DNA from: an uncultured Clostridia bacterium
GTDB taxonomy: Bacteria > Bacillota > Clostridia > UBA1381
Direction: 5' to 3'
DNA length: 64,000 nt
NCBI GenBank assembly: GCA_947631235.1
Contig: CANRKO010000001.1
Span: 1 to 64,000, forward strand
Shown piece by piece: positions 1 through 64,000 of this stretch (the stretch's first letter is position 1; each line of letters opens with the position of its first letter). Made by a program: the position numbers and the translations under genes. Below the pieces are notes generated by a model. That model worked only from the letters and a program-made list of their open reading frames with translations, searched no databases and was not told the origin of the DNA.

Positions 1-29
1 CAACATAATTTCCATTATGTTGTTTTTTT
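1..29 (+). terminator. Rho-independent terminator of an upstream gene
   Basis: A 9-bp perfect stem (caacataat / attatgttg) with a ttcc loop is followed by seven T on the plus strand. It would stop a plus-strand transcript entering from left of the window. It also lies just past the stop codon of the minus-strand recombinase, so a role as a recombination site cannot be excluded. Confidence 0.7.
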
Positions 30-30
30 G

Positions 31-870
31 TTAACATCGCAAAAGTCCGAGTTTCTGCATTTGTCTGCGGTGTTCCTCGCCATTTTCCATCGTGTAAACC
101 CTTGTTGTGTTAATGCTTGAATGACCGAGAATATCCGCGAGCCGCACCACGTCCTTCTGCAGAGAATAAAAGGTTCTTGCGAACAGGTGGCGGAAGTTAT
201 GCGGGAATACTTTATCCTTCGACACTCCCGCGCTTTCGCATAAATCCTTTAACATTCGCCATACGTTGCTGCGGTTTAACGGTTTGCCGGTTTTGGTTTG
301 AAACACGCTGCCGTCGGTAATGCCCTGTTCCTTCATATATCCTTTGAGTATTTTGCAAAGCGGCGCGGTCAGTATAACCACCCGCATTTTGCCTTTGCAG
401 CGGATTACGGCTTTTCCGCTTTTGATTGCGTCGGCGTCTATAAAGCGCAGTTCGGATATTCGTATGCCCGTGTTGCCCAGCGTCTGCATCAGGTAGTACA
501 GCCGTCTGTTGCCCTTTTTCTGCGCGGCGGTAAGCAGCCGCTCGTACTCCGCCTTTGTCAGTTCCTTTTCGCTTTTCGCGAATATTTGCCGCTGGATTTT
601 CAGCGTTTTCACATGGCAATCGTGCCAACCCGTAAAGCGAAAAAAGCTGTTCAACGAGGATAGGACGGAATTGACGCTCGCGGGCGCGTAATTTCCTATT
701 AAATACTCCTTGTAGGCGAGAACGGCGTTTTTGCCGAGTTCCTCACCGCCGAGCCACTCGCAAAACGCGGTAACATCGCGTATATACTTTTCTACGGTCG
801 CCGCGGCGCGTTCCTCGTTTTGCAGATACGTTTTAAATGCGTTGATGTTTTTGTTTGTGATTACTTTCAT
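31..870 (-). CDS. Tyrosine recombinase / integrase (XerC/D-like)
   Basis: Site-specific tyrosine recombinase that would cut and rejoin DNA through a covalent phosphotyrosine. It has an N-terminal SAM-like core-binding domain (about residues 1-95) and a catalytic domain (about 105-279). The catalytic set is visible: Arg137 in GIRISEL, the HNFRH box (His224, Arg227), His250 in LGHSS and the nucleophile Tyr259 in TRVYT. The ATG at 870 is preferred over the upstream TTG codons because GGAG lies 9 bases before it. The length of 279 residues fits a simple Xer or small integrase. No phage or conjugation genes are in view, so it may be a stand-alone recombinase or the edge of a mobile element extending to the left. 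Confidence 0.88.
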   Translation of the reverse strand: MKVITNKNINAFKTYLQNEERAAATVEKYIRDVTAFCEWLGGEELGKNAVLAYKEYLIGNYAPASVNSVLSSLNSFFRFTGWHDCHVKTLKIQRQIFAKSEKELTKAEYERLLTAAQKKGNRRLYYLMQTLGNTGIRISELRFIDADAIKSGKAVIRCKGKMRVVILTAPLCKILKGYMKEQGITDGSVFQTKTGKPLNRSNVWRMLKDLCESAGVSKDKVFPHNFRHLFARTFYSLQKDVVRLADILGHSSINTTRVYTMENGEEHRRQMQKLGLLRC

Positions 871-982
871 TGTCAACAACTCCTTATTTGTTTATTCTAC
901 CACGAAAACTGCATTTTAGAAGTCGTTGATTGTTTTTGTACGCGATTTCCCGACATAATACGGTCGTAAATTGTAAAATTTA

Positions 983-1011
983 TTGACATTATGCCGCATG
1001 CACCGTATAAT
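983..1011 (+). promoter_or_regulatory. Sigma-A promoter of the GH78 gene
   Basis: TTGACA at 983-988, a 17-base spacer and TATAAT at 1006-1011 match the consensus exactly. The start codon follows 36 bases later. Confidence 0.85.
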
Positions 1012-1047
1012 AAAAGAGATTGAAATTAACAAAAGCGGGGAAGAACG

Positions 1048-3948
1048 ATGAACACAGAAACGAAATACCTTGACGGCGCGAAATGGATAGGCTCGCCGAA
1101 GTCCACGTCAAACACCGACTGGGTGGACACATACGCGGTGACCGCCGATTTCGAGATAATAAACTCGCGGTCAGCGCATATAGCCGTAGCCGCGCGCAAC
1201 AAGGATTTTTATGTGCATATAGAGATAAACGAGAAATTCGCCGCCGTGTCGGAGGTCTACGACGGCGTTAAGAGTCTGTGCGGCAAATATTACATGAGCG
1301 GCGTACTCGCGCAAAAGAACCGCGTCCGCATCGAGGTAAACAGGACGCTCATCACCTTGATTTTGAACGGCGAAACAATCATAAACGGCGAGGACATAAT
1401 GCCGCGCGACCGCCCGAACAAGCCGCGCAAAGCGCATATGATGTGTTTCGGACTGCCGCAGCGCGAGGGCGAAGTTCACTACGGCTGCATAAAACTCGAA
1501 AACACGTATAACGGCGAGGTGTATCGCGAAAGCACGTTTGCGGACGACACGGACGTACTCGCGCAGCTCGGAACGGTAAAGGACGGCTGCCTTGTCGTAA
1601 AAGAGGAATTTAACCTCATAAACCCCGTGCCGCTGGTGACGGTGAAGAAGGAGTTCACACCGCGCGGAGAGGTGAAAAGCGCGTATCTTTACGCCACGGC
1701 ACGCGGCTTTTACGACGCTTACGTAAACGGCGAGCGCGTGAACGACACGTTCTATAACCCGGGCTTTACCGATTACCGCAAGCGTATCTATTACCAGACG
1801 TACGACGTTACGGATATGCTTAAAGACGGCGCGAACACCGTCGGCGCGGTCGTGACGAAGGGCTATTATTCCGGCTTTGTCGGCTACAGCGGCGCTATGG
1901 TGTACGGCAGACAGAACACGTTTTTGGGCGCGCTCGCGATTGAGTACGAGGACGGTACGGGCGAGGTCATAAAGACCGACGAAACGTGGCTTTTCACCGA
2001 TCGCGGCGCGGTCATTGACGCGGACTACCAACAGGGCGAAATGTACGACGCGCGGTACGAACTCGATATGAACGGGGACAGTAAAGTCTGGACAAAATGC
2101 GGCGCGTACGAGTACCCGAGGTACGCCGTACCCACCAACGGTACGCTCGATAACGAGCCGTTCGAGCTTAACGTCGAGCCGTCGGGCGGCGCGGTTGCCG
2201 AACGCACGCTCAAACCGACGGGCGAAGTGCGCGAAATTCCCGAGGGTCATTTTGTGCTCGACCTCGGGCAGAACATGGTCGGCACGGTGCGCGTCGTGAT
2301 GAACGGCAGACGCGGCAGATGTATAAAGCTGCGCTACGGCGAGATGTGCTACAGCGACGGCAGGATCTACAACGAAAATTACCGCAGCGCGGCGAACATT
2401 GACACGTACACGATGAAGGGCGGCAGGGAAGAGTTTATGCCCGCTTTCACGTCGCACGGCTTTCGGTACATAGAGATAAGCGGGTGCGGCGAGCAGCTCA
2501 CGCGTGAGAATTTTGACGATATGATAGTGAGCGCCGAGGGCGTTGTCATAACGAACACGACCGATGTGACGGGCTCGTTTGTGTGTTCAAATCCCGATAT
2601 AAACAAGCTTTTTGAAAACATTTTGTGGGGTCAGCGCGGCAACTCCGTCATGACGTTTACCGACTGCCCGCAGCGCAACGAGCGCATGGGCTGGACGGGC
2701 GATATGCAGGTGTTTGCGAAAACCGCCGCGTACAATATGGATATACGGTCGTTTATGAAAAAGTGGCTCACCGACCTGCGCGACAGTCAGCTTATGTACA
2801 ACCGTGACGGCGCAGTACCCGACACCGCTCCGCTGGGCGGCGACAACCGTCCGCACGGCGGATGTGACGGCTGGGGCGACGCGGCTGTCATAGTGCCGTG
2901 GGAGATGTACAAGGCGTACGGGGACACTAAATTCTTGTCGGACAATTACGGCATGATGAAAAAGTGGGTCGACTATCAGCAGCTAAGCGAGAACCAAACG
3001 AACTTTATACAGCGCCGTCAGCGTCGCGGCGACCACCTCGCGCCCGACGCAACAACGCCGATAATCCTTTCCGCGACGGCATACGCGGCGAACAGCGCGA
3101 ATATTTTGTCACGCGCCGCCGATGTGCTGGGGTACACGGATGACGCGGAAAAGTACCGCGTTCTGTTTGAAAATATAAAGGCGGCGTTCAGACGCGAATG
3201 GGTAACCGACGACGGTCAAATTTTATACATTCCCGAAAATGGGGGCACTAAAAACGACAGAGACCTTGAATTAAACGGGGACACTAAAACAAGTGGGGAC
3301 ACTAAAATAAACGGGGACACTAAAGTGAACGCAAGTCAGACGGCATATGCGCTCGCGATAGATTTTGACCTTTTGGACGGCGTGAAGGACGGCACGCGCG
3401 CGGGATTTAAAAAGGCGCTCGACGATTGGAACGGCAAGCTGTCGGTCGGTTTTCTCGGCATATCGCACCTTTTGAACGCTCTTCGCAAGGCGGGTATGAC
3501 GGACGAGGCTTTCGCGCTTTTGGAAAGCACGGAGTACCCCGGCTGGCTCTACAGTGTCCGCAACGGCGCGACGACCGTCTGGGAACGGTGGAACAGCTAC
3601 ATAGCCGAAACCGACACCTTCGGCGACTTCAACATGAACTCGTTTAACCACTACGCCTACGGCGCGGTCGGGGAGTGGCTCTATTCGGACATTCTCGGCA
3701 TAAACACGTCGGAGGAAAAGGGCGAGACGGGGTACAAAAAGATTATACTGCGCCCGACGCGCGGCGGCACGCTGACGTACGCGAAGGGCAGCCTTAAAAC
3801 GCAATGCGGCGTTATAAAGTCGGAGTGGAGCGTCACGGACGGCAAATTCAAGTACCGCTGCACTGTTCCCGAAAACACAACTGCCGAACTGCATCTCGGC
3901 GATAAAATAATCCCCCTCAAAGCGGGAGAATATGAGTTTGAAATATAA
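1048..3948 (+). CDS. Alpha-L-rhamnosidase, GH78 family
   Basis: Releases terminal alpha-L-rhamnose from plant polysaccharides or glycosides. The 966 residues have the GH78 order: N-terminal beta-sandwich domains, an (alpha/alpha)6 catalytic barrel in the middle (about 510-900) and a C-terminal beta domain. The hallmark DCPQRNERMGWTGD, carrying conserved acidic residues of the family, sits near residues 539-552, and the WERWNSY segment near 849 is also typical. There is no signal peptide, so the enzyme is probably cytoplasmic and acts on imported oligosaccharides. Its own consensus promoter and a bidirectional terminator make it monocistronic. A low-complexity insert of five 6-residue units (GDTK repeats, residues 732-761) is odd for the family. 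The PL11 lyase at 40.4 kb suggests a shared rhamnogalacturonan-I pathway. Confidence 0.9.
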   Translation: MNTETKYLDGAKWIGSPKSTSNTDWVDTYAVTADFEIINSRSAHIAVAARNKDFYVHIEINEKFAAVSEVYDGVKSLCGKYYMSGVLAQKNRVRIEVNRTLITLILNGETIINGEDIMPRDRPNKPRKAHMMCFGLPQREGEVHYGCIKLENTYNGEVYRESTFADDTDVLAQLGTVKDGCLVVKEEFNLINPVPLVTVKKEFTPRGEVKSAYLYATARGFYDAYVNGERVNDTFYNPGFTDYRKRIYYQTYDVTDMLKDGANTVGAVVTKGYYSGFVGYSGAMVYGRQNTFLGALAIEYEDGTGEVIKTDETWLFTDRGAVIDADYQQGEMYDARYELDMNGDSKVWTKCGAYEYPRYAVPTNGTLDNEPFELNVEPSGGAVAERTLKPTGEVREIPEGHFVLDLGQNMVGTVRVVMNGRRGRCIKLRYGEMCYSDGRIYNENYRSAANIDTYTMKGGREEFMPAFTSHGFRYIEISGCGEQLTRENFDDMIVSAEGVVITNTTDVTGSFVCSNPDINKLFENILWGQRGNSVMTFTDCPQRNERMGWTGDMQVFAKTAAYNMDIRSFMKKWLTDLRDSQLMYNRDGAVPDTAPLGGDNRPHGGCDGWGDAAVIVPWEMYKAYGDTKFLSDNYGMMKKWVDYQQLSENQTNFIQRRQRRGDHLAPDATTPIILSATAYAANSANILSRAADVLGYTDDAEKYRVLFENIKAAFRREWVTDDGQILYIPENGGTKNDRDLELNGDTKTSGDTKINGDTKVNASQTAYALAIDFDLLDGVKDGTRAGFKKALDDWNGKLSVGFLGISHLLNALRKAGMTDEAFALLESTEYPGWLYSVRNGATTVWERWNSYIAETDTFGDFNMNSFNHYAYGAVGEWLYSDILGINTSEEKGETGYKKIILRPTRGGTLTYAKGSLKTQCGVIKSEWSVTDGKFKYRCTVPENTTAELHLGDKIIPLKAGEYEFEI
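3241..3330 (+). repeat. Five tandem 18-bp units inside the GH78 gene
   Basis: Five in-frame 18-base units encode GGTKND, RDLELN, GDTKTS, GDTKIN and GDTKVN. The last three share an exact 12-mer, ggggacactaaa, at 3277, 3295 and 3313. The same word recurs at 2920 in this gene and in the intergenic palindromes at 62915-62969. Confidence 0.85.
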
Positions 3949-3957
3949 AAGTCACAT

Positions 3958-3988
3958 AAAAAAAGGTCTCGGATGTGAGACCTTTTTT
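3958..3988. terminator. Bidirectional terminator between GH78 and the radical SAM gene
   Basis: The stem aaggtctc / gagacctt has a ggatgt loop and is flanked by an A-run on the left and a T-run on the right. It can therefore serve both convergent genes. Confidence 0.85.
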
Positions 3989-3993
3989 GCATT

Positions 3994-4932
3994 TTATCCT
4001 GTATATTTCACGCCCTGATACGTGTCTCTTTTAACCATAAGCTTGTCAATTTCGTTCATCACGACAAATTTTTTGAGACTCCATTTCGGCGCGATGAGTG
4101 TGTTCCACCCGCCGTCGCCGGTAATGCGCTGTATAACCGTTTCGGGCGAGAACAATTCAAGCTGATCGACTATCACGCTCACGTATTCGTCCAACGTCAT
4201 AGTCTCAAACTCGCCGCGCCCGTACATTTCGGCGAGACGCGTACCCTTTAAAACGTGCAGAAGGTGCAGCTTTACGCAGTGCGGCTCAAGACGCGCGACC
4301 TTTTCCGCGCTTTCGAGCATCATTTCACGCGTTTCACAGGGCAGCCCGTCAATAAGATGCACGCACACGTTTATGCCGCGCTCTTTAAGCTTGCCGTAGC
4401 CGTCCAGAAAATCGGCGTACGTGTGGCAGCGGTTTATGAGCGCGCCCGTAACGTCGTGAACCGTCTGCAAGCCGAGTTCGACTATGAGGTACGTGCGGTC
4501 GTTAAGTTCCGACAGGTACTCCAAAACGTCGTTTTCAAGGCAGTCCGCACGTGTCGCCACGCTTATCCCGACGACATTATCACGCGCAAGCACGGGTTCA
4601 AACAATTCGCGAAGGCGTGACGCAGGCGCGTACGTGTTCGTATTCGCTTGAAAATACGGCATATATTTCGCGTCGCTCCACTTATGGCTCATGCGCTCCT
4701 TTACCTCGTCAAACTGCGCGAGTATGGTGTGCGACGCGTCGCCCGCGAACTCTCCGCTGCCGCCGAGGCAGTAAATGCAGCCGTCCTTTCCCTTGCTGCC
4801 GTCGATGTTCGGGCATGTGAAACCGCCGTTTAACGCGACCTTGCACACCTTGCAGCCGAATTTACTTTGAAGGTGGTAATTCCATGTGTGGTACCGCTTG
4901 TTGTCGAGCGTGTACGGGAATTTGTTCTCCAT
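3994..4932 (-). CDS. Radical SAM protein, YhcC/TIGR01212 family
   Basis: A radical S-adenosylmethionine enzyme of unknown substrate. The cluster-binding cysteines are in the family-specific segment FTCPNIDGSKGKDGCIYC (Cys40, Cys52, Cys55), which has a longer first spacer than the usual CxxxCxxC. Two more cysteines at 27 and 30 precede it. The rest looks like an Elp3-type TIM barrel without an acetyltransferase domain. At 312 residues the length is normal for YhcC proteins. The start codon lies one base after the argF stop codon, so translation is probably coupled to argF. No clear ribosome binding site of its own is seen. Confidence 0.85.
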   Translation of the reverse strand: MENKFPYTLDNKRYHTWNYHLQSKFGCKVCKVALNGGFTCPNIDGSKGKDGCIYCLGGSGEFAGDASHTILAQFDEVKERMSHKWSDAKYMPYFQANTNTYAPASRLRELFEPVLARDNVVGISVATRADCLENDVLEYLSELNDRTYLIVELGLQTVHDVTGALINRCHTYADFLDGYGKLKERGINVCVHLIDGLPCETREMMLESAEKVARLEPHCVKLHLLHVLKGTRLAEMYGRGEFETMTLDEYVSVIVDQLELFSPETVIQRITGDGGWNTLIAPKWSLKKFVVMNEIDKLMVKRDTYQGVKYTG

Positions 4933-4933
4933 A

Positions 4934-5854
4934 TCAGTCAGCCATGAGCTGTACCATTACAGCCTTCTGCGCGTGCAGACGGTTCTCCGCCTCGTCGAAT
5001 ATGACGGACTGCGGACCGTCGATTACGTCGTCCGTAACCTCAAAGCCCCTGTACGCGGGCAGACAGTGCATGAATACAGCGTCCGGCGCGGCAAGCTTAA
5101 ACAGTTCGCCGTTTACCTGGTACGGCATGAACACGCGCTGACGCACCTCTTTTTCAGCCTCCATACCCATTGACACCCACGTGTCGGTGTACACAACGTC
5201 CGCGTCCTTTATCGCCTCTTTCGGGTCGTTCGTGAGTATAAGCTCAGAGCCGTACTTCTTAAAATCGTCCTTCGCGTTCGCGACAACTTCACTGTCGCAC
5301 TGATAGCTGTCGGGCGTAGCAACCGCGCAGTCGAGACCCGCTTTCGCGCAGCCGTACATCAGCGAGTGCGCCATGTTGTTGCCGTCGCCTATGTACGCCA
5401 ACTTTAAGCCCTTTAATTTACCCTTATGCTCGTATGCCGTCATGAGGTCGGCAAGCACCTGGCACGGGTGCAAAAGGTCGGTGAGTGCGTTTATTACGGG
5501 TATGTCGGCGTGTTTTGCGAGGTCGAGAACGTCTTGGTGCGAGTATGTGCGTATCATTATGCCGTCGAGCATTCTTTCCATTACCTTAGCCGTGTCGTAA
5601 ATCGTTTCGCCGCGTCCGAGTTGTATGTCGTTCGACGATAGGAACAGCGGATAGCCGCCAAGCTGCGTCATGCCGACCTCGAACGATATGCGCGTGCGCG
5701 TCGAGGATTTTGTGAATATCATACCGAGCGTTTTGCCCTTTAGTATGTGATGATCCTTGCCGGCTTTCTGCTCCGCTTTTAATTTTATGCCGAGGTTTAA
5801 AAGATCCTCAACCTCCTCGGGCGTGAGGTCGTGTAAGCTTATCAAATCCTTCAT
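4934..5854 (-). CDS. argF: Ornithine carbamoyltransferase
   Basis: Transfers the carbamoyl group of carbamoyl phosphate to ornithine to give citrulline, in arginine synthesis. The three signature motifs are present: STRTR (51-55) for carbamoyl phosphate, HPCQ (129-132) and HCLP (263-266), together with the ornithine loop DTWVSMG near 224. The length of 306 residues is typical. The start is supported by AAGGAG upstream of the ATG. It is the first gene of a two-gene unit with the radical SAM gene. No other arginine genes are present in the window, so a catabolic role in the deiminase pathway is less likely but not excluded. Confidence 0.93.
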   Translation of the reverse strand: MKDLISLHDLTPEEVEDLLNLGIKLKAEQKAGKDHHILKGKTLGMIFTKSSTRTRISFEVGMTQLGGYPLFLSSNDIQLGRGETIYDTAKVMERMLDGIMIRTYSHQDVLDLAKHADIPVINALTDLLHPCQVLADLMTAYEHKGKLKGLKLAYIGDGNNMAHSLMYGCAKAGLDCAVATPDSYQCDSEVVANAKDDFKKYGSELILTNDPKEAIKDADVVYTDTWVSMGMEAEKEVRQRVFMPYQVNGELFKLAAPDAVFMHCLPAYRGFEVTDDVIDGPQSVIFDEAENRLHAQKAVMVQLMAD

Positions 5855-5887
5855 AATATATCCTTCTCCTTGTATTTTTGTATATAT

Positions 5888-5915
5888 ATTTTAGCATATT
5901 TGCGGGAAATGTCAA
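5888..5915 (-). promoter_or_regulatory. Promoter of argF
   Basis: On the minus strand TTGACA (5910-5915), a 16-base spacer and TAAAAT (5888-5893) lie about 35 bases before the start codon. Confidence 0.6.
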
Positions 5916-6000
5916 GTCCGCTGCGGCGTGCGGCGCGGTCACGGAAGAAATATATTAGCCGCGTCATACGCGAACCGACAAAATATGTCAATTTATTCGA

Positions 6001-6029
6001 TTGACAAAGCGCGGGATTTCCATTATAAT
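6001..6029 (+). promoter_or_regulatory. Sigma-A promoter of rho
   Basis: TTGACA at 6001-6006, a 17-base spacer and TATAAT at 6024-6029: a perfect consensus promoter about 30 bases before the start codon. Confidence 0.85.
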
Positions 6030-6060
6030 ATAATTATCAGAAAAGAAAGAGAGAAAATAT

Positions 6061-7362
6061 ATGCAAGACGGAGTAATGCTCGAACGAAAAACCAAAGAAG
6101 AACTGAAACAAATTGCGCAGGGATTGGGAATTGAAAAAATTTCGGCTCTGAAAAAAGATGAGATTATTGCGCTTATTCGCGAAACGCGTGAAAGACTTGC
6201 CGAAGAAGAAAAAGCGAAACCGAAACCGCAAAAGCGCGAACGTCCGGCAGACGTTGTGGAAGTCAAGGGCGTTCTGGACGTAATGTCCGATGGTTTCGGC
6301 TTTCTTCGCGTGAGAAATTATATGCCCGGCAGAGATGACATATATGTATCGCCCGTTCAGATACGCCGTTTTAAACTAAAAACGGGCGACGAAATAGTCG
6401 GCGACTGCCGCCCGTCGCAGGACGAGGATAAACTTTCGCCGCTGCTTTTTGTAAAGACGATAAACTCCGACCCGATCGACGCGGCGCTCAGGCGCAAACC
6501 GTTTGAACGGCTTACCCCCATATATCCGAAGGAGAAAATAAAGCTTGACACCGGCAATCCGAAAAAACTCGCCGCGCGTCTTATTGACATTGTCGCGCCG
6601 ATAGGCAAGGGTCAGCGCGGAATGATCGTCGCGCCGCCGAAGGCGGGTAAAACGACGATAATAAAGGAAATCGCGCAGTCGATAAGGCAAAACAATCCCG
6701 ATATAAAGCTTATCGTGCTTTTAATTGACGAGCGTCCGGAGGAAGTGACCGACATAAAACGCTCAATAGACGGCGCGGACGTCATTTATTCGACGTTTGA
6801 CCAGATGCCCGAAAACCACTGCAAGGTCGCGGAAATGGTGCTTGAAAGAGCGCAGCGTCTTGTTGAGCATAAAAAGGATGTTGTAATATTGCTCGACTCA
6901 ATAACACGCCTTGCCAGAGCCAGCAACCTCACCGTCACGCCCACGGGCAGAACGCTTTCGGGCGGTCTCGACCCCGACGCGCTGTACCGCCCGAAGAAAT
7001 TTTTTGGCGCGGCGCGTAACATCGAGGAGGGCGGAAGTCTGACCATACTCGCCACCGCGCTCGTTGAAACGGGCAGCCGTATGGACGACGTTATTTTTGA
7101 GGAATTTAAGGGTACGGGCAACATGGAACTGAAACTTGACAGAAATCTTCAGGAAAAACGCGTGTTCCCCGCGATTGACATCTTAAAATCGGGTACGCGC
7201 CGCGAAGAAGAACTGCTCACCGAAAGAGAGCGCGCCGTAAGCGACCGTCTCCGCCGTGAAATGGGCAAATTCGTCAATGCCGACGTGATGCACAATCTTT
7301 TGAAAATGCTCGGCAGAACAAGAACAAACGCCGATTTTGTGGATTTGATGAGCAGAAATTAA
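6061..7362 (+). CDS. rho: Transcription termination factor Rho
   Basis: Hexameric RNA-dependent ATPase that releases RNA polymerase at Rho-dependent sites. In order it has an N-terminal helix-rich Rho-N domain (about 8-45), an OB-fold RNA-binding domain containing GFGFLRV (about 68-130) and a RecA-like ATPase domain with the Walker [10 protein letters not shown] near 194. [13 protein letters not shown] (Walker B), the Q-loop/R-loop region and a normal C-terminus follow. The 433 residues match compact Firmicute Rho proteins without a large insertion in the Rho-N linker. It is transcribed alone between its own promoter and terminator. The ATG at 6061 has a purine-rich AGAAAGAGAG upstream; an internal ATG five codons later is too close to its GGAG. 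Confidence 0.95.
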
Positions 7363-7377
7363 ATATGTATTTATCCG

Positions 7378-7404
7378 TCCCCCTCGGTTGAGGGGGATAT
7401 TTTT
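7378..7404 (+). terminator. Terminator of rho
   Basis: The stem tccccctc / gaggggga with a ggtt loop is followed by tattttt, 15 bases after the stop codon. Confidence 0.85.
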
Positions 7405-7526
7405 CAGCCGTCTTTTTACCGAAATGTTAAAAAATTTTTAATTTTTGTTCCAAAGGGTATACTTTAAGGAAAAATTTTGATATACTTTAAACAATAAGCA
7501 ATTATCGTTATGAAAAGGTGATAAAT

Positions 7527-8786
7527 ATGGAAAATACGACTGAAAAGCGCGAGCGTGTAATACTCGCCGGCGTACACCGCGATTTACGCGATGCTCTGCG
7601 GGACACGACGCGCGAGAGTATAAAGGAACTCGGCGAACTCGTGGAGACTGCGGGCGGTGAGGTCGTGGGAGAAATGATACAGAACAAAGCCGATCTCGAA
7701 AGCGGAACGTACATGGGCGAGGGTAAGCTGGAGGAACTTAAAAACGCGGCGGAAAGCCTTAACGCGGATACGGTCGTGTTTGACGACGAGCTTTCGCCGG
7801 TGCAGCTGCGCAATATTACGGATATGCTCGGCGTGAAGGTGCTTGACCGTTCCATGCTGATACTCGACATATTCGCGATGCGCGCCAAAAGCGGCGAGGG
7901 TAAGCTGCAGGTTGAGCTTGCGCAGCTTAAATACCGCCTTCCGAGACTTCGCGGTTTCGGCGCGGAAATGAGCCGTACCGGTGCGGGTATCGGTACGAGA
8001 GGTCCGGGTGAAACACGTCTCGAAACGGACAGACGGCACATACAGCGCAGAATAAACGCGCTTGAAGAGGAAATAGAGGAACTTAAAAAGCACCGCGATC
8101 TTTTGAGGAGCCGCCGCAAAAAGGACGGCGTAATCACAGCCGCGCTCGTCGGCTACACGAACGCGGGAAAATCGACGCTTTTAAACACATTGACCGACGC
8201 GAACGTGTTTGCCGAGGACAAGCTGTTCGCGACGCTCGACCCGACGTCACGCGCGATAACGCTCGACGATAACAGACAGATAATAGTTATAGACACCGTA
8301 GGCTTTATCAGAAAACTTCCGCACCATCTCATAGAGGCGTTCAAATCCACGCTTGAAGAGGCGGCACTCGCGGACGTGCTGTTGCATGTTATCGACGCGT
8401 CAAACCCCGAGGCAGACAATCAGGTCAAGGTGGTCGAGCAGGTTCTCGACGAGATAGGCGCGGGTGAAAAGCCCGTTGTGGCGGTGTTTAACAAGTGCGA
8501 CCTCACGATGGGCAAGGCGTCCGCAACGCCCAGAGCCAACAAGAGCGTATACATAAGCGCGCGCTACGGTAAACAGATAGACACGCTTATAGACGCAATC
8601 GCAAGAACGGCTCCCGGAAGAAAACGCCGCGTAAGGGTGTGCATACCGTACAGCGAGGGTTCGCTTGTAAATCAACTGCACGACACGCAGAAGGTTGACA
8701 GCGAAAGCTACGGAGACAAGGGAACGGTTATGGATCTGCGCGTTGACGCGGAAACGTATGAAAAGATAAGAAAATACCTGATATAA
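7527..8786 (+). CDS. hflX: GTPase HflX
   Basis: Ribosome-splitting GTPase that rescues stalled 70S ribosomes and helps recycle subunits under stress. An HflX-specific N-terminal domain (about 1-195), containing GxGPGETRLETDRR near 157, precedes a helical linker and a TRAFAC G domain. The latter has G1 GYTNAGKST near 209, DTVGFIRKLPH (G3) and NKCD (G4). The ATG at 7527 is preferred: aaaggtg lies just before it and overlaps an upstream GTG that would extend the protein by three residues. It gives 419 residues. The stop codon overlaps the next ATG (TAATG), so yigZ is translationally coupled. Confidence 0.92.
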   Translation: MENTTEKRERVILAGVHRDLRDALRDTTRESIKELGELVETAGGEVVGEMIQNKADLESGTYMGEGKLEELKNAAESLNADTVVFDDELSPVQLRNITDMLGVKVLDRSMLILDIFAMRAKSGEGKLQVELAQLKYRLPRLRGFGAEMSRTGAGIGTRGPGETRLETDRRHIQRRINALEEEIEELKKHRDLLRSRRKKDGVITAALVGYTNAGKSTLLNTLTDANVFAEDKLFATLDPTSRAITLDDNRQIIVIDTVGFIRKLPHHLIEAFKSTLEEAALADVLLHVIDASNPEADNQVKVVEQVLDEIGAGEKPVVAVFNKCDLTMGKASATPRANKSVYISARYGKQIDTLIDAIARTAPGRKRRVRVCIPYSEGSLVNQLHDTQKVDSESYGDKGTVMDLRVDAETYEKIRKYLI

Positions 8787-9433
8787 TGTCAAAGAAAGAA
8801 ATATATAAAACAGTCGCGGAGCAGACGGAAAGTCTGCTCACGGAAAAGAAATCAAAATTCATAGCGAATGTAAAGCCGGTGGACAACGAAACGGACGCGC
8901 TCGAATTTCTGAGCGAGATACGCTCGAAGTACCCCGACGCGACGCATAACGTCTACGCCTACGTCATAGACGAGAACAATATTTACCGCTACAGCGACGA
9001 CGGCGAGCCTTCGGGTACGGCGGGTATGCCCGTGCTCGACGCGATACGCAAGCAGGGGATCGTGGACGTTATAGTAGTGGTGACGCGCTATTTCGGCGGT
9101 ACGCTGCTGGGAACGGGCGGACTTGTGCATACTTACGGCGCGTCGGCAAAGGCGGGGCTTGTAAAGTCGCGTATCGTCAGACGCGTGCTGTGCGACGTGC
9201 TGTCGGTGACAGTGCCGTACACGCTGCTCGGCAAAATGCAGCACGAGATAATGTCACGCGGTTATATTTCGGAGGATACGATTTACGCCGATAATGTCAC
9301 ATTCGTAATCGCGTCGCCCGTCGGTGAAACGGAGCGCGTGATAAAGGATTTGATAAATCTCACGAACGCCGGCTGTGAAATTGTGAAAACAGATAAAAAA
9401 TATGTTGATATAAGTTCAGAGGAGGAAACGTAA
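8786..9433 (+). CDS. YigZ/IMPACT family protein
   Basis: Member of the YigZ (UPF0029/IMPACT) family, a conserved fold whose molecular job in bacteria is not settled. The N-terminal domain carries the family core: SKFIA, SDDGEPSGTAG (about 71-81) and RYFGGTLLGTGGL (about 101-113), followed by YGASAKAGL. A C-terminal DUF1949-like ferredoxin domain makes up the last 60 residues. The 215-residue length is typical. It overlaps hflX by one base upstream and the next gene by one base downstream, so the three genes form a tight operon. Confidence 0.88.
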   Translation: MSKKEIYKTVAEQTESLLTEKKSKFIANVKPVDNETDALEFLSEIRSKYPDATHNVYAYVIDENNIYRYSDDGEPSGTAGMPVLDAIRKQGIVDVIVVVTRYFGGTLLGTGGLVHTYGASAKAGLVKSRIVRRVLCDVLSVTVPYTLLGKMQHEIMSRGYISEDTIYADNVTFVIASPVGETERVIKDLINLTNAGCEIVKTDKKYVDISSEEET

Positions 9434-10056
9434 TGAAAAGATTTTTAAAAGCTGTCGGCGCGCTCGCGCTCGCGGTGGTACTTGCCTTCGGCGGTTTTTA
9501 TGCCGGTCAAAGATATTCGGAAAGAAAGAACGGTGAGATTGGTTCGGCAAGCCCGAAACAGACTGTGACGCTGCCGCCCGAAACAACCCCCGACGAAGAC
9601 GTTCCTCCCGTGGAGGTCGCTCCGCCCGACGACGTGGAGGGTGCAGCCGAAAGAACCATATCAAAGCTTAACGTGTCGGCGGTCAGCGAGGGTGTGTGGA
9701 CAAAGGTCGCAAGCAATACTCTGCCCGAGGATAGCGGCACGCTCACGCTGTACACGTCAGCCGAAAAGGACAGCGAGGGCTTTTTGTGGGACGACAGCCA
9801 GAAATGGGTCGTTGAAATCGACGACGGCGCGGGCGGATTTTACACGCTTTACGACCAGCTTGTCTCGAACGGCATGGTTTACTGCGACGCGTCTGTACGC
9901 GCAAGCGGCGACGTGATAGTGACCGTTTACGCCTCGTCCGGCGCGGGAACGGTCGTTACGCAGTACACAAAATCCGACGACGGTTATATTGAAAGAACGG
10001 TATATAATTCCGGCTCTGTGAACAGAATATTTACGAGTATGCCGGATTACAGATAA
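9433..10056 (+). CDS. Membrane-anchored protein of unknown function
   Basis: Not assigned to a family. The 207 residues start with a basic N-terminus and one hydrophobic segment (about 8-24) that could be an uncleaved anchor or a signal peptide. No lipobox cysteine follows. A proline-, glutamate- and threonine-rich linker (about 40-72) comes next, then a soluble region with alternating beta-like stretches (about 75-207) on the outer side. Its ATG overlaps the yigZ stop codon (TAATG), and GGAGG lies before it within yigZ. The operon context gives no specific role. Confidence 0.75.
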   Translation: MKRFLKAVGALALAVVLAFGGFYAGQRYSERKNGEIGSASPKQTVTLPPETTPDEDVPPVEVAPPDDVEGAAERTISKLNVSAVSEGVWTKVASNTLPEDSGTLTLYTSAEKDSEGFLWDDSQKWVVEIDDGAGGFYTLYDQLVSNGMVYCDASVRASGDVIVTVYASSGAGTVVTQYTKSDDGYIERTVYNSGSVNRIFTSMPDYR

Positions 10057-10075
10057 ATTTCAGGAGGTAGGGAAA

Positions 10076-10393
10076 ATGGAAATCAATCTTACAAGCTCAA
10101 CATACGACGGTGAGGTATTGAAGGCGGACAAGCCCGTACTGGTGGATTTCTGGGCGCCGTGGTGCGGACCGTGCAGAATGGTCGGGCCCGTCATATCGGA
10201 GATAGCCGAGGAATACGACGGCAGAGTAAAGGTCTGCAAGGTCAACGTTGACGAGTGCGGCGACATAGCGGCAATGAACGCGGTTGTATCGATCCCGACC
10301 GTCATTATCTTCGTTGACGGTAAGGTGAATAAAAAAATAATAGGCGCTCACGCCATAGAGGATTACGAGGATGCCCTCGACGCTCTCGTGTAA
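10076..10393 (+). CDS. trxA: Thioredoxin
   Basis: Small dithiol-disulfide oxidoreductase of the cytoplasm that reduces protein disulfides. The active site WAPWCGPC places the redox cysteines at 30 and 33, and the cis-proline motif SIPT follows near residue 72. The protein is 105 residues long, the usual size. AGGAGGTAGGG precedes the ATG. It is the last gene of the hflX operon, and a strong terminator follows at once. No thioredoxin reductase gene is visible in the window. Confidence 0.95.
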   Translation: MEINLTSSTYDGEVLKADKPVLVDFWAPWCGPCRMVGPVISEIAEEYDGRVKVCKVNVDECGDIAAMNAVVSIPTVIIFVDGKVNKKIIGAHAIEDYEDALDALV

Positions 10394-10399
10394 AAAAGT

Positions 10400-10425
10400 A
10401 AGGCTCTCGTTTCGAGAGCCTTTTT
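10400..10425. terminator. Terminator shared by trxA and hisA
   Basis: A 10-bp stem (aaggctctcg / cgagagcctt) with a ttt loop is followed by T residues on the plus strand and preceded by an A-run. The two convergent genes can both end here. Confidence 0.85.
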
Positions 10426-10441
10426 GTGTGCGAATATATTT

Positions 10442-11155
10442 TTATTTAAGCGCCTTGACCGCCTCGGCGAGATCTACGCGCCCGGTGTACAACGCTTTTC
10501 CGACTATCACGCCCTCAACGCCCGTGTCTTTGAGCGAGAGTATATCGTCGAGCGAGCCGACGCCGCCCGACGCTATAATATCGGCGTTCACCGCCGCAGC
10601 CATTTCACGCATCGCCGCGACGTTCGGACCCGAAAGCGTGCCGTCGGTCGCGATGTCGGTGTACACGATCGTCTTAACGCCGAGCGACACCATTTTTTTT
10701 GCAAACTCAACAGCCGTAAAATCGCTCGTCTTTTCCCAGCCCTCGACCGCGACCATGCCGTCTTTCGCGTCAATTCCAATCACGATTTTGTCGCCGTATT
10801 TGCCCGTGGCTCTTTTTACAAATTCGCTGTCGCTCACCGCCTTAGTGCCGATTATGACGCGGCTTATGCCGCACACAAGCTTAGTCTCTATATCCTCGGT
10901 TGTGCGTATACCGCCGCCGGTCTGCACCGGCACGCTCACGCTTTCGCATATTTCGCGTATTTTGTCGGCGTTCACGCCGTGACCTTTCAGTGCGCCGTCG
11001 AGGTCTACGACGTGTATGTATTCGCCGCCCAGACGCTCCCACTTTTTCGCCATGTCGGCGGGACTGTCGCCGTAAACCGTCACGTCGTCGAACCGCCCCT
11101 TGTACAGCCTTACGCACTTTCCGTCCTTAATATCAATCGCGGGGTATATTCTCAT
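10442..11155 (-). CDS. hisA: ProFAR isomerase (histidine biosynthesis)
   Basis: Isomerises ProFAR to PRFAR, the fourth step of histidine synthesis. The 237-residue TIM barrel has the catalytic aspartate in AIDIKDG (Asp8) and the second one in VYTDIATDG, plus phosphate-binding glycine motifs GGGIR and SGGVGS in its two halves. GAGGAG precedes the ATG. It reads in the same direction as hisZ-hisG but is separated from them by an unrelated secreted protein gene. The remaining his genes are not in the window. Confidence 0.93.
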   Translation of the reverse strand: MRIYPAIDIKDGKCVRLYKGRFDDVTVYGDSPADMAKKWERLGGEYIHVVDLDGALKGHGVNADKIREICESVSVPVQTGGGIRTTEDIETKLVCGISRVIIGTKAVSDSEFVKRATGKYGDKIVIGIDAKDGMVAVEGWEKTSDFTAVEFAKKMVSLGVKTIVYTDIATDGTLSGPNVAAMREMAAAVNADIIASGGVGSLDDILSLKDTGVEGVIVGKALYTGRVDLAEAVKALK

Positions 11156-11174
11156 GTCATTTCTCCTCTTTCTT

Positions 11175-12791
11175 TTATCTTATACGACCGTACAGTCGTA
11201 CGGGATCGTCCGTCTCCGGCGGCTTATCCGCGCCGGTCATCGGCATTGAAGCTTTGTCTCCGAAAGCCCATAACGAGCCGTCGGAGCATATCGCAACTCC
11301 GCCATTTTCGCCGCAGGCGAAACTTGTAACGCCGTAAAGAATTGGCTTGTCAATAAACTCGCTGTCCTCGGTGTAGCGTCCTTGTACATAAAGTGTTCCG
11401 TCGTTTTTCAGCATAGCTACGAACAGACTGCCCATACCAACGTCCGCGCAGTCCTCGCCTATAATTTCCTTTGAAGAATTATATGCGCATCCGTCTGACA
11501 AATAAACAAAATCGCCGCCGTTCGTATCTGCTTTTACCGCACTGTCGATTTCTTCAAGCGTTTCGCCGTTATAACGGTACAGAATACCGCTGTCGGTTAT
11601 GAGCATCAACTCACTGTGTTCGGTATGCGAACCCGAAATGAAATTAACATCTCTTGCAATAACCGTTGCATTTTCGCCGTTTTTAACCGCGTCCCCGATT
11701 TCACATAACCGTCCGTCCTCAAACAGACAGTATTTTCCGCCGAGTTGTTTAACGCGTTCCAGCACGCGCTCGTCTCGGCTGCCGTCGTGGTATATGTACG
11801 AAATAATGTGATGTTCTGCCGTACTGCGGCTGTCAATATGACCTGTTTTATATATTATACCGTCCTGCGCGAGAATATAATCATCGGTGTAGTCCTTTAT
11901 ATTAACCCTGACGAGTGACGGGCGGCAGCAATACATGCTTATGCTTGTATACACGTCCCAAGGGTAATCGCCGAACACCCATTCGTCCGGCTGCTTCCAG
12001 TAATATAGATTATTATTCTCGTCCAATACGGCATTTTCTTCAAGCGCTGTCTTGAATATAATTCCCTCAGTCCGCTCACCGCAGTAAACATCGGTATAAG
12101 TTTTTTGGAGTTTGTCGTAATCGTAATCGAAACCGTTTACATACATTCCATAAACAAACGCGTTGTCGAGCCATCCGTCCATATAAAGTCCGTTCGTATC
12201 GGAAAATGATATGGCGTTCGGGCGGTACGGCTGCTCCGAACCTTCCCAATCGTAATAATAGATAGGATAAAGCAAACGAACCTGACATACGTACGGCTCG
12301 TTGTTTTCATCATACCTCGAAACTGTCACAAGCCTTTTCTGCTCGTCGAAGGTGACACGGGCATAAGGAGAAAGGTCGCTTATTTTTATCAGCATCAGAC
12401 CGTTAAGTGATTTCGCATCTGCTATCTCGCCCGCAACATACGTCCGAATATCGGTATCGTACACATCGTATACGTGCTCTCCGACGCGGACATTACGCTT
12501 TAGACGGTTTATATCGTCAATATCAAGCAGCGTTTTTGCAGTTTCGCCGACATTTGATGTTATTGAAAGAGTCAGTGCAGTCTCGTTCCACGTGACGTTA
12601 AAGCCGTAGCTACGGAGTTCCTCCGCAGTTACGTACATATAGCCGTCTATGTTGTATGCCTTTATCGGAGCACTGTCGATAAGGCAGCCGATGTCCGTAG
12701 AGACGACCTCGCCGATTATTCCGTCGGCACCCGCCGCCCCACTGAAAACCGACAGCGATACAAATATAAGCAAAATCAATAGCTTTTTCAT
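11175..12791 (-). CDS. Secreted protein, CuAO-N-like stalk plus RCC1-like repeats
   Basis: The 538-residue protein begins with a clear signal peptide (about 1-23). A copper-amine-oxidase-N-like stalk domain follows (about 35-125, with IDGYMYVTAEELRSYGF then TLSITSN). The rest looks like a beta-propeller of RCC1/WG type: short repeats such as GILYRYNGETLEEID and GSLWAFGD, rich in aromatic residues and glycine. It is probably a cell-surface binding protein. It sits between hisG and hisA in the same direction with short gaps, which is unexpected for a surface protein. GGGGGC precedes the ATG. No catalytic motif is recognised. Confidence 0.75.
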   Translation of the reverse strand: MKKLLILLIFVSLSVFSGAAGADGIIGEVVSTDIGCLIDSAPIKAYNIDGYMYVTAEELRSYGFNVTWNETALTLSITSNVGETAKTLLDIDDINRLKRNVRVGEHVYDVYDTDIRTYVAGEIADAKSLNGLMLIKISDLSPYARVTFDEQKRLVTVSRYDENNEPYVCQVRLLYPIYYYDWEGSEQPYRPNAISFSDTNGLYMDGWLDNAFVYGMYVNGFDYDYDKLQKTYTDVYCGERTEGIIFKTALEENAVLDENNNLYYWKQPDEWVFGDYPWDVYTSISMYCCRPSLVRVNIKDYTDDYILAQDGIIYKTGHIDSRSTAEHHIISYIYHDGSRDERVLERVKQLGGKYCLFEDGRLCEIGDAVKNGENATVIARDVNFISGSHTEHSELMLITDSGILYRYNGETLEEIDSAVKADTNGGDFVYLSDGCAYNSSKEIIGEDCADVGMGSLFVAMLKNDGTLYVQGRYTEDSEFIDKPILYGVTSFACGENGGVAICSDGSLWAFGDKASMPMTGADKPPETDDPVRLYGRIR

Positions 12792-12840
12792 TATCTTGCC
12801 CCCGTTAATGTACCTATGCGTAAGTCCCCCTTGAAGGAAA

Positions 12841-13479
12841 TCATTCCTCAGTCATGGTGCTGAACCTGTTTACAATATCCATGATACGTTCGCGTTCCAT
12901 TTTCATGCTGACCTTGTTCACGACGAAACGCGCGCTCAAAGGCACAACGTCCTCCAGGACTTCGAGACCGTTTTCTTTAAGCGTTTTGCCCGTTTCCACG
13001 ATGTCTACGATAACGTCGCTAAGTCCCACGAGCGGCGCGAGTTCGACCGAGCCGTTCAGCTTTATAAGTTCTATCGTCTGACCGCAGTCCTCCTGAAAAT
13101 ATTTCGCCGCGATATGCGGGTACTTGGACGCGACGCGCAGATTAGGCATGGAGTGCAGCTTGCCCTTAAGCTCGACAGGCCCGCACACCGCCATCTTGCA
13201 CTTGCCGAAACCCAAATCGACCATTTCGTACAGATTTCTGCTGTCCTCAAGGAGCGTGTCTTTGCCGACGATACCGATGTCAGCCGCGCCGTACTCGACG
13301 TACGTCGCAACATCGGTGGCTTTGACGAGAATGAATTTCATCTTGTTTTTCTCGTCGGTAAAAATCAGCTTTCTCGTTTTTTCCTTCATTTCGGAGCAGT
13401 CCATGCCTATGGAAATGAACATCTCCATCGCAAGCTCCGCCAATCTGCCCTTCGCGAGAGCAACCGTTAAATATCTCAC
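12841..13479 (-). CDS. hisG: ATP phosphoribosyltransferase, short form
   Basis: Catalyses the first step of histidine synthesis: joining ATP and PRPP to give phosphoribosyl-ATP. At 212 residues it is the short HisG type that lacks the C-terminal regulatory domain and needs HisZ, whose gene is directly upstream. Recognisable parts are the N-terminal VALAKGRL and the PRPP-binding region near [13 protein letters not shown]. The start codon is GTG at 13479, with AAGGAG placed inside the end of hisZ, so the two are coupled. Confidence 0.93.
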
Positions 13480-13481
13480 TG

Positions 13482-14471
13482 TTATATCTCCTTACTTGTT
13501 ATTACCGACATCAGCCTGTTTACGCCTATTGCCGCGCCGACCGCGCCGCGCGGCGCGCCGAACTGCCCCATAAGATTGTCGTACCTGCCGCCCGCGCATA
13601 TCGGGAACGCCACGCCGTGCGTGTAGCACTTGAAAATGGAGCCGGTGTAGTAATTTATGCTTTCGAGCATACCGAGGTCTATCGAAACGTACTTTTCATA
13701 TCCCTTTTCGCAGAGAATGTCGTAAATCCGCTTTATATTGTCGAGCGCAAGCTTTGACGCCTCGTTAAGACCGTCAACATACGCCTTTTCGAGCACCTCT
13801 CCGCCGCCGAACAGGTAGGGGAGGTCGATCATCAGCTTTTTAACTCCGTCCTCAATGTGGAGCTTGTCGGTTATAGCCTTAATGCCGACGCTGTCCTTCG
13901 AGTCGATACGCTCACGGAGCCGTTCCGTTTCGTCCTCATCGAGACACGCCTGCTCTTTAAGACCGTTGAAGAACGCTATCTGACCTATCTCCATCGAAAA
14001 ATCATTTATACCGACCGCCTTTACCGCGTCCATGGCGGCGGCAATGACCTCCGCGTCGCTTTCGGGCGAGTACGAGCCTATAAGCTCGATACCGCCTTGC
14101 GTAAACTCACGCTGCCGCGCCCCCTGCGTCTGCTCCACGCGGAACACGCTGCCGCAGTACATATACCGCTGCGGGTACGGCTTGTCCGACATTTTCGTGG
14201 ATGCCATACGCGCTATCGAGGTCGTGAAGTCGGGGCGCAGCACGAGTATGCGCCCTTGCTCGTCAAAGAACTTGAACATATTCTCCTGCGAAAGCTGACC
14301 GCCCGCGCCGGCGTAGCAGTCATAATACTCAAACGTCGGCGTTTGTACCTCGCCGTAGCCCTTCGCGGCGAACGCGGCTTTGATTTTATTCTCGATACCG
14401 TTCTTCACCGCGCACTCGTCCGCGAGTATATCGTTCACGCCGTTGGGCGTATGTAATTTCCAGTTAGACAT
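13482..14471 (-). CDS. hisZ: ATP phosphoribosyltransferase regulatory subunit
   Basis: HisRS-like paralogue without aminoacylation activity that forms an octamer with short HisG and mediates histidine feedback. It has class II synthetase-like features (TPNGVNDIL near 8, [10 protein letters not shown] near 80, QGGIELIG) but no anticodon-binding domain. The 329-residue length and the adjoining short hisG separate it from true HisS. It is the first gene of the his unit and is preceded by a consensus promoter. Confidence 0.92.
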
Positions 14472-14517
14472 AAAAATAATCCTTTCGTAACTTTATCATG
14501 CTAAAGCGCTAAAGCCT

Positions 14518-14546
14518 ATTATACACATGATGTTTAAATTTGTCAA
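14518..14546 (-). promoter_or_regulatory. Promoter of hisZ-hisG with a tandem octamer in the leader
   Basis: On the minus strand TTGACA (14541-14546), 17 bases and TATAAT (14518-14523). Immediately downstream, at 14500-14515, the octamer gctaaagc is repeated twice in tandem, a possible operator. Confidence 0.8.
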
Positions 14547-14591
14547 GGGTATTTTAGCATAAATTTTCTGTCCGCGCAACCGTTTCGCAAT

Positions 14592-14644
14592 AAAAAACGG
14601 AACTGCCCCGTTAAAACGTGCGTTTAACGAAACAGCTCCCGTTT
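14592..14644 (-). terminator. Terminator of the mazF operon
   Basis: A long imperfect hairpin with G-U pairs ends in a run of T on the minus strand. It lies 36 bases past the mazF stop codon. Confidence 0.75.
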
Positions 14645-14679
14645 ACTTTAAAGCTATGTAGACGTTGCTACATTTATAT

Positions 14680-15030
14680 TCATATTCCGATAAGCCCGAA
14701 ACTAATTTGCAGCGCGTCGTTCACGCTGCCCATTACGCTGCCGTCCAGATAGCCTATTTTCTCGCGTAATCTTCTCTTGTCGATGGTTCTTATCTGCTCC
14801 AGTAATATAACAGAATCCTTGTTAAGTCCGTATTCTCTCGCTGTAAGCTCTATATGAGTGGGCATTTTAGCCTTGTTGATACGGCTCGTAATCGCCGCGG
14901 CGATCACGGTGGGAGAGTATTTGTTGCCGACGTCGTTCTGAATTATGAGCACGGGGCGCACGCCGCCCTGCTCGCTGCCGACAACCGGACTTAAATCGGC
15001 ATAATAAATGTCTCCTCGTTTCACAATCAC
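14680..15030 (-). CDS. mazF: MazF/NdoA (EndoA) endoribonuclease toxin
   Basis: Sequence-specific mRNA interferase of the MazF/PemK family. The protein begins MIVKRGD-like and contains [25 protein letters not shown] and [16 protein letters not shown]. This follows Bacillus NdoA closely in wording and in length (116 residues). I choose the GTG at 15030 rather than the upstream ATG at 15054. GGAG lies 8 bases before that GTG, and the N-terminus then matches the family. It is preceded by a short antitoxin-like gene and alr, the usual Firmicute order. Confidence 0.93.
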
Positions 15031-15043
15031 TTTAATCACTCCG

Positions 15044-15199
15044 TCAGTTTTCAAGTTTTTCCTCGGCGGCGGAAAGAGCCTCGTTATCGGCCGTTACACA
15101 TTCCTCGGCGATTTCGATGTTTATATCCGCCATATCCTTATAACCTTTTTCGAGGAGCTTTAAAAGCTCCTGCTTTTCCTTGTTTTTTATCTGTGACAA
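15044..15199 (-). CDS. Truncated MazE/NdoAI-type antitoxin lacking the RHH domain
   Basis: A 51-residue reading frame that starts with TTG. A second in-frame TTG lies three codons upstream, and the run aaggggg sits before both. Its middle, [16 protein letters not shown], resembles the C-terminal toxin-binding segment of Bacillus NdoAI (RRGYMEMAKINLNISSE, from memory). It is acidic towards the end, like antitoxins that lie in the MazF groove. The N-terminal ribbon-helix-helix DNA-binding domain of NdoAI is absent. An in-frame TAA lies just upstream, and only 60 bases separate this frame from alr, too few to encode it. It probably neutralises MazF but cannot repress the operon by the usual means. 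Confidence 0.75.
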
Positions 15200-15259
15200 A
15201 GCAACCAAGCCCCCTTAAACCTTTTCACCGTTTGCGTGTAACCGCGGCATGAGCCGCAA

Positions 15260-16417
15260 TCACATAAGGTAGTTCAGCACCTTCACCGCCTTTCCGTTTT
15301 TCGTGTAAATTCTCGGAATTCGCTTGCCGATTACGCACGCTACCTCGTAGTTAATCGTGTCGAGCCATTTCGCAAGGTCGTCGATTGTGACGCCCTCGCG
15401 TCCGAATATGATTACCTCGTCACCTCTGTCTGTATTATTTACATTTGTGACGTCAATCATACATTGATCCATGCAAATTCTTCCGATAATCGGCACTTTT
15501 ACGCCGTTTACAAGCATTTTGCCCTCTTTGGCGAGCCGTCTTAAATACCCGTCGGCGTAGCCAATCGGCACGGTGGCGATTTTAGTAACGCCGTTCGTGA
15601 TATACTCCCTGCCGTAGCTTACGCCTCTGCCCGCCTCGACCTCCTTTACGTGAGTTATAGTCGATTTGAGCGTCATGGCCGGGATAAGGTCGAGACGCGA
15701 CTTATCCACCTCGTCCGACGGGTACATGCCGTACAGTATAACGCCGGGGCGCACCATGTCGAGGTGCATTTCGGGGTACATCATAATGCCCGCGCTGTTG
15801 CAAATGTGCTTTATGGGAATGTTAAGCCCCTTGCTTTCGAGCCTTCTGCACACATCCGTGAAACGGTCGAACTGCAGATGCGTGTAAGACGCGTCATACT
15901 CGTCCGACGCGGCGAAGTGCGAAAAAATACCCTCGATTTCTATATACGGAAGGCGCGAGATTTTTATAATCTCGTCGGCTATTTCCTCGTTGTTGTCGCC
16001 GGCAAGATAGCCTATGCGGCTCATGCCGGTGTCGATTTTGATATGGATTTTCGTCACCTTTTCCTTGCGCTCCGCCTCGTACGAAAGAGCCTTCGCGAAC
16101 TCGTAGGTGAACACGCTCGGGGTGATGTCGAAGTTTATGAGATCCTCTATGCTGTCATTGCCGCTTGCGCCGAGAATAAGAATGGGAACGGTCACGCCGC
16201 GGCTGCGGAGCTGCTTACCCTCCTGCAGCACGGCAACGGCAAGTCTGTCCGCGCCGTTTTCGAGAAGGGTACGCGTGACCTCCAAAAATCCGTGTCCGTA
16301 CGCGTCGGCTTTAACGACCGCCATAATCTGCGACGAAGGATTTGTAATTTTTCTTATTTCTCTCATATTGTGGGCGATAGCGTCCAAATCAACCTCAGCC
16401 CATGTTCTTTTATCCAT
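15260..16417 (-). CDS. alr: Alanine racemase
   Basis: Pyridoxal-phosphate enzyme that interconverts L- and D-alanine for peptidoglycan. The PLP lysine is Lys36 in VVKADAYGHG. The catalytic tyrosine lies in the GVSYGREY segment of the C-terminal beta domain, and the RICMDQCMID motif follows. The 385 residues form the usual TIM barrel plus C-terminal domain. AAAGGACGG precedes the ATG. It stands between the NAD(P)HX repair gene and the mazF pair, as in many Clostridia and Bacilli. Confidence 0.95.
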   Translation of the reverse strand: MDKRTWAEVDLDAIAHNMREIRKITNPSSQIMAVVKADAYGHGFLEVTRTLLENGADRLAVAVLQEGKQLRSRGVTVPILILGASGNDSIEDLINFDITPSVFTYEFAKALSYEAERKEKVTKIHIKIDTGMSRIGYLAGDNNEEIADEIIKISRLPYIEIEGIFSHFAASDEYDASYTHLQFDRFTDVCRRLESKGLNIPIKHICNSAGIMMYPEMHLDMVRPGVILYGMYPSDEVDKSRLDLIPAMTLKSTITHVKEVEAGRGVSYGREYITNGVTKIATVPIGYADGYLRRLAKEGKMLVNGVKVPIIGRICMDQCMIDVTNVNNTDRGDEVIIFGREGVTIDDLAKWLDTINYEVACVIGKRIPRIYTKNGKAVKVLNYLM

Positions 16418-16467
16418 ATCAAAAAGCCGTCCTTTCGGTGCTCGTATCTATTTTAGCACAACACAAT

Positions 16468-18009
16468 TCAGTTTTCCACAAGTAATATTTTCAAAGCGTC
16501 GGAAATATTTTCCATTACTTTTGTTGCCGTGACACTTTCAATTCCATATTTTTCCATTGAAATATCGCCCGCAAAACCGTGAACGTACACGGCGATTGCG
16601 GCGGCTGTCGTTTCGTTTATGCCGCGTGCCGCGAGCGAGGCGGTAATTCCCGCGAGCACGTCGCCCGTGCCGCCGGTCGCGAGACCTGAGTTGCCTGTAA
16701 TATTAATATATTGTTCACCGTCCGGAGCTGTTACAACGGTGTGGTGACCCTTGAGTATGACCGTCGCGCCGTACTCCTCCGCGAACTCCCGTGAAACGGT
16801 GAGCCTGTTTTCTTCTATGTAATCCTTGTCAAGACCCGTGAGCCGAGACATTTCGACGGCGTGAGGGGTGAAGATGAGGGGACATTGGCAGTCCTTTACC
16901 GCGTCCATTTCCTCGGCGGCGGCGTTTATGCCGTCCGCGTCTATTATAACGGGTATATTGGAATTTTTTAACACCTCGCAAAGCACAATACGCGCGTCGC
17001 GGCTGCGTCCGAGACCCGGACCTATAAGAACCGCGTCGGCTTTTTCCATAGCCTTCAGTATTTTATCGGCTGCCGTACTCGAAATGTGACCGCCTATGCT
17101 GTCAAGGGGCAGCGTCATAACCTCGGTCGTCTTGCTCTCCATAGCCGCGCTTATGCAGTCGGGAACAGCGAGCGTGACAAGACCGCCGCCCGATTCGACC
17201 GCCGACCGTGACGATAGGTAAGCCGCGCCCGACAGCCCCTCGCTGCCCGCTATCACAAGCAGCTTGCCGTAGTCGCCCTTTTGGGAGTTATTCTCGCGTT
17301 TCGGGAAATTCTTCCTTACAAATTCCACGTCCGTGACGGTCGCGGCAGTATTACATTCTTCTATAATATAGTCGGGTATGGAAATATCCGCGACGACCGT
17401 TTCGCCTATGTAATCGGCGGCGGGGAACAGGAGCATACCAATCTTGTACGCCGCGAACGTGACGGTCTTGTGTGCGTTCACGCATATGCCGCACACCTCG
17501 CCGCTGTCGCTGTTAATACCGCTCGGCACGTCTACCGACAGCGTATAGGAGCTGTTTTCGTTTATCTCGTTTATCACGTCGTAACCGACGCCCGTGACCG
17601 AGCCGCGTATGCCCGTGCCGTATATCGCGTCAACGATAATGTCGTTCGCGCGGATGATGTATTTTAAATTGTCGGTATCGGATATAACGTCGGTGTTAAT
17701 ATCCATTTTATTTATGATGTCGAAATTTATTTTCGCGTCGCCGGAAAACTCGCTGCCGCACACGAGAAAAACGGACACGTCCGCGCCCTCGGCATACAGG
17801 TGGCGCGCTATCGCGAAACCGTCGCCGCCGTTGTTGCCCTTGCCGCAGAAAATCGCGACGCGCTTGCCTTTAAGACAGCCGAAATCCTTTTTAAGCTCAT
17901 TAACGCACGCAATCGCGGCGTTTTCCATAAGCACGATACTCGGCACGCCGCCCTTTTCCGTCGCGGCGCGGTCTATGTCGCGCATCTCCTGCGCGTAGCA
18001 CGCTTTCAT
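16468..18009 (-). CDS. nnr: Bifunctional NAD(P)HX epimerase/dehydratase
   Basis: Repairs hydrated NAD(P)H. The N-terminal YjeF-N domain (about 1-215) epimerises NAD(P)HX; GKGNNGGDGFAIARHL near 55 binds phosphate. The C-terminal ribokinase-like domain (about 225-513) dehydrates S-NAD(P)HX with ADP, and shows LIGPGLGRS and the catalytic-loop motif GNSGLATGGTGDVLAG. The ATG at 18009 follows GGGGTGA at good spacing; the upstream GTG at 18018 overlaps that site. It yields 513 residues, normal for the fused form. Confidence 0.93.
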   Translation of the reverse strand: MKACYAQEMRDIDRAATEKGGVPSIVLMENAAIACVNELKKDFGCLKGKRVAIFCGKGNNGGDGFAIARHLYAEGADVSVFLVCGSEFSGDAKINFDIINKMDINTDVISDTDNLKYIIRANDIIVDAIYGTGIRGSVTGVGYDVINEINENSSYTLSVDVPSGINSDSGEVCGICVNAHKTVTFAAYKIGMLLFPAADYIGETVVADISIPDYIIEECNTAATVTDVEFVRKNFPKRENNSQKGDYGKLLVIAGSEGLSGAAYLSSRSAVESGGGLVTLAVPDCISAAMESKTTEVMTLPLDSIGGHISSTAADKILKAMEKADAVLIGPGLGRSRDARIVLCEVLKNSNIPVIIDADGINAAAEEMDAVKDCQCPLIFTPHAVEMSRLTGLDKDYIEENRLTVSREFAEEYGATVILKGHHTVVTAPDGEQYINITGNSGLATGGTGDVLAGITASLAARGINETTAAAIAVYVHGFAGDISMEKYGIESVTATKVMENISDALKILLVEN

Positions 18010-18033
18010 AAAAATCACCCCGTATACGCTTTA

Positions 18034-18591
18034 TTAAGCAATAAAAATATTTCTCGGATTGTACTTTTTCGCCGTTTCAATCATCTTGCTCGTCGGCTGG
18101 AACAGAACCCTTATGCGCGAGCCGTTTTCGGTGTAATCGACGTAATACACGTTTCCCATAGCCGGATTGCCTATCGCGTCGTACACCTTTTCGGGCTTGA
18201 CGTTTTTGTAGTCGGCGTTGTGCATATTGTCGTCAACCGACGCGCAAATCGTAATATCCTTAAAATCAAAGCTTACAAACGACTTGCGTCCCTTTTTCGC
18301 GAGTACCTTGTCTATGTCGAGCGAGCTGTTTGTGAGAATGTACTCGTACTCGATGTTAAGCATATTGTTTACAAGGTACACGCCGTACCACGCGCCCAGA
18401 ATAAGCAGCGGCCCGAACGTGAACACCATCTGTCTTGCCGCCGGACCGACGATCGCGCCGAGTACCAGCGTAAGGTAAATAAGAATAAGCGTTAGAACCG
18501 ACGCGCCCGCGATAAGCGCGACCTTTGCCGCCACCTGCTTGCCCGAGGGCTTGCGCTTTATAAGATACTCCAAATAAACATCGTCCATCAT
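18034..18591 (-). CDS. DUF6106-like membrane protein
   Basis: A conserved clostridial membrane protein of unknown role. Its N-terminal cytoplasmic stretch begins MDDVYLEYLIKRKPS. Two transmembrane helices follow (about 22-45 and 55-78), then a soluble domain of about 105 residues with the conserved-looking EYEYILTNSSLDIDKVLAKKGRK. I recognise it as DUF6106-like from memory. Its RBS (GGAGG) overlaps the end of rdgB four bases upstream, so the two are coupled. A periplasmic or cytoplasmic role cannot be told. Confidence 0.75.
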   Translation of the reverse strand: MMDDVYLEYLIKRKPSGKQVAAKVALIAGASVLTLILIYLTLVLGAIVGPAARQMVFTFGPLLILGAWYGVYLVNNMLNIEYEYILTNSSLDIDKVLAKKGRKSFVSFDFKDITICASVDDNMHNADYKNVKPEKVYDAIGNPAMGNVYYVDYTENGSRIRVLFQPTSKMIETAKKYNPRNIFIA

Positions 18592-18595
18592 AGTC

Positions 18596-19183
18596 TTATA
18601 CCTCCGTACCGTTGAGTTTGTCGTAAAGATTTTTAAGCGCTCTGCCCCTGTGGCTCACGCTGTTTTTTTCGTCGTCACTGCACTCCGCGAACGTCCTTTT
18701 AAGCTCCGCCGAGTAAAACACGGGGTCGTAGCCGAAACCGTTTTCGCCGTGAGGCGCGTGCGTTATATGCCCCTTGACCTCGCCGTGAGCCGTGATTTCC
18801 CTGCCGTCCTCGGATATATACGCGACGCACGTCACAAAGCGGGCGTTTCTGTTTTCGTTATCGCCTATTTCGGAAAGGAGTTTGTTTATCTTGTCGCTGT
18901 CGCTCGCGCCGTCGCCGGCGTAGCGCGCGCTCCTCACTCCGGGCGCGCCGCCCAGACAATCGACGCACAGACCGCTGTCGTCCGCAAGCACGGGGTAGTC
19001 GCTCACCATGCACACCGCCCTTGCCTTAATGAGCGCGTTTTCCTCGAACGTCCTGCCCGTTTCCTCTACGTCAACGCTTATACCGACGTCCTCCTGCGGT
19101 ACTATTTCTATGCCGAGAGGGGACAGTATCTCGTCCATTTCGCGCAGCTTGCCTTTATTTTTTGTAGCCGCTATTACCTTCAT
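18596..19183 (-). CDS. rdgB: XTP/dITP diphosphatase (RdgB/HAM1)
   Basis: House-cleaning enzyme that hydrolyses XTP, dITP and ITP to monophosphates. The Ham1 signatures are all present: TKNKGKLREM at the start, ADDSGLCVDCLGGAPGVRSARYAG (about 67-90) and SHRGRAL near the end. The reading frame is open 56 codons further upstream, but GGAG placed 9 bases before the ATG at 19183 and the family N-terminus (MKVIAATKN) fix this start. The protein has 195 residues. It is the first gene of the long minus-strand run down to mazF. Confidence 0.93.
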   Translation of the reverse strand: MKVIAATKNKGKLREMDEILSPLGIEIVPQEDVGISVDVEETGRTFEENALIKARAVCMVSDYPVLADDSGLCVDCLGGAPGVRSARYAGDGASDSDKINKLLSEIGDNENRNARFVTCVAYISEDGREITAHGEVKGHITHAPHGENGFGYDPVFYSAELKRTFAECSDDEKNSVSHRGRALKNLYDKLNGTEV

Positions 19184-19293
19184 ACGCATTTTCTCCCAAT
19201 GTAAAATTTCTTCAAATTTAATTGTACTACATTCGGTAAATTTTTGCAAGAGTAAAGTTGACGCGCGCCGCCGCGCCGCCGTAAATAAAAAAA

Positions 19294-19322
19294 TTGCAAA
19301 ATCCGCCGACATATGGTATACT
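19294..19322 (+). promoter_or_regulatory. Promoter of the ABC-F operon
   Basis: TTGCAA (19294-19299), 17 bases and TATACT (19317-19322), with the start codon 29 bases further on. Confidence 0.7.
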
Positions 19323-19351
19323 ACGTATAAGTAACTGAGAGGTAAAGGCAT

Positions 19352-21268
19352 ATGATACTGATAAACGCGAGCAATCTTAAAAAAACATTCGCCGACGAGA
19401 CGCTGTTTGACGGCGTGTCGTTTAGTGTTGACAGCGCGGACAAGATAGGCTTTGTTGGCGTAAACGGCGCGGGCAAGTCAACGCTCATAAAGATGATAAC
19501 GGGCGAAATCGACATTGACGGCGGCGAAATATACAAGAGCAAGGATTTGAAAATAGGCTATCTCGACCAGTACAGCGTCGCGGGCAGCGAGAAAACCGTG
19601 TGGGAGGAAACGCTCACGGTGTTTTCCGAGGTAATGGAGATAGAGGAAAAGCTTGACGACGTGCGTTTTGATATAGAGAACGGCCGCGGCGACGTGGACG
19701 AACTCATAAAAAAGCAGACGTATCTTCAGGAACGGTTCGCGGAACTTGACGGCTTTTACTACAAGTCGAAAGCAAAGGCGGCGCTCGTCGGTCTGGGCTT
19801 TACCGAGGACGAGATAAACCTTTGCGCCGATAAGCTGTCGGGCGGTCAGAAAACACGAGTTGCGCTTGCCAAGATACTGCTGTCGGACGCGAACCTTCTC
19901 CTGCTCGACGAGCCGACAAACCACCTTGACATCGACAGTGTGGAGTGGCTCGAGGATTTTTTGAAGAATTACGGCGGCGCATTCATAATCATATCGCACG
20001 ACCGCTATTTCCTCGACCGCGTGACGAACAGGACGTTTGAGATAGAGAACGGCAGGTTTTACTCGCACAGCGGCAATTACAGTGAGTACGCCGCAAAGCG
20101 CGAGGTCGAGCGAAAGACCGAGCGGCGCAGTTATGCGAACACCGTCAAAGAGATAAACCGCCTTGAAGGCATAGTCGAGCAGCAGCGCAGGTGGGGCAGG
20201 GAAAAGAACATAAAGACCGCCGAAAGTAAAATAAAGGTCATAGAAAAGCTTGAAGAAAATCTTACCGCACCGCAGCGCGAGACGGAAAGGACGCGCTTTT
20301 CGTTTAAGGCGTGCGCAGGCGGCGGACAGGACGTTATAGAAACGGAAAACCTCGGTATGGCGTTCGGCGATACAAGACTTTTCGGCGGCGCGGATATGCT
20401 CATAAAAAAGGGCGAAAAGGTGTTTTTGCTCGGCCCCAACGGCTGCGGCAAGACGACGCTTTTAAAAATCCTTATCGGCGAGTACGACATGACCGAGGGC
20501 AGCTGCAAAATCGGCGCGAACATTCACATAGGCTACTACGATCAGGCGCAGGAAAGCCTGCACATGGATAAGACCGTTATCGACGAGGTGTGGGACGAGT
20601 ACCCGAAAATGACGCAGACCGAGATACGCAACGCGCTCGCGGTGTTTCTGTTTCGCGGCGAGGATGTGTTTAAGGAGATACAAACCTTGTCGGGCGGCGA
20701 GCGGGCGAGAGTGGAACTGGTAAAACTGATGCTTAAAAGCGTCAACCTGCTCATCATGGACGAGCCTACGAACCACCTCGACATCTACTCCCGCGAAGCG
20801 CTTGAAAACGCGCTCTCGGACTACGACGGCACGCTGCTCATGGTGTCGCACGACCGATATTTTATAAACAAGCTTGCCGACCGCATTCTGTACCTAACCC
20901 CGAACGGTATAGAGAACTACATCGGAGGCTACGACGATTACCTTGCCGCGAGAAAGAGCGGCGCGGCTGTGAAAAGCGTTAAAAAAGAAACGGGCGGCGC
21001 GGCGGACTACAAGGAGCAAAAACGCGCCGAGTCTGAAAAACGCAAAATTTTAAATCGCTACGCACGCGTCGAGGACGAGATAACAGCCAAAGAGGACGAG
21101 ACGGCGCGGCTCACGAAGGAGCTTGAAAATCCCGAAATCGCCATGGACTATATAAAGGCGGGCGAGATAACGGAAAAAATCGCGGCGGTAAACGCCGAAA
21201 CGGACGCGCTTATGGAGGAATGGGAAAGTCTGCGCGTGACGATAGAGGAAAGAGGGTATGAGGAATGA
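19352..21268 (+). CDS. ABC-F family ATPase
   Basis: Two fused ABC ATPase domains without membrane segments, the hallmark of ABC-F translation factors that bind the ribosomal E site. Domain 1 has GVNGAGKST, LSGGQKTRVALAK and LLLDEPTNHLD. Domain 2 has GPNGCGKTT, LSGGERARVELVK and LIMDEPTNHLD. Between them lies the inter-domain linker (about 235-310). The C-terminal 90 residues are charged and heptad-like, a coiled-coil tail as in Uup/YdiF types. A housekeeping role is likelier than antibiotic resistance. The gene overlaps dtd by four bases (ATGA). Confidence 0.9.
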   Translation: MILINASNLKKTFADETLFDGVSFSVDSADKIGFVGVNGAGKSTLIKMITGEIDIDGGEIYKSKDLKIGYLDQYSVAGSEKTVWEETLTVFSEVMEIEEKLDDVRFDIENGRGDVDELIKKQTYLQERFAELDGFYYKSKAKAALVGLGFTEDEINLCADKLSGGQKTRVALAKILLSDANLLLLDEPTNHLDIDSVEWLEDFLKNYGGAFIIISHDRYFLDRVTNRTFEIENGRFYSHSGNYSEYAAKREVERKTERRSYANTVKEINRLEGIVEQQRRWGREKNIKTAESKIKVIEKLEENLTAPQRETERTRFSFKACAGGGQDVIETENLGMAFGDTRLFGGADMLIKKGEKVFLLGPNGCGKTTLLKILIGEYDMTEGSCKIGANIHIGYYDQAQESLHMDKTVIDEVWDEYPKMTQTEIRNALAVFLFRGEDVFKEIQTLSGGERARVELVKLMLKSVNLLIMDEPTNHLDIYSREALENALSDYDGTLLMVSHDRYFINKLADRILYLTPNGIENYIGGYDDYLAARKSGAAVKSVKKETGGAADYKEQKRAESEKRKILNRYARVEDEITAKEDETARLTKELENPEIAMDYIKAGEITEKIAAVNAETDALMEEWESLRVTIEERGYEE

Positions 21269-21726
21269 AAGCTGTCGTGCAGAGAGTGACGCGCTCCGAG
21301 GTAGTCATAGACGGAGTGGTGAAGGGCCAAACCGACAACGGCTTTGTCGTGCTGCTCGGCGTGGGCGCGGATGACACGGACGAGGACATGGTATACATCG
21401 CCGATAAGATAATAAAACTTCGCGTATTCAGTGATGAGAATGATAAGATGAATTTAAGCCTTGCCGATGTTGGCGGGAGTATGCTCGTAATATCGCAGTT
21501 CACGCTGTACGGCGACTGCTCGCACGGCAGACGGCCGTATTTCGGTAACGCGATGGAACCCGTCGGCGCGAACGCGATGTATGAAAAATTTGTGGAGTAC
21601 GTCAGATCTCACGGCGTACATGTTGAAACCGGCGAATTCGGCGCGGACATGAAGGTAACGCTCACGAACGACGGGCCCGTAACAATAATACTCGAAAGCG
21701 AAAACAAAGGGAGGAAACAAAAATGA
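21265..21726 (+). CDS. dtd: D-aminoacyl-tRNA deacylase
   Basis: Removes D-amino acids (and glycine from tRNA-Ala) from mischarged tRNA. The two family motifs are visible: SQFTLYGD near residue 76, and the C-terminal NDGPVTI in place of the usual NxGPVT. HGRRPYF, equivalent to the GxRPSF stretch, follows the first. The 153-residue length is standard. It is coupled by overlaps to the ABC-F gene before it and the GNAT gene after it. Confidence 0.93.
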   Translation: MKAVVQRVTRSEVVIDGVVKGQTDNGFVVLLGVGADDTDEDMVYIADKIIKLRVFSDENDKMNLSLADVGGSMLVISQFTLYGDCSHGRRPYFGNAMEPVGANAMYEKFVEYVRSHGVHVETGEFGADMKVTLTNDGPVTIILESENKGRKQK

Positions 21727-22184
21727 TAAGACGAGCGGAGCATAAAGACACGGACGGCATAATGAATTTGCTTTTGCAGGTACTTACGGTACACCACAAC
21801 GGCAGACCGGACTACTTTAAACCGAACTGCCGCAAGTACACCGAGGGAGAGCTTGCGGAAATAATCGACGACGACACGCGCCCGATATTCGTGTACGACG
21901 ACGGCGGCGTGAAGGGCTACGCGTTCTGCGTGATGCAGGAAACAAAGGACGACAACGTGCGCTGCGACATGAAAACGCTCTACATAGACGACTTGTGCGT
22001 CGATGAGCGTTCACGCGGCGAGCATATAGGAAAGTCGCTTTATGAGTACGTAAAAAAATACGCGAAGGACGAGGGCTGCTACAATCTGACGCTGAACGTC
22101 TGGGAATGCAACCCGTCAGCCCGCGCGTTTTATGATAAGCAGGGACTTAAACCCCTCAAAACCACACTGGAGACGATATTATGA
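21723..22184 (+). CDS. GNAT family N-acetyltransferase
   Basis: Acetyl-CoA dependent acetyltransferase fold; substrate unknown. LYIDDLCVDERSRGEHIGKSLYEYV (beta 4, then an acetyl-CoA-binding motif equivalent to RxxGxG/A) lies near residues 88-112, and WECNPSARAFYDKQGLKPL is the C-terminal GNAT signature. The length is 153 residues. Four-base overlaps on both sides place it firmly in the ABC-F-dtd operon, so the substrate may be linked to translation, but that is only inferred. Confidence 0.85.
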   Translation: MIRRAEHKDTDGIMNLLLQVLTVHHNGRPDYFKPNCRKYTEGELAEIIDDDTRPIFVYDDGGVKGYAFCVMQETKDDNVRCDMKTLYIDDLCVDERSRGEHIGKSLYEYVKKYAKDEGCYNLTLNVWECNPSARAFYDKQGLKPLKTTLETIL

Positions 22185-22393
22185 TGTTCAAAAAGAAAAA
22201 AGCCGCGCCGCTGCCGTTACCCGACGGCTTTACGGCGCACGACATTAAAACCGAGTCGAGCATATGCACCGGCGAGACTACGATAGGCTTTTACAACAAG
22301 GAAACAAACCGTCTCGCGTATGCCGAGCTTGTGAAAACCGAGACGGATATTGACGCGTACTACGCGAAGTACGGCTTAACGCGGGAACTTTAA
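22181..22393 (+). CDS. Small conserved-looking protein, unknown
   Basis: A 70-residue protein with a lysine-rich start (MMFKKKKAAPLPLPDGF) and no membrane segment or known motif. It begins at an ATGATG that overlaps the GNAT stop codon, so it is probably the last gene of the operon. Its 3' end overlaps the convergent gene at 22376 by 18 bases. Confidence 0.6.
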   Translation: MMFKKKKAAPLPLPDGFTAHDIKTESSICTGETTIGFYNKETNRLAYAELVKTETDIDAYYAKYGLTREL

Positions 22394-22696
22394 AGCCGCG
22401 CTTTGTCTGCATATTTCCGCGCCGTTTACGAAAAGCGCGCACGACATGACGTACATTTCACCGAGCATCGGGCTGTACGTTAAAACGCTCTGCTTTACAA
22501 GCACTTTTCCGCCGGCTTTAACGGTAAAATCGGTCTCGGTCTTGCCGACGACGTTTTCATTTGCGTCGGTAAGGCGCGTCACAAGATGCGCCGCAATATC
22601 GCTGCCTGTGACGTTTACAATCTCCGTATCCGTAACCGCGTCCCACACGTCCGCGGTTTTCTTTTCGGGAAAAACCTTCACGTCGGTTATTTTCAC
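22376..22696 (-). CDS. Small beta-rich protein of unknown function
   Basis: A soluble protein of about 106 residues without signal peptide or known motif; the sequence alternates as expected for a beta sandwich (TDTEIVNVTGSDIAAHLVTRL). I prefer the GTG at 22696 because AGAGG lies about 8 bases before it. A GTG at 22705 would add three residues. It stands alone between convergent and divergent neighbours. Confidence 0.6.
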   Translation of the reverse strand: MKITDVKVFPEKKTADVWDAVTDTEIVNVTGSDIAAHLVTRLTDANENVVGKTETDFTVKAGGKVLVKQSVLTYSPMLGEMYVMSCALFVNGAEICRQSAALKFPR

Positions 22697-22796
22697 ATGG
22701 ATCACCTCTTACCCTTTTATTGTACCATTTTTGCGCCGTAATTTCAAGCATGAGAAAAAAGTAACAAATTGTAACGTAATTTTATTAAAAGAAATG

Positions 22797-22825
22797 TTGA
22801 AATTCTACAAAGAATATGGTACAAT
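22797..22825 (+). promoter_or_regulatory. Promoter of the GltD-like gene
   Basis: TTGAAA (22797-22802), 17 bases and an extended -10 TGG-TACAAT (22820-22825). Confidence 0.75.
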
Positions 22826-22866
22826 ACAATTTAGGATAAAATTTCGGATGAAAGGGAAGCGATAAA

Positions 22867-24102
22867 ATGGCAATAAATGTTATAGGCGAGGCGAAACGCT
22901 GTTTAAACTGTAAAAAACCGATGTGCCGCGAGGGCTGCCCGATACACACGCCCATACCGGACATGATACATACCTTCCTCGGCGGCGACATAAACAAGGC
23001 GGGCGCGATGCTTTTCGAAAACAACCCGCTCTCGATGATATGCTCAATGATATGCAACCACGAGAAACAGTGTCAGGGACACTGCGTGCTGAACCGCAAG
23101 GGCGCGCCGGTGCATATTTCGAGCATCGAAAACTACATATCCGACAACTATTTCGACAAGCTCAAATTCCCCGAGATAGAGAAAAACGGTATGCGCGTCG
23201 GCATAATCGGCTCGGGCCCCGCGGGCATAACGATAGCGATGATACTCGCGCGGCGCGGCTACGACATAACGGTGTTCGAGTCAAAGGAAAAGATAGGCGG
23301 CGTGCTGCAGTACGGTATACCTGAGTTCCGTCTGCCGAAAACGATACTCGCACGCTACAAGCGTAAAATGTGGGAAATGGGCATAAAAATACGCCCTAAC
23401 ACCTCCATAGGCACGACGATAAGCATTGACGACATGTTCCGCGACGGTTACAGCGCAATATTTATCGGCACGGGCGTGTGGAGACCGAACACGCTCCACA
23501 TAAAGGGCGAAACGCTCGGCAACGTGCATTACGCGATAAACTACCTCACAAACCCCGACGTGTACCGTCTCGGTGAGACGGTGAACATAATCGGCGCGGG
23601 CAACAGCGCAATGGACGTTGCGCGTACGGCACTGCGTCACGGAGCGCGCACGGTGCGCGTATTCTCGCGCAGCGACCATCTTGCCGCGAGCGAGCGCGAA
23701 GTCGATTACGCGAAGATTGACGGCGTTGAATTTATCGTGCATGTAGAGCCGGTGGAAATAGTGGACGAGGGCGCGATATTCGTGGAGCTTGAATGTGACG
23801 GCAAAGGCACGCTCACGCCGATAAAAGGCACTGAAGGCCTTTACGCCGCCGACAGCACGATAATAGCGATAAGCCAAGGCCCTAAGGACAGGATAGTGTC
23901 AACGACGTCGGGACTTGAAGTAAACGACAAGGGACTGCTCGTAACGAACACCTTCGGTGAGACGACGCGTGACGGCATATTCGCGTCGGGCGACGTTGTG
24001 CGCGGCGCGAAAACGGTCGTTGAAGCCGCGGCGTACTCGAAACAGGTCGCGGACGCGATGGACAAATATATGCAGGGACTTATGAAGGAAAGCGACCAGT
24101 AA
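22867..24102 (+). CDS. GltD-like FAD/NADPH oxidoreductase
   Basis: Resembles the small (beta) subunit of NADPH glutamate synthase. An N-terminal iron-sulfur domain has cysteines in CLNCKKPMCREGCP (about 18-31) and a second set near CSMICNHEKQCQGHC. FAD binding follows in GIIGSGPAGI (about 115-124), then the NADPH-binding GAGNSAMD near 242 and the C-terminal GIFASGDVVRGAKTVVEA. With 411 residues it is a stand-alone flavoprotein; no gltA is adjacent. The GltB-like protein at 26.3-28.4 kb could be a partner, but this is inference. It could also act with other electron-bifurcating or reductase partners. Confidence 0.88.
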   Translation: MAINVIGEAKRCLNCKKPMCREGCPIHTPIPDMIHTFLGGDINKAGAMLFENNPLSMICSMICNHEKQCQGHCVLNRKGAPVHISSIENYISDNYFDKLKFPEIEKNGMRVGIIGSGPAGITIAMILARRGYDITVFESKEKIGGVLQYGIPEFRLPKTILARYKRKMWEMGIKIRPNTSIGTTISIDDMFRDGYSAIFIGTGVWRPNTLHIKGETLGNVHYAINYLTNPDVYRLGETVNIIGAGNSAMDVARTALRHGARTVRVFSRSDHLAASEREVDYAKIDGVEFIVHVEPVEIVDEGAIFVELECDGKGTLTPIKGTEGLYAADSTIIAISQGPKDRIVSTTSGLEVNDKGLLVTNTFGETTRDGIFASGDVVRGAKTVVEAAAYSKQVADAMDKYMQGLMKESDQ

Positions 24103-24126
24103 ACGGTCAAAATAATCATTTTACTA

Positions 24127-24154
24127 TTGACAAATCATAAATTTATGTTACAAT
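24127..24154 (+). promoter_or_regulatory. Promoter of the candidate small RNA
   Basis: TTGACA (24127-24132), 16 bases and TACAAT (24149-24154), 24 bases after the preceding gene and with no coding start downstream before a terminator. Confidence 0.7.
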
Positions 24155-24160
24155 AAAAGA

Positions 24161-24250
24161 AGAAAGAGGGCTTGCCGCTTTGAAGGCGGTTCGTCTCAAG
24201 AGCCGCTAAATAGCCGCCGACTTGGACAGTGGGGCGGCTATTTTTTTGTC
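24161..24250 (+). ncRNA. Candidate small RNA, RatA-type antitoxin-like
   Basis: About 90 bases lie between a promoter and a strong terminator with no open reading frame. The 3' part is an 11-bp stem (aaatagccgcc, 24208-24218, with 24233-24243) followed by seven T. The 5' part can form ccgctt / aggcgg or, alternatively, gcggttc / gagccgc. From memory, similar RNAs in gut Firmicutes run antisense to the 3' end of tiny holin-like toxin genes (TxpA/RatA type). On the opposite strand here only a toxin-like tail (ACG ACA AAA AAA TAG) remains, with a stop codon in front, so the toxin seems lost. Confidence 0.5.
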
Positions 24251-24271
24251 GTTTATTGCAATACCGCCTCC

Positions 24272-24300
24272 TTGATTTTTATGCCCGAGTGGTGTATAAT
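24272..24300 (+). promoter_or_regulatory. Promoter of the secreted protein gene at 24321
   Basis: TTGATT (24272-24277), 17 bases and TATAAT (24295-24300); AAGGAGG follows before the ATG. Confidence 0.8.
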
Positions 24301-24320
24301 AAATCTAAGGAGGATTTTTT

Positions 24321-25073
24321 ATGAAAAGATTTACTTTAGGTTTTATCATAGGCGGCGTTATATGCTCCGCGTTGACCGGCTTTGCTGTTGAGTACGCAGT
24401 TACGGCGAACCCGTTCCCAATCAAGGTTGACGGCGTTGCCAAGTCAATCGAAGGTTACAATATAAATGACAGCACATACTTTAAATTACGCGACATAGCC
24501 GACGCAGTGGGCGGATTTACGGTCGGCTTTACGAACAATACGATTACAATCAGCACGCAAACCGAGCCGTTCGAGCAGTCTGAACCCGCAAATACCGACG
24601 GAGCTATCACGATTTACGAAGGTCAAACACGCGATAACCGCCTCGCAAGAGAAGGCGATACGTTCGTTAAGGCGGACGGTACGCAGATAGTGTTAAAGAA
24701 AGATGAAGTAACGGGCGTGTTGGGTTACGGTCAGGGCGTTGCACCGGACGTAGGGTTAATGGACGAGGTAGGACAGGGCGATGCTAAATTCACTGTCCCT
24801 TTGGCAGCTAACGGTAGGTTGGTAACAGGAAAATATGGTCAGAACTCTGTGGGTATAAATGTATCCGCGTCATATTATAGGGTAAATTCCTTGACCGGTG
24901 AGGGACATTGGAATAGTGAATGGCTGGTTATTGAACAAAAAACCTGTCCTCAAACTTCCGGAAGTGAGTATGGTCAAATATCTGAGGATAAGAATTTTAT
25001 TTGGGACGGAGAAGATTGGGTTCAAGTTGCATCAGATAATGGACGGGCAGTTTTAGAAAACAGTAATAATTAA
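24321..25073 (+). CDS. Secreted protein with a CuAO-N-like stalk domain
   Basis: A 250-residue surface protein. The N-terminus is a signal peptide or anchor (about 1-28). A stalk domain of copper-amine-oxidase-N type follows (about 30-78), ending in the typical FTVGFTNNTITIST. The remainder is a soluble region without known motifs, rich in Gly, Asp and Glu. The same stalk domain occurs in the proteins at 11175 and 40407. AAGGAGG precedes the ATG. The gene is single, with its own promoter. The last 60 codons are noticeably more AT-rich than the first part. Confidence 0.75.
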   Translation: MKRFTLGFIIGGVICSALTGFAVEYAVTANPFPIKVDGVAKSIEGYNINDSTYFKLRDIADAVGGFTVGFTNNTITISTQTEPFEQSEPANTDGAITIYEGQTRDNRLAREGDTFVKADGTQIVLKKDEVTGVLGYGQGVAPDVGLMDEVGQGDAKFTVPLAANGRLVTGKYGQNSVGINVSASYYRVNSLTGEGHWNSEWLVIEQKTCPQTSGSEYGQISEDKNFIWDGEDWVQVASDNGRAVLENSNN

Positions 25074-25120
25074 ATATTTGTCGCACATCCCCGCAATACC
25101 GGCGGGGAAACTAATTCAAC

Positions 25121-25149
25121 TTGACTTTTCCGCGCACAGGTGGTATAAT
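25121..25149 (+). promoter_or_regulatory. Promoter of tRNA-Leu
   Basis: TTGACT (25121-25126), 17 bases and TATAAT (25144-25149), 11 bases before the tRNA. Confidence 0.85.
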
Positions 25150-25160
25150 CAATATGTTAT

Positions 25161-25244
25161 GCACCTGTGGCGGAATTGGCAGACGCGCCAGACTTAGGAT
25201 CTGGTGTCCCCGACGTGTAGGTTCAAGTCCTATCAGGTGCACCA
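25161..25244 (+). tRNA. tRNA-Leu (anticodon TAG)
   Basis: The acceptor arms gcacctg / caggtgc pair, and the anticodon stem ccaga / tctgg encloses the loop cttagga, giving anticodon TAG. A long variable arm fits leucine. GGTTCAAGTCC is the T-arm and CCA is encoded. Confidence 0.96.
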
Positions 25245-25251
25245 AAACACG

Positions 25252-25283
25252 AACAGACCGCATATTTATGCGGTCTGTTTTTG
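25252..25283 (+). terminator. Terminator of tRNA-Leu
   Basis: An 11-12 bp stem (acagaccgcat / atgcggtctgt) with an attt loop is followed by TTTTTG. Confidence 0.9.
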
Positions 25284-25340
25284 TGTATACACGAATTATC
25301 CCCGAATTTTACTGGAAATTTATATTTTTGTTCCAATCTA

Positions 25341-25375
25341 ATTTCCCGACCGTTGGCGCGGTCGGGAAATTTTTA
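25341..25375. terminator. Terminator next to hicB
   Basis: A 12-bp perfect stem (atttcccgaccg / cggtcgggaaat) with a ttggcg loop is followed by TTTTT on the plus strand. It lies just past the hicB stop codon on the other strand. Confidence 0.65.
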
Positions 25376-25753
25376 TCCCGAAACTCTAGATATAAGAGCG
25401 TCTTGCAGCACTTGAGAAAAGTTTATGCCTTTGGCAACGGCTCTTTCATTGAGCCATGCGGGAATTGTCAATGTTTTCTTTACCGATTTCATGTTCTCGC
25501 TGTCGCTAATATTGCATGATATAAATGTGGTAAACGAACTGCTGTCATATTTTATTGCCTGAATATCAGACGCGGAGGGAATATCCGCCCCTGTTTCAAG
25601 CACGGTGAGAATATAGCCTGCCAAAGCCTCTTGTGAATATGACACAGCCTCGGTAACGGTGTCCGCAAAGGTCTGACAGCCGGGCAGATCGGGGAATTCC
25701 ACCCAGTATGCGCCGTCATCTTTATGAAATACTGCGGGGTAAACAAATAACAT
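25373..25753 (-). CDS. hicB: HicB-type antitoxin
   Basis: Antitoxin of a HicAB type II system. The N-terminal partially degraded RNase H fold is typical: YPAVFHKDDGAYWVEFPDLPGCQTFADTVTEA (about 5-36), where DLPGC is the family hallmark. The C-terminal segment KTLTIPAWLNERAVAKGINFSQVLQDAL is a ribbon-helix-helix DNA-binding domain. The length is 126 residues. It follows hicA after 36 bases with its own GGAGGATTACT-type ribosome binding site, the usual toxin-first order. Confidence 0.92.
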   Translation of the reverse strand: MLFVYPAVFHKDDGAYWVEFPDLPGCQTFADTVTEAVSYSQEALAGYILTVLETGADIPSASDIQAIKYDSSSFTTFISCNISDSENMKSVKKTLTIPAWLNERAVAKGINFSQVLQDALISRVSG

Positions 25754-25789
25754 AGTAATCCTCCTTCTCCAACGATAAGCGTAGCAGAA

Positions 25790-25966
25790 CTATTTAAGTC
25801 CTGTCCTTTTCAGTATACTGTTCAGCAAGCCGGGCGGGACATCTCTGCCGTGTACGGGAATGACCTCTATTTTTCCATCTTTTTCCATTATGTGAGGGCT
25901 GCCGTGTATTCGGATTTCTTTCCAACCATTATTAAGTAATAGTTTTAACAAATTTTTGTCTTTCAT
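25790..25966 (-). CDS. hicA: HicA-type toxin
   Basis: mRNA interferase toxin of 58 residues. The family features are GWKEIRIHGSPHIM, with the catalytic histidine in the GSxH-like GSPH, and IEVIPVHGRDVPPGLLNSILKRTGL. GGAGGGCAAGAC precedes the ATG. The toxin is controlled by a consensus promoter carrying a palindromic operator, and hicB lies directly downstream. Confidence 0.92.
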   Translation of the reverse strand: MKDKNLLKLLLNNGWKEIRIHGSPHIMEKDGKIEVIPVHGRDVPPGLLNSILKRTGLK

Positions 25967-25988
25967 GTCTTGCCCTCCTTACAATTAT

Positions 25989-26017
25989 ATTATAACACGT
26001 ATTATACGTGCTGTCAA
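25989..26017 (-). promoter_or_regulatory. hicAB promoter with palindromic operator
   Basis: On the minus strand TTGACA (26012-26017), 17 bases and TATAAT (25989-25994). The spacer holds the perfect palindrome cacgtat-t-atacgtg (25996-26010), a natural binding site for the HicB ribbon-helix-helix domain. Confidence 0.85.
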
Positions 26018-26044
26018 TAGGCTTTGCAAAATAAAAGGGAGAGT

Positions 26045-26216
26045 TTAATCCTCTCCCAAATATGCCTTTATGGCGCTGCGAATAAATTCGGATTTGCCGA
26101 TATTATCCTCTTTGAGCCTATCGGGCGACAAGATCCTTGTCAAGGTCTGCGACGATACGCTTATAGACCTTTTTATTATACTTTGCTTTTACCTGCCAAG
26201 ATGTATTAGATGCCAT
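26045..26216 (-). pseudogene. Frameshifted ribbon-helix-helix (CopG/Arc-like) protein gene
   Basis: From the ATG at 26216 the frame reads MASNTSWQVKAKYNKKVY and so on, then stops at codon 34. In a second frame the rest of a typical RHH protein continues (RLKEDNIGKSEFIRSAIKAY, then LGED and a stop at 26045). Removing one C from the CCC at the junction restores a 56-residue protein. It is therefore a 1-bp insertion mutant or a sequencing error. Its ATG follows the stop of the small membrane peptide gene immediately. Confidence 0.75.
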
Positions 26217-26217
26217 A

Positions 26218-26307
26218 TTATCCCTTCTCTCGTTCGACAAAATACCAAATCAATTTTGCGCATCCTACGGCTATAAAAAATATACCGAGAAATTCTAAAA
26301 CACTCAT
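26218..26307 (-). CDS. Small membrane peptide (29 aa)
   Basis: A 29-residue peptide, mostly a single transmembrane helix (MSVLEFLGIFFIAVGCAKL at the start), with charged residues at the end. GGAGG lies 7 bases before the ATG, a strong start. The stop codon almost touches the ATG of the frameshifted RHH gene, so the two form a unit resembling a toxin-antitoxin or membrane peptide/regulator pair. No family is recognised. Confidence 0.6.
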   Translation of the reverse strand: MSVLEFLGIFFIAVGCAKLIWYFVEREKG

Positions 26308-26336
26308 TTTTGCTCCTCCAACGCTCGAAACATTCA

Positions 26337-28418
26337 TCAATAATTTTCGGCGTGAACCTCGAAGAAACTTTGCGGGTGATTGCACACAGGGCAAATCTCC
26401 GGCGCTTTTGTGCCGACGCAGATATGACCGCAGTTGCGGCACTCCCAAACCTTAACTTCGCTCTTTTCAAACACCTGAGCCGTCTCGATGTTTTTCAAAA
26501 GCGCACGGTAACGCTCCTCGTGATGCTTCTCGATTTCCGCGACCGCACGGAATTTAGCCGCAAGCTCGGGAAAACCTTCCTTTTCGGCAGTGTCCGCAAA
26601 GCCCGCGTACATGTCCGTCCACTCGTAGTTTTCGCCGTCAGCCGCTTCCTTCAGATTTTCGGGCGTATTGCCGATACCGTTAAGCTCCTTGAACCACATC
26701 TTGGCATGCTCCTTCTCGTTGTCGGCGGTCTTTAAAAACAGCGCCGACATCTGCTCATAGCCCTCTTTCTTCGCGACCGACGCGAAGTAGGTGTACTTGT
26801 TCCGCGCCTGCGACTCGCCCGCGAACGCCGCCTCAAGGTTCTTTTCCGTCTGTGTTCCCGCATACTTGTTTGTTTTCATTTCCTTTACCTCCTCTAATTT
26901 ATCTCCCGTTGACTTGCAGAGCGGACATACCGCCGTTTCGCCTTCGGGTACTTCAAACACTTCACCGCATACCTTGCACCTGTACTTTTTCATACCTTTA
27001 CGCTCCTTTTTAATATTAACTGCCGCGTCGCCCGCGTGTTTTATGCCGGTGTATTTCGCTATATCCGCGTCGGTCGTTACGAGGTCGTCCATGGACAGCC
27101 CGTGAACCGACGTGTGACCCGTTACTCTCGCGAACGTCTTTAATTCCGCGAGCGATACGTTAAGATAATTAGCCGTCCTTTGCGCCGCCGCGTCAACATT
27201 CAGCCGTTTGCGCAACTCGGGATCCTGAGTCGCGACGCCGACGGGACATTTACCGCTACCGCATATTCTGTACTGCTGACACGCCGCCGCGATCAGTGCG
27301 CCGCTTGCCACAGCCACCGCGTCCGCGCCCATAGCGAGCGCCTTTGCGAAATCGGCGCTTACGCGCAGTCCGCCCGTTATGACGAGTGAAATATCGGAAT
27401 TTACGCTATCGAGATATTTCCTAGCCCGCGCAAGCGCGTAAATCGTCGGAACGGTCGATGCCTCGCGCAGAAAATACGGACTTGAACCCGTTGCGCCGCC
27501 GCGTCCGTCAATCGTGATAAAATCGGGCTCGGCGTAAACGCAGTGCTCCAAATCATCTTCAATATGACCCGCTGCGATTTTAATTCCTATCGGTCTGCCC
27601 TCCGACCGTTCGCGCAGCATCGAAACCATAGCCTTCAAATCCTCTTTGGAGTTTATCTCCGCGAATTTGCTCGGACTTTGAATGTCCTCGCCCGGTTTCC
27701 TTCCGCGTATCGCGGCAACCTCCGGCGTAACCTTTTCACCGGGCAGATGACCGCCCATACCGGGTTTTGTACCCTGTCCGATTTTAATTTCAATCGCGTC
27801 GGACGTTTTGAGATTTTCGTCGGTGACGCTGTACTTATTCGGAATATACTCGAATATGTACTTGTACGCTGCCGCCTTTTCCTCGGGCAGTATGCCGCCC
27901 TCACCGCTGCACATAGCCGTTTTTGCCATAGCCGAGCCTTTTGCGAGAGCCGTCTTGACCTCTTTTGAAAGCGCTCCGAACGACATATGCGATATGTACA
28001 CGGGACTTTCCAGAACCATTGGCTTTTTCGCGCGTTTTCCTATCACCGTGCGCGTGTCAACGCTGTCGCCGTCATTCAGCGGCGGAGGATTTAGCTGCGC
28101 GCCGAGAATAAGAATATCCTCCCACTTCGGCAGCGGAAGATGCGTACCCATAGCCGCGCTGATGTAGTGTCCCGTCACTGCCATTTCGTGAATTTCAGCC
28201 ATGTACCGTGCCGACGGGTCACTTCGCGCAAACTGCGCGTCATATGCGAGCTCGCCGTCATATGTCTCAGCGTCCGCCGCCTGTTTCGGCTCGTCTGTGA
28301 GAACAAACTTCGACGGCGGCTGTCCGCACACGGGACACGCTTTAAGCCCCGAAAACGGCTTGCCTTCCTTTTCCTCATCGTAAATCGCACCGCACACGCT
28401 GCATTTGTAAACTGCCAT
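26337..28418 (-). CDS. Fused rubredoxin-GltB FMN domain-rubredoxin-rubrerythrin
   Basis: A 693-residue fusion of redox modules. In order: rubredoxin (about 1-45, CSVC and CPVC), a glutamate-synthase-type FMN domain (about 60-460, with [22 protein letters not shown] and [14 protein letters not shown] near its 3Fe-4S site), a small rubredoxin-like domain (476-512, CKVC and CPLC), a four-helix diiron rubrerythrin (about 520-650, [14 protein letters not shown] and EKHHEERY) and a final rubredoxin (CRNC and CPVC). The frame is open throughout. Good ribosome binding sites with ATG remain at both inner joints (26993 and 26879). It follows perR by 18 bases and probably detoxifies peroxide. I chose the ATG at 28418, with GGAGGAG before it. 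Confidence 0.88.
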
Positions 28419-28436
28419 ACACACTCCTCCTTTACG

Positions 28437-28829
28437 TTAAATTTTCTCTTTTTTCCGACATTCGGGACAAAGTCCCTCAAATATCGTTCTGTGACGCTCT
28501 ATCTTAAAACCCGTCTCACGCTCCGCCGCCGCGTCAAAGCTCTCCTTGTAGCTTACGGGCGCGTCAATAACGGTGCCGCAGCCCACGCAGAACATATGAT
28601 AATGCCTGTCGAGCCGCACATCGTACCTGTCAGCGGCGGGAACCTTGACATGGAGTATTTCGCCGCTTTCCGCGAGAATATTCAGATTTCGGTACACCGT
28701 GCCGCGGCTGATTTTATCGTCCCTTTCGCGGACGTCCATATAAATCTCGTCCGCGCTGGGATGGTCACAGCGGCTGCGCACCGCCTCAAGCACCAGCCGC
28801 CGCTGCCTTGTGTCGCGCGTCTGTTTCAT
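28437..28829 (-). CDS. perR: Fur-family regulator, PerR-like
   Basis: Metal-dependent repressor of the Fur family. The winged-helix N-terminus has PSADEIYMDVRERDDKISRGTVYRNLNIL. The C-terminal dimer domain has HYHMFCVGCG and CPEC, which give the structural zinc site, and histidines for the regulatory metal. Length (130 residues) and the downstream rubrerythrin fusion favour PerR over Fur or Zur. The ATG at 28829 is chosen because GAGAGGG precedes it; the frame is open further upstream, but that part lies over the promoter. It likely represses itself and the fusion gene. Confidence 0.88.
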   Translation of the reverse strand: MKQTRDTRQRRLVLEAVRSRCDHPSADEIYMDVRERDDKISRGTVYRNLNILAESGEILHVKVPAADRYDVRLDRHYHMFCVGCGTVIDAPVSYKESFDAAAERETGFKIERHRTIFEGLCPECRKKEKI

Positions 28830-28853
28830 TTTTAAAACCCTCTCACTATTGCT

Positions 28854-28898
28854 ATTAAGACTTAATCCTATTATAATACATTTTATACCGTTTGTCAA
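28854..28898 (-). promoter_or_regulatory. perR promoter and candidate operator
   Basis: On the minus strand TTGACA (28893-28898), 17 bases and TATAAT (28870-28875). A palindrome attaag-a-cttaat (28854-28866) lies at the transcription start, a plausible Fur/PerR-type box. Confidence 0.75.
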
Positions 28899-28962
28899 GA
28901 TATGGGAAATTATATTTTGAGGTTATTTTTGCATTTGCATGATAAATTTACATATTTTTGTG

Positions 28963-28991
28963 TTGCAGTATTGGGAAAGTTATGTTATAAT
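28963..28991 (+). promoter_or_regulatory. Promoter of the NifU-like/GGGtGRT operon
   Basis: TTGCAG (28963-28968), 17 bases and TATAAT (28986-28991); AAAGGAG precedes the first start codon. Confidence 0.75.
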
Positions 28992-29036
28992 TATCACAAA
29001 CGGCGGTTTCCGCAAACGATGAAAGGAGTACATAGT

Positions 29037-29729
29037 ATGAAATATTCAAGTGAAGTAGAGAATATGTGTCCCTTGGCAAAGGGCGCGTATCACGGTCCGG
29101 CTCCTATCCCGCAGGAAGGAAAATGGACGCAGGCTAAGGAAATTACCGACATTTCCGGTCTTACGCACGGCATAGGCTGGTGCGCTCCGCAGCAGGGCGG
29201 CTGTAAGCTGACGCTTAACGTAAAGGAGGGCGTTATACAAGAGGCTCTCGTTGAGACGATAGGCTGCTCGGGTATGACCCACTCGGCTGCTATGGCTGCC
29301 GAAATTCTTATCGGCAAGACGATTTTGGAAGCGCTCAACACCGACCTCGTGTGCGACGCGATCAATACCGCTATGCGCGAGCTGTTCCTCCAGATTGTAT
29401 ACGGACGTACACAGACGGCGTTCTCGGAGGACGGACTTCCCATCGGCGCGGGTCTTGAAGACCTCGGCAAGGGACTTCGCTCGCAGGTAGGCACGACGTA
29501 TGCTACGAGCAAGAAAGGTCCGCGTTATCTCGAATTGGCTGAGGGCTACATAACAAAGATAGCCGTTGACGAAAATGACGAGATTATCGGCTACAAGTTC
29601 GTTCATCTCGGCAAGATGATGGAAATGATCGCCAAGGGTACGGACGCGAACGAAGCGCTCGAAAAGGCGAGCGGTCAGTACGGCAGAGTTGACGACGCTG
29701 TTAAGCTCATCGACCCGAGACACGAATAA
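29037..29729 (+). CDS. NifU/IscU-like iron-sulfur scaffold protein
   Basis: A 230-residue member of the NifU-N-like group that accompanies GGGtGRT proteins. The segment GWCAPQQGGCKLTLNV and ETIGCSGMTHSAAMAAEILIGKTILEAL resembles the IscU core with conserved cysteines. The C-terminus is unrelated to known scaffolds. The ATG at 29037 follows GAAAGGAG at the right distance and begins MKYSSEVENMCPLAKGAYHG; the longer open frame before it covers the promoter. The partner gene follows after 21 bases. The exact function is not known. Confidence 0.8.
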   Translation: MKYSSEVENMCPLAKGAYHGPAPIPQEGKWTQAKEITDISGLTHGIGWCAPQQGGCKLTLNVKEGVIQEALVETIGCSGMTHSAAMAAEILIGKTILEALNTDLVCDAINTAMRELFLQIVYGRTQTAFSEDGLPIGAGLEDLGKGLRSQVGTTYATSKKGPRYLELAEGYITKIAVDENDEIIGYKFVHLGKMMEMIAKGTDANEALEKASGQYGRVDDAVKLIDPRHE

Positions 29730-29750
29730 TTGAGAGGGAGGTAAAATATA

Positions 29751-30752
29751 ATGGCTTTATTTGAGAGTTATGAAAGAAGAATAGATCAAATCAACGCCGA
29801 GCTTAATAAGCACGGTATTTCCTCGATAGAAGACGCAAAGAAGATTTGCGACGAAAAGGGCGTTGACGCTTACGGCATCACAAAGAGCATCCAGCCGATT
29901 TGTTTCGAGAACGCGGCTTGGGCGTACACCGTAGGCGCGGCTATCGCGATAAAGGACGGCTGCACGAAGGCTGCGGACGCTGCCGAGAAAATCGGTCTGG
30001 GCTTGCAGTCATTCTGTATCCCGGGTTCCGTTGCGGACGACAGAAAGGTTGGTATCGGTCACGGCAACCTCGGCGCGATGCTTTTGAGAGAAGAAACGAA
30101 GTGTTTCGCATTCCTCGCCGGTCACGAATCATTCGCGGCGGCGGAGGGCGCGATAGGTCTTGCGAGAAGTGCGAACAAGGCTCGTAAAGAGGATTTGAGA
30201 GTAATCCTGAACGGTCTCGGCAAGGACGCGGCACAGATTATTTCGAGAATTAACGGCTTTACATACGTTCAGACGAAGTTCGACTACTACACCGGCGAGG
30301 TTAAGGTCGTTAAGGAAACGGCATACTCAAAGGGCGAGAGAGCGAAGGTTCGCTGCTACGGCGCGGACGACGTTCGCGAGGGCGTTGCTATCATGCACCT
30401 TGAAGGCGTTGACGTTTCAATAACGGGCAACTCCACAAACCCGACGCGTTTCCAGCATCCCGTTGCGGGAACGTACAAGAAGGAATGTATCGAACAGGGC
30501 AAGAAGTACTTCTCCGTTGCGTCCGGCGGCGGCACGGGCAGAACGCTTCACCCCGACAACATGGCTGCGGGCCCCGCGTCATACGGCATGACCGACACGA
30601 TGGGCAGAATGCACTCCGACGCGCAGTTCGCCGGCTCGTCGTCCGTACCGGCTCACGTTGAAATGATGGGACTTATCGGTATGGGCAATAACCCGATGGT
30701 CGGCGCAACCGTCGCGGTCGCCGTTGCCGTTGAAGAGGCAATGAAGGGCTGA
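29751..30752 (+). CDS. GGGtGRT protein
   Basis: A 333-residue conserved protein named after the motif seen here as SGGGTGRTLHPDNMAAGPASYGMTDTMGRMHSD (split in the sequence, near residues 262-294). It is usually encoded beside a NifU-like scaffold in anaerobes, as here, and its biochemical role is unknown. The sequence is glycine- and alanine-rich and lacks membrane segments. GAGGGAGG precedes the ATG, and a palindromic terminator follows. High use of preferred codons suggests strong expression. Confidence 0.88.
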   Translation: MALFESYERRIDQINAELNKHGISSIEDAKKICDEKGVDAYGITKSIQPICFENAAWAYTVGAAIAIKDGCTKAADAAEKIGLGLQSFCIPGSVADDRKVGIGHGNLGAMLLREETKCFAFLAGHESFAAAEGAIGLARSANKARKEDLRVILNGLGKDAAQIISRINGFTYVQTKFDYYTGEVKVVKETAYSKGERAKVRCYGADDVREGVAIMHLEGVDVSITGNSTNPTRFQHPVAGTYKKECIEQGKKYFSVASGGGTGRTLHPDNMAAGPASYGMTDTMGRMHSDAQFAGSSSVPAHVEMMGLIGMGNNPMVGATVAVAVAVEEAMKG

Positions 30753-30765
30753 TTTAAAATCATAC

Positions 30766-30799
30766 ACAAAAAACAGCGTTCATATGAACGCTGTTTTTT
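30766..30799. terminator. Bidirectional terminator after the GGGtGRT gene
   Basis: A perfect palindrome around aacagcgttcat / atgaacgctgtt is flanked by A- and T-runs. It lies between two convergent genes. Confidence 0.85.
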
Positions 30800-30823
30800 C
30801 TATTGCCTGAAATGTTATTCGCC

Positions 30824-32788
30824 TTACACAAAATATTCCACCGCGCCGCTGCCCTTTTTGACAAACGCGATAAATTCGTCGATAGCGGCGGCGCAGGTTA
30901 TGAATTGTCCGCCGTCAAATTCGCGCTTGTCGGTCGTTCTTACCCACGTACCCTTTGGCAGATACACGCGTCGTTCCGTTTGACCCTCGTCGAGAATCGG
31001 CGCGAACAGAATATCCGAGCCGAACATATACTGGTCGTCAAGGGCGTAGCAGTTATCGTCGTCGTAGAAATCGAAGAACATCGGGCGCATGATAGGCGTA
31101 CCCGTTTCCGACGCGATATTCATATGCTTTATGATGTACGGTTTAAGCCTTTTGCGCAGTTCGAGCAAATCCTTCAATATGCAGTAATTCCTCTCGCCGA
31201 AACTCCATATCTCGTTGTCGCCGCCGCTTTTTTCAAGTACTTCGGGGTGACGGTCAACATGGTTTTTCGGTTTTACCCTCGTGCCGTGCAGCCGCATTAC
31301 GGGGCAGAACACGCCGAACTGGAACCAGCGCACGATAAGTTCGCGGAAATAGTCGCTTTCAATGTCGCCGCCGTGGAAACCGCCTATGTCGCTGTTCCAC
31401 CACGGAATACCGCACATCGCCATCGACAGCCCCGACACAACGCTTTGGCGCAGCGATTGGAACGTTGAGGGAATATCGCCGTTCCACACGACCGTACCGA
31501 ATTTCTGACTGCCCGGGTAACTCGCGCGTACGAGCAGCGCAATGTCGTCCTCGCCCTCGGATTTTAACGCGTCGCAGAACGCTTTCGCGTAGTAGTAGGG
31601 GTACAAAAGCGCCGTCTGCGCGCCGTTCCCGATATGGAACTTCAGATTGTCAAACTGCTGCGGGTGAACCTCCGGCTCAGACTGATCGAGCCAGAATGTC
31701 TTTATGCCGTACTCGTAATAGTTTTTCCGCACCTGCTCCCACAGAAAGGCGCGCGTAGCGGGGTTTGTCACGTCGATATACGTCTGCTGACCGTTGAACG
31801 GGAAAATGCCGTACTGTCCGTTTTCCGTGCGGACGAGCATATTGTTGTCGTCCATGTACGCGTAATTTTTGCTGTTCGGGTTTATCGTGGGCCAAATCGA
31901 CACAACCGGCTCGATATCGAGCGACCTTAACTCGTCGCACATCGCCTTCGGGTCGTGCCAAAGCGTCGGGTCAAACTCCCAGTTGCCCTGCTCCGTCCAG
32001 TGGAAAAAGTCTATAACTATCGCGTTAATGGGCAGTCCGCGCTTTTTGTACTCTCTCGCGACCGCCATTAAATCGTCCTGACTTTCATAGCGCATCTTGC
32101 TCTGCCAAAAGCCCGCCGCCCATTCGGGAAATTTCGGCGCGAAACCGGTAAGGACGCAGTATTTACGCATTACGTCCGCAGGGCTGTCGCCGCCGATAAT
32201 TATGTAGTCCGCCTGATACGCGCTGTCGCACATCCAAAGCGTGTGGTTGCGCGTAAGCTCGCAGCGTCCCGTGCCGGGGCTGTTCCACAAAAAGCCGTAG
32301 CCGAGCGACGAATACACAAACGGCATGGAGCTTTTTGTGTTGTAATGCACCAAATCATATGAGCAGCCCTTGCGGTCGAAACAGCTTTGCTGCTCCTGAC
32401 CGAGACCGTAAAAATGCTCGCCGTCGTTTGACTCGAAAACGGCTTTTACTTGGTAATTGCTCCCCTCGACATGGCGGAAAATGCCGTCGTCCTCTTTTCT
32501 TGTGCGGAGGATTTCCTTATTGTTTTTATAGAAAACAAGCTGATAATCGCACCATATTTTTGTAAGCTCGACCGATAAGCTGCCGTTCGTAAGCACGGCT
32601 TTGTCCTCATCGCCCGTTATATCGCATTTAACCTCGGACGGCGGTATGACCGTCCACGTCTCGTCCGAAAGAACCGTATTGCGAGACGCGCGGACGCGTA
32701 TGCTGTCCTTGCCGTAAGGCTCTGCGCGCACCAGCTTATCCCTCATCGAAAATGTAATATTATTATCACCGAACAAAATCTGTCCCAT
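30824..32788 (-). CDS. GH31 glycosidase (alpha-xylosidase/alpha-glucosidase type)
   Basis: A 654-residue family 31 glycoside hydrolase. The catalytic nucleophile is the Asp in KTFWLDQSEPE. The N-terminal galactose-mutarotase-like domain, the (beta/alpha)8 barrel with VIDFFHWTEQGNWEFD, and the later RGTRVKP-type region RLHGTRVKPKNH all fit. The WLDQSEPE wording is nearer alpha-xylosidase-like or related members than maltase, but the substrate cannot be fixed. There is no signal peptide, so it acts on imported sugars. The promoter carries a palindromic operator, so it is probably substrate-induced. Confidence 0.88.
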   Translation of the reverse strand: MGQILFGDNNITFSMRDKLVRAEPYGKDSIRVRASRNTVLSDETWTVIPPSEVKCDITGDEDKAVLTNGSLSVELTKIWCDYQLVFYKNNKEILRTRKEDDGIFRHVEGSNYQVKAVFESNDGEHFYGLGQEQQSCFDRKGCSYDLVHYNTKSSMPFVYSSLGYGFLWNSPGTGRCELTRNHTLWMCDSAYQADYIIIGGDSPADVMRKYCVLTGFAPKFPEWAAGFWQSKMRYESQDDLMAVAREYKKRGLPINAIVIDFFHWTEQGNWEFDPTLWHDPKAMCDELRSLDIEPVVSIWPTINPNSKNYAYMDDNNMLVRTENGQYGIFPFNGQQTYIDVTNPATRAFLWEQVRKNYYEYGIKTFWLDQSEPEVHPQQFDNLKFHIGNGAQTALLYPYYYAKAFCDALKSEGEDDIALLVRASYPGSQKFGTVVWNGDIPSTFQSLRQSVVSGLSMAMCGIPWWNSDIGGFHGGDIESDYFRELIVRWFQFGVFCPVMRLHGTRVKPKNHVDRHPEVLEKSGGDNEIWSFGERNYCILKDLLELRKRLKPYIIKHMNIASETGTPIMRPMFFDFYDDDNCYALDDQYMFGSDILFAPILDEGQTERRVYLPKGTWVRTTDKREFDGGQFITCAAAIDEFIAFVKKGSGAVEYFV

Positions 32789-32820
32789 GGCGGTATCCTC
32801 CTGTTTGTTTTGCTTTTTTC

Positions 32821-32857
32821 AGTATACTTATTTGTCGATATATTGTCAATACAATAT
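32821..32857 (-). promoter_or_regulatory. GH31 promoter with operator
   Basis: On the minus strand TTGACA (32844-32849), 17 bases and TATACT (32821-32826). The inverted repeat atattgt-caat-acaatat (32840-32857) covers the -35 box, a likely repressor site. Confidence 0.75.
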
Positions 32858-32926
32858 TGAAAAATTATAAATTTTGTTTCGGACGGGATTAAAACAGCGC
32901 AATCTGCCCCGCCGCCCATGTCGGTA

Positions 32927-32955
32927 TTGACATATCGGTGAAAATGATGTAGAAT
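32927..32955 (+). promoter_or_regulatory. Promoter of the pyridoxine-type kinase gene
   Basis: TTGACA (32927-32932), 17 bases and TAGAAT (32950-32955). Confidence 0.75.
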
Positions 32956-32986
32956 TATCAGGCAATAAACGGGAGTAGGGGAACAT

Positions 32987-33826
32987 ATGAAAAGAATAGT
33001 ATCAATACAGGACATATCATGTTTCGGAAAATGCTCGCTGACGGCTGCGCTGCCGATAACGTCGGCGATGGGGATAGAGACGTGCGTCATACCGACGGCG
33101 GTGCTTTCGACGCACACCGGCACGGGCTTTGAGGGCTACACGTACCGCGACCTCACATCGGATATACCGCAGATTTCGGCGCACTGGAAACGGCTAAATC
33201 TCCGCCTTGACGCAATCTGCACCGGCTACCTCGGCTCATTCGAACAGATAAAAATCGTATCTGACTTTATGGACGACTTCGGCACGGACGACAATCTTAT
33301 AATCGTCGATCCCGTAATGGGCGACAAGGGCGAGTATTACAAGGGCTTTAACGACGGATTTGCGAACGAGATGAAAAAGCTGTGTAAAAAAGCCGACGTG
33401 ATACTGCCGAATCTCACTGAGGCGGCACTGCTTTTGGGCGAGGACTACCTCGGCGACAGCTATGACGAAAAAAGCATAAAGGAACTTCTCGCTCGGCTCG
33501 CGACGCTCGGCTCGGACATTGTCGTTCTCACGGGCGTGAGTTTTAATGAAAACTCGCAGGGCGTAATGTCCTACAACCGCGTCACGGGTGAATTTTCGTC
33601 GTATTTCAGCGACAATATCCCGGGTTACTTCCATTCAACCGGCGACGTGTTCTCCGCGACGCTTTCCGGCGCGCTCGTAAAGGGCTTTGACATGGGCAGA
33701 GCGATAAAGGTCGCGGTCGATTTTACCGTCGACTGCATAAAACACACGCTCGGCCACGAAAAAGAACATTGGTACGGCGTCATGTTCGAGGACTGTATCG
33801 GCGACTTGATTGAAATGATAAAATGA
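32987..33826 (+). CDS. Pyridoxal/pyridoxamine kinase (PdxY/PdxK-like)
   Basis: Ribokinase-superfamily enzyme that phosphorylates vitamin B6 forms. The N-terminus SIQDISCFGKCSLTAALPITSAMG is characteristic of PdxK/PdxY. DPVMGDKGEYYKGF and ILPNLTEAALLLG follow, and the anion-hole and catalytic GDVFSATLSGALV lies near 223, with the catalytic aspartate in the GD pair. The length is 279 residues. GGGAGTAGGGG precedes the ATG. It is a single gene with its own promoter and two hairpins behind it. Confidence 0.9.
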   Translation: MKRIVSIQDISCFGKCSLTAALPITSAMGIETCVIPTAVLSTHTGTGFEGYTYRDLTSDIPQISAHWKRLNLRLDAICTGYLGSFEQIKIVSDFMDDFGTDDNLIIVDPVMGDKGEYYKGFNDGFANEMKKLCKKADVILPNLTEAALLLGEDYLGDSYDEKSIKELLARLATLGSDIVVLTGVSFNENSQGVMSYNRVTGEFSSYFSDNIPGYFHSTGDVFSATLSGALVKGFDMGRAIKVAVDFTVDCIKHTLGHEKEHWYGVMFEDCIGDLIEMIK

Positions 33827-33829
33827 AAT

Positions 33830-33879
33830 GACCCCCTTAACGGGGGTCGTGTTTGCGGCGGTCATTGACCGCTTTTTTT
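33830..33879 (+). terminator. Terminator region after the kinase gene
   Basis: Two hairpins in a row: gaccccc / gggggtc (33830-33848) and gcggtc / gaccgc (33858-33872). The second is followed by seven T. Confidence 0.8.
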
Positions 33880-34084
33880 AATTTTCAAAATCCCATTCAA
33901 ACAACTCATTGGGCGTAATATCAAAAAATATACACATCGCCTCAATGTTTTCGTATTTTATAGATGCGGTTTTGTTGTTTATCATGTTACTGAAATTCTG
34001 ATAACTCATGCCAAGTTCTTTGTATAACGAATACTTTGACAGTCCGCGCTCGTTCAGCAGCTCCGCCGCACGTAATCTCAACAT
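33878..34084 (-). CDS. Small XRE/Cro-type regulator
   Basis: A 68-residue helix-turn-helix protein with nothing beyond the DNA-binding domain: LSKYSLYKELGMSYQNFSNMINNKTASIKYENIEAMCIFFDITPNELF reads as the five helices of a Cro/C1 domain (quoted here only as the region about residues 18-65). The ATG at 34084 follows GAGGGTG. It is divergent from the SLOG gene, and the shared AT-rich intergenic region is full of repeats, so it is probably the repressor of that gene and of itself. Confidence 0.82.
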   Translation of the reverse strand: MLRLRAAELLNERGLSKYSLYKELGMSYQNFSNMINNKTASIKYENIEAMCIFFDITPNELFEWDFEN

Positions 34085-34104
34085 ATGCAACACCCTCTAT
34101 ACTG

Positions 34105-34183
34105 TATGTATACATATGATTTTAATACATAAATTATCTTGACATATAGACTATTACATTATATAATGAATACATTATATAAT
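34105..34183. promoter_or_regulatory. Divergent promoter/operator between XRE and SLOG genes
   Basis: For the plus strand TTGACA (34139-34144), 17 bases and TATAAT (34162-34167). The 13-mer tacattatataat is repeated exactly at 34155-34167 and 34171-34183, each holding the palindrome attatataat. A further palindrome, tatgtatacata, lies at 34105-34116 on the XRE side. Confidence 0.8.
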
Positions 34184-34197
34184 AAGGAGCAGTAATA

Positions 34198-34638
34198 ATG
34201 AATAAAATCTGCGCGTTCTGCGGTCACAGATTGGTATTGGACGGCGAAGTGAAATCACATCTCAATACGGAAATAGAAAAGCTTGCCGAACGGGGATTTA
34301 CGGAATTTTACAGCGGCGGTATGGGCGAATTTGACAAGATGTGTGAGAATGTTGTTAGGAAATATAAAAGAAAAAACAATGAAATAAAGTTAATCTTGGT
34401 TTTGCCGTACATGACGGTCGCTGTTAACAGATACGGAGATGAATACAAAAGGCTATATGATGAGATTATAATTCCCGATTTGGGAGATATACATTATAAA
34501 CGTGCCATTACCGAGCGCAACAAATGGATAGCGGAGCATGTTGACACAGTGATTACTTATATACGCCGAGATTACGGCGGCGCATGGAATATGTACAGAT
34601 ACGCGAAAAAAATCGGTACGGAAATTATAGAAATATAA
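34198..34638 (+). CDS. SLOG-family (YpsA/DUF1273-like) protein
   Basis: A 146-residue Rossmann-like protein of the SLOG superfamily, which binds nucleotides or nucleotide-like ligands. Typical elements are CAFCGHR at the start, YSGGMGEFDKMC (about 38-49), the ITERNKWIAEHVDTVITY stretch (about 103-120) and RRDYGGAWNMYRYAKK. The related YpsA proteins have general roles in cell envelope or stress, while other SLOG proteins sense signals in conflict systems. The private divergent regulator hints at inducible expression. Substrate and role are unknown. Confidence 0.78.
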   Translation: MNKICAFCGHRLVLDGEVKSHLNTEIEKLAERGFTEFYSGGMGEFDKMCENVVRKYKRKNNEIKLILVLPYMTVAVNRYGDEYKRLYDEIIIPDLGDIHYKRAITERNKWIAEHVDTVITYIRRDYGGAWNMYRYAKKIGTEIIEI

Positions 34639-34669
34639 AAAACAGGCGAATGTTCTTCGCCTGTTTTTA
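34637..34669. terminator. Terminator between SLOG and LUD genes
   Basis: The stem acaggcgaa / ttcgcctgt is flanked by A- and T-runs between convergent genes. Confidence 0.85.
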
Positions 34670-34673
34670 TGTA

Positions 34674-35318
34674 TCAATATCCCAGCGGTTCGGGGACGAG
34701 CACGATAGTAATTCTGCCGGGGAAGTAGTGGCAGCCGGTCACGATGCTCGTCACGTTGCACACTCTCGCCGCGCTGTGGCAGTTGGAGCACTGAATATTA
34801 TCGTCCGTCGCGCACGGCGTTTTGTGCGTGATACGTCTCGCGTTCATCGGCGCGATAGACTTCGCTCTCTTAAGACCCTCGTCGAGCGTGTCGCATATCT
34901 TGTTCGCGCCCGCGACGATTATAACCTTCTTCGGCCCGAATACGATCTGACTCGTGCGGTTACCCGTACAGTCAATGTTCACAAGTTCGCCCGTCATGGT
35001 AATCGCGTTCGTGCTTGACACAAACACGTCGGCATGGTAGCCCTCGCGGTACTTTTCAAGCATCGCCTCAAAGTTCGGCGTGTTGTAACGGTCGATAAAC
35101 TTGTACTTGTCGGAACGTATCTCGTCGAGTATGCCCGTCTCGTTAAGCGTCACGCTGCCGCCGACGGCAATGGTGCTGCCCTCGGGAATCATATCCATGA
35201 CGATTCTTTTCGCGTCCTCCTTGTCCTTAGCCACCGCCGTGCCGAACTTATTTTCCTCCAGCACTTTCACAAGGTCGGCTATCCTTCTTTCGTAAGCCCA
35301 TTTTTGCGTTGCGTCCAT
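34674..35318 (-). CDS. LUD-domain protein (lactate utilization type)
   Basis: A 214-residue stand-alone LUD (DUF162) protein of the LutC/YkgG group. Features are GSTIAVGGSVTLNETG (about 48-63), DVFVSSTNAITMTGELVNID and the C-terminal cysteine cluster CATDDNIQCSNCHSAARVC. In other bacteria LutC works with LutA and LutB in L-lactate oxidation. Neither is near here, so the role is open; single LUD proteins are common in Clostridia. AAAGGAGGTAACGCGT precedes the ATG. Confidence 0.85.
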   Translation of the reverse strand: MDATQKWAYERRIADLVKVLEENKFGTAVAKDKEDAKRIVMDMIPEGSTIAVGGSVTLNETGILDEIRSDKYKFIDRYNTPNFEAMLEKYREGYHADVFVSSTNAITMTGELVNIDCTGNRTSQIVFGPKKVIIVAGANKICDTLDEGLKRAKSIAPMNARRITHKTPCATDDNIQCSNCHSAARVCNVTSIVTGCHYFPGRITIVLVPEPLGY

Positions 35319-35439
35319 ACGCGTTACCTCCTTTAAAAATTTTATCCCTACACTTAATTTTACTATATTCCGCGCAAAAAATCCATACGTCTTTTTAACG
35401 AACGTTCACGCGTATTTTTGTACACTGTCACGAAAACGG

Positions 35440-37677
35440 TTATTCCTTAGTCTCGGTAAATTTCTTGACTGCCGCGAGCTTTTCGCAAAGCCCCGTGAAC
35501 CTCTCGCGGTAACGGCTGTTCATCGTCATATTTACAACGGTTTTCTCACTGCCCACAAGCACCACCATATCCCGCGCGCGCGTCACGGCGGTATAGAAAA
35601 GGTTACGGTTCATCAGCATCGGCGCGAACGAGCAAACCGGCATAACGACTATCGGGAACTCGCTGCCCTGCGACTTGTGAACCGTCACCGCGTACGCGAG
35701 GTCAAGCTCGTCAAGGTTCGTGAACGGGTACTCCACGCGCTTATCCTCGTCGAACACAACGACCATGTACCTGTCGCGGTCGTAAATTTTTTCTATAATA
35801 CCCATGTCGCCGTTGAATATGCCCGTACCGTCCTCGCCGTCTGTGCGTTTAAACGGAATGTCGTAATTGTTTTTCGTCTGCATGACCTTGTCGCCGACGC
35901 GGAAAACCGTGTTGCCGTAGGTATGCTGCGGACGCAGCTCGTCGTACGGGTTTATGCGCGACTGCAACAGCTTGTTGAGCGCGACCGTACCGGCAGGCCC
36001 CTTTTTCGTCGGCGAAATCACCTGTATCGACGCAAGCGGGTCTACGTCGTAGCTTTTCGGCAGACGCGACACAAATAAATCTGCCACGGTCGCCGCGCTC
36101 TCCTCGGGCGTACGTCGGCGCAGGAAGAAAAAGTCGCCCGTGCGCGACGAAAGCTCCGGTACTTCGCCGCGGTTTATCCTGTGCGCGTTCATGATGATTA
36201 GGCTCTCCTCCGCCTGACGGAATATCTTTGTCAGCTTTATCACCGGCATCGCGCCGCTCTCAATCATATCCTGTATAATATTGCCCGGCCCGACCGACGG
36301 CAGCTGATCCGCGTCACCCGAGAAAATCACCCTCGCGCCGCTTTTTACCGCCTTCAAAAACGACGCCATGAGCGTAACGTCTATCATACTCACCTCGTCG
36401 AGTATCACAACGTCCGCCGAAAGCGGATTTTCCTCGTTGTGCGTGAACACGTTGTACCCCTCCGACGAGCGCGACACGCCGAGCAGACGGTGTATCGTCT
36501 TAGCCTCGCACCCCGTCACCTGACTCATACGCTTGGCGGCTCTGCCCGTCGGCGCGGCGAGCGCTACCGACAGTTTCATATCGTCAAACAGCCGTATGAT
36601 AGTGTTTATCGTCGTCGTTTTACCCGTACCGGGCCCGCCCGTAAGCACCATGCACCCAGACACGAGCGCGGTTACGACCGCGTTTCTCTGCTCCGGCGCA
36701 AGAATTGTACCGCTCTCACTTTCAAGCGCGTCGATCGCACTTTCGGCTTTATCCTCCGTCATCGTAAACTTCTGCTTGCCGTTCGCGAGCGCGACAAGAC
36801 GGCGCGAGATGTAAAACTCCGCCTCGTAATATTCGTAAAGGTAGTATGCGTCCACACCGTCGATTCTGTCGGGGTAGATGTGCCTTTTACCGACAAGCTC
36901 CGCTATCGCGCCCTCAACCTCGTTTTCCTCGACCTTCAAAACGTACACGGCGTGCTCGATCAGAACGTCCTTCGGCAGATACACGTGACCCGACGTGAAC
37001 GCCGCATCGCGCAGTATGTGCGTAACGCCCGCTTTAATGCGCTCCATGCCGTTTTTCGGAAATCCCATGTTAAACGCAATCGTGTCGGCAATCTTGAACG
37101 AAATACCTTCCACCGCGTCCGACAGCACGTAGGGGTTCTTTTTTATCATATCGACCGCGCCCGCGCCGAGCGCGTTATGTATTTTTACAGCCGTGTTCGC
37201 GTTCACGGAATACTGCTGCAAAAACATAACGACGTTTCTCACCGAGCGCGTCTCGGCGAACGACCTTCCTATACTTTTCGCCTTTTCCTTGCTTATGCCC
37301 TTTATTTCAGCCATGCGCTCGGGATTTTGCAGCATAATATCGAGCGTTTCCTTACCAAAATGCTCGACCAGTTTTTTCGCCGTCGCCTCGCGCACCCCCG
37401 CGACAATGCCCGCCGCGAGATACTTTATTATAGCCTCCTCGTCGGTCGGCAGCACAGTCTCGCAGTACTCGACCTTAAACTGCTCGCCGTAATCGGGATG
37501 GCGCGTCCACTCGCCCGACAGCGCGACGCTCTCGCCCTCGCTTATGAACGGCATACAGCCCGTAGCCGTGAAAATACTTTCCTCCGCGCTGTCAATAACG
37601 CAGACGGTGTAGCCGTTCGCGGGGTTTGTGTATATAATTTCCTCAACCGTTCCCGTAACCGTTATAATATCGCTCAT
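35440..37677 (-). CDS. recD2: ATP-dependent DNA helicase RecD2
   Basis: A 5'-3' SF1B helicase not tied to RecBC, involved in mismatch repair and replication restart. An N-terminal OB-like domain (about 1-95) is followed by helix-hairpin-helix repeats (MAEIKGISKEKAKSIG) and the motor with Walker A GGPGTGKTTT near 347. VILDEVSMID (Walker B), SGDADQLPSVGPG and the C-terminal VHKSQGSEFP and YTAVTRA motifs follow. The 745 residues are typical. Its ATG overlaps the stop codon of the upstream decarboxylase gene (ATGA), so the two are co-transcribed. Confidence 0.93.
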   Translation of the reverse strand: MSDIITVTGTVEEIIYTNPANGYTVCVIDSAEESIFTATGCMPFISEGESVALSGEWTRHPDYGEQFKVEYCETVLPTDEEAIIKYLAAGIVAGVREATAKKLVEHFGKETLDIMLQNPERMAEIKGISKEKAKSIGRSFAETRSVRNVVMFLQQYSVNANTAVKIHNALGAGAVDMIKKNPYVLSDAVEGISFKIADTIAFNMGFPKNGMERIKAGVTHILRDAAFTSGHVYLPKDVLIEHAVYVLKVEENEVEGAIAELVGKRHIYPDRIDGVDAYYLYEYYEAEFYISRRLVALANGKQKFTMTEDKAESAIDALESESGTILAPEQRNAVVTALVSGCMVLTGGPGTGKTTTINTIIRLFDDMKLSVALAAPTGRAAKRMSQVTGCEAKTIHRLLGVSRSSEGYNVFTHNEENPLSADVVILDEVSMIDVTLMASFLKAVKSGARVIFSGDADQLPSVGPGNIIQDMIESGAMPVIKLTKIFRQAEESLIIMNAHRINRGEVPELSSRTGDFFFLRRRTPEESAATVADLFVSRLPKSYDVDPLASIQVISPTKKGPAGTVALNKLLQSRINPYDELRPQHTYGNTVFRVGDKVMQTKNNYDIPFKRTDGEDGTGIFNGDMGIIEKIYDRDRYMVVVFDEDKRVEYPFTNLDELDLAYAVTVHKSQGSEFPIVVMPVCSFAPMLMNRNLFYTAVTRARDMVVLVGSEKTVVNMTMNSRYRERFTGLCEKLAAVKKFTETKE

Positions 37678-39017
37678 TTTACAACCAAAATCTTTCCGTC
37701 CTCAATACCGTTGACCTCGCCGCCCGCCTCGGCTATGCGGCTTACGTATTCTACCTGCTCGCGCCGTATCCTCTCGCCCGTGAAAATGACGGGTACGCCC
37801 GGAGGGTAGGGGACTACGGTGTCGCACGCGACTCTGCCCGACGCTCTTTCAAGCTCGACTTCCTCCCACTCACTCGCGAACACGCGTGACGGGTCGAGCG
37901 TTTCCTCGCACGGCGGGGGTGGGGGAGTGGCAATATTCACGTCCCTTTTTCCCGTATTCTCGGCTATTTCGAGTATGTTCCACCACAAAAGCCGCATTTC
38001 CTCCAGCGTGTTCGACGGCGTAACGATCGCTACAATATTAAACAAATCAGCCATTTCTATATCTATCCCGTTCTCGGACAGAATATCGCGCATCTCGAAC
38101 CCCGTTATAAAGTAGTCCGAAAAATTTATGACAAGCCGCGTCTTGTCGTCGTTGTCAAGCACTCGTATACCCGCCTTCGCGGCAGCGTCGCGGAAATTCA
38201 TGCACATCCTGTACGTCCTGTCCCAGCCGACGGTTTTCACTTCGTCCCTCGCGGTGTCGGCAGTCGCGGCTATGACGTACGACGGGCTTGTGGACTGAAA
38301 TACCGTGAGCGCTCTTTTGACGCGCGCGCGGTCAATAAGCGAGCCGTTAAGGTGCAGATAAGCCGCGCCGTTCATCGCGTTGAGCGTCTTGTGCGCGCTG
38401 TGGCACACCGCGTCGGCGTACTTTACAGCCGTTTCGGGGAATATGTCATGCGCCGCAAAATGCGCGCCGTGCGCCTCGTCCACGAGCAGCGGCAGTCCTA
38501 CGTCATGGCACTCGTCCGCTATCTTTTTAATATCCGAGCAAACGCCGTAGTAATTCGGCGACGTTACGATCACCGCGTCAACGTCGGGAGTAAGGAACTC
38601 CTTAATCGTCTCCGTCGCAATGGGAACGCCGAACTCCGCGTCGAGGTCTTTAGGGAAGAACCGTATTTTAACGCCCAAAAGCGCGCACGCGTTTATGACG
38701 CTCACGTGACAGTCGCCGCTTGCCAGAAGAACGCCGCCCTTTTTCACCGCGCCGCAAATCATAGCCTGAATTGCGGCTGTCGAGCCGCCGGTGAGGATAA
38801 AGCTCTCGTCGCTGCCGTAAAGCGAGGCCAGGAGCGCGTTCGCCTTTTGCATATGCTCCGAGCCGTGGTAGAGGTTTTCCGTCGCGGGCAGCTCCGTAAC
38901 GTCGAGCGACACCAAGCCGCTGCGTAACCCTCTGCCGTTTTTGTGACCCGGCATCGCGAACGATATTCTGTTTTGCGCTGCGTAATTTTTTAAATGCTCG
39001 TACAGCGGCGCTGACAT
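37674..39017 (-). CDS. Orn/Lys/Arg decarboxylase family protein (SpeA/YaaO-like)
   Basis: A PLP enzyme of the fold-I basic amino acid decarboxylase family, in the compact Gram-positive form of 447 residues. The PLP lysine is in HSAHKTLNAMNG. MPGHKNGRG near 23, LTGGSTAAIQAM, the VTSPNYYGVCSD region and VDEAHGAH are conserved. The ATG at 39017 is chosen because AAAGGAGG lies 7 bases before it. The open frame further upstream belongs to a repeat element. It probably makes agmatine or cadaverine for polyamines, but the substrate is not certain. It is coupled to recD2. Confidence 0.87.
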   Translation of the reverse strand: MSAPLYEHLKNYAAQNRISFAMPGHKNGRGLRSGLVSLDVTELPATENLYHGSEHMQKANALLASLYGSDESFILTGGSTAAIQAMICGAVKKGGVLLASGDCHVSVINACALLGVKIRFFPKDLDAEFGVPIATETIKEFLTPDVDAVIVTSPNYYGVCSDIKKIADECHDVGLPLLVDEAHGAHFAAHDIFPETAVKYADAVCHSAHKTLNAMNGAAYLHLNGSLIDRARVKRALTVFQSTSPSYVIAATADTARDEVKTVGWDRTYRMCMNFRDAAAKAGIRVLDNDDKTRLVINFSDYFITGFEMRDILSENGIDIEMADLFNIVAIVTPSNTLEEMRLLWWNILEIAENTGKRDVNIATPPPPPCEETLDPSRVFASEWEEVELERASGRVACDTVVPYPPGVPVIFTGERIRREQVEYVSRIAEAGGEVNGIEDGKILVVK

Positions 39018-39060
39018 GGCGCTGCCTCCTTTCATGTGTGGTAATCCTTGCGGCGTGCGT

Positions 39061-39500
39061 TCGTAGGGGCAGCGACCCGCCGCTCGTAAGCCTCCCTTGT
39101 TAAAGGGAGGGGGACCGCCGTAGGCGGTGGAGGGATTCATTATGAAAATCAGAAGGAATCCCCCAGTCACGCCCCGCGTGACAGCCCCCCCTTTGACAAG
39201 GGGCCTTTCGTAAAGTGGAGCCGCACGCACCGCACACCTTCGTAGGGGCGACCCTTGCGGTCGCCCGCATAAACCCCTCCGTCATTGCTACGCAATGCCA
39301 CCTCGTTTGCTACGGTGTTTGTTGCTGCGCAACACACCTACGACGCTGAAACGTCGTTCCCCTGATAGGGGAGGCATACAATACGCGCCGCACATCGCAA
39401 GGCTCCCCTACTAGGTGAATGACGCTTTAGCGTCATAGGCATAGAGCTTTGCTCGTATGCCGTAGCAAAAGGAGCTGTCGCCGTAGGCGACTGAGGGGTT
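39061..39500. repeat. Composite palindromic repeat region (non-coding)
   Basis: The 615 bases between the decarboxylase and nitroreductase genes hold no gene. They are built of short hairpin modules: cctcccttgttaaagggagg, gaccgccgtaggcggt, gtcacgccccgcgtgac, gacgctttagcgtc, gtcgccgtaggcgac and others, mixed with gtagggg words. The modules at 39091-39138 and 39155-39192 reappear in inverted order and orientation at 59373-59474. The element is a dispersed non-autonomous repeat. Confidence 0.8.
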
Positions 39501-39569
39501 TTATATCTTCAACCCCAATTACATTCCAATAAACATTATACAAAATTTTCCCCGATATGTAAAGCATAA

Positions 39570-39598
39570 TTGAAAAAACGCGTAAAATGTGTTAAAAT
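39570..39598 (+). promoter_or_regulatory. Promoter of the nitroreductase gene
   Basis: TTGAAA (39570-39575), 17 bases and TAAAAT (39593-39598), just right of the repeat region. Confidence 0.65.
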
Positions 39599-39632
39599 AT
39601 CATAAAAGAAACATTTGAAAGGAATGATACGC

Positions 39633-40205
39633 ATGACGGTAAAGGAAACAATTTTCGCAAGGCGCACGATACGCAAATTCACCCGGGAGAAAATCCCGTA
39701 CGAAAAACTCACGGAGCTTGTGGACTGCGCCCGTGTGGCGGCGTACCCCGCGAACATGCAGCCGCTTAAATTCGCGATAGTAGACGATAAAGATACTCTC
39801 GACGCGCTGTTCCCGTTCACGAAATGGGCGGGCGCGCTCGAAAACGGCACGCCGAAGGAGGACGAGCGTCCGACGGCTTACATCGCCGTACTCGGCGACA
39901 AAACAATAAAGCCCGATACGAACGGCTACGAGGTCGAGGCTGGCGCGGCTGTGACGACGATGATGCTCGCGGCGCAGGAAAAAGGCATAGCCACGTGCTG
40001 GCTCGGCGCTATAGAGCGCGGCAAAATACACGAGCGTTTAAACCTGCCCGACAGTCTGTGCGTCGTGTACCTGCTCGCTCTCGGCTATCCCAACCAAAAG
40101 AGCCGCATGGTCGAAATGACCGATTTTAAGTACTACGAAAGCGAGGACGGCACCATAAACGTGCCGAAACGCTCTCTTGACGAGGTACTCATAAAAATAT
40201 CTTGA
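39633..40205 (+). CDS. Nitroreductase family flavoprotein
   Basis: FMN-dependent oxidoreductase of the NfsA/NfsB-like family. The N-terminal RRTIRKFTREKIPYEKL is the FMN phosphate-binding start, AAYPANMQPLKFAIV follows and GIATCWLGAIERGKI is the C-terminal conserved region. The protein has 190 residues. The ATG at 39633 is used because AAAGGA lies 9 bases before it; an earlier in-frame ATG at 39624 is too close to it. The substrate is unknown. A strong promoter for the next transcript overlaps its last codons. Confidence 0.85.
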   Translation: MTVKETIFARRTIRKFTREKIPYEKLTELVDCARVAAYPANMQPLKFAIVDDKDTLDALFPFTKWAGALENGTPKEDERPTAYIAVLGDKTIKPDTNGYEVEAGAAVTTMMLAAQEKGIATCWLGAIERGKIHERLNLPDSLCVVYLLALGYPNQKSRMVEMTDFKYYESEDGTINVPKRSLDEVLIKIS

Positions 40206-40230
40206 CAAGATACAAATTTTGTGGTATAAT
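40202..40230 (+). promoter_or_regulatory. First promoter upstream of the PL11 gene
   Basis: TTGACA (40202-40207), 17 bases and TATAAT (40225-40230) with the TGG extension. It overlaps the nitroreductase stop codon. Confidence 0.85.
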
Positions 40231-40236
40231 TATAAT

Positions 40237-40344
40237 ACAATATAAAAAAGTTAGGCGAAAACGGCTACGCGGAGAATAAACAGCGACCGGTGATTTGTCA
40301 GACAACGCTGTGAAAAAAACTCCGCAATTTAACCAAAATATTTA
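40237..40344 (+). other. Structured leader RNA candidate upstream of the PL11 gene
   Basis: Transcript from the first promoter, before a second promoter begins. An outer helix gcggag (40269-40274) / ctccgc (40320-40325) encloses an inner helix acagcg (40280-40285) / cgctgt (40306-40311) with a 20-base apical part. No known riboswitch consensus is recognised and no T-rich terminator is seen. Confidence 0.45.
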
Positions 40345-40373
40345 TTGATACTCCTTTAAAATTGTGTTACAAT
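40345..40373 (+). promoter_or_regulatory. Second promoter upstream of the PL11 gene
   Basis: TTGATA (40345-40350), 17 bases and an extended -10 ending TACAAT (40368-40373), 33 bases before the start codon. Confidence 0.75.
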
Positions 40374-40406
40374 TATATAAAATAATAATGCAAAGGAGAG
40401 AAAACA

Positions 40407-43325
40407 ATGAATATTAAAAAGCTAATTGCCGTAATATCGGCTGCGGCGCTGACTATGAGTCTTGCCGTTCCGTGCGTGACGGCTGCGGACGCTCCGGAAG
40501 TCGGCAGCAGTCTGAAGGTCGGCGATTACGCCGAGAGCGCGGCGGAAACTCAAAAACTTATCGACGCGCGCCCCGACATACAAAGACCGATGGAAAAACT
40601 CGACAGAGGTCTTGTGGCGGTTAAAACGGGCGACAGCGTGTTTGTTTCGTGGCGGTGGCTCGGCACGGAAAGTGCGGACACGAAGTACAACCTGTACAGA
40701 AACGACACGCTCATTAACGGCGAGCCGATGAACGTTACGAATTACACCGACATCGTACCCGCAAGCGGCGCAAAGTACAGCGTCGCTCCCGTGGTTGACG
40801 GCAAGGAGGGCGAGAAGTGCGCGGCCGTATCGGTATGGAACGAGAGTTATATCGACGTGCCTATCGAGGCTCCTCCGGCGAACAGCGTTCAGGGCGAGGA
40901 TTACACGTACTCGGCAGGCGACGCGTCGGCTGCCGACCTTGACGGCGACGGTCAATATGAAATCGTGCTCAAATGGGATCCGTCAAACGCGAAGGACGCG
41001 GCTCAGTTCGGTTACACCGGCGAGTGCATTATAGACGCGTACGAAATGGACGGAACGCGTATGTGGCGCGTGAATATGGGACCGAATATCCGCGCCGGAC
41101 AGCATGACACGCAGTTCATGGTATACGACTTCGACATGGACGGAAAGGCGGAAATGGCTTGCCGCACGGCTGACGGCACGATTGCCGGCGACGGCACGGC
41201 TATCGGCGACGCGGATAAAAACTGGGCTGTTTTAAACGGCGGTAAAAATCTGCAGGGCCCTCTTTACCTTACCGTATTCAACGGCGAGGACGGCACTGTT
41301 ATAGACACCGTTGATTACGACCCGCAGATTACCGGCACTACAGCCGACGGTACTAAATGGGATATAAGCGCGTGGGGCGACACGGGCGGCAACCGTTCGG
41401 AGCGTTACCTCGCGGGCATAGGTTACCTCGACGGCACAAGACCGAGCATGGTATTCTGCCGAGGATATTACACAGGCTCGGAAGGCACGACCGGCGGCAG
41501 AACGGTTATGGCTGCGTTCGACCTCGTTGACGGAAAGCTAACCGAAAAGTGGCGTTTCGACACGATGGATTACAACAACAAATATATCGGTCAGGGTAAC
41601 CACTCGATGTCGCTCGCGGACGTTGACTACGACGGCTGCGACGAGATTATTTACGGCTCGCTCGCCGTTGACCACGACGGCAAGCCGATGTATTCGACAG
41701 GTCTCGGACACGGCGACGCTCAGCATGTGGGCGACCTCGACCCGTCAAGACCGGGTCTTGAAGTGTATTCCTGCCATGAGGACAAGGGTTCGGCTTACGG
41801 CTACGAAATGCGCGACGCGCGCACCGGTGAAATCCTTTACGGCGCGTACACCGGCACGGATAACGGACGCGGCGCGGCTGACGATGTTGACCCGACGCAT
41901 CCCGGCGCTGAAGGCTGGTCGGCTGCGGGCGTGCTCACAACGTCGAAGGGCGATGTCATCTCGACAAAGTACACGATGGCTGCGAACTTCTTCGCGTGGT
42001 GGGACGGCGATCTCGGACGCGAGGTGCAGGACGGTATTTATATAAGCAAATGGAATCCCGAAACGGAGAAAACCGACACGATATTCACCGCGGGCGGCAC
42101 GTTCGCCGTAAACGGCACAAAGGCTAACCCGTCGCTCACAGCCGACTTGTTCGGCGACTGGCGCGAGGAGACGATTTATCCCTTAAAGGACAGCAGTGCG
42201 CTCAGAGTTTACACGACGACTATCCCGACAGGCTACAAGCTGCCGACGCTGATGCACGACATTCAGTACAGGAACCATGTCGCGCTGCAGAATACGTGCT
42301 ACAATCAGCCGACGCACACGAGCTATTACCTCGGCTACGAGACGGAGACGATTCCCGTTCCGCAGATAACGGTTGACGGCGAGAAGAACCCCGACCTCGC
42401 GAAGAAGTCGTGGAATATCGCAGACCTCTATTCGGGCGAGAACGTGACGCTCGTCGTTGATACGCCGACCGCGCTCGTAAAGGGTCAGCCGATTAGAATT
42501 GACAACGACAACACCGACGTTGTGCCGATACTTGACGAAAACAACCGCACGCTCGTGCCGCTCCGCTTTATTTCGGAAGCGTTCGGCGACGAGGTTGAAT
42601 GGAAACAGGAAACGCAGGAAATCAACGTAAACGGCGGCGAAATCGTTATGAAGATAGGCAGCGCCGATTACACGGTATCGGGCAGCACGAAAACAATGGA
42701 TACCGCCCCCGTTATACGCGACGACAGAACGCTCGTGCCTTTAAGAGCGCTTGTTGAATCTCTCGGCAAGAAGGTTTACTGGAACGACGGTCTGATTGTG
42801 ATTTCCGATATAGACGTTACCATGGGCGACGCGGCTGCAAAGGCGCAGAAGGAGAATATCCAAAATGCGCCCGTACCCGAAAAGGTTGAAAAAATCGCTA
42901 TCAACGGCGTGGGCAAGAAATACTACGACAATCAGCTCGACGTGTACGGCGTAACGGCAAGCGACAACGACGGCAATCTCGAAGCCGGAGCGGTCGATCT
43001 CGATATGTCTACGCGCTGGTCGGCATGGGGCAAGAATACGCTCGTGATTGATCTCGGCTCGGTACAGAAGGTATCGGGCGTGTCGATAGCTATGTGGAAG
43101 GGCAGCGAGAGAATTTACCCGTTCACTATAGAGGTTTCGACCGACGGACAAACATGGACGGAGGCTCTTGCAAAGACGCAGAACACCGGCACTACCGAGG
43201 AATTTGAGAAGTATATGTTCAAATCCACGGTAGAGGCGCAGTACGTGCGTTACTCGGGCGACGGCGCGACCGACCCCGATAAGAATTACTGCCATATAAG
43301 CGAAATAGCTGTTTTGGGCGAGTAA
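40407..43325 (+). CDS. Secreted rhamnogalacturonan lyase, PL11 family
   Basis: Cleaves the rhamnogalacturonan-I backbone by beta-elimination outside the cell. A signal peptide (about 1-26) precedes a PL11 catalytic domain (about 45-650), an eight-bladed propeller type with repeated calcium-binding acidic motifs such as DLDGDGQYE, DFDMDGKAE and DVDYDGCDE. A copper-amine-oxidase-N-like stalk follows (about 685-810, NRTLVPLRFISEAFG and RTLVPLRALVESLG). A C-terminal discoidin/CBM32-like domain (about 830-972, TRWSAWGKNTLVIDLGSVQKV) completes its 972 residues. GCAAAGGAGAG precedes the ATG. Two promoters and a long leader suggest regulated expression. It works in the same pathway as the GH78 enzyme. 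Confidence 0.9.
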   Translation: MNIKKLIAVISAAALTMSLAVPCVTAADAPEVGSSLKVGDYAESAAETQKLIDARPDIQRPMEKLDRGLVAVKTGDSVFVSWRWLGTESADTKYNLYRNDTLINGEPMNVTNYTDIVPASGAKYSVAPVVDGKEGEKCAAVSVWNESYIDVPIEAPPANSVQGEDYTYSAGDASAADLDGDGQYEIVLKWDPSNAKDAAQFGYTGECIIDAYEMDGTRMWRVNMGPNIRAGQHDTQFMVYDFDMDGKAEMACRTADGTIAGDGTAIGDADKNWAVLNGGKNLQGPLYLTVFNGEDGTVIDTVDYDPQITGTTADGTKWDISAWGDTGGNRSERYLAGIGYLDGTRPSMVFCRGYYTGSEGTTGGRTVMAAFDLVDGKLTEKWRFDTMDYNNKYIGQGNHSMSLADVDYDGCDEIIYGSLAVDHDGKPMYSTGLGHGDAQHVGDLDPSRPGLEVYSCHEDKGSAYGYEMRDARTGEILYGAYTGTDNGRGAADDVDPTHPGAEGWSAAGVLTTSKGDVISTKYTMAANFFAWWDGDLGREVQDGIYISKWNPETEKTDTIFTAGGTFAVNGTKANPSLTADLFGDWREETIYPLKDSSALRVYTTTIPTGYKLPTLMHDIQYRNHVALQNTCYNQPTHTSYYLGYETETIPVPQITVDGEKNPDLAKKSWNIADLYSGENVTLVVDTPTALVKGQPIRIDNDNTDVVPILDENNRTLVPLRFISEAFGDEVEWKQETQEINVNGGEIVMKIGSADYTVSGSTKTMDTAPVIRDDRTLVPLRALVESLGKKVYWNDGLIVISDIDVTMGDAAAKAQKENIQNAPVPEKVEKIAINGVGKKYYDNQLDVYGVTASDNDGNLEAGAVDLDMSTRWSAWGKNTLVIDLGSVQKVSGVSIAMWKGSERIYPFTIEVSTDGQTWTEALAKTQNTGTTEEFEKYMFKSTVEAQYVRYSGDGATDPDKNYCHISEIAVLGE

Positions 43326-43343
43326 TCAACAATAAAAGCAAAG

Positions 43344-43375
43344 AAAAAAGCGTTGCCTATGGGCAACGCTTTTTT
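43344..43375. terminator. Terminator after the PL11 gene
   Basis: The stem agcgttgcc / ggcaacgct is flanked by A6 and T6 runs. Confidence 0.88.
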
Positions 43376-43415
43376 ATGCGTAAATTTGAGACAGAGCGGT
43401 TTTATGTAAAAATAA

Positions 43416-43721
43416 TTATTGTTTAAGACGCTCGATCTCAAGACGCATGAGCCGTAGTTGTTTTGTGACATCCTTTTTGAAACGCTGGTAATCCTTGTCA
43501 ATGCTGACCGACTCCGTGTTAAGGAACGCCTCGTCGATACTCTTGTCATACAACTCGAACAGCGCCAGCAGCGTGCTTATGTCCGGCTGAGAATAACCGG
43601 TTTCCCAGTGACCTATCACCTGCTGCGACTTTCCCATGAGGTCGGCAAGCTGCTGTTGAGTGAGACCTGACATCTTACGCAAATTCTTTAAGATTGCGGC
43701 AATTTCAGCCTTTGTCATCAT
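43416..43721 (-). CDS. XRE-family regulator with a C-terminal helix
   Basis: A 101-residue DNA-binding protein. The Cro/C1-type helix-turn-helix covers residues 6-62 (LRKMSGLTQQQLADLMGKSQ, then QVIGHWETGYSQPDISTLLAL). The last 30 residues (DYQRFKKDVTKQLRLMRLEI onwards) form an amphipathic helix, likely a coiled-coil dimer. It is divergent from a second XRE gene across an AT-rich 143-base region. The target is unknown. Confidence 0.82.
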   Translation of the reverse strand: MMTKAEIAAILKNLRKMSGLTQQQLADLMGKSQQVIGHWETGYSQPDISTLLALFELYDKSIDEAFLNTESVSIDKDYQRFKKDVTKQLRLMRLEIERLKQ

Positions 43722-43864
43722 TATACATCACTTCCATAATTTCTGTCTTGCATATACATGAATTTTATCATAAAATTATCAATATTGTCAATACTAATTC
43801 CTAATATAGTATATAAAAAATATTCATAAATCAAATTATACTGATATTAAGGGATGTGATTATA

Positions 43865-44206
43865 ATGGAAATATTTTATCCGATTGGGAACAGAATTCAG
43901 CAGGAAAGGCAGAAAATGGGTCTTACACAGGAGCAGCTTGCCGAGAAAGCAGGAATTTCTCAAAATTTTATATCACTTATTGAAAACGGACGGAATATGA
44001 GTCTCGCGGTGATAATAAAGCTTGCAGGTATATTCGGAGTGACGGTAGACTATCTGCTGAGCGATGTTATGGATGTGAATGAAAACAACATTATCGAGCA
44101 AGGTATGGCATATATGAGGAAACTTACGCCAAAGCAGCAAATGTTTATACTGAATATGATAAAACAGTTTTACGAAACAGTAAACGAAAAAGGAACGCAG
44201 CAATAA
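43865..44206 (+). CDS. XRE-family regulator
   Basis: A 113-residue protein with an N-terminal Cro/C1 helix-turn-helix (about 6-60: RQKMGLTQEQLAEKAGISQN, then FISLIENGRNMSLAVIIKLA) and a short helical C-terminus. AAGGGATGTG precedes the ATG at 43865; the upstream GTG would overlap that site. It is divergent from the other XRE gene, so the two may share operators. AT-rich like its neighbour, it may have been acquired. The target is unknown. Confidence 0.82.
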   Translation: MEIFYPIGNRIQQERQKMGLTQEQLAEKAGISQNFISLIENGRNMSLAVIIKLAGIFGVTVDYLLSDVMDVNENNIIEQGMAYMRKLTPKQQMFILNMIKQFYETVNEKGTQQ

Positions 44207-44210
44207 AAAA

Positions 44211-44242
44211 ATCCGCAAATCTTTAGGATTTGCGGATTTTTC
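44211..44242. terminator. Bidirectional terminator between XRE gene and gdhA
   Basis: The stem aatccgcaaatc / gatttgcggatt is flanked by A- and T-runs. Confidence 0.88.
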
Positions 44243-44257
44243 TTATGCCGTATCAAA

Positions 44258-45625
<1,368 letters not shown>

Positions 45626-45673
45626 TTATTAATGGGTTGCTTTAGGCGTTTAGCACCCTAAAGCACATCTGAT

Positions 45674-45702
45674 ATTTTATCACTGTTTGCGCCATAATGC
45701 AA
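45674..45702 (-). promoter_or_regulatory. Promoter of gdhA
   Basis: On the minus strand TTGCAT (45697-45702), 17 bases and TAAAAT (45674-45679). Confidence 0.7.
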
Positions 45703-45794
45703 GCATATTTTTCAAAAAAAATCGCGTATTTTCGGGCTGTACACACCAATCCGCTTGCATTAGCCGTTGTTAGCCCGAGATAACATTTTTTGAG

Positions 45795-45838
45795 GCGACA
45801 TAAAAAAAGAACCCTTTGTAAAAAGGGTTGTAAAACTG
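45795..45838 (-). repeat. Hairpin repeat, copy 1
   Basis: A 44-base sequence nearly identical to 46102-46146 (one base shorter). It holds the stem aacccttt / aaagggtt, and on the minus strand the stem is followed by a T-run, so it is terminator-like. The 263 bases between the copies (45839-46101) hold no gene, but parts resemble each other, such as gcgtttacaag. Confidence 0.8.
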
Positions 45839-46101
45839 CTTTATACTCGCGAAAAATCCAAAGCAAGTAATCGGCGTTAAGACGGCGCGTTTACAAGCCG
45901 TTAGCCGATACGCAGCGACGATTTTACGCGAAGAAGGAGGCGCAACGGAGCGTTTGAGCACTGACTTTTTTATGAAATAAAAAAATCAGCATAAGCGTGT
46001 AAAACCCGTACGAAACCCAAAGCGACAGTGAGCCGTTGTGAGCGCGTTTACAAGCGAACAGGCGAGCCGAGCGACGGTTTCGGACGGAAGAGGAGCAGTA
46101 C

Positions 46102-46146
46102 GCGACATAAAAAAAGAACCCTTTGTAAAAAGGGTTCGTAAAACTG
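46102..46146 (-). repeat. Hairpin repeat, copy 2, and tRNA-Pro terminator
   Basis: Second copy of the 44-45 base repeat. The stem gaacccttt / aaagggttc (46116-46137) is followed on the minus strand by T7, just 25 bases after the tRNA-Pro(CGG) gene, and should end the tRNA transcript. Confidence 0.8.
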
Positions 46147-46161
46147 TCGCGTACTGCGACG

Positions 46162-46238
46162 TGGTCGGGATGACAGGATTTGAACCTGCGGCCCCTACGT
46201 CCCGAACGTAGTGCTCTACCAAACTGAGCCACATCCCG
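46162..46238 (-). tRNA. tRNA-Pro (anticodon CGG)
   Basis: Acceptor arms cgggatg / catcccg, anticodon stem ctacg / cgtag with loop ttcggga, T-arm GGTTCAAATCC and encoded CCA. Confidence 0.95.
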
Positions 46239-46272
46239 ATACCTCTCCGTCACGCGGAGGGGAAATGTCATA

Positions 46273-46348
46273 TGGTCGGAGTGACAGGACTTGAACCTGC
46301 GGCCCCTTGACCCCCAGTCAAGTGCGCTACCACCTGCGCTACACCCCG
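46273..46348 (-). tRNA. tRNA-Pro (anticodon GGG)
   Basis: Acceptor arms cggggtg / cactccg (one G-U pair), anticodon stem cttga / tcaag with loop ctggggg, T-arm GGTTCAAGTCC and encoded CCA. It is transcribed with the CGG isoacceptor 34 bases downstream. Confidence 0.95.
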
Positions 46349-46369
46349 ATTTTTCCAGACAACTATGAC

Positions 46370-46398
46370 ATTATAGCACAAAACATTTTCAAAGTCAA
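46370..46398 (-). promoter_or_regulatory. Promoter of the tRNA-Pro pair
   Basis: On the minus strand TTGACT (46393-46398), 17 bases and TATAAT (46370-46375). Confidence 0.85.
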
Positions 46399-46521
46399 TA
46401 ACAGAAACGCAAAAATTACGAATAAAAATTTTTGTCCGCTTTATTGCCGCAACACCGCTGTTTCACATGAAAATATGGTATATATTTTTATTGCGATTTA
46501 GGTCATTTTCAATAAAAATAC

Positions 46522-46550
46522 TTGAAAAGACAACAAAAATATGGTATAAT
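46522..46550 (+). promoter_or_regulatory. Promoter of the zinc-ribbon cluster
   Basis: TTGAAA (46522-46527), 17 bases and an extended -10 TGG-TATAAT (46545-46550), 42 bases before the first start codon. Confidence 0.8.
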
Positions 46551-46591
46551 AATTATAATACGGTTAGAATGGGCATGAAAGGGGCGGAGCA

Positions 46592-47158
46592 ATGCGCTGC
46601 GAAAAATGCGGGAACGAAATCGCCGAGGGAAACAGAACATGTGAATACTGCGGCGCGCCGGTCAGGATGAGAAACTCCGGACGCAAAAAGAGGAGAAATC
46701 TTACGCTTGTCGCGGCTGCGGCAACGCTTATTATGCTCGGCGTACTGTCGCTTATGTGCGCCGGAATATCGATAAAAGCCGAACTGATGGGAACGTCCGT
46801 CAGGCTTTCGCTGCCCGTAATATCCGCATCGTCGGTCGTGGGGCTTGTTGTACAGGGCGGATTTGTGAAATTATTGCCCGGACTGTACATCGCGCTTTGC
46901 GCCGCTGCGGTAATCGCGGCGTTTATATCCGTGTTTATGATTATAACGCGCAGGCGTTCGGGAGTTACAATAGGACTTATAGCGGCTCTTGTTTCCGCGG
47001 TTATGGGCATAGCCATGATTATTGCGGTGTTTGTCATAAACGGCAAATACGGCGGCGAGGCTCTTTCCCTTGCTCCGTCGCTGTGGATGTGGGTATCCGT
47101 ACCCGTGAATATATTGAGCGCACTGTTTCTGTTTATTGAAAATGATGATATTGTATAA
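46592..47158 (+). CDS. Zinc-ribbon four-TM membrane protein, paralogue 1
   Basis: A 188-residue protein of unrecognised family. A zinc ribbon opens it (Cys3, Cys6, Cys17, Cys20 in CxxC-x10-CxxC), then a basic linker (GRKKRR) and four hydrophobic segments (about 36-58, 94-118, 124-147 and 162-183). A longer loop lies between the first two, probably outside. The basic linker before the first helix puts the ribbon in the cytoplasm. The next two genes encode proteins of the same plan, so the set arose by duplication. It is the first gene of a plus-strand cluster of four. Confidence 0.78.
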   Translation: MRCEKCGNEIAEGNRTCEYCGAPVRMRNSGRKKRRNLTLVAAAATLIMLGVLSLMCAGISIKAELMGTSVRLSLPVISASSVVGLVVQGGFVKLLPGLYIALCAAAVIAAFISVFMIITRRRSGVTIGLIAALVSAVMGIAMIIAVFVINGKYGGEALSLAPSLWMWVSVPVNILSALFLFIENDDIV

Positions 47159-47193
47159 GTATTTGATTTCGGAGAAAGAAAGGATGACAGAAA

Positions 47194-47880
47194 ATGATTT
47201 GCCAAAATTGCGGAAACGTCATTCCTGACGGCGTGAAGTTCTGTAACCGCTGCGGCGCGGAGCAGGAAGTTGTTGAGACTCCTCCGCAGAACGCGGAAAC
47301 GCCGAATTCAACCGATACTTACCGCGCCGCGCCGTATACAGCGGCGGATGGCGGCGCAAACACGCGGCTTTTGCTCGCGATTACGGCGGTTATCGCGCTT
47401 TTGGGAATTATGTCGGTGGTTTGCTCATCGCTCGTTATAAAGGGCGGAGAGGCTGCCGCGTCAATACCGTTTATGTCGGTGACAGCACTTCTGGGCAATC
47501 TGTCGAGAGCCGCAGACAGCGCGTCCGGAATGGGGGGCATACTGGGTCTTGATTTGGGAGATTGGGGCGCAAGCCTTGCCGGACCGCTGGCGGGAATGAT
47601 CGTTTACACGGTTTTTGCGGTAATCTGCGTTATATTGTATACGTTTTCAGCCGTGTTGGTTTTAAAGAAAAATCCCGTGGGAATAGTTATGGGAATGGCT
47701 GCGGGCGCGCTGACGATTTTGCTCAGCGTTATTATGATAATTGTTATGCTCGTGGCGAACGCTAATCTCGACATTCCAAATATTTCGCTCTCGCCGTCGG
47801 TGTGGGTATTGCTGGCAATTCCGGTCGGCGCGCTGTATGTGCTGTTGTGCGCCGTAAAGAACAGAGAATTGCTTTCGTGA
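47194..47880 (+). CDS. Zinc-ribbon four-TM membrane protein, paralogue 2
   Basis: A 228-residue relative of the preceding protein. The zinc ribbon (Cys3, Cys6, Cys17, Cys20: MICQNCGN and FCNRCG) leads into a Pro/Glu-rich linker (about 25-50) and four hydrophobic segments (about 55-78, 128-152, 158-182 and 197-218). The outer loop (about 79-125) is longer than in paralogue 1. The end of the membrane part (SPSVWVLLAIPVGALYVLL) is very similar to LAPSLWMWVSVPVNIL in paralogue 1. The gap of 35 bases contains GAAAGAAAGGATG. Confidence 0.78.
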   Translation: MICQNCGNVIPDGVKFCNRCGAEQEVVETPPQNAETPNSTDTYRAAPYTAADGGANTRLLLAITAVIALLGIMSVVCSSLVIKGGEAAASIPFMSVTALLGNLSRAADSASGMGGILGLDLGDWGASLAGPLAGMIVYTVFAVICVILYTFSAVLVLKKNPVGIVMGMAAGALTILLSVIMIIVMLVANANLDIPNISLSPSVWVLLAIPVGALYVLLCAVKNRELLS

Positions 47881-47924
47881 TAACATCGGAATTTGACCTG
47901 TAGTTGTGAAGGGGTGATTATATA

Positions 47925-48578
47925 ATGTTTTGCAAAAAGTGCGGAAACGCGTTGGACGACGGCATGAATTTCTGCCCGCGCTGCGGTGAACCCGCAGTGA
48001 AACCGATCGTACAGGAAACGCCGCCGGCGGAAAATGACGCGCAGCGCGATGTGTACGAGCCCGCAAACCCGACGCAGCCGATGTATCCCGTGCGTAAGGA
48101 CGTAAATATAAAAGTTCCCGCGTTTATGCGCGGCGGAAATGCGACGACATGGCTTGCGGTTATGTTCCTGCTCACGGCATGTACGATGATAAGTATGATT
48201 TTGAGCGGCGTGGGGATTTCCGTGAAAGCGGTGCGGGGTTTCGGTCTATCGCTGCCCGCTACGACGATTAGCGGTATCGCGGACAACGTGACGGCGTTCG
48301 GCGTGTATACGGTTTTTCTTGTGATTTATATTATAGTCAACTTATGCGCCGTGTTTATGATTTTAAATAAGATGAAATACGGAACGATTGCGGGCATCGC
48401 GGCTAACGCGATAGCCGTTATATCCGGTATAGTCGCCGTCGCGGCGTCGTTTTCGCTGTCAAAGGAAATAAACGAGTTTGTATCAACATTCCCGACCGTA
48501 TGGACGTGGCTCGCGCTTGTGTTCGGTCTTGCGAACTGCGCGTTCCTCATATTCAAAGGCGGGGATTTAGCGACATAA
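47925..48578 (+). CDS. Zinc-ribbon four-TM membrane protein, paralogue 3
   Basis: A 217-residue protein of the same plan: zinc ribbon (Cys3, Cys6, Cys17, Cys20: MFCKKCGN and FCPRCG), a Pro-rich linker (about 24-60), then four hydrophobic segments (about 68-92, 118-143, 146-170 and 184-206) with a short outer loop. It also ends in the shared FPTVWTWLALVFGLANCAFL pattern. GAAGGGGTG precedes the ATG. The linker is longer and more acidic than in paralogue 1. Confidence 0.78.
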   Translation: MFCKKCGNALDDGMNFCPRCGEPAVKPIVQETPPAENDAQRDVYEPANPTQPMYPVRKDVNIKVPAFMRGGNATTWLAVMFLLTACTMISMILSGVGISVKAVRGFGLSLPATTISGIADNVTAFGVYTVFLVIYIIVNLCAVFMILNKMKYGTIAGIAANAIAVISGIVAVAASFSLSKEINEFVSTFPTVWTWLALVFGLANCAFLIFKGGDLAT

Positions 48579-48649
48579 AGCATATTTATGTAAGCAGAGG
48601 GGTAAAAGTTTAGCGGGTTATGGTTATTTAAGGAAAGAGGTAAGGCGGT

Positions 48650-50464
48650 ATGTTTTGTCCGAATTGCGGAAACAATGTTGGAAACGAGGATTTTTGTAAA
48701 AAGTGCGGCGCGTCGCTTGACAATCCGTCAACGAGACGCTTTTGCGCGGAATGCGGATCGCCGCTTGACTACGGCAGCGAGAGATGTTCACAATGCGGCG
48801 CGGAGGTGGAGAGCGTATACAAGCAGGAGAACGAAAACGTCAGAAGTCGTGGAATAGAACAGCAGTCAAAGCAGACGCAGCCGACCGCGCCCAAAAAGAA
48901 GGGCGGTAAGCGGCTGGCAGTCGGTATTGCTGCGGCGGTCGTCGTTGCCGCTGCGGCGGTTATTGTCGTATTGCGCATGGGCGGCGGTGAAGGCTCGGAC
49001 ACGCAGTTCGCCGAGGCGCCTCCCGAAAATGTGTACCATGACGGCGGCGCGATTAAAATTATGACAAAGGCGTTTAACCAAAAGCAGGCGTCGAGCGACA
49101 GTTCCGTGCTGAAGGAACTGGAGACGTATGTCGGTGAGGATTTGGAAATCGAGTGGACGCCCGATACGAAGTATGACAGTTCTGTAAACGGCATTATAGG
49201 CTCGGGCGACTATCCGCACGTGATGCTTGTGGGCAGTAAGGGCTCGGCGTTTGTACAGGCGGCGAGAAGTGATATGTTTTGGGATATATCGGAGGCGTTT
49301 GACAATCCCGAAAAATACCCCAATCTTGCGCAAGCCGACCCGAATGTAAACCATAATATTTCCGTTGACGGCAAGATTTACGGCATATACCGCGCTCGTG
49401 AACTCGGACGCGCCGGTATTACGATAAGGAAGGATTGGCTCGATCGTCTCGGTCTCGATATACCGGAAACGATAGACGAGTTTTCCGAGGTTTTGAAGGA
49501 GTTTACGGAGAATGACCCCGACGGTAACGGAGTTAATGACACTTACGGCATGGTGATAACGAACTACCTGTCCGGACCGCTTGACAATATAGCGGTATGG
49601 ATGGGCGCTCCCAACGGCTGGGGTGTGGACGATGAGACGGACGAACTGAAACCGTCGTTTATGTTTGAAGAATACAAGGACGCGCTGAAACTGATGCGTG
49701 ACTGGTATAAGGCGGGATATATAAATCAGGACATGAATACCATGACGGCTGATAAGTGGAACGAACCCTTCCTGAACCAGAAAGCGGGCGTTATCATTGA
49801 CGTTGCCGACAGGTCGAGAAGGCTTGCTCAGGACATTGCGCCCATCAACCCGAACGCGGTGGTTGACGTGTTCGGATATGTGACGAAGGACGCCGGCTCA
49901 GAACCGAGAACGCTCCCGACAAACGGCTATAACGGCTTTTACGTGTTCCCGAAGTCAACGATTAAGACGCATGATGATTTGGAGCATATATTGACGGTAA
50001 TGGATAAGCTCAACGACAAAACGGCGGTTGACCTTATGAATTTCGGTATTGAGGGCGTACAGTATACCGTTGATGCAAACAACTACGTGACAATTACGAG
50101 CAATAAGGAGCTGCTTGACGATATCAGCGACCTTAATCAGATATCCATGGGAATTATCACATTCCCGGACGGCTTAAAGACAAAGTATACCGTTCCCGTG
50201 GCGGAGAAGGTGGATAAGGTTTACGAGAAAAACAGGCAGTACGCGATAAGCAACCTTGCGGAACCGTATATCTCCGAAACGTACACCAAAAACGGCCCTG
50301 TGCTTGACGATATAGTCAACACGGCGAAAATGAACTTCATAATCGGTAAAATTTCCGAGGAGGAATACGACAAGGAAGTGGAACGCTGGAAACGTGAAGG
50401 CGGCGACAATTACATAAGGGAAGTAAACGAGGAATACAGCAAGGATATTTCGGTTAAGCAGTAA
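48650..50464 (+). CDS. Double zinc ribbon-TM-extracellular solute-binding fusion
   Basis: A 604-residue protein with an unusual layout. Two zinc ribbons come first (Cys3/6/16/19 and Cys32/35/46/49), then a Gln/Lys-rich linker, one transmembrane helix (about 88-109) and an outer domain (about 120-604). That domain resembles sugar-type solute-binding proteins of the LipO/LplA kind: AGITIRKDWLDRLGLDIPET near 255-274 and the calcium-loop-like DPDGNGVNDTYG at 289-300. No signal peptidase site or lipobox is present, and no ABC permease gene is nearby. It may transmit ligand binding outside to the ribbons inside. Confidence 0.85.
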   Translation: MFCPNCGNNVGNEDFCKKCGASLDNPSTRRFCAECGSPLDYGSERCSQCGAEVESVYKQENENVRSRGIEQQSKQTQPTAPKKKGGKRLAVGIAAAVVVAAAAVIVVLRMGGGEGSDTQFAEAPPENVYHDGGAIKIMTKAFNQKQASSDSSVLKELETYVGEDLEIEWTPDTKYDSSVNGIIGSGDYPHVMLVGSKGSAFVQAARSDMFWDISEAFDNPEKYPNLAQADPNVNHNISVDGKIYGIYRARELGRAGITIRKDWLDRLGLDIPETIDEFSEVLKEFTENDPDGNGVNDTYGMVITNYLSGPLDNIAVWMGAPNGWGVDDETDELKPSFMFEEYKDALKLMRDWYKAGYINQDMNTMTADKWNEPFLNQKAGVIIDVADRSRRLAQDIAPINPNAVVDVFGYVTKDAGSEPRTLPTNGYNGFYVFPKSTIKTHDDLEHILTVMDKLNDKTAVDLMNFGIEGVQYTVDANNYVTITSNKELLDDISDLNQISMGIITFPDGLKTKYTVPVAEKVDKVYEKNRQYAISNLAEPYISETYTKNGPVLDDIVNTAKMNFIIGKISEEEYDKEVERWKREGGDNYIREVNEEYSKDISVKQ

Positions 50465-50557
50465 AGACAAACAAAATAACGTAAAATAAAAGCGCACGAA
50501 TTTGTTTCGTGCGCTTGACATTTTAAAATGAATGTGGTAAAATACCATAAGTGTCAC

Positions 50558-50646
50558 GGACAGGTATCGAAGTGGTCATAACGGCCCTGACTCGAAATCA
50601 GGTAGTCCTCACGGGCTCGTGGGTTCGAATCCCACCCTGTCCGCCA
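50558..50646 (+). tRNA. tRNA-Ser (anticodon CGA)
   Basis: Acceptor arms ggacagg / cctgtcc, anticodon stem cctga / tcagg with loop ctcgaaa, a long variable arm, T-arm GGTTCGAATCC and encoded CCA. Confidence 0.96.
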
Positions 50647-50650
50647 TGTA

Positions 50651-50699
50651 CAAAAACCGCGTAAATGCTTTGGAAATAAGCGTTTATGCGGTTTTTACT
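50651..50699 (+). terminator. Terminator of tRNA-Ser
   Basis: A long hairpin aaaaaccgcgtaaatgctt paired with agcgtttatgcggttttt ends in a T-run. Confidence 0.8.
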
Positions 50700-50739
50700 T
50701 GGTTTTGAGCGTTTGCAAATTATTGCAAATTATTGTAAA

Positions 50740-52263
50740 TTATAGCACAAAATCGTTAGTCGGATTTTCGGCTTTGATGTTATCTATACCAATATCATAT
50801 AGATTTAATACCCGTATATCCATTTTCGTATTTTCAATATAGTGCCGATACATTTTTTCAGCCGGAAGGAGACGCACATGAATATTCTGCAATTTAAGTC
50901 CTTTCATCATGTCAAGAGAAACAAACCCTTTTTCAACAATCTCCGATGCAGCTGTCGGCATAAGAAAGCAATTGCGCACCGTGCAAATTTTACAGTTATC
51001 AGTAAACTGCCGATAAGCAAGCTGATATAGATACTGTTTTGTAATAGACTCGATACCGGGCTGCCCGCGCAGTTTTTTGCCGTGTTCCAACCGGATAGTA
51101 TAGTATTTTGCATCAAAGATAATAAACTGAAATTCGCCGTCAACATTCACAATAGAAATAATGTCCGGAATCAGCGTGTCTTCTGCCTTGTGAGGTTCGG
51201 TATCATTTAGAGACAAATGCCACTGTGGTTTATCAATAAGTTCTATAAGACTCTTGTGTCGGATTTTAGGGCAAATTTTGGATAATGGAACAGGCAGACT
51301 CAGGCTGTCAATAGACCGCTGTAATTGATTATCCATTACTTCAGCGCAAACCTTCTCCCATACCAGATTGAAACTGTTTGTTCCGAACATACTGAAACAG
51401 TCCAAATCATCCAGGGCCTTGCTGTTGACTATATATGCGTACAGCGTTTTCAGAAGTAGCTGCTTGCGAGTATTGAACTGCACATTGAGTTCTTTGGTGA
51501 TGCGATATAGGATATATTCTTTATCACCAAAGTCTTCAATCTGCTCATCTGAAAGATCAGCGCCCGTAATATCAAATAAATCCAGCAGGTCAGCATCCCG
51601 CAGTTCTTCGGTACATCGGGTGAGAATACACTCATGCAAACGTTTAAAAAAATCAAAATCATTATTTACACGTTTCATAGTCAGCAATTCCGGATAATAC
51701 GGCCGATTGTCATAGAGAAGCGCGAATGTTTCATTGATGGTTTTATCCCACAGTATATCACCGGAACCGTTGGTTTCAACAATATCCTGTGTATTTGTAT
51801 ATATGCCGTACTCAAAATAGTCATGGAGCAGAAATAGCATAACAGCCAACATATTGAATGAACTACTGTCGTTTGTATCATTATACATACGAATAATCTG
51901 CTCTTTGGAATTGTATTTTTCCAGCACCTTCAGTATCTGCTTCAATTCTTTTTTTGGGGCGGTGGCATCAACCAAATATTTGGGATAACATTTTAGAACC
52001 CGACCTTCAATTGTAATAACACCGACAAAAGTGAACACATAAAAATACTCGTTTTCACCGACTCCAACATCGGCAATTTCAATATCCTCATCCAATAAGT
52101 CGGTAAGATCTTTCTGTGTATCCGTTGCTTTTACAGCTTTAAGCACACCATACTCCTTCAACCGCTTCAGGATGCGGACAGCCTTTTCCTCCGAACAGCA
52201 GAACAATCTAACTAAATCTCCCTGGGTATAGCGTTTTTGTTCCCGCAGAAATACCGAAATCAT
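50740..52263 (-). CDS. LlaJI-family restriction endonuclease subunit (R2-like)
   Basis: A 507-residue protein I recognise as the LlaJI-type nuclease partner of a McrB-like motor, by its sequence feel and by its context. The N-terminus looks like a winged helix (YTQGDLVRLFCCSEEKAVRILKRLKEYGVL). The nuclease core is in the C-terminal part, where PDIISIVNVDGEFQFIIFDAKYY (residues about 385-407) is a PD-(D/E)xK motif: PD, about 15 residues, then DAK. It overlaps the AAA+ gene by four bases, as expected for a co-translated complex. Confidence 0.82.
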   Translation of the reverse strand: MISVFLREQKRYTQGDLVRLFCCSEEKAVRILKRLKEYGVLKAVKATDTQKDLTDLLDEDIEIADVGVGENEYFYVFTFVGVITIEGRVLKCYPKYLVDATAPKKELKQILKVLEKYNSKEQIIRMYNDTNDSSSFNMLAVMLFLLHDYFEYGIYTNTQDIVETNGSGDILWDKTINETFALLYDNRPYYPELLTMKRVNNDFDFFKRLHECILTRCTEELRDADLLDLFDITGADLSDEQIEDFGDKEYILYRITKELNVQFNTRKQLLLKTLYAYIVNSKALDDLDCFSMFGTNSFNLVWEKVCAEVMDNQLQRSIDSLSLPVPLSKICPKIRHKSLIELIDKPQWHLSLNDTEPHKAEDTLIPDIISIVNVDGEFQFIIFDAKYYTIRLEHGKKLRGQPGIESITKQYLYQLAYRQFTDNCKICTVRNCFLMPTAASEIVEKGFVSLDMMKGLKLQNIHVRLLPAEKMYRHYIENTKMDIRVLNLYDIGIDNIKAENPTNDFVL

Positions 52264-54236
52264 TCTCCATCATCCTCTGATACATTATCTATGAATTGGC
52301 TGCTGATAGATTCGCAAAAAATGTGTACGCCCTTAGTTTTAAATTCTTCACAAATCTTTGAATATTGGTTTCTTGCCTTTTCATCGCATCCGCCAAATAG
52401 GCTGCTCCGTTTTTGTTTGGCTGCATCATCAAACAGGTACATAATTACCTTATTCATGAAAATATCAATGAATGCATCCGGGTCAATTACATCTCCGTCT
52501 GGCAGATTTTTCTTGGAGATGAAATATGGACCCATCAATTTATCCTCGTTAACTTTATAATTTAGAAGTTCACTATTGATAGCTTTGCGCAGTGCGTTCC
52601 ATTCCACGTTACGACGATATTTTCCTTGACCAAGGATAACCCTTTTCCCTTCAATTCCTTCTTCATTGTCATCAATTCCCAGATAGGTGAAGTTCCATCT
52701 GCGTTTGAAAGCGGTGTCCATCGGGAATACACCCTGGTCTGCGCTGTTCATAGTCGCCCAGATAAACATATTATCGGGGATGCGAATCTCAGCGTAGTTG
52801 TCGGGGCTGCCCCCAAGTTCCCCGGCAAGGTACTTTTTCATGTCTTCGGAAGCTTGGATCGGATACTCACTGGCTTCATCATCGCCGCGGTCAAGCAACT
52901 GGAATATATCGCCAAACACCGCTGCAACGTTTGCACGGTTGATTTCTTCCACGACAAGCAGAAATGGCTTTGGAGTATCAGTTCTGCTGTTCTGCAAAGC
53001 TTTGACGTAAGTACGCAAAAAAGGACCGGGTACATAGGAATATGTGATGGAATCATTACCATTGCTATCCCTGAATGGTATAGGCTTATATGTACCCACA
53101 AAATTAGCGTAGGAATAATCCGGATGGAAGGTTACGCGCTCGTATTTGCCACCGGTTTCAAGCAGGGCATCTTTCTCTAAATTCAAAGTAAAACTTTTAC
53201 CAGTACCCGGGGCGCCGAAAAAAATACGATTACGAGGATAACCACTTGCGAAACCTGTTACAAATTTGATATTCCCGACAGTTTCTGCTCGTTCTGACAA
53301 GAATTTATAATATAAATCCAAAAAAGCGTTTATACTGCCGTTGCCGTGTGAACGGTCAAATTCCTTATAATTTATGTCCTTTCTTATAACGTCAATAATC
53401 TTTTTATATACGTTTATATCGCTGATATTAAAAATGGATTCATATGGAGCGAGTTTTTCTGTATACTTACGGGAAACCTCTTTAGCAGCATTTAGATAAT
53501 TGATACGTGTTCTTTCAGAGTAATGTTCACCATTATCTTTTTTCACATACGTAAACCATTCCTTAAAAGCCTGCTCGTTGTCAACTGTATCGCCAACTTC
53601 TTCCGGGGAAGGAAGGTTGTGTGCATCCATTTCTTTAATCAGATTGTCATGCAGCCAGTGTGCATTGCGAATATAGAAATAAATAAATTCTTTTCTAAAC
53701 GCACATGCGTACTCTCCGTCACTCTTTTTCTGTTGTTCAAATCCTTCTTTCATTGCTTGCGCGATTGTTGCTATTTTGATTTGTTTAGAAATAGGCGTTT
53801 CAGCGTCAGCGGTTGAATGCTTTAACTTCCACGCACAAAAAATAGTTTGTCCATCGCGTTGATATACACCTAACTGTACGGCTAGGTGTCCGTTTTGTTG
53901 TTTGTCATACGCATAATTTATATACTTGCTCTTTTGCTGCGTGCGCTGCTCATCATTTAAATGGGAGCGACCGCCCGGCGTCGTACCTTTAGCACATATT
54001 GTAATCGAATCTTGCGAATCATTCCCAAAAGATATTGTATACACTTCCGACATTTGCTTACTTGCCGCTGAGCAAGCTGCATTGTGACCAAATTGACGGA
54101 AAGCGGATTGAAGTTCGGAGAGAACCTGATCTCTTGTTAGAGTATCGGTCTCACGGTTATAATCAGCAGTCACAATTTCGCCATTTCCAAGAGCCCATTG
54201 ATATTTTGGCATTTGATTTTCATCCTTATACATCAA
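52260..54236 (-). CDS. McrB-like AAA+ motor of a LlaJI-type system (R1-like)
   Basis: A 658-residue NTPase that would translocate DNA and drive the nuclease subunit. The AAA+ module lies in the C-terminal half: Walker A FFGAPGTGKSFTL, Walker B LLVVEEINRANVAAVFGDIF, and MNSADQGVFPMDTAFKRRW, the McrB/dynein-like sensor region. The N-terminal half (about 1-330) would hold DNA-recognition domains. In the known LlaJI system two restriction proteins and two methyltransferases act together, as found here. Its start overlaps a 62-residue small gene, and its end overlaps the nuclease gene. Confidence 0.85.
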   Translation of the reverse strand: MMYKDENQMPKYQWALGNGEIVTADYNRETDTLTRDQVLSELQSAFRQFGHNAACSAASKQMSEVYTISFGNDSQDSITICAKGTTPGGRSHLNDEQRTQQKSKYINYAYDKQQNGHLAVQLGVYQRDGQTIFCAWKLKHSTADAETPISKQIKIATIAQAMKEGFEQQKKSDGEYACAFRKEFIYFYIRNAHWLHDNLIKEMDAHNLPSPEEVGDTVDNEQAFKEWFTYVKKDNGEHYSERTRINYLNAAKEVSRKYTEKLAPYESIFNISDINVYKKIIDVIRKDINYKEFDRSHGNGSINAFLDLYYKFLSERAETVGNIKFVTGFASGYPRNRIFFGAPGTGKSFTLNLEKDALLETGGKYERVTFHPDYSYANFVGTYKPIPFRDSNGNDSITYSYVPGPFLRTYVKALQNSRTDTPKPFLLVVEEINRANVAAVFGDIFQLLDRGDDEASEYPIQASEDMKKYLAGELGGSPDNYAEIRIPDNMFIWATMNSADQGVFPMDTAFKRRWNFTYLGIDDNEEGIEGKRVILGQGKYRRNVEWNALRKAINSELLNYKVNEDKLMGPYFISKKNLPDGDVIDPDAFIDIFMNKVIMYLFDDAAKQKRSSLFGGCDEKARNQYSKICEEFKTKGVHIFCESISSQFIDNVSEDDGE

Positions 54237-54414
54237 GTACTTTAATATGCTTAGCGTTTAATGATTTTCTATTGAATATATCAGACATACCATATAACTG
54301 CCGTCCAAAGCTTGTAATATGGACACCTCCGTTATCTATAATAAGCTGCAGTAGGTGAGGCAGTTCTATTTGATTTGGAGAAAATTGCGTGCCAAATGGA
54401 AGTTCATATGTCAT
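54226..54414 (-). CDS. Small protein within the restriction-modification operon
   Basis: A 62-residue protein starting MTYELPFGTQFSPNQIELPH. Its ATG overlaps the stop codon of the methyltransferase (ATGA), and its end overlaps the start of the AAA+ gene, so translation appears coupled through the operon. The sequence LLQLIIDNGGVHITSFGRQL might be a small winged-helix piece like an Mrr N-terminal domain, but no firm match is made. It could be a loading or specificity factor. Confidence 0.6.
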   Translation of the reverse strand: MTYELPFGTQFSPNQIELPHLLQLIIDNGGVHITSFGRQLYGMSDIFNRKSLNAKHIKVLDV

Positions 54415-55478
54415 TCTACATCCTCCTTAAAATACTGATTTTTGATGGCATTTGCAATCTGCAAGACCAGAAGTGGAGGAACGGCATTGCCAATCTGCCG
54501 CCACTGATCTCTGAAATCGCCACAGAACTCATAATCGTCATCAAAGGTCTGAATACGTTTAATTTCACCAATGCGCAAGAACCGATTTTTCCAATGAAAT
54601 GGCCCCATATTGTTTGAGAAACTTGCTTGGATTGTCCAAGAGGGTTTTTGGGGGGACAATTTCAGCAAAAACGACCAATAACGAGAACGCCATTTAAAAA
54701 TAGGTTTCGGATATCCACGCTCTGCGGTAAAATACAAGTAATTATCGCCGGGGGGTACAAGTTTGAGAAGGTCTTTGTGTTTTGAACCTGCCTGCATATC
54801 CTTATCCTCCGGCAGATCGTAATCTAAATCTCCGATAGCTTCGCCGCAAGTTGTCCAAGGACGCTTTCCCAATGCAGATTCATCCGTTTTTTCAGGGTTA
54901 TAATGAGTTTCCTCCGGAAAAACAAATTTATCGCCAAACCCACGTTTTACCCCAATGCAAATAAATCGCTCCCTAATCTGAGGTACTCCGTAATTCGCCG
55001 CGTTAATAACTTTATAACTAATATCGTAACCAAGGGCATCGGCACGTTCTTTCAGCAAGTCAAAAGCTGCTCGATGTGGTTTGTACACGAAACCAAACAC
55101 ATTCTCGAAGAAGAATATCTTAGGTCGGATATCTTCTAACGCACGAAAATACTCATATAAAGTAAAGGAATTTTCATCTTCGAGAGCCCTTTTCTTATCT
55201 GTACGGTAAAAGCGAGACTTTGAATATGCAGGACAAGGCGGCCCACCGACTAAAACATCAATCTCTCCTAACGTCAGCCCGATTGATGCCAACTCCTTTT
55301 CATATTGAATTTCTCGAATATCTGCGCATTTTACGAGGCGGCCAACCTTATTTTTTTCAAGGGTATCGCAAGCGGGCGCCCAGAAGTCTGTAGAAAAACA
55401 TATATCATACCCTGCCTTTTTAAACCCGCAGTCAATTCCTCCGCCGCCGGAAAATATACTCACTACATTTATTCCCAT
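54411..55478 (-). CDS. DNA (cytosine-5-)-methyltransferase 2
   Basis: A C5-methyltransferase of 355 residues. Motif I is VVSIFSGGGGIDCGFKKAGY; motif IV has the catalytic cysteine in GGPPCPAYSKSRF (Cys82), with PCP in place of the usual PCQ. ENVFGF is motif VI, and the C-terminal QIGNAVPPLL is motif X. The target-recognition region lies between motifs VIII and IX. A second, different methyltransferase follows upstream, as needed to modify both strands of an asymmetric site such as that of LlaJI. The start codon overlaps the upstream stop by one base. Confidence 0.92.
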   Translation of the reverse strand: MGINVVSIFSGGGGIDCGFKKAGYDICFSTDFWAPACDTLEKNKVGRLVKCADIREIQYEKELASIGLTLGEIDVLVGGPPCPAYSKSRFYRTDKKRALEDENSFTLYEYFRALEDIRPKIFFFENVFGFVYKPHRAAFDLLKERADALGYDISYKVINAANYGVPQIRERFICIGVKRGFGDKFVFPEETHYNPEKTDESALGKRPWTTCGEAIGDLDYDLPEDKDMQAGSKHKDLLKLVPPGDNYLYFTAERGYPKPIFKWRSRYWSFLLKLSPQKPSWTIQASFSNNMGPFHWKNRFLRIGEIKRIQTFDDDYEFCGDFRDQWRQIGNAVPPLLVLQIANAIKNQYFKEDVE

Positions 55479-56539
55479 TATTCTAAACTCTCTTTCAAAT
55501 ATTGAATCATTGCTTTGCCCATTAACGCCGGCACTGCATTACCGATCTGTTTTTGCACCGAACGTCTGCTGCCGTAAAACTTATATTCTTTAGGGAAGGT
55601 TTGAATAGCTGCAATTTCCGGAACACGAAGCCGTCGATTATCCCAATGGAATGGCCCCACCCAAGGCCCGGGCTGTGCAGTAATAGTCCAAGAAGGCATA
55701 TCCGGTGATAACTTTAACAGAAAACTCCAGAATCGCTTATCGGCAACAAATTTAGGGTTTTTATAGCCATACCACGCAGTAAGCGCCTTATAATTCATGC
55801 CCGGCGGAACTTGGCATAGGTCGTCATGATATGTTCCTCCTATGGTCTCTTCTTCCGGCTCGTAATATTCGGGACCGTCATACCCCTTAATCACTTCGCC
55901 GACATTCACATATGGCAATAAACCGGTACGAGCGCTGTCCTCAGGAGCACAATGTGTTTTGATCGGCTCTTCCGTTTTAAAATCTCCCAATGTACCTATA
56001 ATGAACAGTCGTTTCCTTTTTTGGGACACACCATAATCTAAGGCGTTAGCACGAACAATTTTGTATTTATAGCCTTGCTTCGTAATGATTTCAATGAAGC
56101 TATCAACAATAACTCGGTTTGTCGGATGCAAAAGGCTTTCTACATTTTCAAATACAAATCCGTCGGGGTGAAGGTCGCAAACGACGCGCAGATATTCATC
56201 AACCAACGTTGCACGCGGATCGTTTATTCCTTTTCGAGTATTATTGCCTACCCAATATCCTGCTTTGGAAAAAGGCTGGCAAGGCGCTCCGCCAATCACG
56301 ATAAACTTATCATAGTCTTTTTGATGCAGAATATATGCAAATACACTACTGTCGATCCGGCGCAAGTCTCCTTCGATTATTTCAGAATTACGAAACAGTT
56401 TATTCATTTTAAGAGTCTTAATACAGTCAGAATCTAAATCTGTACTTGAAACGACAGGAATTCCGGCCAAAAAACTAGCCACATCTAATCCGCCAGCTCC
56501 CGAAAACAGACTAATGGCAACAATATTGCTTTTCTTCAT
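55478..56539 (-). CDS. DNA (cytosine-5-)-methyltransferase 1
   Basis: A C5-methyltransferase of 353 residues with motif I ISLFSGAGGLDVAS, the catalytic Cys87 in GGAPCQPFSKAGYW, ENVESLL (motif VI) and QIGNAVPALMG (motif X). The ATG at 56539 is chosen because AGGTG lies 7 bases before it. A start 27 bases further upstream would overlap the small XRE gene. It is the first enzyme gene of the restriction-modification operon. Confidence 0.92.
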   Translation of the reverse strand: MKKSNIVAISLFSGAGGLDVASFLAGIPVVSSTDLDSDCIKTLKMNKLFRNSEIIEGDLRRIDSSVFAYILHQKDYDKFIVIGGAPCQPFSKAGYWVGNNTRKGINDPRATLVDEYLRVVCDLHPDGFVFENVESLLHPTNRVIVDSFIEIITKQGYKYKIVRANALDYGVSQKRKRLFIIGTLGDFKTEEPIKTHCAPEDSARTGLLPYVNVGEVIKGYDGPEYYEPEEETIGGTYHDDLCQVPPGMNYKALTAWYGYKNPKFVADKRFWSFLLKLSPDMPSWTITAQPGPWVGPFHWDNRRLRVPEIAAIQTFPKEYKFYGSRRSVQKQIGNAVPALMGKAMIQYLKESLE

Positions 56540-56543
56540 AGCA

Positions 56544-56756
56544 TTACACCTTTTTTTCTTTTTCAATTTCAGCTACATCGCTCAACTCGCAATTGAGAGC
56601 ATGGCAGATACGTACAAGCACTTCGAGGGAAACATATTCATTTTTACTCATCTTAGAAAGCGTACTTGAAGCGATATCTGTTTTCATTCTTAAATCGGTC
56701 TTTGTCATATCTTTATCGATAAGAAGTTTCCAAAGTCGCTTATAATTGATTCCCAT
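56544..56756 (-). CDS. Small XRE regulator of the restriction-modification operon
   Basis: A 70-residue Cro/YozG-type helix-turn-helix protein (MGINYKRLWKLLIDKDMTKT at the start; TDIASSTLSKMSKNEYVSLE in the recognition region). The ATG at 56756 follows GAGGTG. It ends 4 bases before the first methyltransferase and shares its transcript, so it probably works as a control (C) protein that delays or balances restriction. It may instead belong to the family of regulators that many C5-methyltransferase genes carry. Confidence 0.82.
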   Translation of the reverse strand: MGINYKRLWKLLIDKDMTKTDLRMKTDIASSTLSKMSKNEYVSLEVLVRICHALNCELSDVAEIEKEKKV

Positions 56757-56811
56757 AGTACACCTCAGCTTTCTTAATAATAACATAGACACAGTTACTA
56801 CATCATTTTCC

Positions 56812-56840
56812 ATTATACTACAAAATATTCGAGAAGTCAA
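56812..56840 (-). promoter_or_regulatory. Promoter of the restriction-modification operon
   Basis: On the minus strand TTGACT (56835-56840), 17 bases and TATAAT (56812-56817). Confidence 0.8.
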
Positions 56841-56907
56841 TATATGGGTAGAGTTTGCAAATATTTTATTGCGACTATCGATAGTTATAATCCACCACAA
56901 AATATGG

Positions 56908-57636
56908 CTATCCGCGTTCCCTAGCTGCCATAACCGCCCCGATCACAGTGAAAATCGCTATATACACTATGCACACAACGGCAAACTGCACATATCCTCC
57001 GCTTTCGGCGATTTTCTGCGGTGCGTTCGAGTTCATGCCGTAGGACATCAGCGAGTAGGGCCATATGTGTCCCATGTTTTTCGCAAGAAATCCAAGCCCC
57101 GAAAGTCCGCCGGCGAACGATATTCCTATCGGCAGCGCGAAGCTTTTTATATTCATTGAGATCAAAATCTGTATTGCGACAATAACCATTCCTCCGAGCG
57201 TGCCGAACACGCACCATTGCGCGATAGTGAGCCACGGCGGATCAGTAAGCCCCGCCATGTATCCCGAAATCACGAACAGCGCGCATATCCATATCATGCT
57301 GAAAAGCAGCATCATCGCGGCGGTCAGGAGTTTTGCGAGAAATACCGACGAGCGGCTTGCGGGCATGGTGAAAACCTTGTTCCAGTTGTTGTTCGCGTTT
57401 TCCAGCCGCATTATATACGCGCAGTAAATACCGAGCATTATCGGCAGGAAAAAGTAATCGGTAAACAGCGTGTGCTGTGTCCACAGGCTCAGCCATTCGC
57501 GCGTTAAAACCTCCTTCTGATACAGATAATTCACCGTTCCCAAAGCCGCCGGAATAATCGGCATCAGTAAAAACGCGAGCCACACGGGTGAGCGCTTCAG
57601 CTTCATTCGCTCCGCCTTCAATAATTTCAGTAACAT
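56908..57636 (-). CDS. ABC-2 type permease, lantibiotic immunity type (MutG-like)
   Basis: A 242-residue integral membrane protein with six hydrophobic segments (about 18-36, 58-80, 102-126, 136-160, 168-188 and 214-236). The N-terminus LKAERMKLKRSPVWLAFLLM and the middle NWNKVFTMPASRSSVFLAKL are typical of MutG/EpiG/SpaG permeases that remove lantibiotics from the membrane. It is the last gene of a three-gene transporter unit, after a second permease and an ATPase. It lies next to the restriction operon but has GC-rich codons like the core genome. Confidence 0.85.
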   Translation of the reverse strand: MLLKLLKAERMKLKRSPVWLAFLLMPIIPAALGTVNYLYQKEVLTREWLSLWTQHTLFTDYFFLPIMLGIYCAYIMRLENANNNWNKVFTMPASRSSVFLAKLLTAAMMLLFSMIWICALFVISGYMAGLTDPPWLTIAQWCVFGTLGGMVIVAIQILISMNIKSFALPIGISFAGGLSGLGFLAKNMGHIWPYSLMSYGMNSNAPQKIAESGGYVQFAVVCIVYIAIFTVIGAVMAARERG

Positions 57637-57639
57637 AAT

Positions 57640-58401
57640 TTACAGCTCCTTTCTTTTGAATATTTCGCGCCCTATCATATACAGAGCGGCGCATATAAAA
57701 ATCAGCACGATAAAGAATGTCCAATCAATTCCCATAACGTCAAAATGCGCGTATCGGTAACGGTTTTCCTTTGACCAGTCAAACAGCCCGACAAACATCA
57801 GCACGGCGTAATAGCCCCAGATAAGCGATCTGCGGAGCCACGAAAGCTGCGGCAGAAACATTGAGAATGTCCCGAAAAACGTGCCTATCGCGCCCGAAAA
57901 GAACGTGACCGCCTGATTTTTAAAGCAGAGCGACAGCGTGTGCTGAAAAATGTACACCGCAACCGTCGGCGCGGCGGTGAACAGCAGATACAAAAGGTAC
58001 AGCTTTATCGGCACGTCGCCGCCGAAGCCCGTGATATAGCCGAACGCGATCGTCGCTACCCAGCTTAACGCCACACAGAACAGCATGATCGCAAGACCGT
58101 ATAACAGCTTAGCGTCGTAGATTTGCCCGCGCCTTTTTGTGACCGCAAGCTGCTTCAGCATTGCTCCCTTGTGCTCGATATCGCACAACCGCGACGATAC
58201 GATTATAGAGAGCAGCGGCATAAAGATAGAGTTTATAAGCGGCAGCTCGTATAAATTCGCCATCCAGCCGAGCCGCAGCAAATCTTCGCTATGATTCCTC
58301 GGATAAATCCATAACAGCATCGCCGCCGTTACGACGAGCGCGGTCACGAACACATAGCGGCGGCGCGTTTTCATAAACTCGCATTTTAGTAACTTTATCA
58401 T
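57640..58401 (-). CDS. ABC-2 type permease, lantibiotic immunity type (MutE-like)
   Basis: A 253-residue membrane protein with six hydrophobic segments (starting near 15-32 and ending near 222-243). KLLKCEFMKTRRRYVFVTAL at the start and HKGAMLKQLAVTKRRGQIYD, with AKLLYGL after it, are typical of the MutE/SpaE/EpiE type. It begins within the last bases of the ATPase gene (ATGA overlap) and ends 3 bases before MutG. The two permeases form a heterodimer with the ATPase dimer. Confidence 0.85.
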   Translation of the reverse strand: MIKLLKCEFMKTRRRYVFVTALVVTAAMLLWIYPRNHSEDLLRLGWMANLYELPLINSIFMPLLSIIVSSRLCDIEHKGAMLKQLAVTKRRGQIYDAKLLYGLAIMLFCVALSWVATIAFGYITGFGGDVPIKLYLLYLLFTAAPTVAVYIFQHTLSLCFKNQAVTFFSGAIGTFFGTFSMFLPQLSWLRRSLIWGYYAVLMFVGLFDWSKENRYRYAHFDVMGIDWTFFIVLIFICAALYMIGREIFKRKEL

Positions 58402-59129
58402 AAACTCCGCTCCTTTCCCGTGAGGTCGAGGAAGATTTCTTCAAGCGACTTCGATTTGTCGATATTATGCAGATTGTCAAGTGCGCCCTGATACATCATT
58501 TTGCCGTTCGCGATGATTCCGACGTCCTCCGCCATCTGGTCTATCTCCGAGAGCAAATGGCTTGACACGATTACCGTCATACCGTATTGACGCGGCAGCG
58601 ATTTGATAAGTTCGCGCATTTCCTGTATGCCCGACGGGTCAAGCCCGTTTGTCGGCTCGTCGAGTATCAAGAGTTTTGGGAACGATAAAAGCGCACCCGC
58701 AAGCCCGAGCCGCTGTTTCATGCCGAGTGAGTACGCCGACGCTTTCTTGCTGTGCTGGTTGTCGAGCCTGACGATTTGCAGCACCTTGTCGATATTCTTT
58801 TTCGGAACGTCAAGAAGCGTTTGCAGAATTTTTAGATTTTCCGCGCCCGTGAGATGTCCGTAAAACGACGGCGACTCGATAAGCGAGCCGATACCGCGCA
58901 GAATTTCAATGCGGTTTTTCGCGTCCATACGCCGCCCCATGATTTCAATTTCGCCCTCCGTCGGGCGGATAAGGCTTAGGAGCATTTTAAGCGTAGTCGT
59001 TTTTCCAGCGCCGTTCGGACCGAGAAAGCCGTATATGCGCCCCTCGTTCACGCGCATATTAAGACCGCTCACCGCAGCCGCGCCCTTGTAGAGTTTTGTG
59101 AGGTTTGTTGTTTTTACAATTTCGTTCAT
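58398..59129 (-). CDS. ABC ATPase, lantibiotic immunity type (MutF/BcrA-like)
   Basis: A 244-residue ATPase: Walker A GPNGAGKTTT near 39, Q-loop, signature YSLGMKQRLGLA, Walker B LLILDEPTNGLD and switch VSSHLLSEIDQM. The C-terminal extension matches BcrA/MutF families that protect against lantibiotics and bacitracin. The ATG at 59129 follows AAAGGGGATTT. A frame open 14 codons upstream crosses the promoter. Three AAGGTT boxes upstream, spaced by 11-bp turns, suggest control by the divergent response regulator. Confidence 0.9.
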   Translation of the reverse strand: MNEIVKTTNLTKLYKGAAAVSGLNMRVNEGRIYGFLGPNGAGKTTTLKMLLSLIRPTEGEIEIMGRRMDAKNRIEILRGIGSLIESPSFYGHLTGAENLKILQTLLDVPKKNIDKVLQIVRLDNQHSKKASAYSLGMKQRLGLAGALLSFPKLLILDEPTNGLDPSGIQEMRELIKSLPRQYGMTVIVSSHLLSEIDQMAEDVGIIANGKMMYQGALDNLHNIDKSKSLEEIFLDLTGKERSL

Positions 59130-59173
59130 AATAAATCCCCTTTCTGTTTTGGAATGATTTAATGTTAACATAT

Positions 59174-59213
59174 AAACCTTTCGGGAAAATAAACTAAACC
59201 TTACGTGAACCTT
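59174..59213 (-). promoter_or_regulatory. Three direct repeats for an OmpR-type regulator
   Basis: On the minus strand AAGGTT occurs at 59208-59213, 59197-59202 and 59175-59180, that is at 11 and 22 bp. Two copies are aaggttt. Phased direct repeats are typical binding sites for OmpR-family regulators, so this is a likely target of the response regulator at 59501. Confidence 0.65.
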
Positions 59214-59270
59214 AAATATTTATAAATTCTGTTTCAATATGGAATGAATTATGGTACAATATTTAATAAA

Positions 59271-59476
59271 AGAGCACGACGATTTAGCGTCGTAGGCGTG
59301 TGGCCCCCTTGTCAAAGTGAACAACACGTATAGCGTGTTGTAGGCGTGTTGCGAAGCAACAAACGCCGTAGCAAAGGGGGCTGTCACGCGTAGCGTGACT
59401 GGGGGATTCCTTTTCGGTTTCTAAACAGAATCCCTCCACCGGCTTCGCCGGTCCCCCTCCCTTTAACAAGGGAGGC
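59271..59476. repeat. Composite palindromic repeat element, second copy
   Basis: The 371-base gap between the divergent ATPase and response regulator genes holds, besides the promoters, this element. Hairpin modules: gacgatttagcgtc, aacacgtatagcgtgtt, tgttgcgaagcaaca, gtcacgcgtagcgtgac, accggcttcgccggt and cctccctttaacaagggagg. The stretch 59373-59474 is the reverse complement of 39091-39192 apart from small changes. Confidence 0.8.
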
Positions 59477-59500
59477 TAATAATATAATCGGAGAATAAAC

Positions 59501-60205
59501 ATGAACGAATTAAAAAACAAAAAAATCCTGATCGTCGACGACGAAACGGAACTGTTGAAAATCCTATCGGGAATTTTATACAACAACGGATTTTACAACA
59601 TCTACACTGCGCCCGACTGCAGCGCCGCGCTTAAAATCGCAAATGAACAGTCGATCGCGCTGTATCTGCTCGACGTAAACCTGCCCGACGGAGACGGGTT
59701 CGCGCTGTTTGAAAAGCTACGCGAGATCTCGTCCGCTCCGGCAATTTTCCTTACCGCGCGCGGCGAGGGAAACGACAGGATAAAGGGTCTCGTCTTGGGC
59801 GCGGACGATTATATAGTAAAGCCCTTTCTGGCGGACGAACTGATTTTACGCATAAACGCTGTTTTAAAACGCGTTTACGGAATTGCGGAAACAAAATCGG
59901 CGTTCGGTCTGTCGGGCGTTACGGTCAATTTTGAAACCGCGTCGGTAAACAAAAACGGCAAAGAACTTTCGCTCACCGCGAAGGAGTATATTCTGCTTAA
60001 AAAGCTGTGGGAAAACAGGAATAAAATAGTCACATCCGACGCGCTTTGCATGGCGGCGTGGGGCGAGGAATATTACGGGTACGAAAACACGCTGATGGTG
60101 CATATCTGGCGGCTGCGTCAGAAAATCGAAACCGAGCCGTCAAAACCGAAATATCTGTTGACGGTCAAGGGATTGGGTTATAAGCTGGTGATTGATAATG
60201 AATAA
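59501..60205 (+). CDS. OmpR-family response regulator
   Basis: A 234-residue two-component regulator. Receiver domain (about 7-120) with acidic Asp13 and Asp14, phospho-acceptor Asp58 (LLDVNLPDG) and Lys in VKPF near 108. A winged helix of the OmpR/PhoB type follows (about 135-230, ending LRQKIETEPSKPKYLLTVKG). It is divergent from the transporter genes and overlaps the sensor kinase gene. It should activate the immunity transporter when a peptide antibiotic is sensed. Confidence 0.92.
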   Translation: MNELKNKKILIVDDETELLKILSGILYNNGFYNIYTAPDCSAALKIANEQSIALYLLDVNLPDGDGFALFEKLREISSAPAIFLTARGEGNDRIKGLVLGADDYIVKPFLADELILRINAVLKRVYGIAETKSAFGLSGVTVNFETASVNKNGKELSLTAKEYILLKKLWENRNKIVTSDALCMAAWGEEYYGYENTLMVHIWRLRQKIETEPSKPKYLLTVKGLGYKLVIDNE

Positions 60206-61526
60206 AACAAGTCTGAAAATTTTTATCTGCTTTACGCTCACCTCGGCGGTGATCGCGGTTATTCTGCTGTGCGTGAATTTTCTGGGATACGCGTATATCG
60301 CGAGCGACCCCGGCGAAGAGGGCAGACCGAGAAAAACGCTCACTCTGATAAGCGAAAATCTGACGCGGACGGAGCATGGCTTTGAGCTTGCGGAAAACGT
60401 GATCCCCGACAACTACTGGTGCGTTTTGCTTGACGAAAACGGCGACATGGTATGGTCGCAGAACAAGCCCGACGATATTCCGACGCATTATTCCATAAAC
60501 GATGTCGCAAGAATGACGCACTGGTTTTTAAACGACTACCCCGTCTACGTCCGCACGGAGGACTACGGGCTGCTGGTGCTCGGCATACCGAAAAACGCGG
60601 TCGCCAAATACGAAATGATTTATTCGATGAGTTGGTTTGACACGCTGCCGCAAAGGATTTTGACAATTCTTCTCGTCAATCTGTGTTTCGCCGCGCTGCT
60701 GGCGTGCATTTTCGGTTTCCGTCTTTATCGCCGCCTGCGCGCACTCACCGACGGAATAGCCGATTTGCGCAACGAAAAACCGGTAAAACTTGCGGAGCAC
60801 GGGATTTTTAAAGAAATTTCCATGAACATAAATCGAGCGTCGGACTCGATTGAGCGCAAAAACGCCGCTCTCGCCGCTCGTGACAGCGCAAGGTCAAACT
60901 GGATCTCCGGCATTTCGCACGACATCCGCACACCGCTTTCTGTAATAGTCGGCTACTCGGACGAGCTTGCGAATTCGAAAAATCTCACGGAAACGGAACG
61001 CGGAAAAGCCGAAGCGATAACGGCGCAGGGCGTGAAAATAAAAAAACTTATTGAGGATTTAAATTTAATCTCGTCGCTCGAATACGATATGCAGCCGTCC
61101 AAAAAAACGGCGGTCAAAATCTGTCCTTTGCTGCGCCGCGTCATGTCGGATATATTAAACAGCGGTATCTCGGACAAATGCGGAATAGAACTCGATTTAC
61201 GGAATGAAAAATCAATTATATCCGCAGACGAAAGTTTAATAGAAAGAGCCATATTCAATCTGATAAACAACAGTATTACGCACAACGAAAACGGCTGTAA
61301 CATCACGATAACGCAGTATGAAGAAAAAGGGCGTGTTATCGTGGAAATCGGCGACAACGGCAAGGGTGTGCCGCAGGAGGTCATTGACAATATCGCCGAG
61401 ATACCCAAATCCGCGCACGGGCTTGGGATGCCCATGGCGTACCGCATTATAAAAGCCCACGGCGGGGAGTTTTCGATAGAGAACGACGGCGGGGTGAAGA
61501 TACAAATGGAATTGCCGTCGGCATAA
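60198..61526 (+). CDS. Sensor histidine kinase
   Basis: A 442-residue membrane kinase. The first helix (about 10-32) and the second (about 152-174) enclose an outer sensor region of about 120 residues, larger than in BceS-type intramembrane kinases. HAMP-like and dimerisation parts follow, with the phospho-accepting His241 in SGISHDIRTPLS. The ATPase lobe has NLINNSITHN (N box), DNGKGVP (G1) and HGLGMPMA (G2). The ATG at 60198 lies inside the regulator gene's last codons, so the two are coupled. Confidence 0.92.
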   Translation: MNKTSLKIFICFTLTSAVIAVILLCVNFLGYAYIASDPGEEGRPRKTLTLISENLTRTEHGFELAENVIPDNYWCVLLDENGDMVWSQNKPDDIPTHYSINDVARMTHWFLNDYPVYVRTEDYGLLVLGIPKNAVAKYEMIYSMSWFDTLPQRILTILLVNLCFAALLACIFGFRLYRRLRALTDGIADLRNEKPVKLAEHGIFKEISMNINRASDSIERKNAALAARDSARSNWISGISHDIRTPLSVIVGYSDELANSKNLTETERGKAEAITAQGVKIKKLIEDLNLISSLEYDMQPSKKTAVKICPLLRRVMSDILNSGISDKCGIELDLRNEKSIISADESLIERAIFNLINNSITHNENGCNITITQYEEKGRVIVEIGDNGKGVPQEVIDNIAEIPKSAHGLGMPMAYRIIKAHGGEFSIENDGGVKIQMELPSA

Positions 61527-61585
61527 CTGCAAAATGCAAAACAAATACACTCATCATGTTTCGACTTTCAATTTAATCCATTTGC

Positions 61586-62803
61586 TCATGAAACGGTAAA
61601 TGCGTTCTTCACAATATCAAGCATTTCACCTTGAAAATCGCGGGATAACATCTCGTACACCTTAACGCAGTAACGCTCGTTATTTATAATTTTATTGCGC
61701 TGAATATCTATTATGTCGGTCACGCGCTTATGCGCTTTAAAACGAGCGCGCATATCGTCAAGTATATCGAGCGTCTCGTCCTTTGCGGAGTGACCGTTAA
61801 TTGTCATGCCGTCCAAATCGTAGCGCGACGCGGCTTTGTGATTTTTGACAGCCGTTTCCTGCAGCTCGGGCGTAAAGTCGAAGTCGGGCAGGAGCGAGAG
61901 GTAAATCAGGAAATAATGCGCGAACTCCAAGTCCTCGCCGAATATTCCGACGGGGGAGAGCGGGTTCAAATCGAACATTCTAAGTTCTATATGATCGACG
62001 CCGTTTTTTACGAGCGCATCCGTGTCGCTGCCATTATGCGGCTTTAAGCGCACGGGCAGGTACAATTCGCCCGCCGAGAACAAAAGCCCCCTGTCCACGT
62101 AAGCGTTTACCGATTTAATATACGCGTCAAGGTCGGCGTAGCCGAGAATCGGCACAAACTTATTCCAGTACCCTCTGTCGCCGCCGCGCATCGAGGCATA
62201 GCCGTCAAAACCGCTGCCCGAAAGTCCGTCGCCGTCGAGCGACAGGTCGTACACGGGGCTTGCGGCTGTGAGCAGCGTCAAAAGCCAGCTCATGCGCGAC
62301 ACCTGTTTAAGCAGCCTGAAATAGAGCGCGTTTTTAAATTCCTTGAAATCAGCCGAGCCGCAGAGCGACCGCAGCAGCTTGTCCGAAAACGAAAAATTGA
62401 AATGTATGCCCGAGTAGAGCATGAGCCGCTTGCCGTAACGCTTTTCAAGCTTTACGCGGTACGCGTGTTTAAACTCCTGCTCACCGCGAAAGTCGGCGAT
62501 AGGAATGTCGCCGTCCGAATTTATATGCGGCGGGTTCGAGCAAAGCCAGAGGTACTCGCCGGACTTTGTGAGCGTTTCTTTAACATAACCGTCGAGCGCG
62601 GCAAACTCTCTCATAAGCTCGTCCACGCTGCCGCACGCGGGAGTTATAAGTTCAAGCTGGTTCTCGCAGAAATCACGGTCAAGTCTTTCATCGCCTATGA
62701 ACGGATGGGGCGTTTGCGCGAGAGAACCGTCGGCAGTCACGCGCAGCGTTTCGCGCTCCAGACCGAAATGTCCGTCAAATATATATTTGCTTTTTAAGTC
62801 CAA
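61586..62803 (-). CDS. gshA: Glutamate-cysteine ligase
   Basis: Makes gamma-glutamylcysteine from glutamate, cysteine and ATP. The 405-residue protein resembles the N-terminal half of bifunctional GshF: FGLERETLRVTADGSLAQTPHP at the start, the FCENQLELITP active-site strand (about 46-56) and SGIHFNFSFSD (about 135-145). The ATP-grasp glutathione synthetase half is missing, so the cell may stop at gamma-glutamylcysteine or use a separate gene. The start is TTG at 62803 with a GGGGG ribosome binding site 8-9 bases before it. Confidence 0.88.
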   Translation of the reverse strand: MDLKSKYIFDGHFGLERETLRVTADGSLAQTPHPFIGDERLDRDFCENQLELITPACGSVDELMREFAALDGYVKETLTKSGEYLWLCSNPPHINSDGDIPIADFRGEQEFKHAYRVKLEKRYGKRLMLYSGIHFNFSFSDKLLRSLCGSADFKEFKNALYFRLLKQVSRMSWLLTLLTAASPVYDLSLDGDGLSGSGFDGYASMRGGDRGYWNKFVPILGYADLDAYIKSVNAYVDRGLLFSAGELYLPVRLKPHNGSDTDALVKNGVDHIELRMFDLNPLSPVGIFGEDLEFAHYFLIYLSLLPDFDFTPELQETAVKNHKAASRYDLDGMTINGHSAKDETLDILDDMRARFKAHKRVTDIIDIQRNKIINNERYCVKVYEMLSRDFQGEMLDIVKNAFTVS

Positions 62804-62844
62804 TTTCGGTCGCCCCCTTAATTCCTATACGCTGAATATGAATT

Positions 62845-62873
62845 ATTATACAGTTATTATGCGTATTTGTCAA
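62845..62873 (-). promoter_or_regulatory. Promoter of gshA
   Basis: On the minus strand TTGACA (62868-62873), 17 bases and TATAAT (62845-62850). Confidence 0.82.
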
Positions 62874-62914
62874 CATATAATTCACTGATTTTGTATACAA
62901 TTAAACATTAAGTC

Positions 62915-62969
62915 GGGGACACTAAAATTTTAGTGTCCCCGTTTTAGTGTCCCCAATTTTAGTGTCCCC
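62915..62969. repeat. REP-like palindrome with ggggacactaaaa units
   Basis: A 26-base perfect palindrome (62915-62940) made of ggggacactaaaa and its complement is followed by two more ttttagtgtcccc units at 62942-62954 and 62957-62969. No T-run follows, so it is not a standard terminator. The same word occurs in the GH78 gene. The layout resembles REP-type elements. Confidence 0.85.
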
Positions 62970-62972
62970 GTA

Positions 62973-64000
62973 TTACAGCTTTTCGACCAAGCCGCGCTTG
63001 ATTTTCTTCGACGACGTTTTCTCAAACTCGCCGTCGCGGTACACGACGCGGTGTATCTGTTTCGCGGCGGGGAGGGTGTCGTTTACGCGGTCAACCTCCG
63101 CTTGTATCTCCGCCTGTATGTCGTCCGACTCGTAATCGGGATTTGCGTAAATCTGCGCCGTTATCACGCCGTCCTTGTCGTACACGACCATTTCCTTTAT
63201 CGGCTCGAACGTCGCGAACATATTTTCAAGCTCCTCCGGCGACACGTTCTCGCCGTTGTCGAGGATTATAAGGTTCTTTTTGCGTCCCGATATGAACACG
63301 TAGCCGTCCTTGACGTAGCCCAAATCGCCCGTCATAAGCCAGCCGTCGTCGGTGAGAGCCTTCGCCGTTTCCTCGGGATTTTTGTAGTAGCCCTTCATAA
63401 TTGACGGACTTCTCGCCCAAATTTCGCCGTCAACGATTTTGACCTCGCAGCCCGCAACAATGCGTCCGACCGATTCGGGGTACGGGCAGTTTTTAACGCC
63501 CGTGCTGATACGCGAGGTCGTCTCCGTCATGCCGTAACCCTGCGCGAGCTCGATACCGAACTCCGCGTAGCCCTTTATGATTTCGGGGCTTAAATACGCG
63601 CCGCCCGCGAACAGAACATCAAAATCCTCACCGAACATCTCTTTGCCTATTGCCTTTTTGTCGGGGTTTTTCTTCGCTTCCTGACGCATTTTGTTGAGTA
63701 TCGACGCGGCAATCATCGGCACAAACGTCGTCTCATGCGGCTTGTACGCCTGCAGATTCTTCGGTATGCGCATGAGCGAATCGTTCACGCACACCGTTCT
63801 GCCGTACCAGAGCGCGGCGAGAATGTCGCAGGTAAAGCAGAATATGTGATGAATGGGCAGTATCGAAAGTCTCTTGTGACCGTGGTAGCCCCTGTCCGGC
63901 TCGCACGTCGCGTTGTCCGCGAAATTCGAGTGAGTGAGCATTACGCCCTTGCTTTGACCGGTCGTGCCGGACGTGAATATAATCGCCGCGAGCATGTCGG
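62973..64000 (-). CDS. AMP-binding acyl-CoA synthetase (5' part outside the window)
   Basis: Adenylate-forming enzyme, probably a long- or medium-chain fatty acid-CoA ligase. The visible 340-plus residues begin near the P-loop motif IIFTSGTTGQSKGVMLTHSN and run through YGMTETT (A5), TGDLGYVKDGYVFISGRKKNLI (A7-A8) and a C-terminal lysine in the KTSSKKIKRG segment (A10). The upstream part, with the start codon, lies beyond position 64000. It is followed directly by the REP-like palindrome. The exact acid substrate is unknown. Confidence 0.88.
   Translation of the reverse strand, partial: DMLAAIIFTSGTTGQSKGVMLTHSNFADNATCEPDRGYHGHKRLSILPIHHIFCFTCDILAALWYGRTVCVNDSLMRIPKNLQAYKPHETTFVPMIAASILNKMRQEAKKNPDKKAIGKEMFGEDFDVLFAGGAYLSPEIIKGYAEFGIELAQGYGMTETTSRISTGVKNCPYPESVGRIVAGCEVKIVDGEIWARSPSIMKGYYKNPEETAKALTDDGWLMTGDLGYVKDGYVFISGRKKNLIILDNGENVSPEELENMFATFEPIKEMVVYDKDGVITAQIYANPDYESDDIQAEIQAEVDRVNDTLPAAKQIHRVVYRDGEFEKTSSKKIKRGLVEKL

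Follow-up and report, generated by a model that had tools for sequence, protein, structure and literature searches.

The window, a stretch of 64,000 nucleotides, carries four consecutive zinc-ribbon membrane protein genes, the last of which (gene 4) joins two ribbons and one helix to an outer domain assigned, by sequence and predicted fold, to the extracellular solute-binding proteins (SBPs) of the AlgQ/LplA type. The cluster is tentatively read as encoding a membrane-tethered receptor for rhamnogalacturonan oligosaccharides, signalling or docking via cytoplasmic ribbons; this is the best of the readings considered and is held at slightly less than even chances, an importer role being its main rival and a live one. 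An SBP of the pectin-importer type would have been rebuilt as a membrane-spanning receptor without a lipoprotein signal, in which a helix joins the binding domain to the two ribbons. The products of gene 4 and of the three four-helix ribbon genes in front of it, which share a conserved promoter, would most likely form one membrane complex. The outer domain would close on an oligosaccharide, and the clustered ribbons could then relay the state of the complex or dock a cytoplasmic partner. The first-pass annotation of this DNA had proposed an undescribed sensing system. A sensing or recruiting membrane complex survives as the most plausible interpretation, but the system is not wholly undescribed, as the outer domain of gene 4 belongs to a well-known SBP family.

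The coordinates of the cluster and of its borders are collected in the table. In order to locate N-terminal ribbons, the six-frame ORFs of the window of at least 100 aa were scanned for CxxC-x8-16-CxxC within their first 60 residues. Only 4 of the 135 ORFs carry the motif and these are genes 1-4, which bears out the earlier description of four consecutive ribbon genes on one strand. The intergenic gaps are 35, 44 and 71 bp for genes 1-2, 2-3 and 3-4, respectively. The ribbon cysteines occupy positions 3/6/17/20 in genes 1-3, and 3/6/16/19 and 32/35/46/49 in gene 4. Genes 1-3 score above the Pfam Zn_Ribbon_1 cut-off of 25 bits and gene 4 above the DZR cut-off of 27.3 bits. With these two models, matches at E<=0.05 were obtained for 17/17 aligned four-helix proteins and 7/7 aligned fusions, and all eight ribbon cysteines of gene 4 are unchanged across 7 aligned orthologues.

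Features of the zinc-ribbon gene cluster and its borders (positions within the window)
Feature	Coordinates	Strand	Evidence
Gene 1: zinc ribbon and four-helix membrane protein, type 1, 188 aa	46592..47158	+	Zn_Ribbon_1 29.2 bits; hydropathy helices; full-length profile match
Gene 2: zinc ribbon and four-helix membrane protein, type 2, 228 aa	47194..47880	+	Zn_Ribbon_1 31.8 bits; hydropathy helices; full-length profile match
Gene 3: zinc ribbon and four-helix membrane protein, type 3, 217 aa	47925..48578	+	Zn_Ribbon_1 29.7 bits; AlphaFold model
Gene 4: whole ribbon-helix-SBP fusion	48650..50464	+	
Gene 4 residues 1-53: two zinc ribbons, presumably cytoplasmic	48650..48808	+	DZR 37.5 bits; eight cysteines invariant
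Gene 4 residues 90-108: lone membrane-spanning helix following K/R-rich linker	48917..48973	+	Mean Kyte-Doolittle 2.96
Gene 4 residues 125-604: predicted extracellular solute-binding domain, AlgQ/LplA kind, DPDGNGVND motif	49022..50461	+	
Sigma-A-type promoter: TTGAAA, 17 nt, TG-n-TATAAT	46522..46550	+	11/12 consensus match
11-pair hairpin 3' of gene 4, possible terminator	50490..50516	.	Called on minus strand only
tRNA-Pro(cgg) and tRNA-Pro(ggg), left syntenic border	46162..46348	-	
tRNA-Ser(cga), right syntenic border	50558..50646	+	

The extended -10 promoter reported earlier is indeed TG-extended and is present in 8/8 aligned upstream regions, three of which are near-identical and one of which reads TACAAT at the -10. 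About 50 bp 5' of the promoter are alike in 7/8 aligned loci, and the leader 3' of it differs. That the cluster is driven from this single promoter is likely rather than established, since further promoter-like matches (9/12) lie within the gene cluster itself. The hairpin was called on the minus strand only and is at most a candidate terminator for the plus strand. An Rfam scan of 43-51 kb returned nothing besides the three tRNAs.

Genes 1-3 had been described as short four-helix paralogues and the hydropathy profiles agree, with four segments in gene 2, four in gene 3 and four plus a marginal one (1.75) in gene 1. The AlphaFold model of gene 3 displays four long helices at residues 73-93, 115-147, 152-181 and 192-216. 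When the three proteins were compared to Pfam and NCBIfam, ribbon models alone exceeded a cut-off. DUF6320 remains below it for gene 1 (15.4 vs 29.9 bits) and matches weakly in 2/17 four-helix members. A role of genes 1-3 as permease was considered and rejected, no transporter family being matched in Pfam. A solved-structure search with the gene 1-3 profile gave a best E of 0.12, and ribosomal proteins made up 9/13 rows. Within the cluster, a weak NCBIfam match to TcaA, a membrane protein that bears a zinc ribbon and acts at the surface, covers the ribbon and helix. Membership of a known family with a settled role, which would have counted against the first-pass proposal, does not apply to genes 1-3 and applies by half to gene 4, whose outer domain is of a carbohydrate ABC-importer SBP family.

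The two ribbons, single helix and large outer domain of gene 4 were correctly recognized at first, its SBP identity having been missed. The protein is made of the two ribbons, a K/R-rich linker, the helix (90-108) and then 496 residues, in which homology and predicted fold both place a two-lobed SBP domain. SBP_bac_8 (Pfam, E<=0.05) is matched by 2/7 fusions, the window copy not being one of them, and the best NCBIfam row is a serine/threonine phosphatase model restricted to residues 2-61 (29 vs 374 bits). The five AlphaFold models of gene 4 disagree, with mean pLDDT ranging from 72.9 to 39.8, and the ribbons and helix stay below 60 pLDDT even in the best of them. The charge pattern, together with the descent of the SBP as an extracellular domain, suggests that the ribbons lie inside the cell and the SBP outside. 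Over their first 130 residues the 6 fusions from relatives gave no lipobox-like match, and none was noticed by eye in the window copy. Such a match is present in 42 of the 52 rows of the tree described below, with a crude pattern which counted L087 as lacking it, yet this protein looks lipoprotein-like by eye.

The relatives of the outer domain are mostly lipoprotein SBPs, termed canonical hereafter. One is encoded in the same genome (G000:C3), is about 51% identical to gene 4 and is preceded by genes for two BPD_transp_1 permeases and for a Glyco_hydro_88 protein of 715 aa. Among six canonical loci, two permease genes lie beside the SBP in 6/6 and a GH88-like hydrolase gene in 5/6. The permease-hydrolase-SBP layout of G000:C3 recurs by eye in G011, G015, G020 and G014, and the G025 locus shows the permeases, the hydrolase being absent by eye from the stretch examined. 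In terms of gene order, the canonical loci have the layout of pectin (rhamnogalacturonan-I) importers. In B. subtilis, yteR encodes a GH105 enzyme. It is included in the locus of the YtcQP-YteP importer, which serves rhamnogalacturonan-I use, and deletion of ytcQ raises the doubling time on this substrate from 189 to 496 minutes (PMC5730181). The SBP family and the neighbours of the canonical SBPs together point to a pectin-sugar ligand, and the gene 4 SBP would bind sugars of the rhamnogalacturonan-I type.

A tree of 52 rows was built, omitting 7 truncated SBP ORFs and duplicates. The 7 fusions form one clade (100/99) nested among lipoprotein SBPs, so that a single fusion event starting from an SBP of this type is the most likely origin. 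Six of the fusion-holding genomes have canonical SBPs that make up another clade (100/100), and the tree gives no clear joining order between the two. Two observations were made in passing: the G020 canonical locus adjoins genes resembling, by eye, rhamnogalacturonan lyase and hydrolase, and in that of G004 one permease ORF is short (197 vs 331 aa).

Gene 4 could alternatively still take part in uptake, by supplying oligosaccharides to a permease pair encoded elsewhere; the helix would then replace the lipid anchor, and the ribbons and four-helix proteins would position the SBP by the importer. This is considered unlikely, though it is the best placed of the alternatives. The genome itself retains a permease pair, and ribbon-less tethered SBPs may exist, as in the case of L031 of G038, whose N-terminus includes a hydrophobic stretch and in which no lipobox-like match was obtained. 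Moreover, the binding domain keeps its constraint: the fusions retain 73/84 conserved columns, and two held-out canonical clades 82/96 and 81/101 (33 canonical rows compared, omitting 8 Paenibacillus rows, L031, L032, L033 and L087). Conservation no lower than in these canonical clades is expected if permease contacts are kept; it fits a receptor as well. Feeding, however, needs neither ribbons nor ribbon-bearing partners, and the fusion holders also possess a lipoprotein SBP of this kind under strong constraint (dN/dS 0.05, G000 vs G008). A receptor is favoured because that constrained SBP would be retained for the importer, because what has been added consists of ribbons and of membrane partners that carry ribbons themselves, and because a ribbon-helix-ligand-domain plan was earlier read as signalling (PMC3924330).

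The pace of change of the cluster bears on a further and less probable reading, in which the outer domain would no longer sense sugar and the complex would have been co-opted at the surface for envelope maintenance or dealings with microbes or phages. Such a change would account for fast divergence. Between G000 and G008, genes 1-4 are 66, 67, 61 and 82% identical, respectively, as compared to 87-100% for 13 comparison genes, a non-random set taken from two loci that leaves out an antisense shadow ORF (46564-47205). The corresponding dN values are 0.11-0.26 vs <=0.08 and the dS values 0.50-1.55 vs 0.11-0.66, that of gene 2 (0.50) falling within the comparison range. The weak match to TcaA, with its surface role, also speaks for co-option. 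On the other hand, residues 126-604 of gene 4 display a dN/dS near 0.1 and retain most canonical conserved columns, it is the linker/helix and the four-helix proteins that change fast, and recombination replacing alleles would likewise raise dS. For the segments of gene 4, identity between G000 and G008 is 60% in the linker and helix, 84% in the binding domain and 87% in the ribbons, the slowest part; compared to G010, the ribbons reach 70% and the binding domain 80%. The overall pattern is compatible with old alleles having been exchanged as well as with rapid evolution of the membrane parts.

The favoured receptor shares features with several known systems. Gene 4 has in common with the YtcQ, LplA and AlgQ lipoproteins the sequence of the binding domain, its predicted fold, a DPDGNG-type motif and its origin; it differs from them by the lack of a lipobox-like match, by the two N-terminal ribbons and the helix and by being encoded away from permeases. 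RsgI anti-sigma factors of Clostridium thermocellum work alike, in that a membrane protein reports plant polysaccharide outside to the inside of the cell. The target of RsgI is a sigma factor, and it is not known to contain a ribbon. SPH1118 of Sphingomonas A1 is a pectin SBP with roles in both chemotaxis and assimilation, that is, signalling plus uptake; the available text on it describes no fused ribbons or helix, unlike gene 4. A comparable architecture is that of zinc-ribbon/helix/extracellular NTF2-like DUF proteins, in which an intracellular ribbon is joined to an outer domain proposed to bind a ligand; gene 4 has an SBP in place of the NTF2-like domain, and the available text mentions no four-helix partners (PMC3924330). 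The ribbon-helix-outer ligand domain plan is already published, whereas an SBP as the outer domain and the four-helix partners are new. Within an open-access literature collection, a zinc ribbon combined with a solute-binding protein gave nothing beyond a Bifidobacterium record, and nothing when rhamnogalacturonan was added; a broader search brought up PMC3924330. A bolder version must be regarded as a long shot: a transmembrane sugar receptor derived from an importer SBP, with claudin-like four-helix subunits setting its state and the ribbons brought together inside, would represent a bacterial signalling class devoid of kinase, sigma factor and transporter. Ribbon proteins are common in the family and no matched family names a signal; for a membrane protein with zinc ribbons, the cluster suggests a definite class of ligands that can be put to the test. 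As an importer SBP about half identical to gene 4 is encoded in the same genome, the changes that accompany the turning of an uptake protein into a receptor could also be studied.

Failure of the set to recur elsewhere would have spoken against the first-pass proposal, but it does recur in related Clostridia. The ribbon-helix-SBP fusion was found in 7/61 relatives' genomes, 7/70 genomes of the family and 7/95 of the order, and full-length four-helix proteins occur in 7/70 family genomes, which are exactly the fusion holders. Among the matches listed, the E value of the four-helix profile drops from 1e-60 to 4e-14 after the holders, and the weaker ones reach no further than position 112 of the 209 in the profile, save the second piece of G033 gene 3. 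In total, 61/70 family genomes match this profile, the rows listed outside the seven holders matching its ribbon end. The order search (95 genomes, E<=1e-9) retrieved only the 7 known fusions, the remaining ORFs being 157-416 aa long. At the class level (391 genomes drawn evenly, E<=1e-11, up to 10 candidates scored per genome), the matches were the genome of the window itself and a pair of ORFs with lengths of 324 and 335 aa, and no further fusion appeared. The four-helix profile (E<=1e-13, up to 7 candidates scored) gave no further full-length match in the class. Both kinds of search could miss a ribbon fused to an unrelated SBP.

Four-gene sets are present in G000, G005, G033, G008, G011 and G010, the latter with an additional partial set at a contig edge. 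G004 holds the fusion and a single four-helix gene. As both tRNA borders are on its contig, this single gene is real and not a contig effect, and three four-helix genes are thus not obligatory. Both borders were also found in G000, G008 and G011, the tRNA-Ser being inverted in G004. G033 is labelled as another genus, but the gene neighbouring its fusion is 94-95% identical to those of G000 and G005 and finds no counterpart in G018, which is the second genome searched from the labelled genus, so that the contig is probably mis-binned. The co-occurrence effectively amounts to a single lineage of gut Clostridia, comprising G033 and six species that share a genus, and is therefore weaker than 7 independent cases. 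Zinc-ribbon proteins are abundant in the family, but a chance neighbourhood of four unrelated ribbon genes is hardly credible, as the same order, similar gaps and the promoter are kept across species and co-occurrence is 7/7.

The first-pass annotation had also stated that no regulator or transporter lies nearby. The window does contain an HTH gene (43856-44206), which belongs with the GDH gene rather than with the cluster, as the ORF listings for the loci of G008, G011 and G010 do not contain it and a similar ORF lies beside GDH in the cluster-less G006. Genes for an ABC-2 exporter, a kinase and a response regulator are found at 56.9-61.5 kb, a stretch absent from a sister contig. Among the neighbours scanned, no conserved regulator or kinase adjoins the cluster and no sigma factor showed up; permease families were likewise absent from the window neighbours scanned and, by eye, from the related loci. 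The proximity of PL11 counts weakly, the genome having six of them. No cluster was seen at the GDH locus of five genus members lacking the fusion (G015, G006, G002, G013 and G009). In G013, some 2.8 kb devoid of the cluster separate tRNA-Ser(cga) from GDH, a possible empty site. The named records are MAGs called Lapin, probably from rabbit, and one from goat duodenum.

Between tRNA-Ser(cga) and the gene for glutamate-cysteine ligase there appears to be an inserted island that carries a restriction system, judging from its gene content and from a comparison of two contigs. It is read as an insertion because in the relatives' contig L078 (G033:C59) the tRNA-Ser is followed at once by the ligase, which is 94% identical to that of the window. 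An LlaJI-type endonuclease, an MTaX1/AAA protein, two C5 methylases and an HTH protein are encoded in this segment, together with an ABC-2 exporter, a response regulator and a kinase. Contig L078 is filed under the bin of another genus and probably belongs to the window's genus.

Coordinates of the features in the window and in relatives' contigs
Feature	Location	Remarks
PL11 rhamnogalacturonan lyase gene	window 40407-43325	one of six in G000 (the window's genome)
Putative inserted island	window 50740-61530	~11 kb, between tRNA-Ser and ligase gene
Glutamate-cysteine ligase gene	window 61586-62803	follows the ~11 kb stretch
Fifth zinc-ribbon gene	L059:4267-5175 (G010)	302 aa, two ribbons, downstream of the fusion gene
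Solute-binding protein (SBP) relative	L031:1372-2898 (G038)	hydrophobic N-terminal stretch
SBP ORF	L022:1042-2934 (G012)	N-terminus copper-amine-oxidase-N-like, secreted type (by eye)

The product of the additional zinc-ribbon gene displays a weak C-type-lectin match (E 0.0012), under the cut-off. The SBP relative of G038 has neither a lipobox-like match nor a ribbon and is possibly a simpler membrane-tethered SBP. The ORF of G012 could be a further domain fusion or the product of a misplaced gene boundary. Five further PL11 genes are located elsewhere in the genome, and the set of six points to a pectin specialist.
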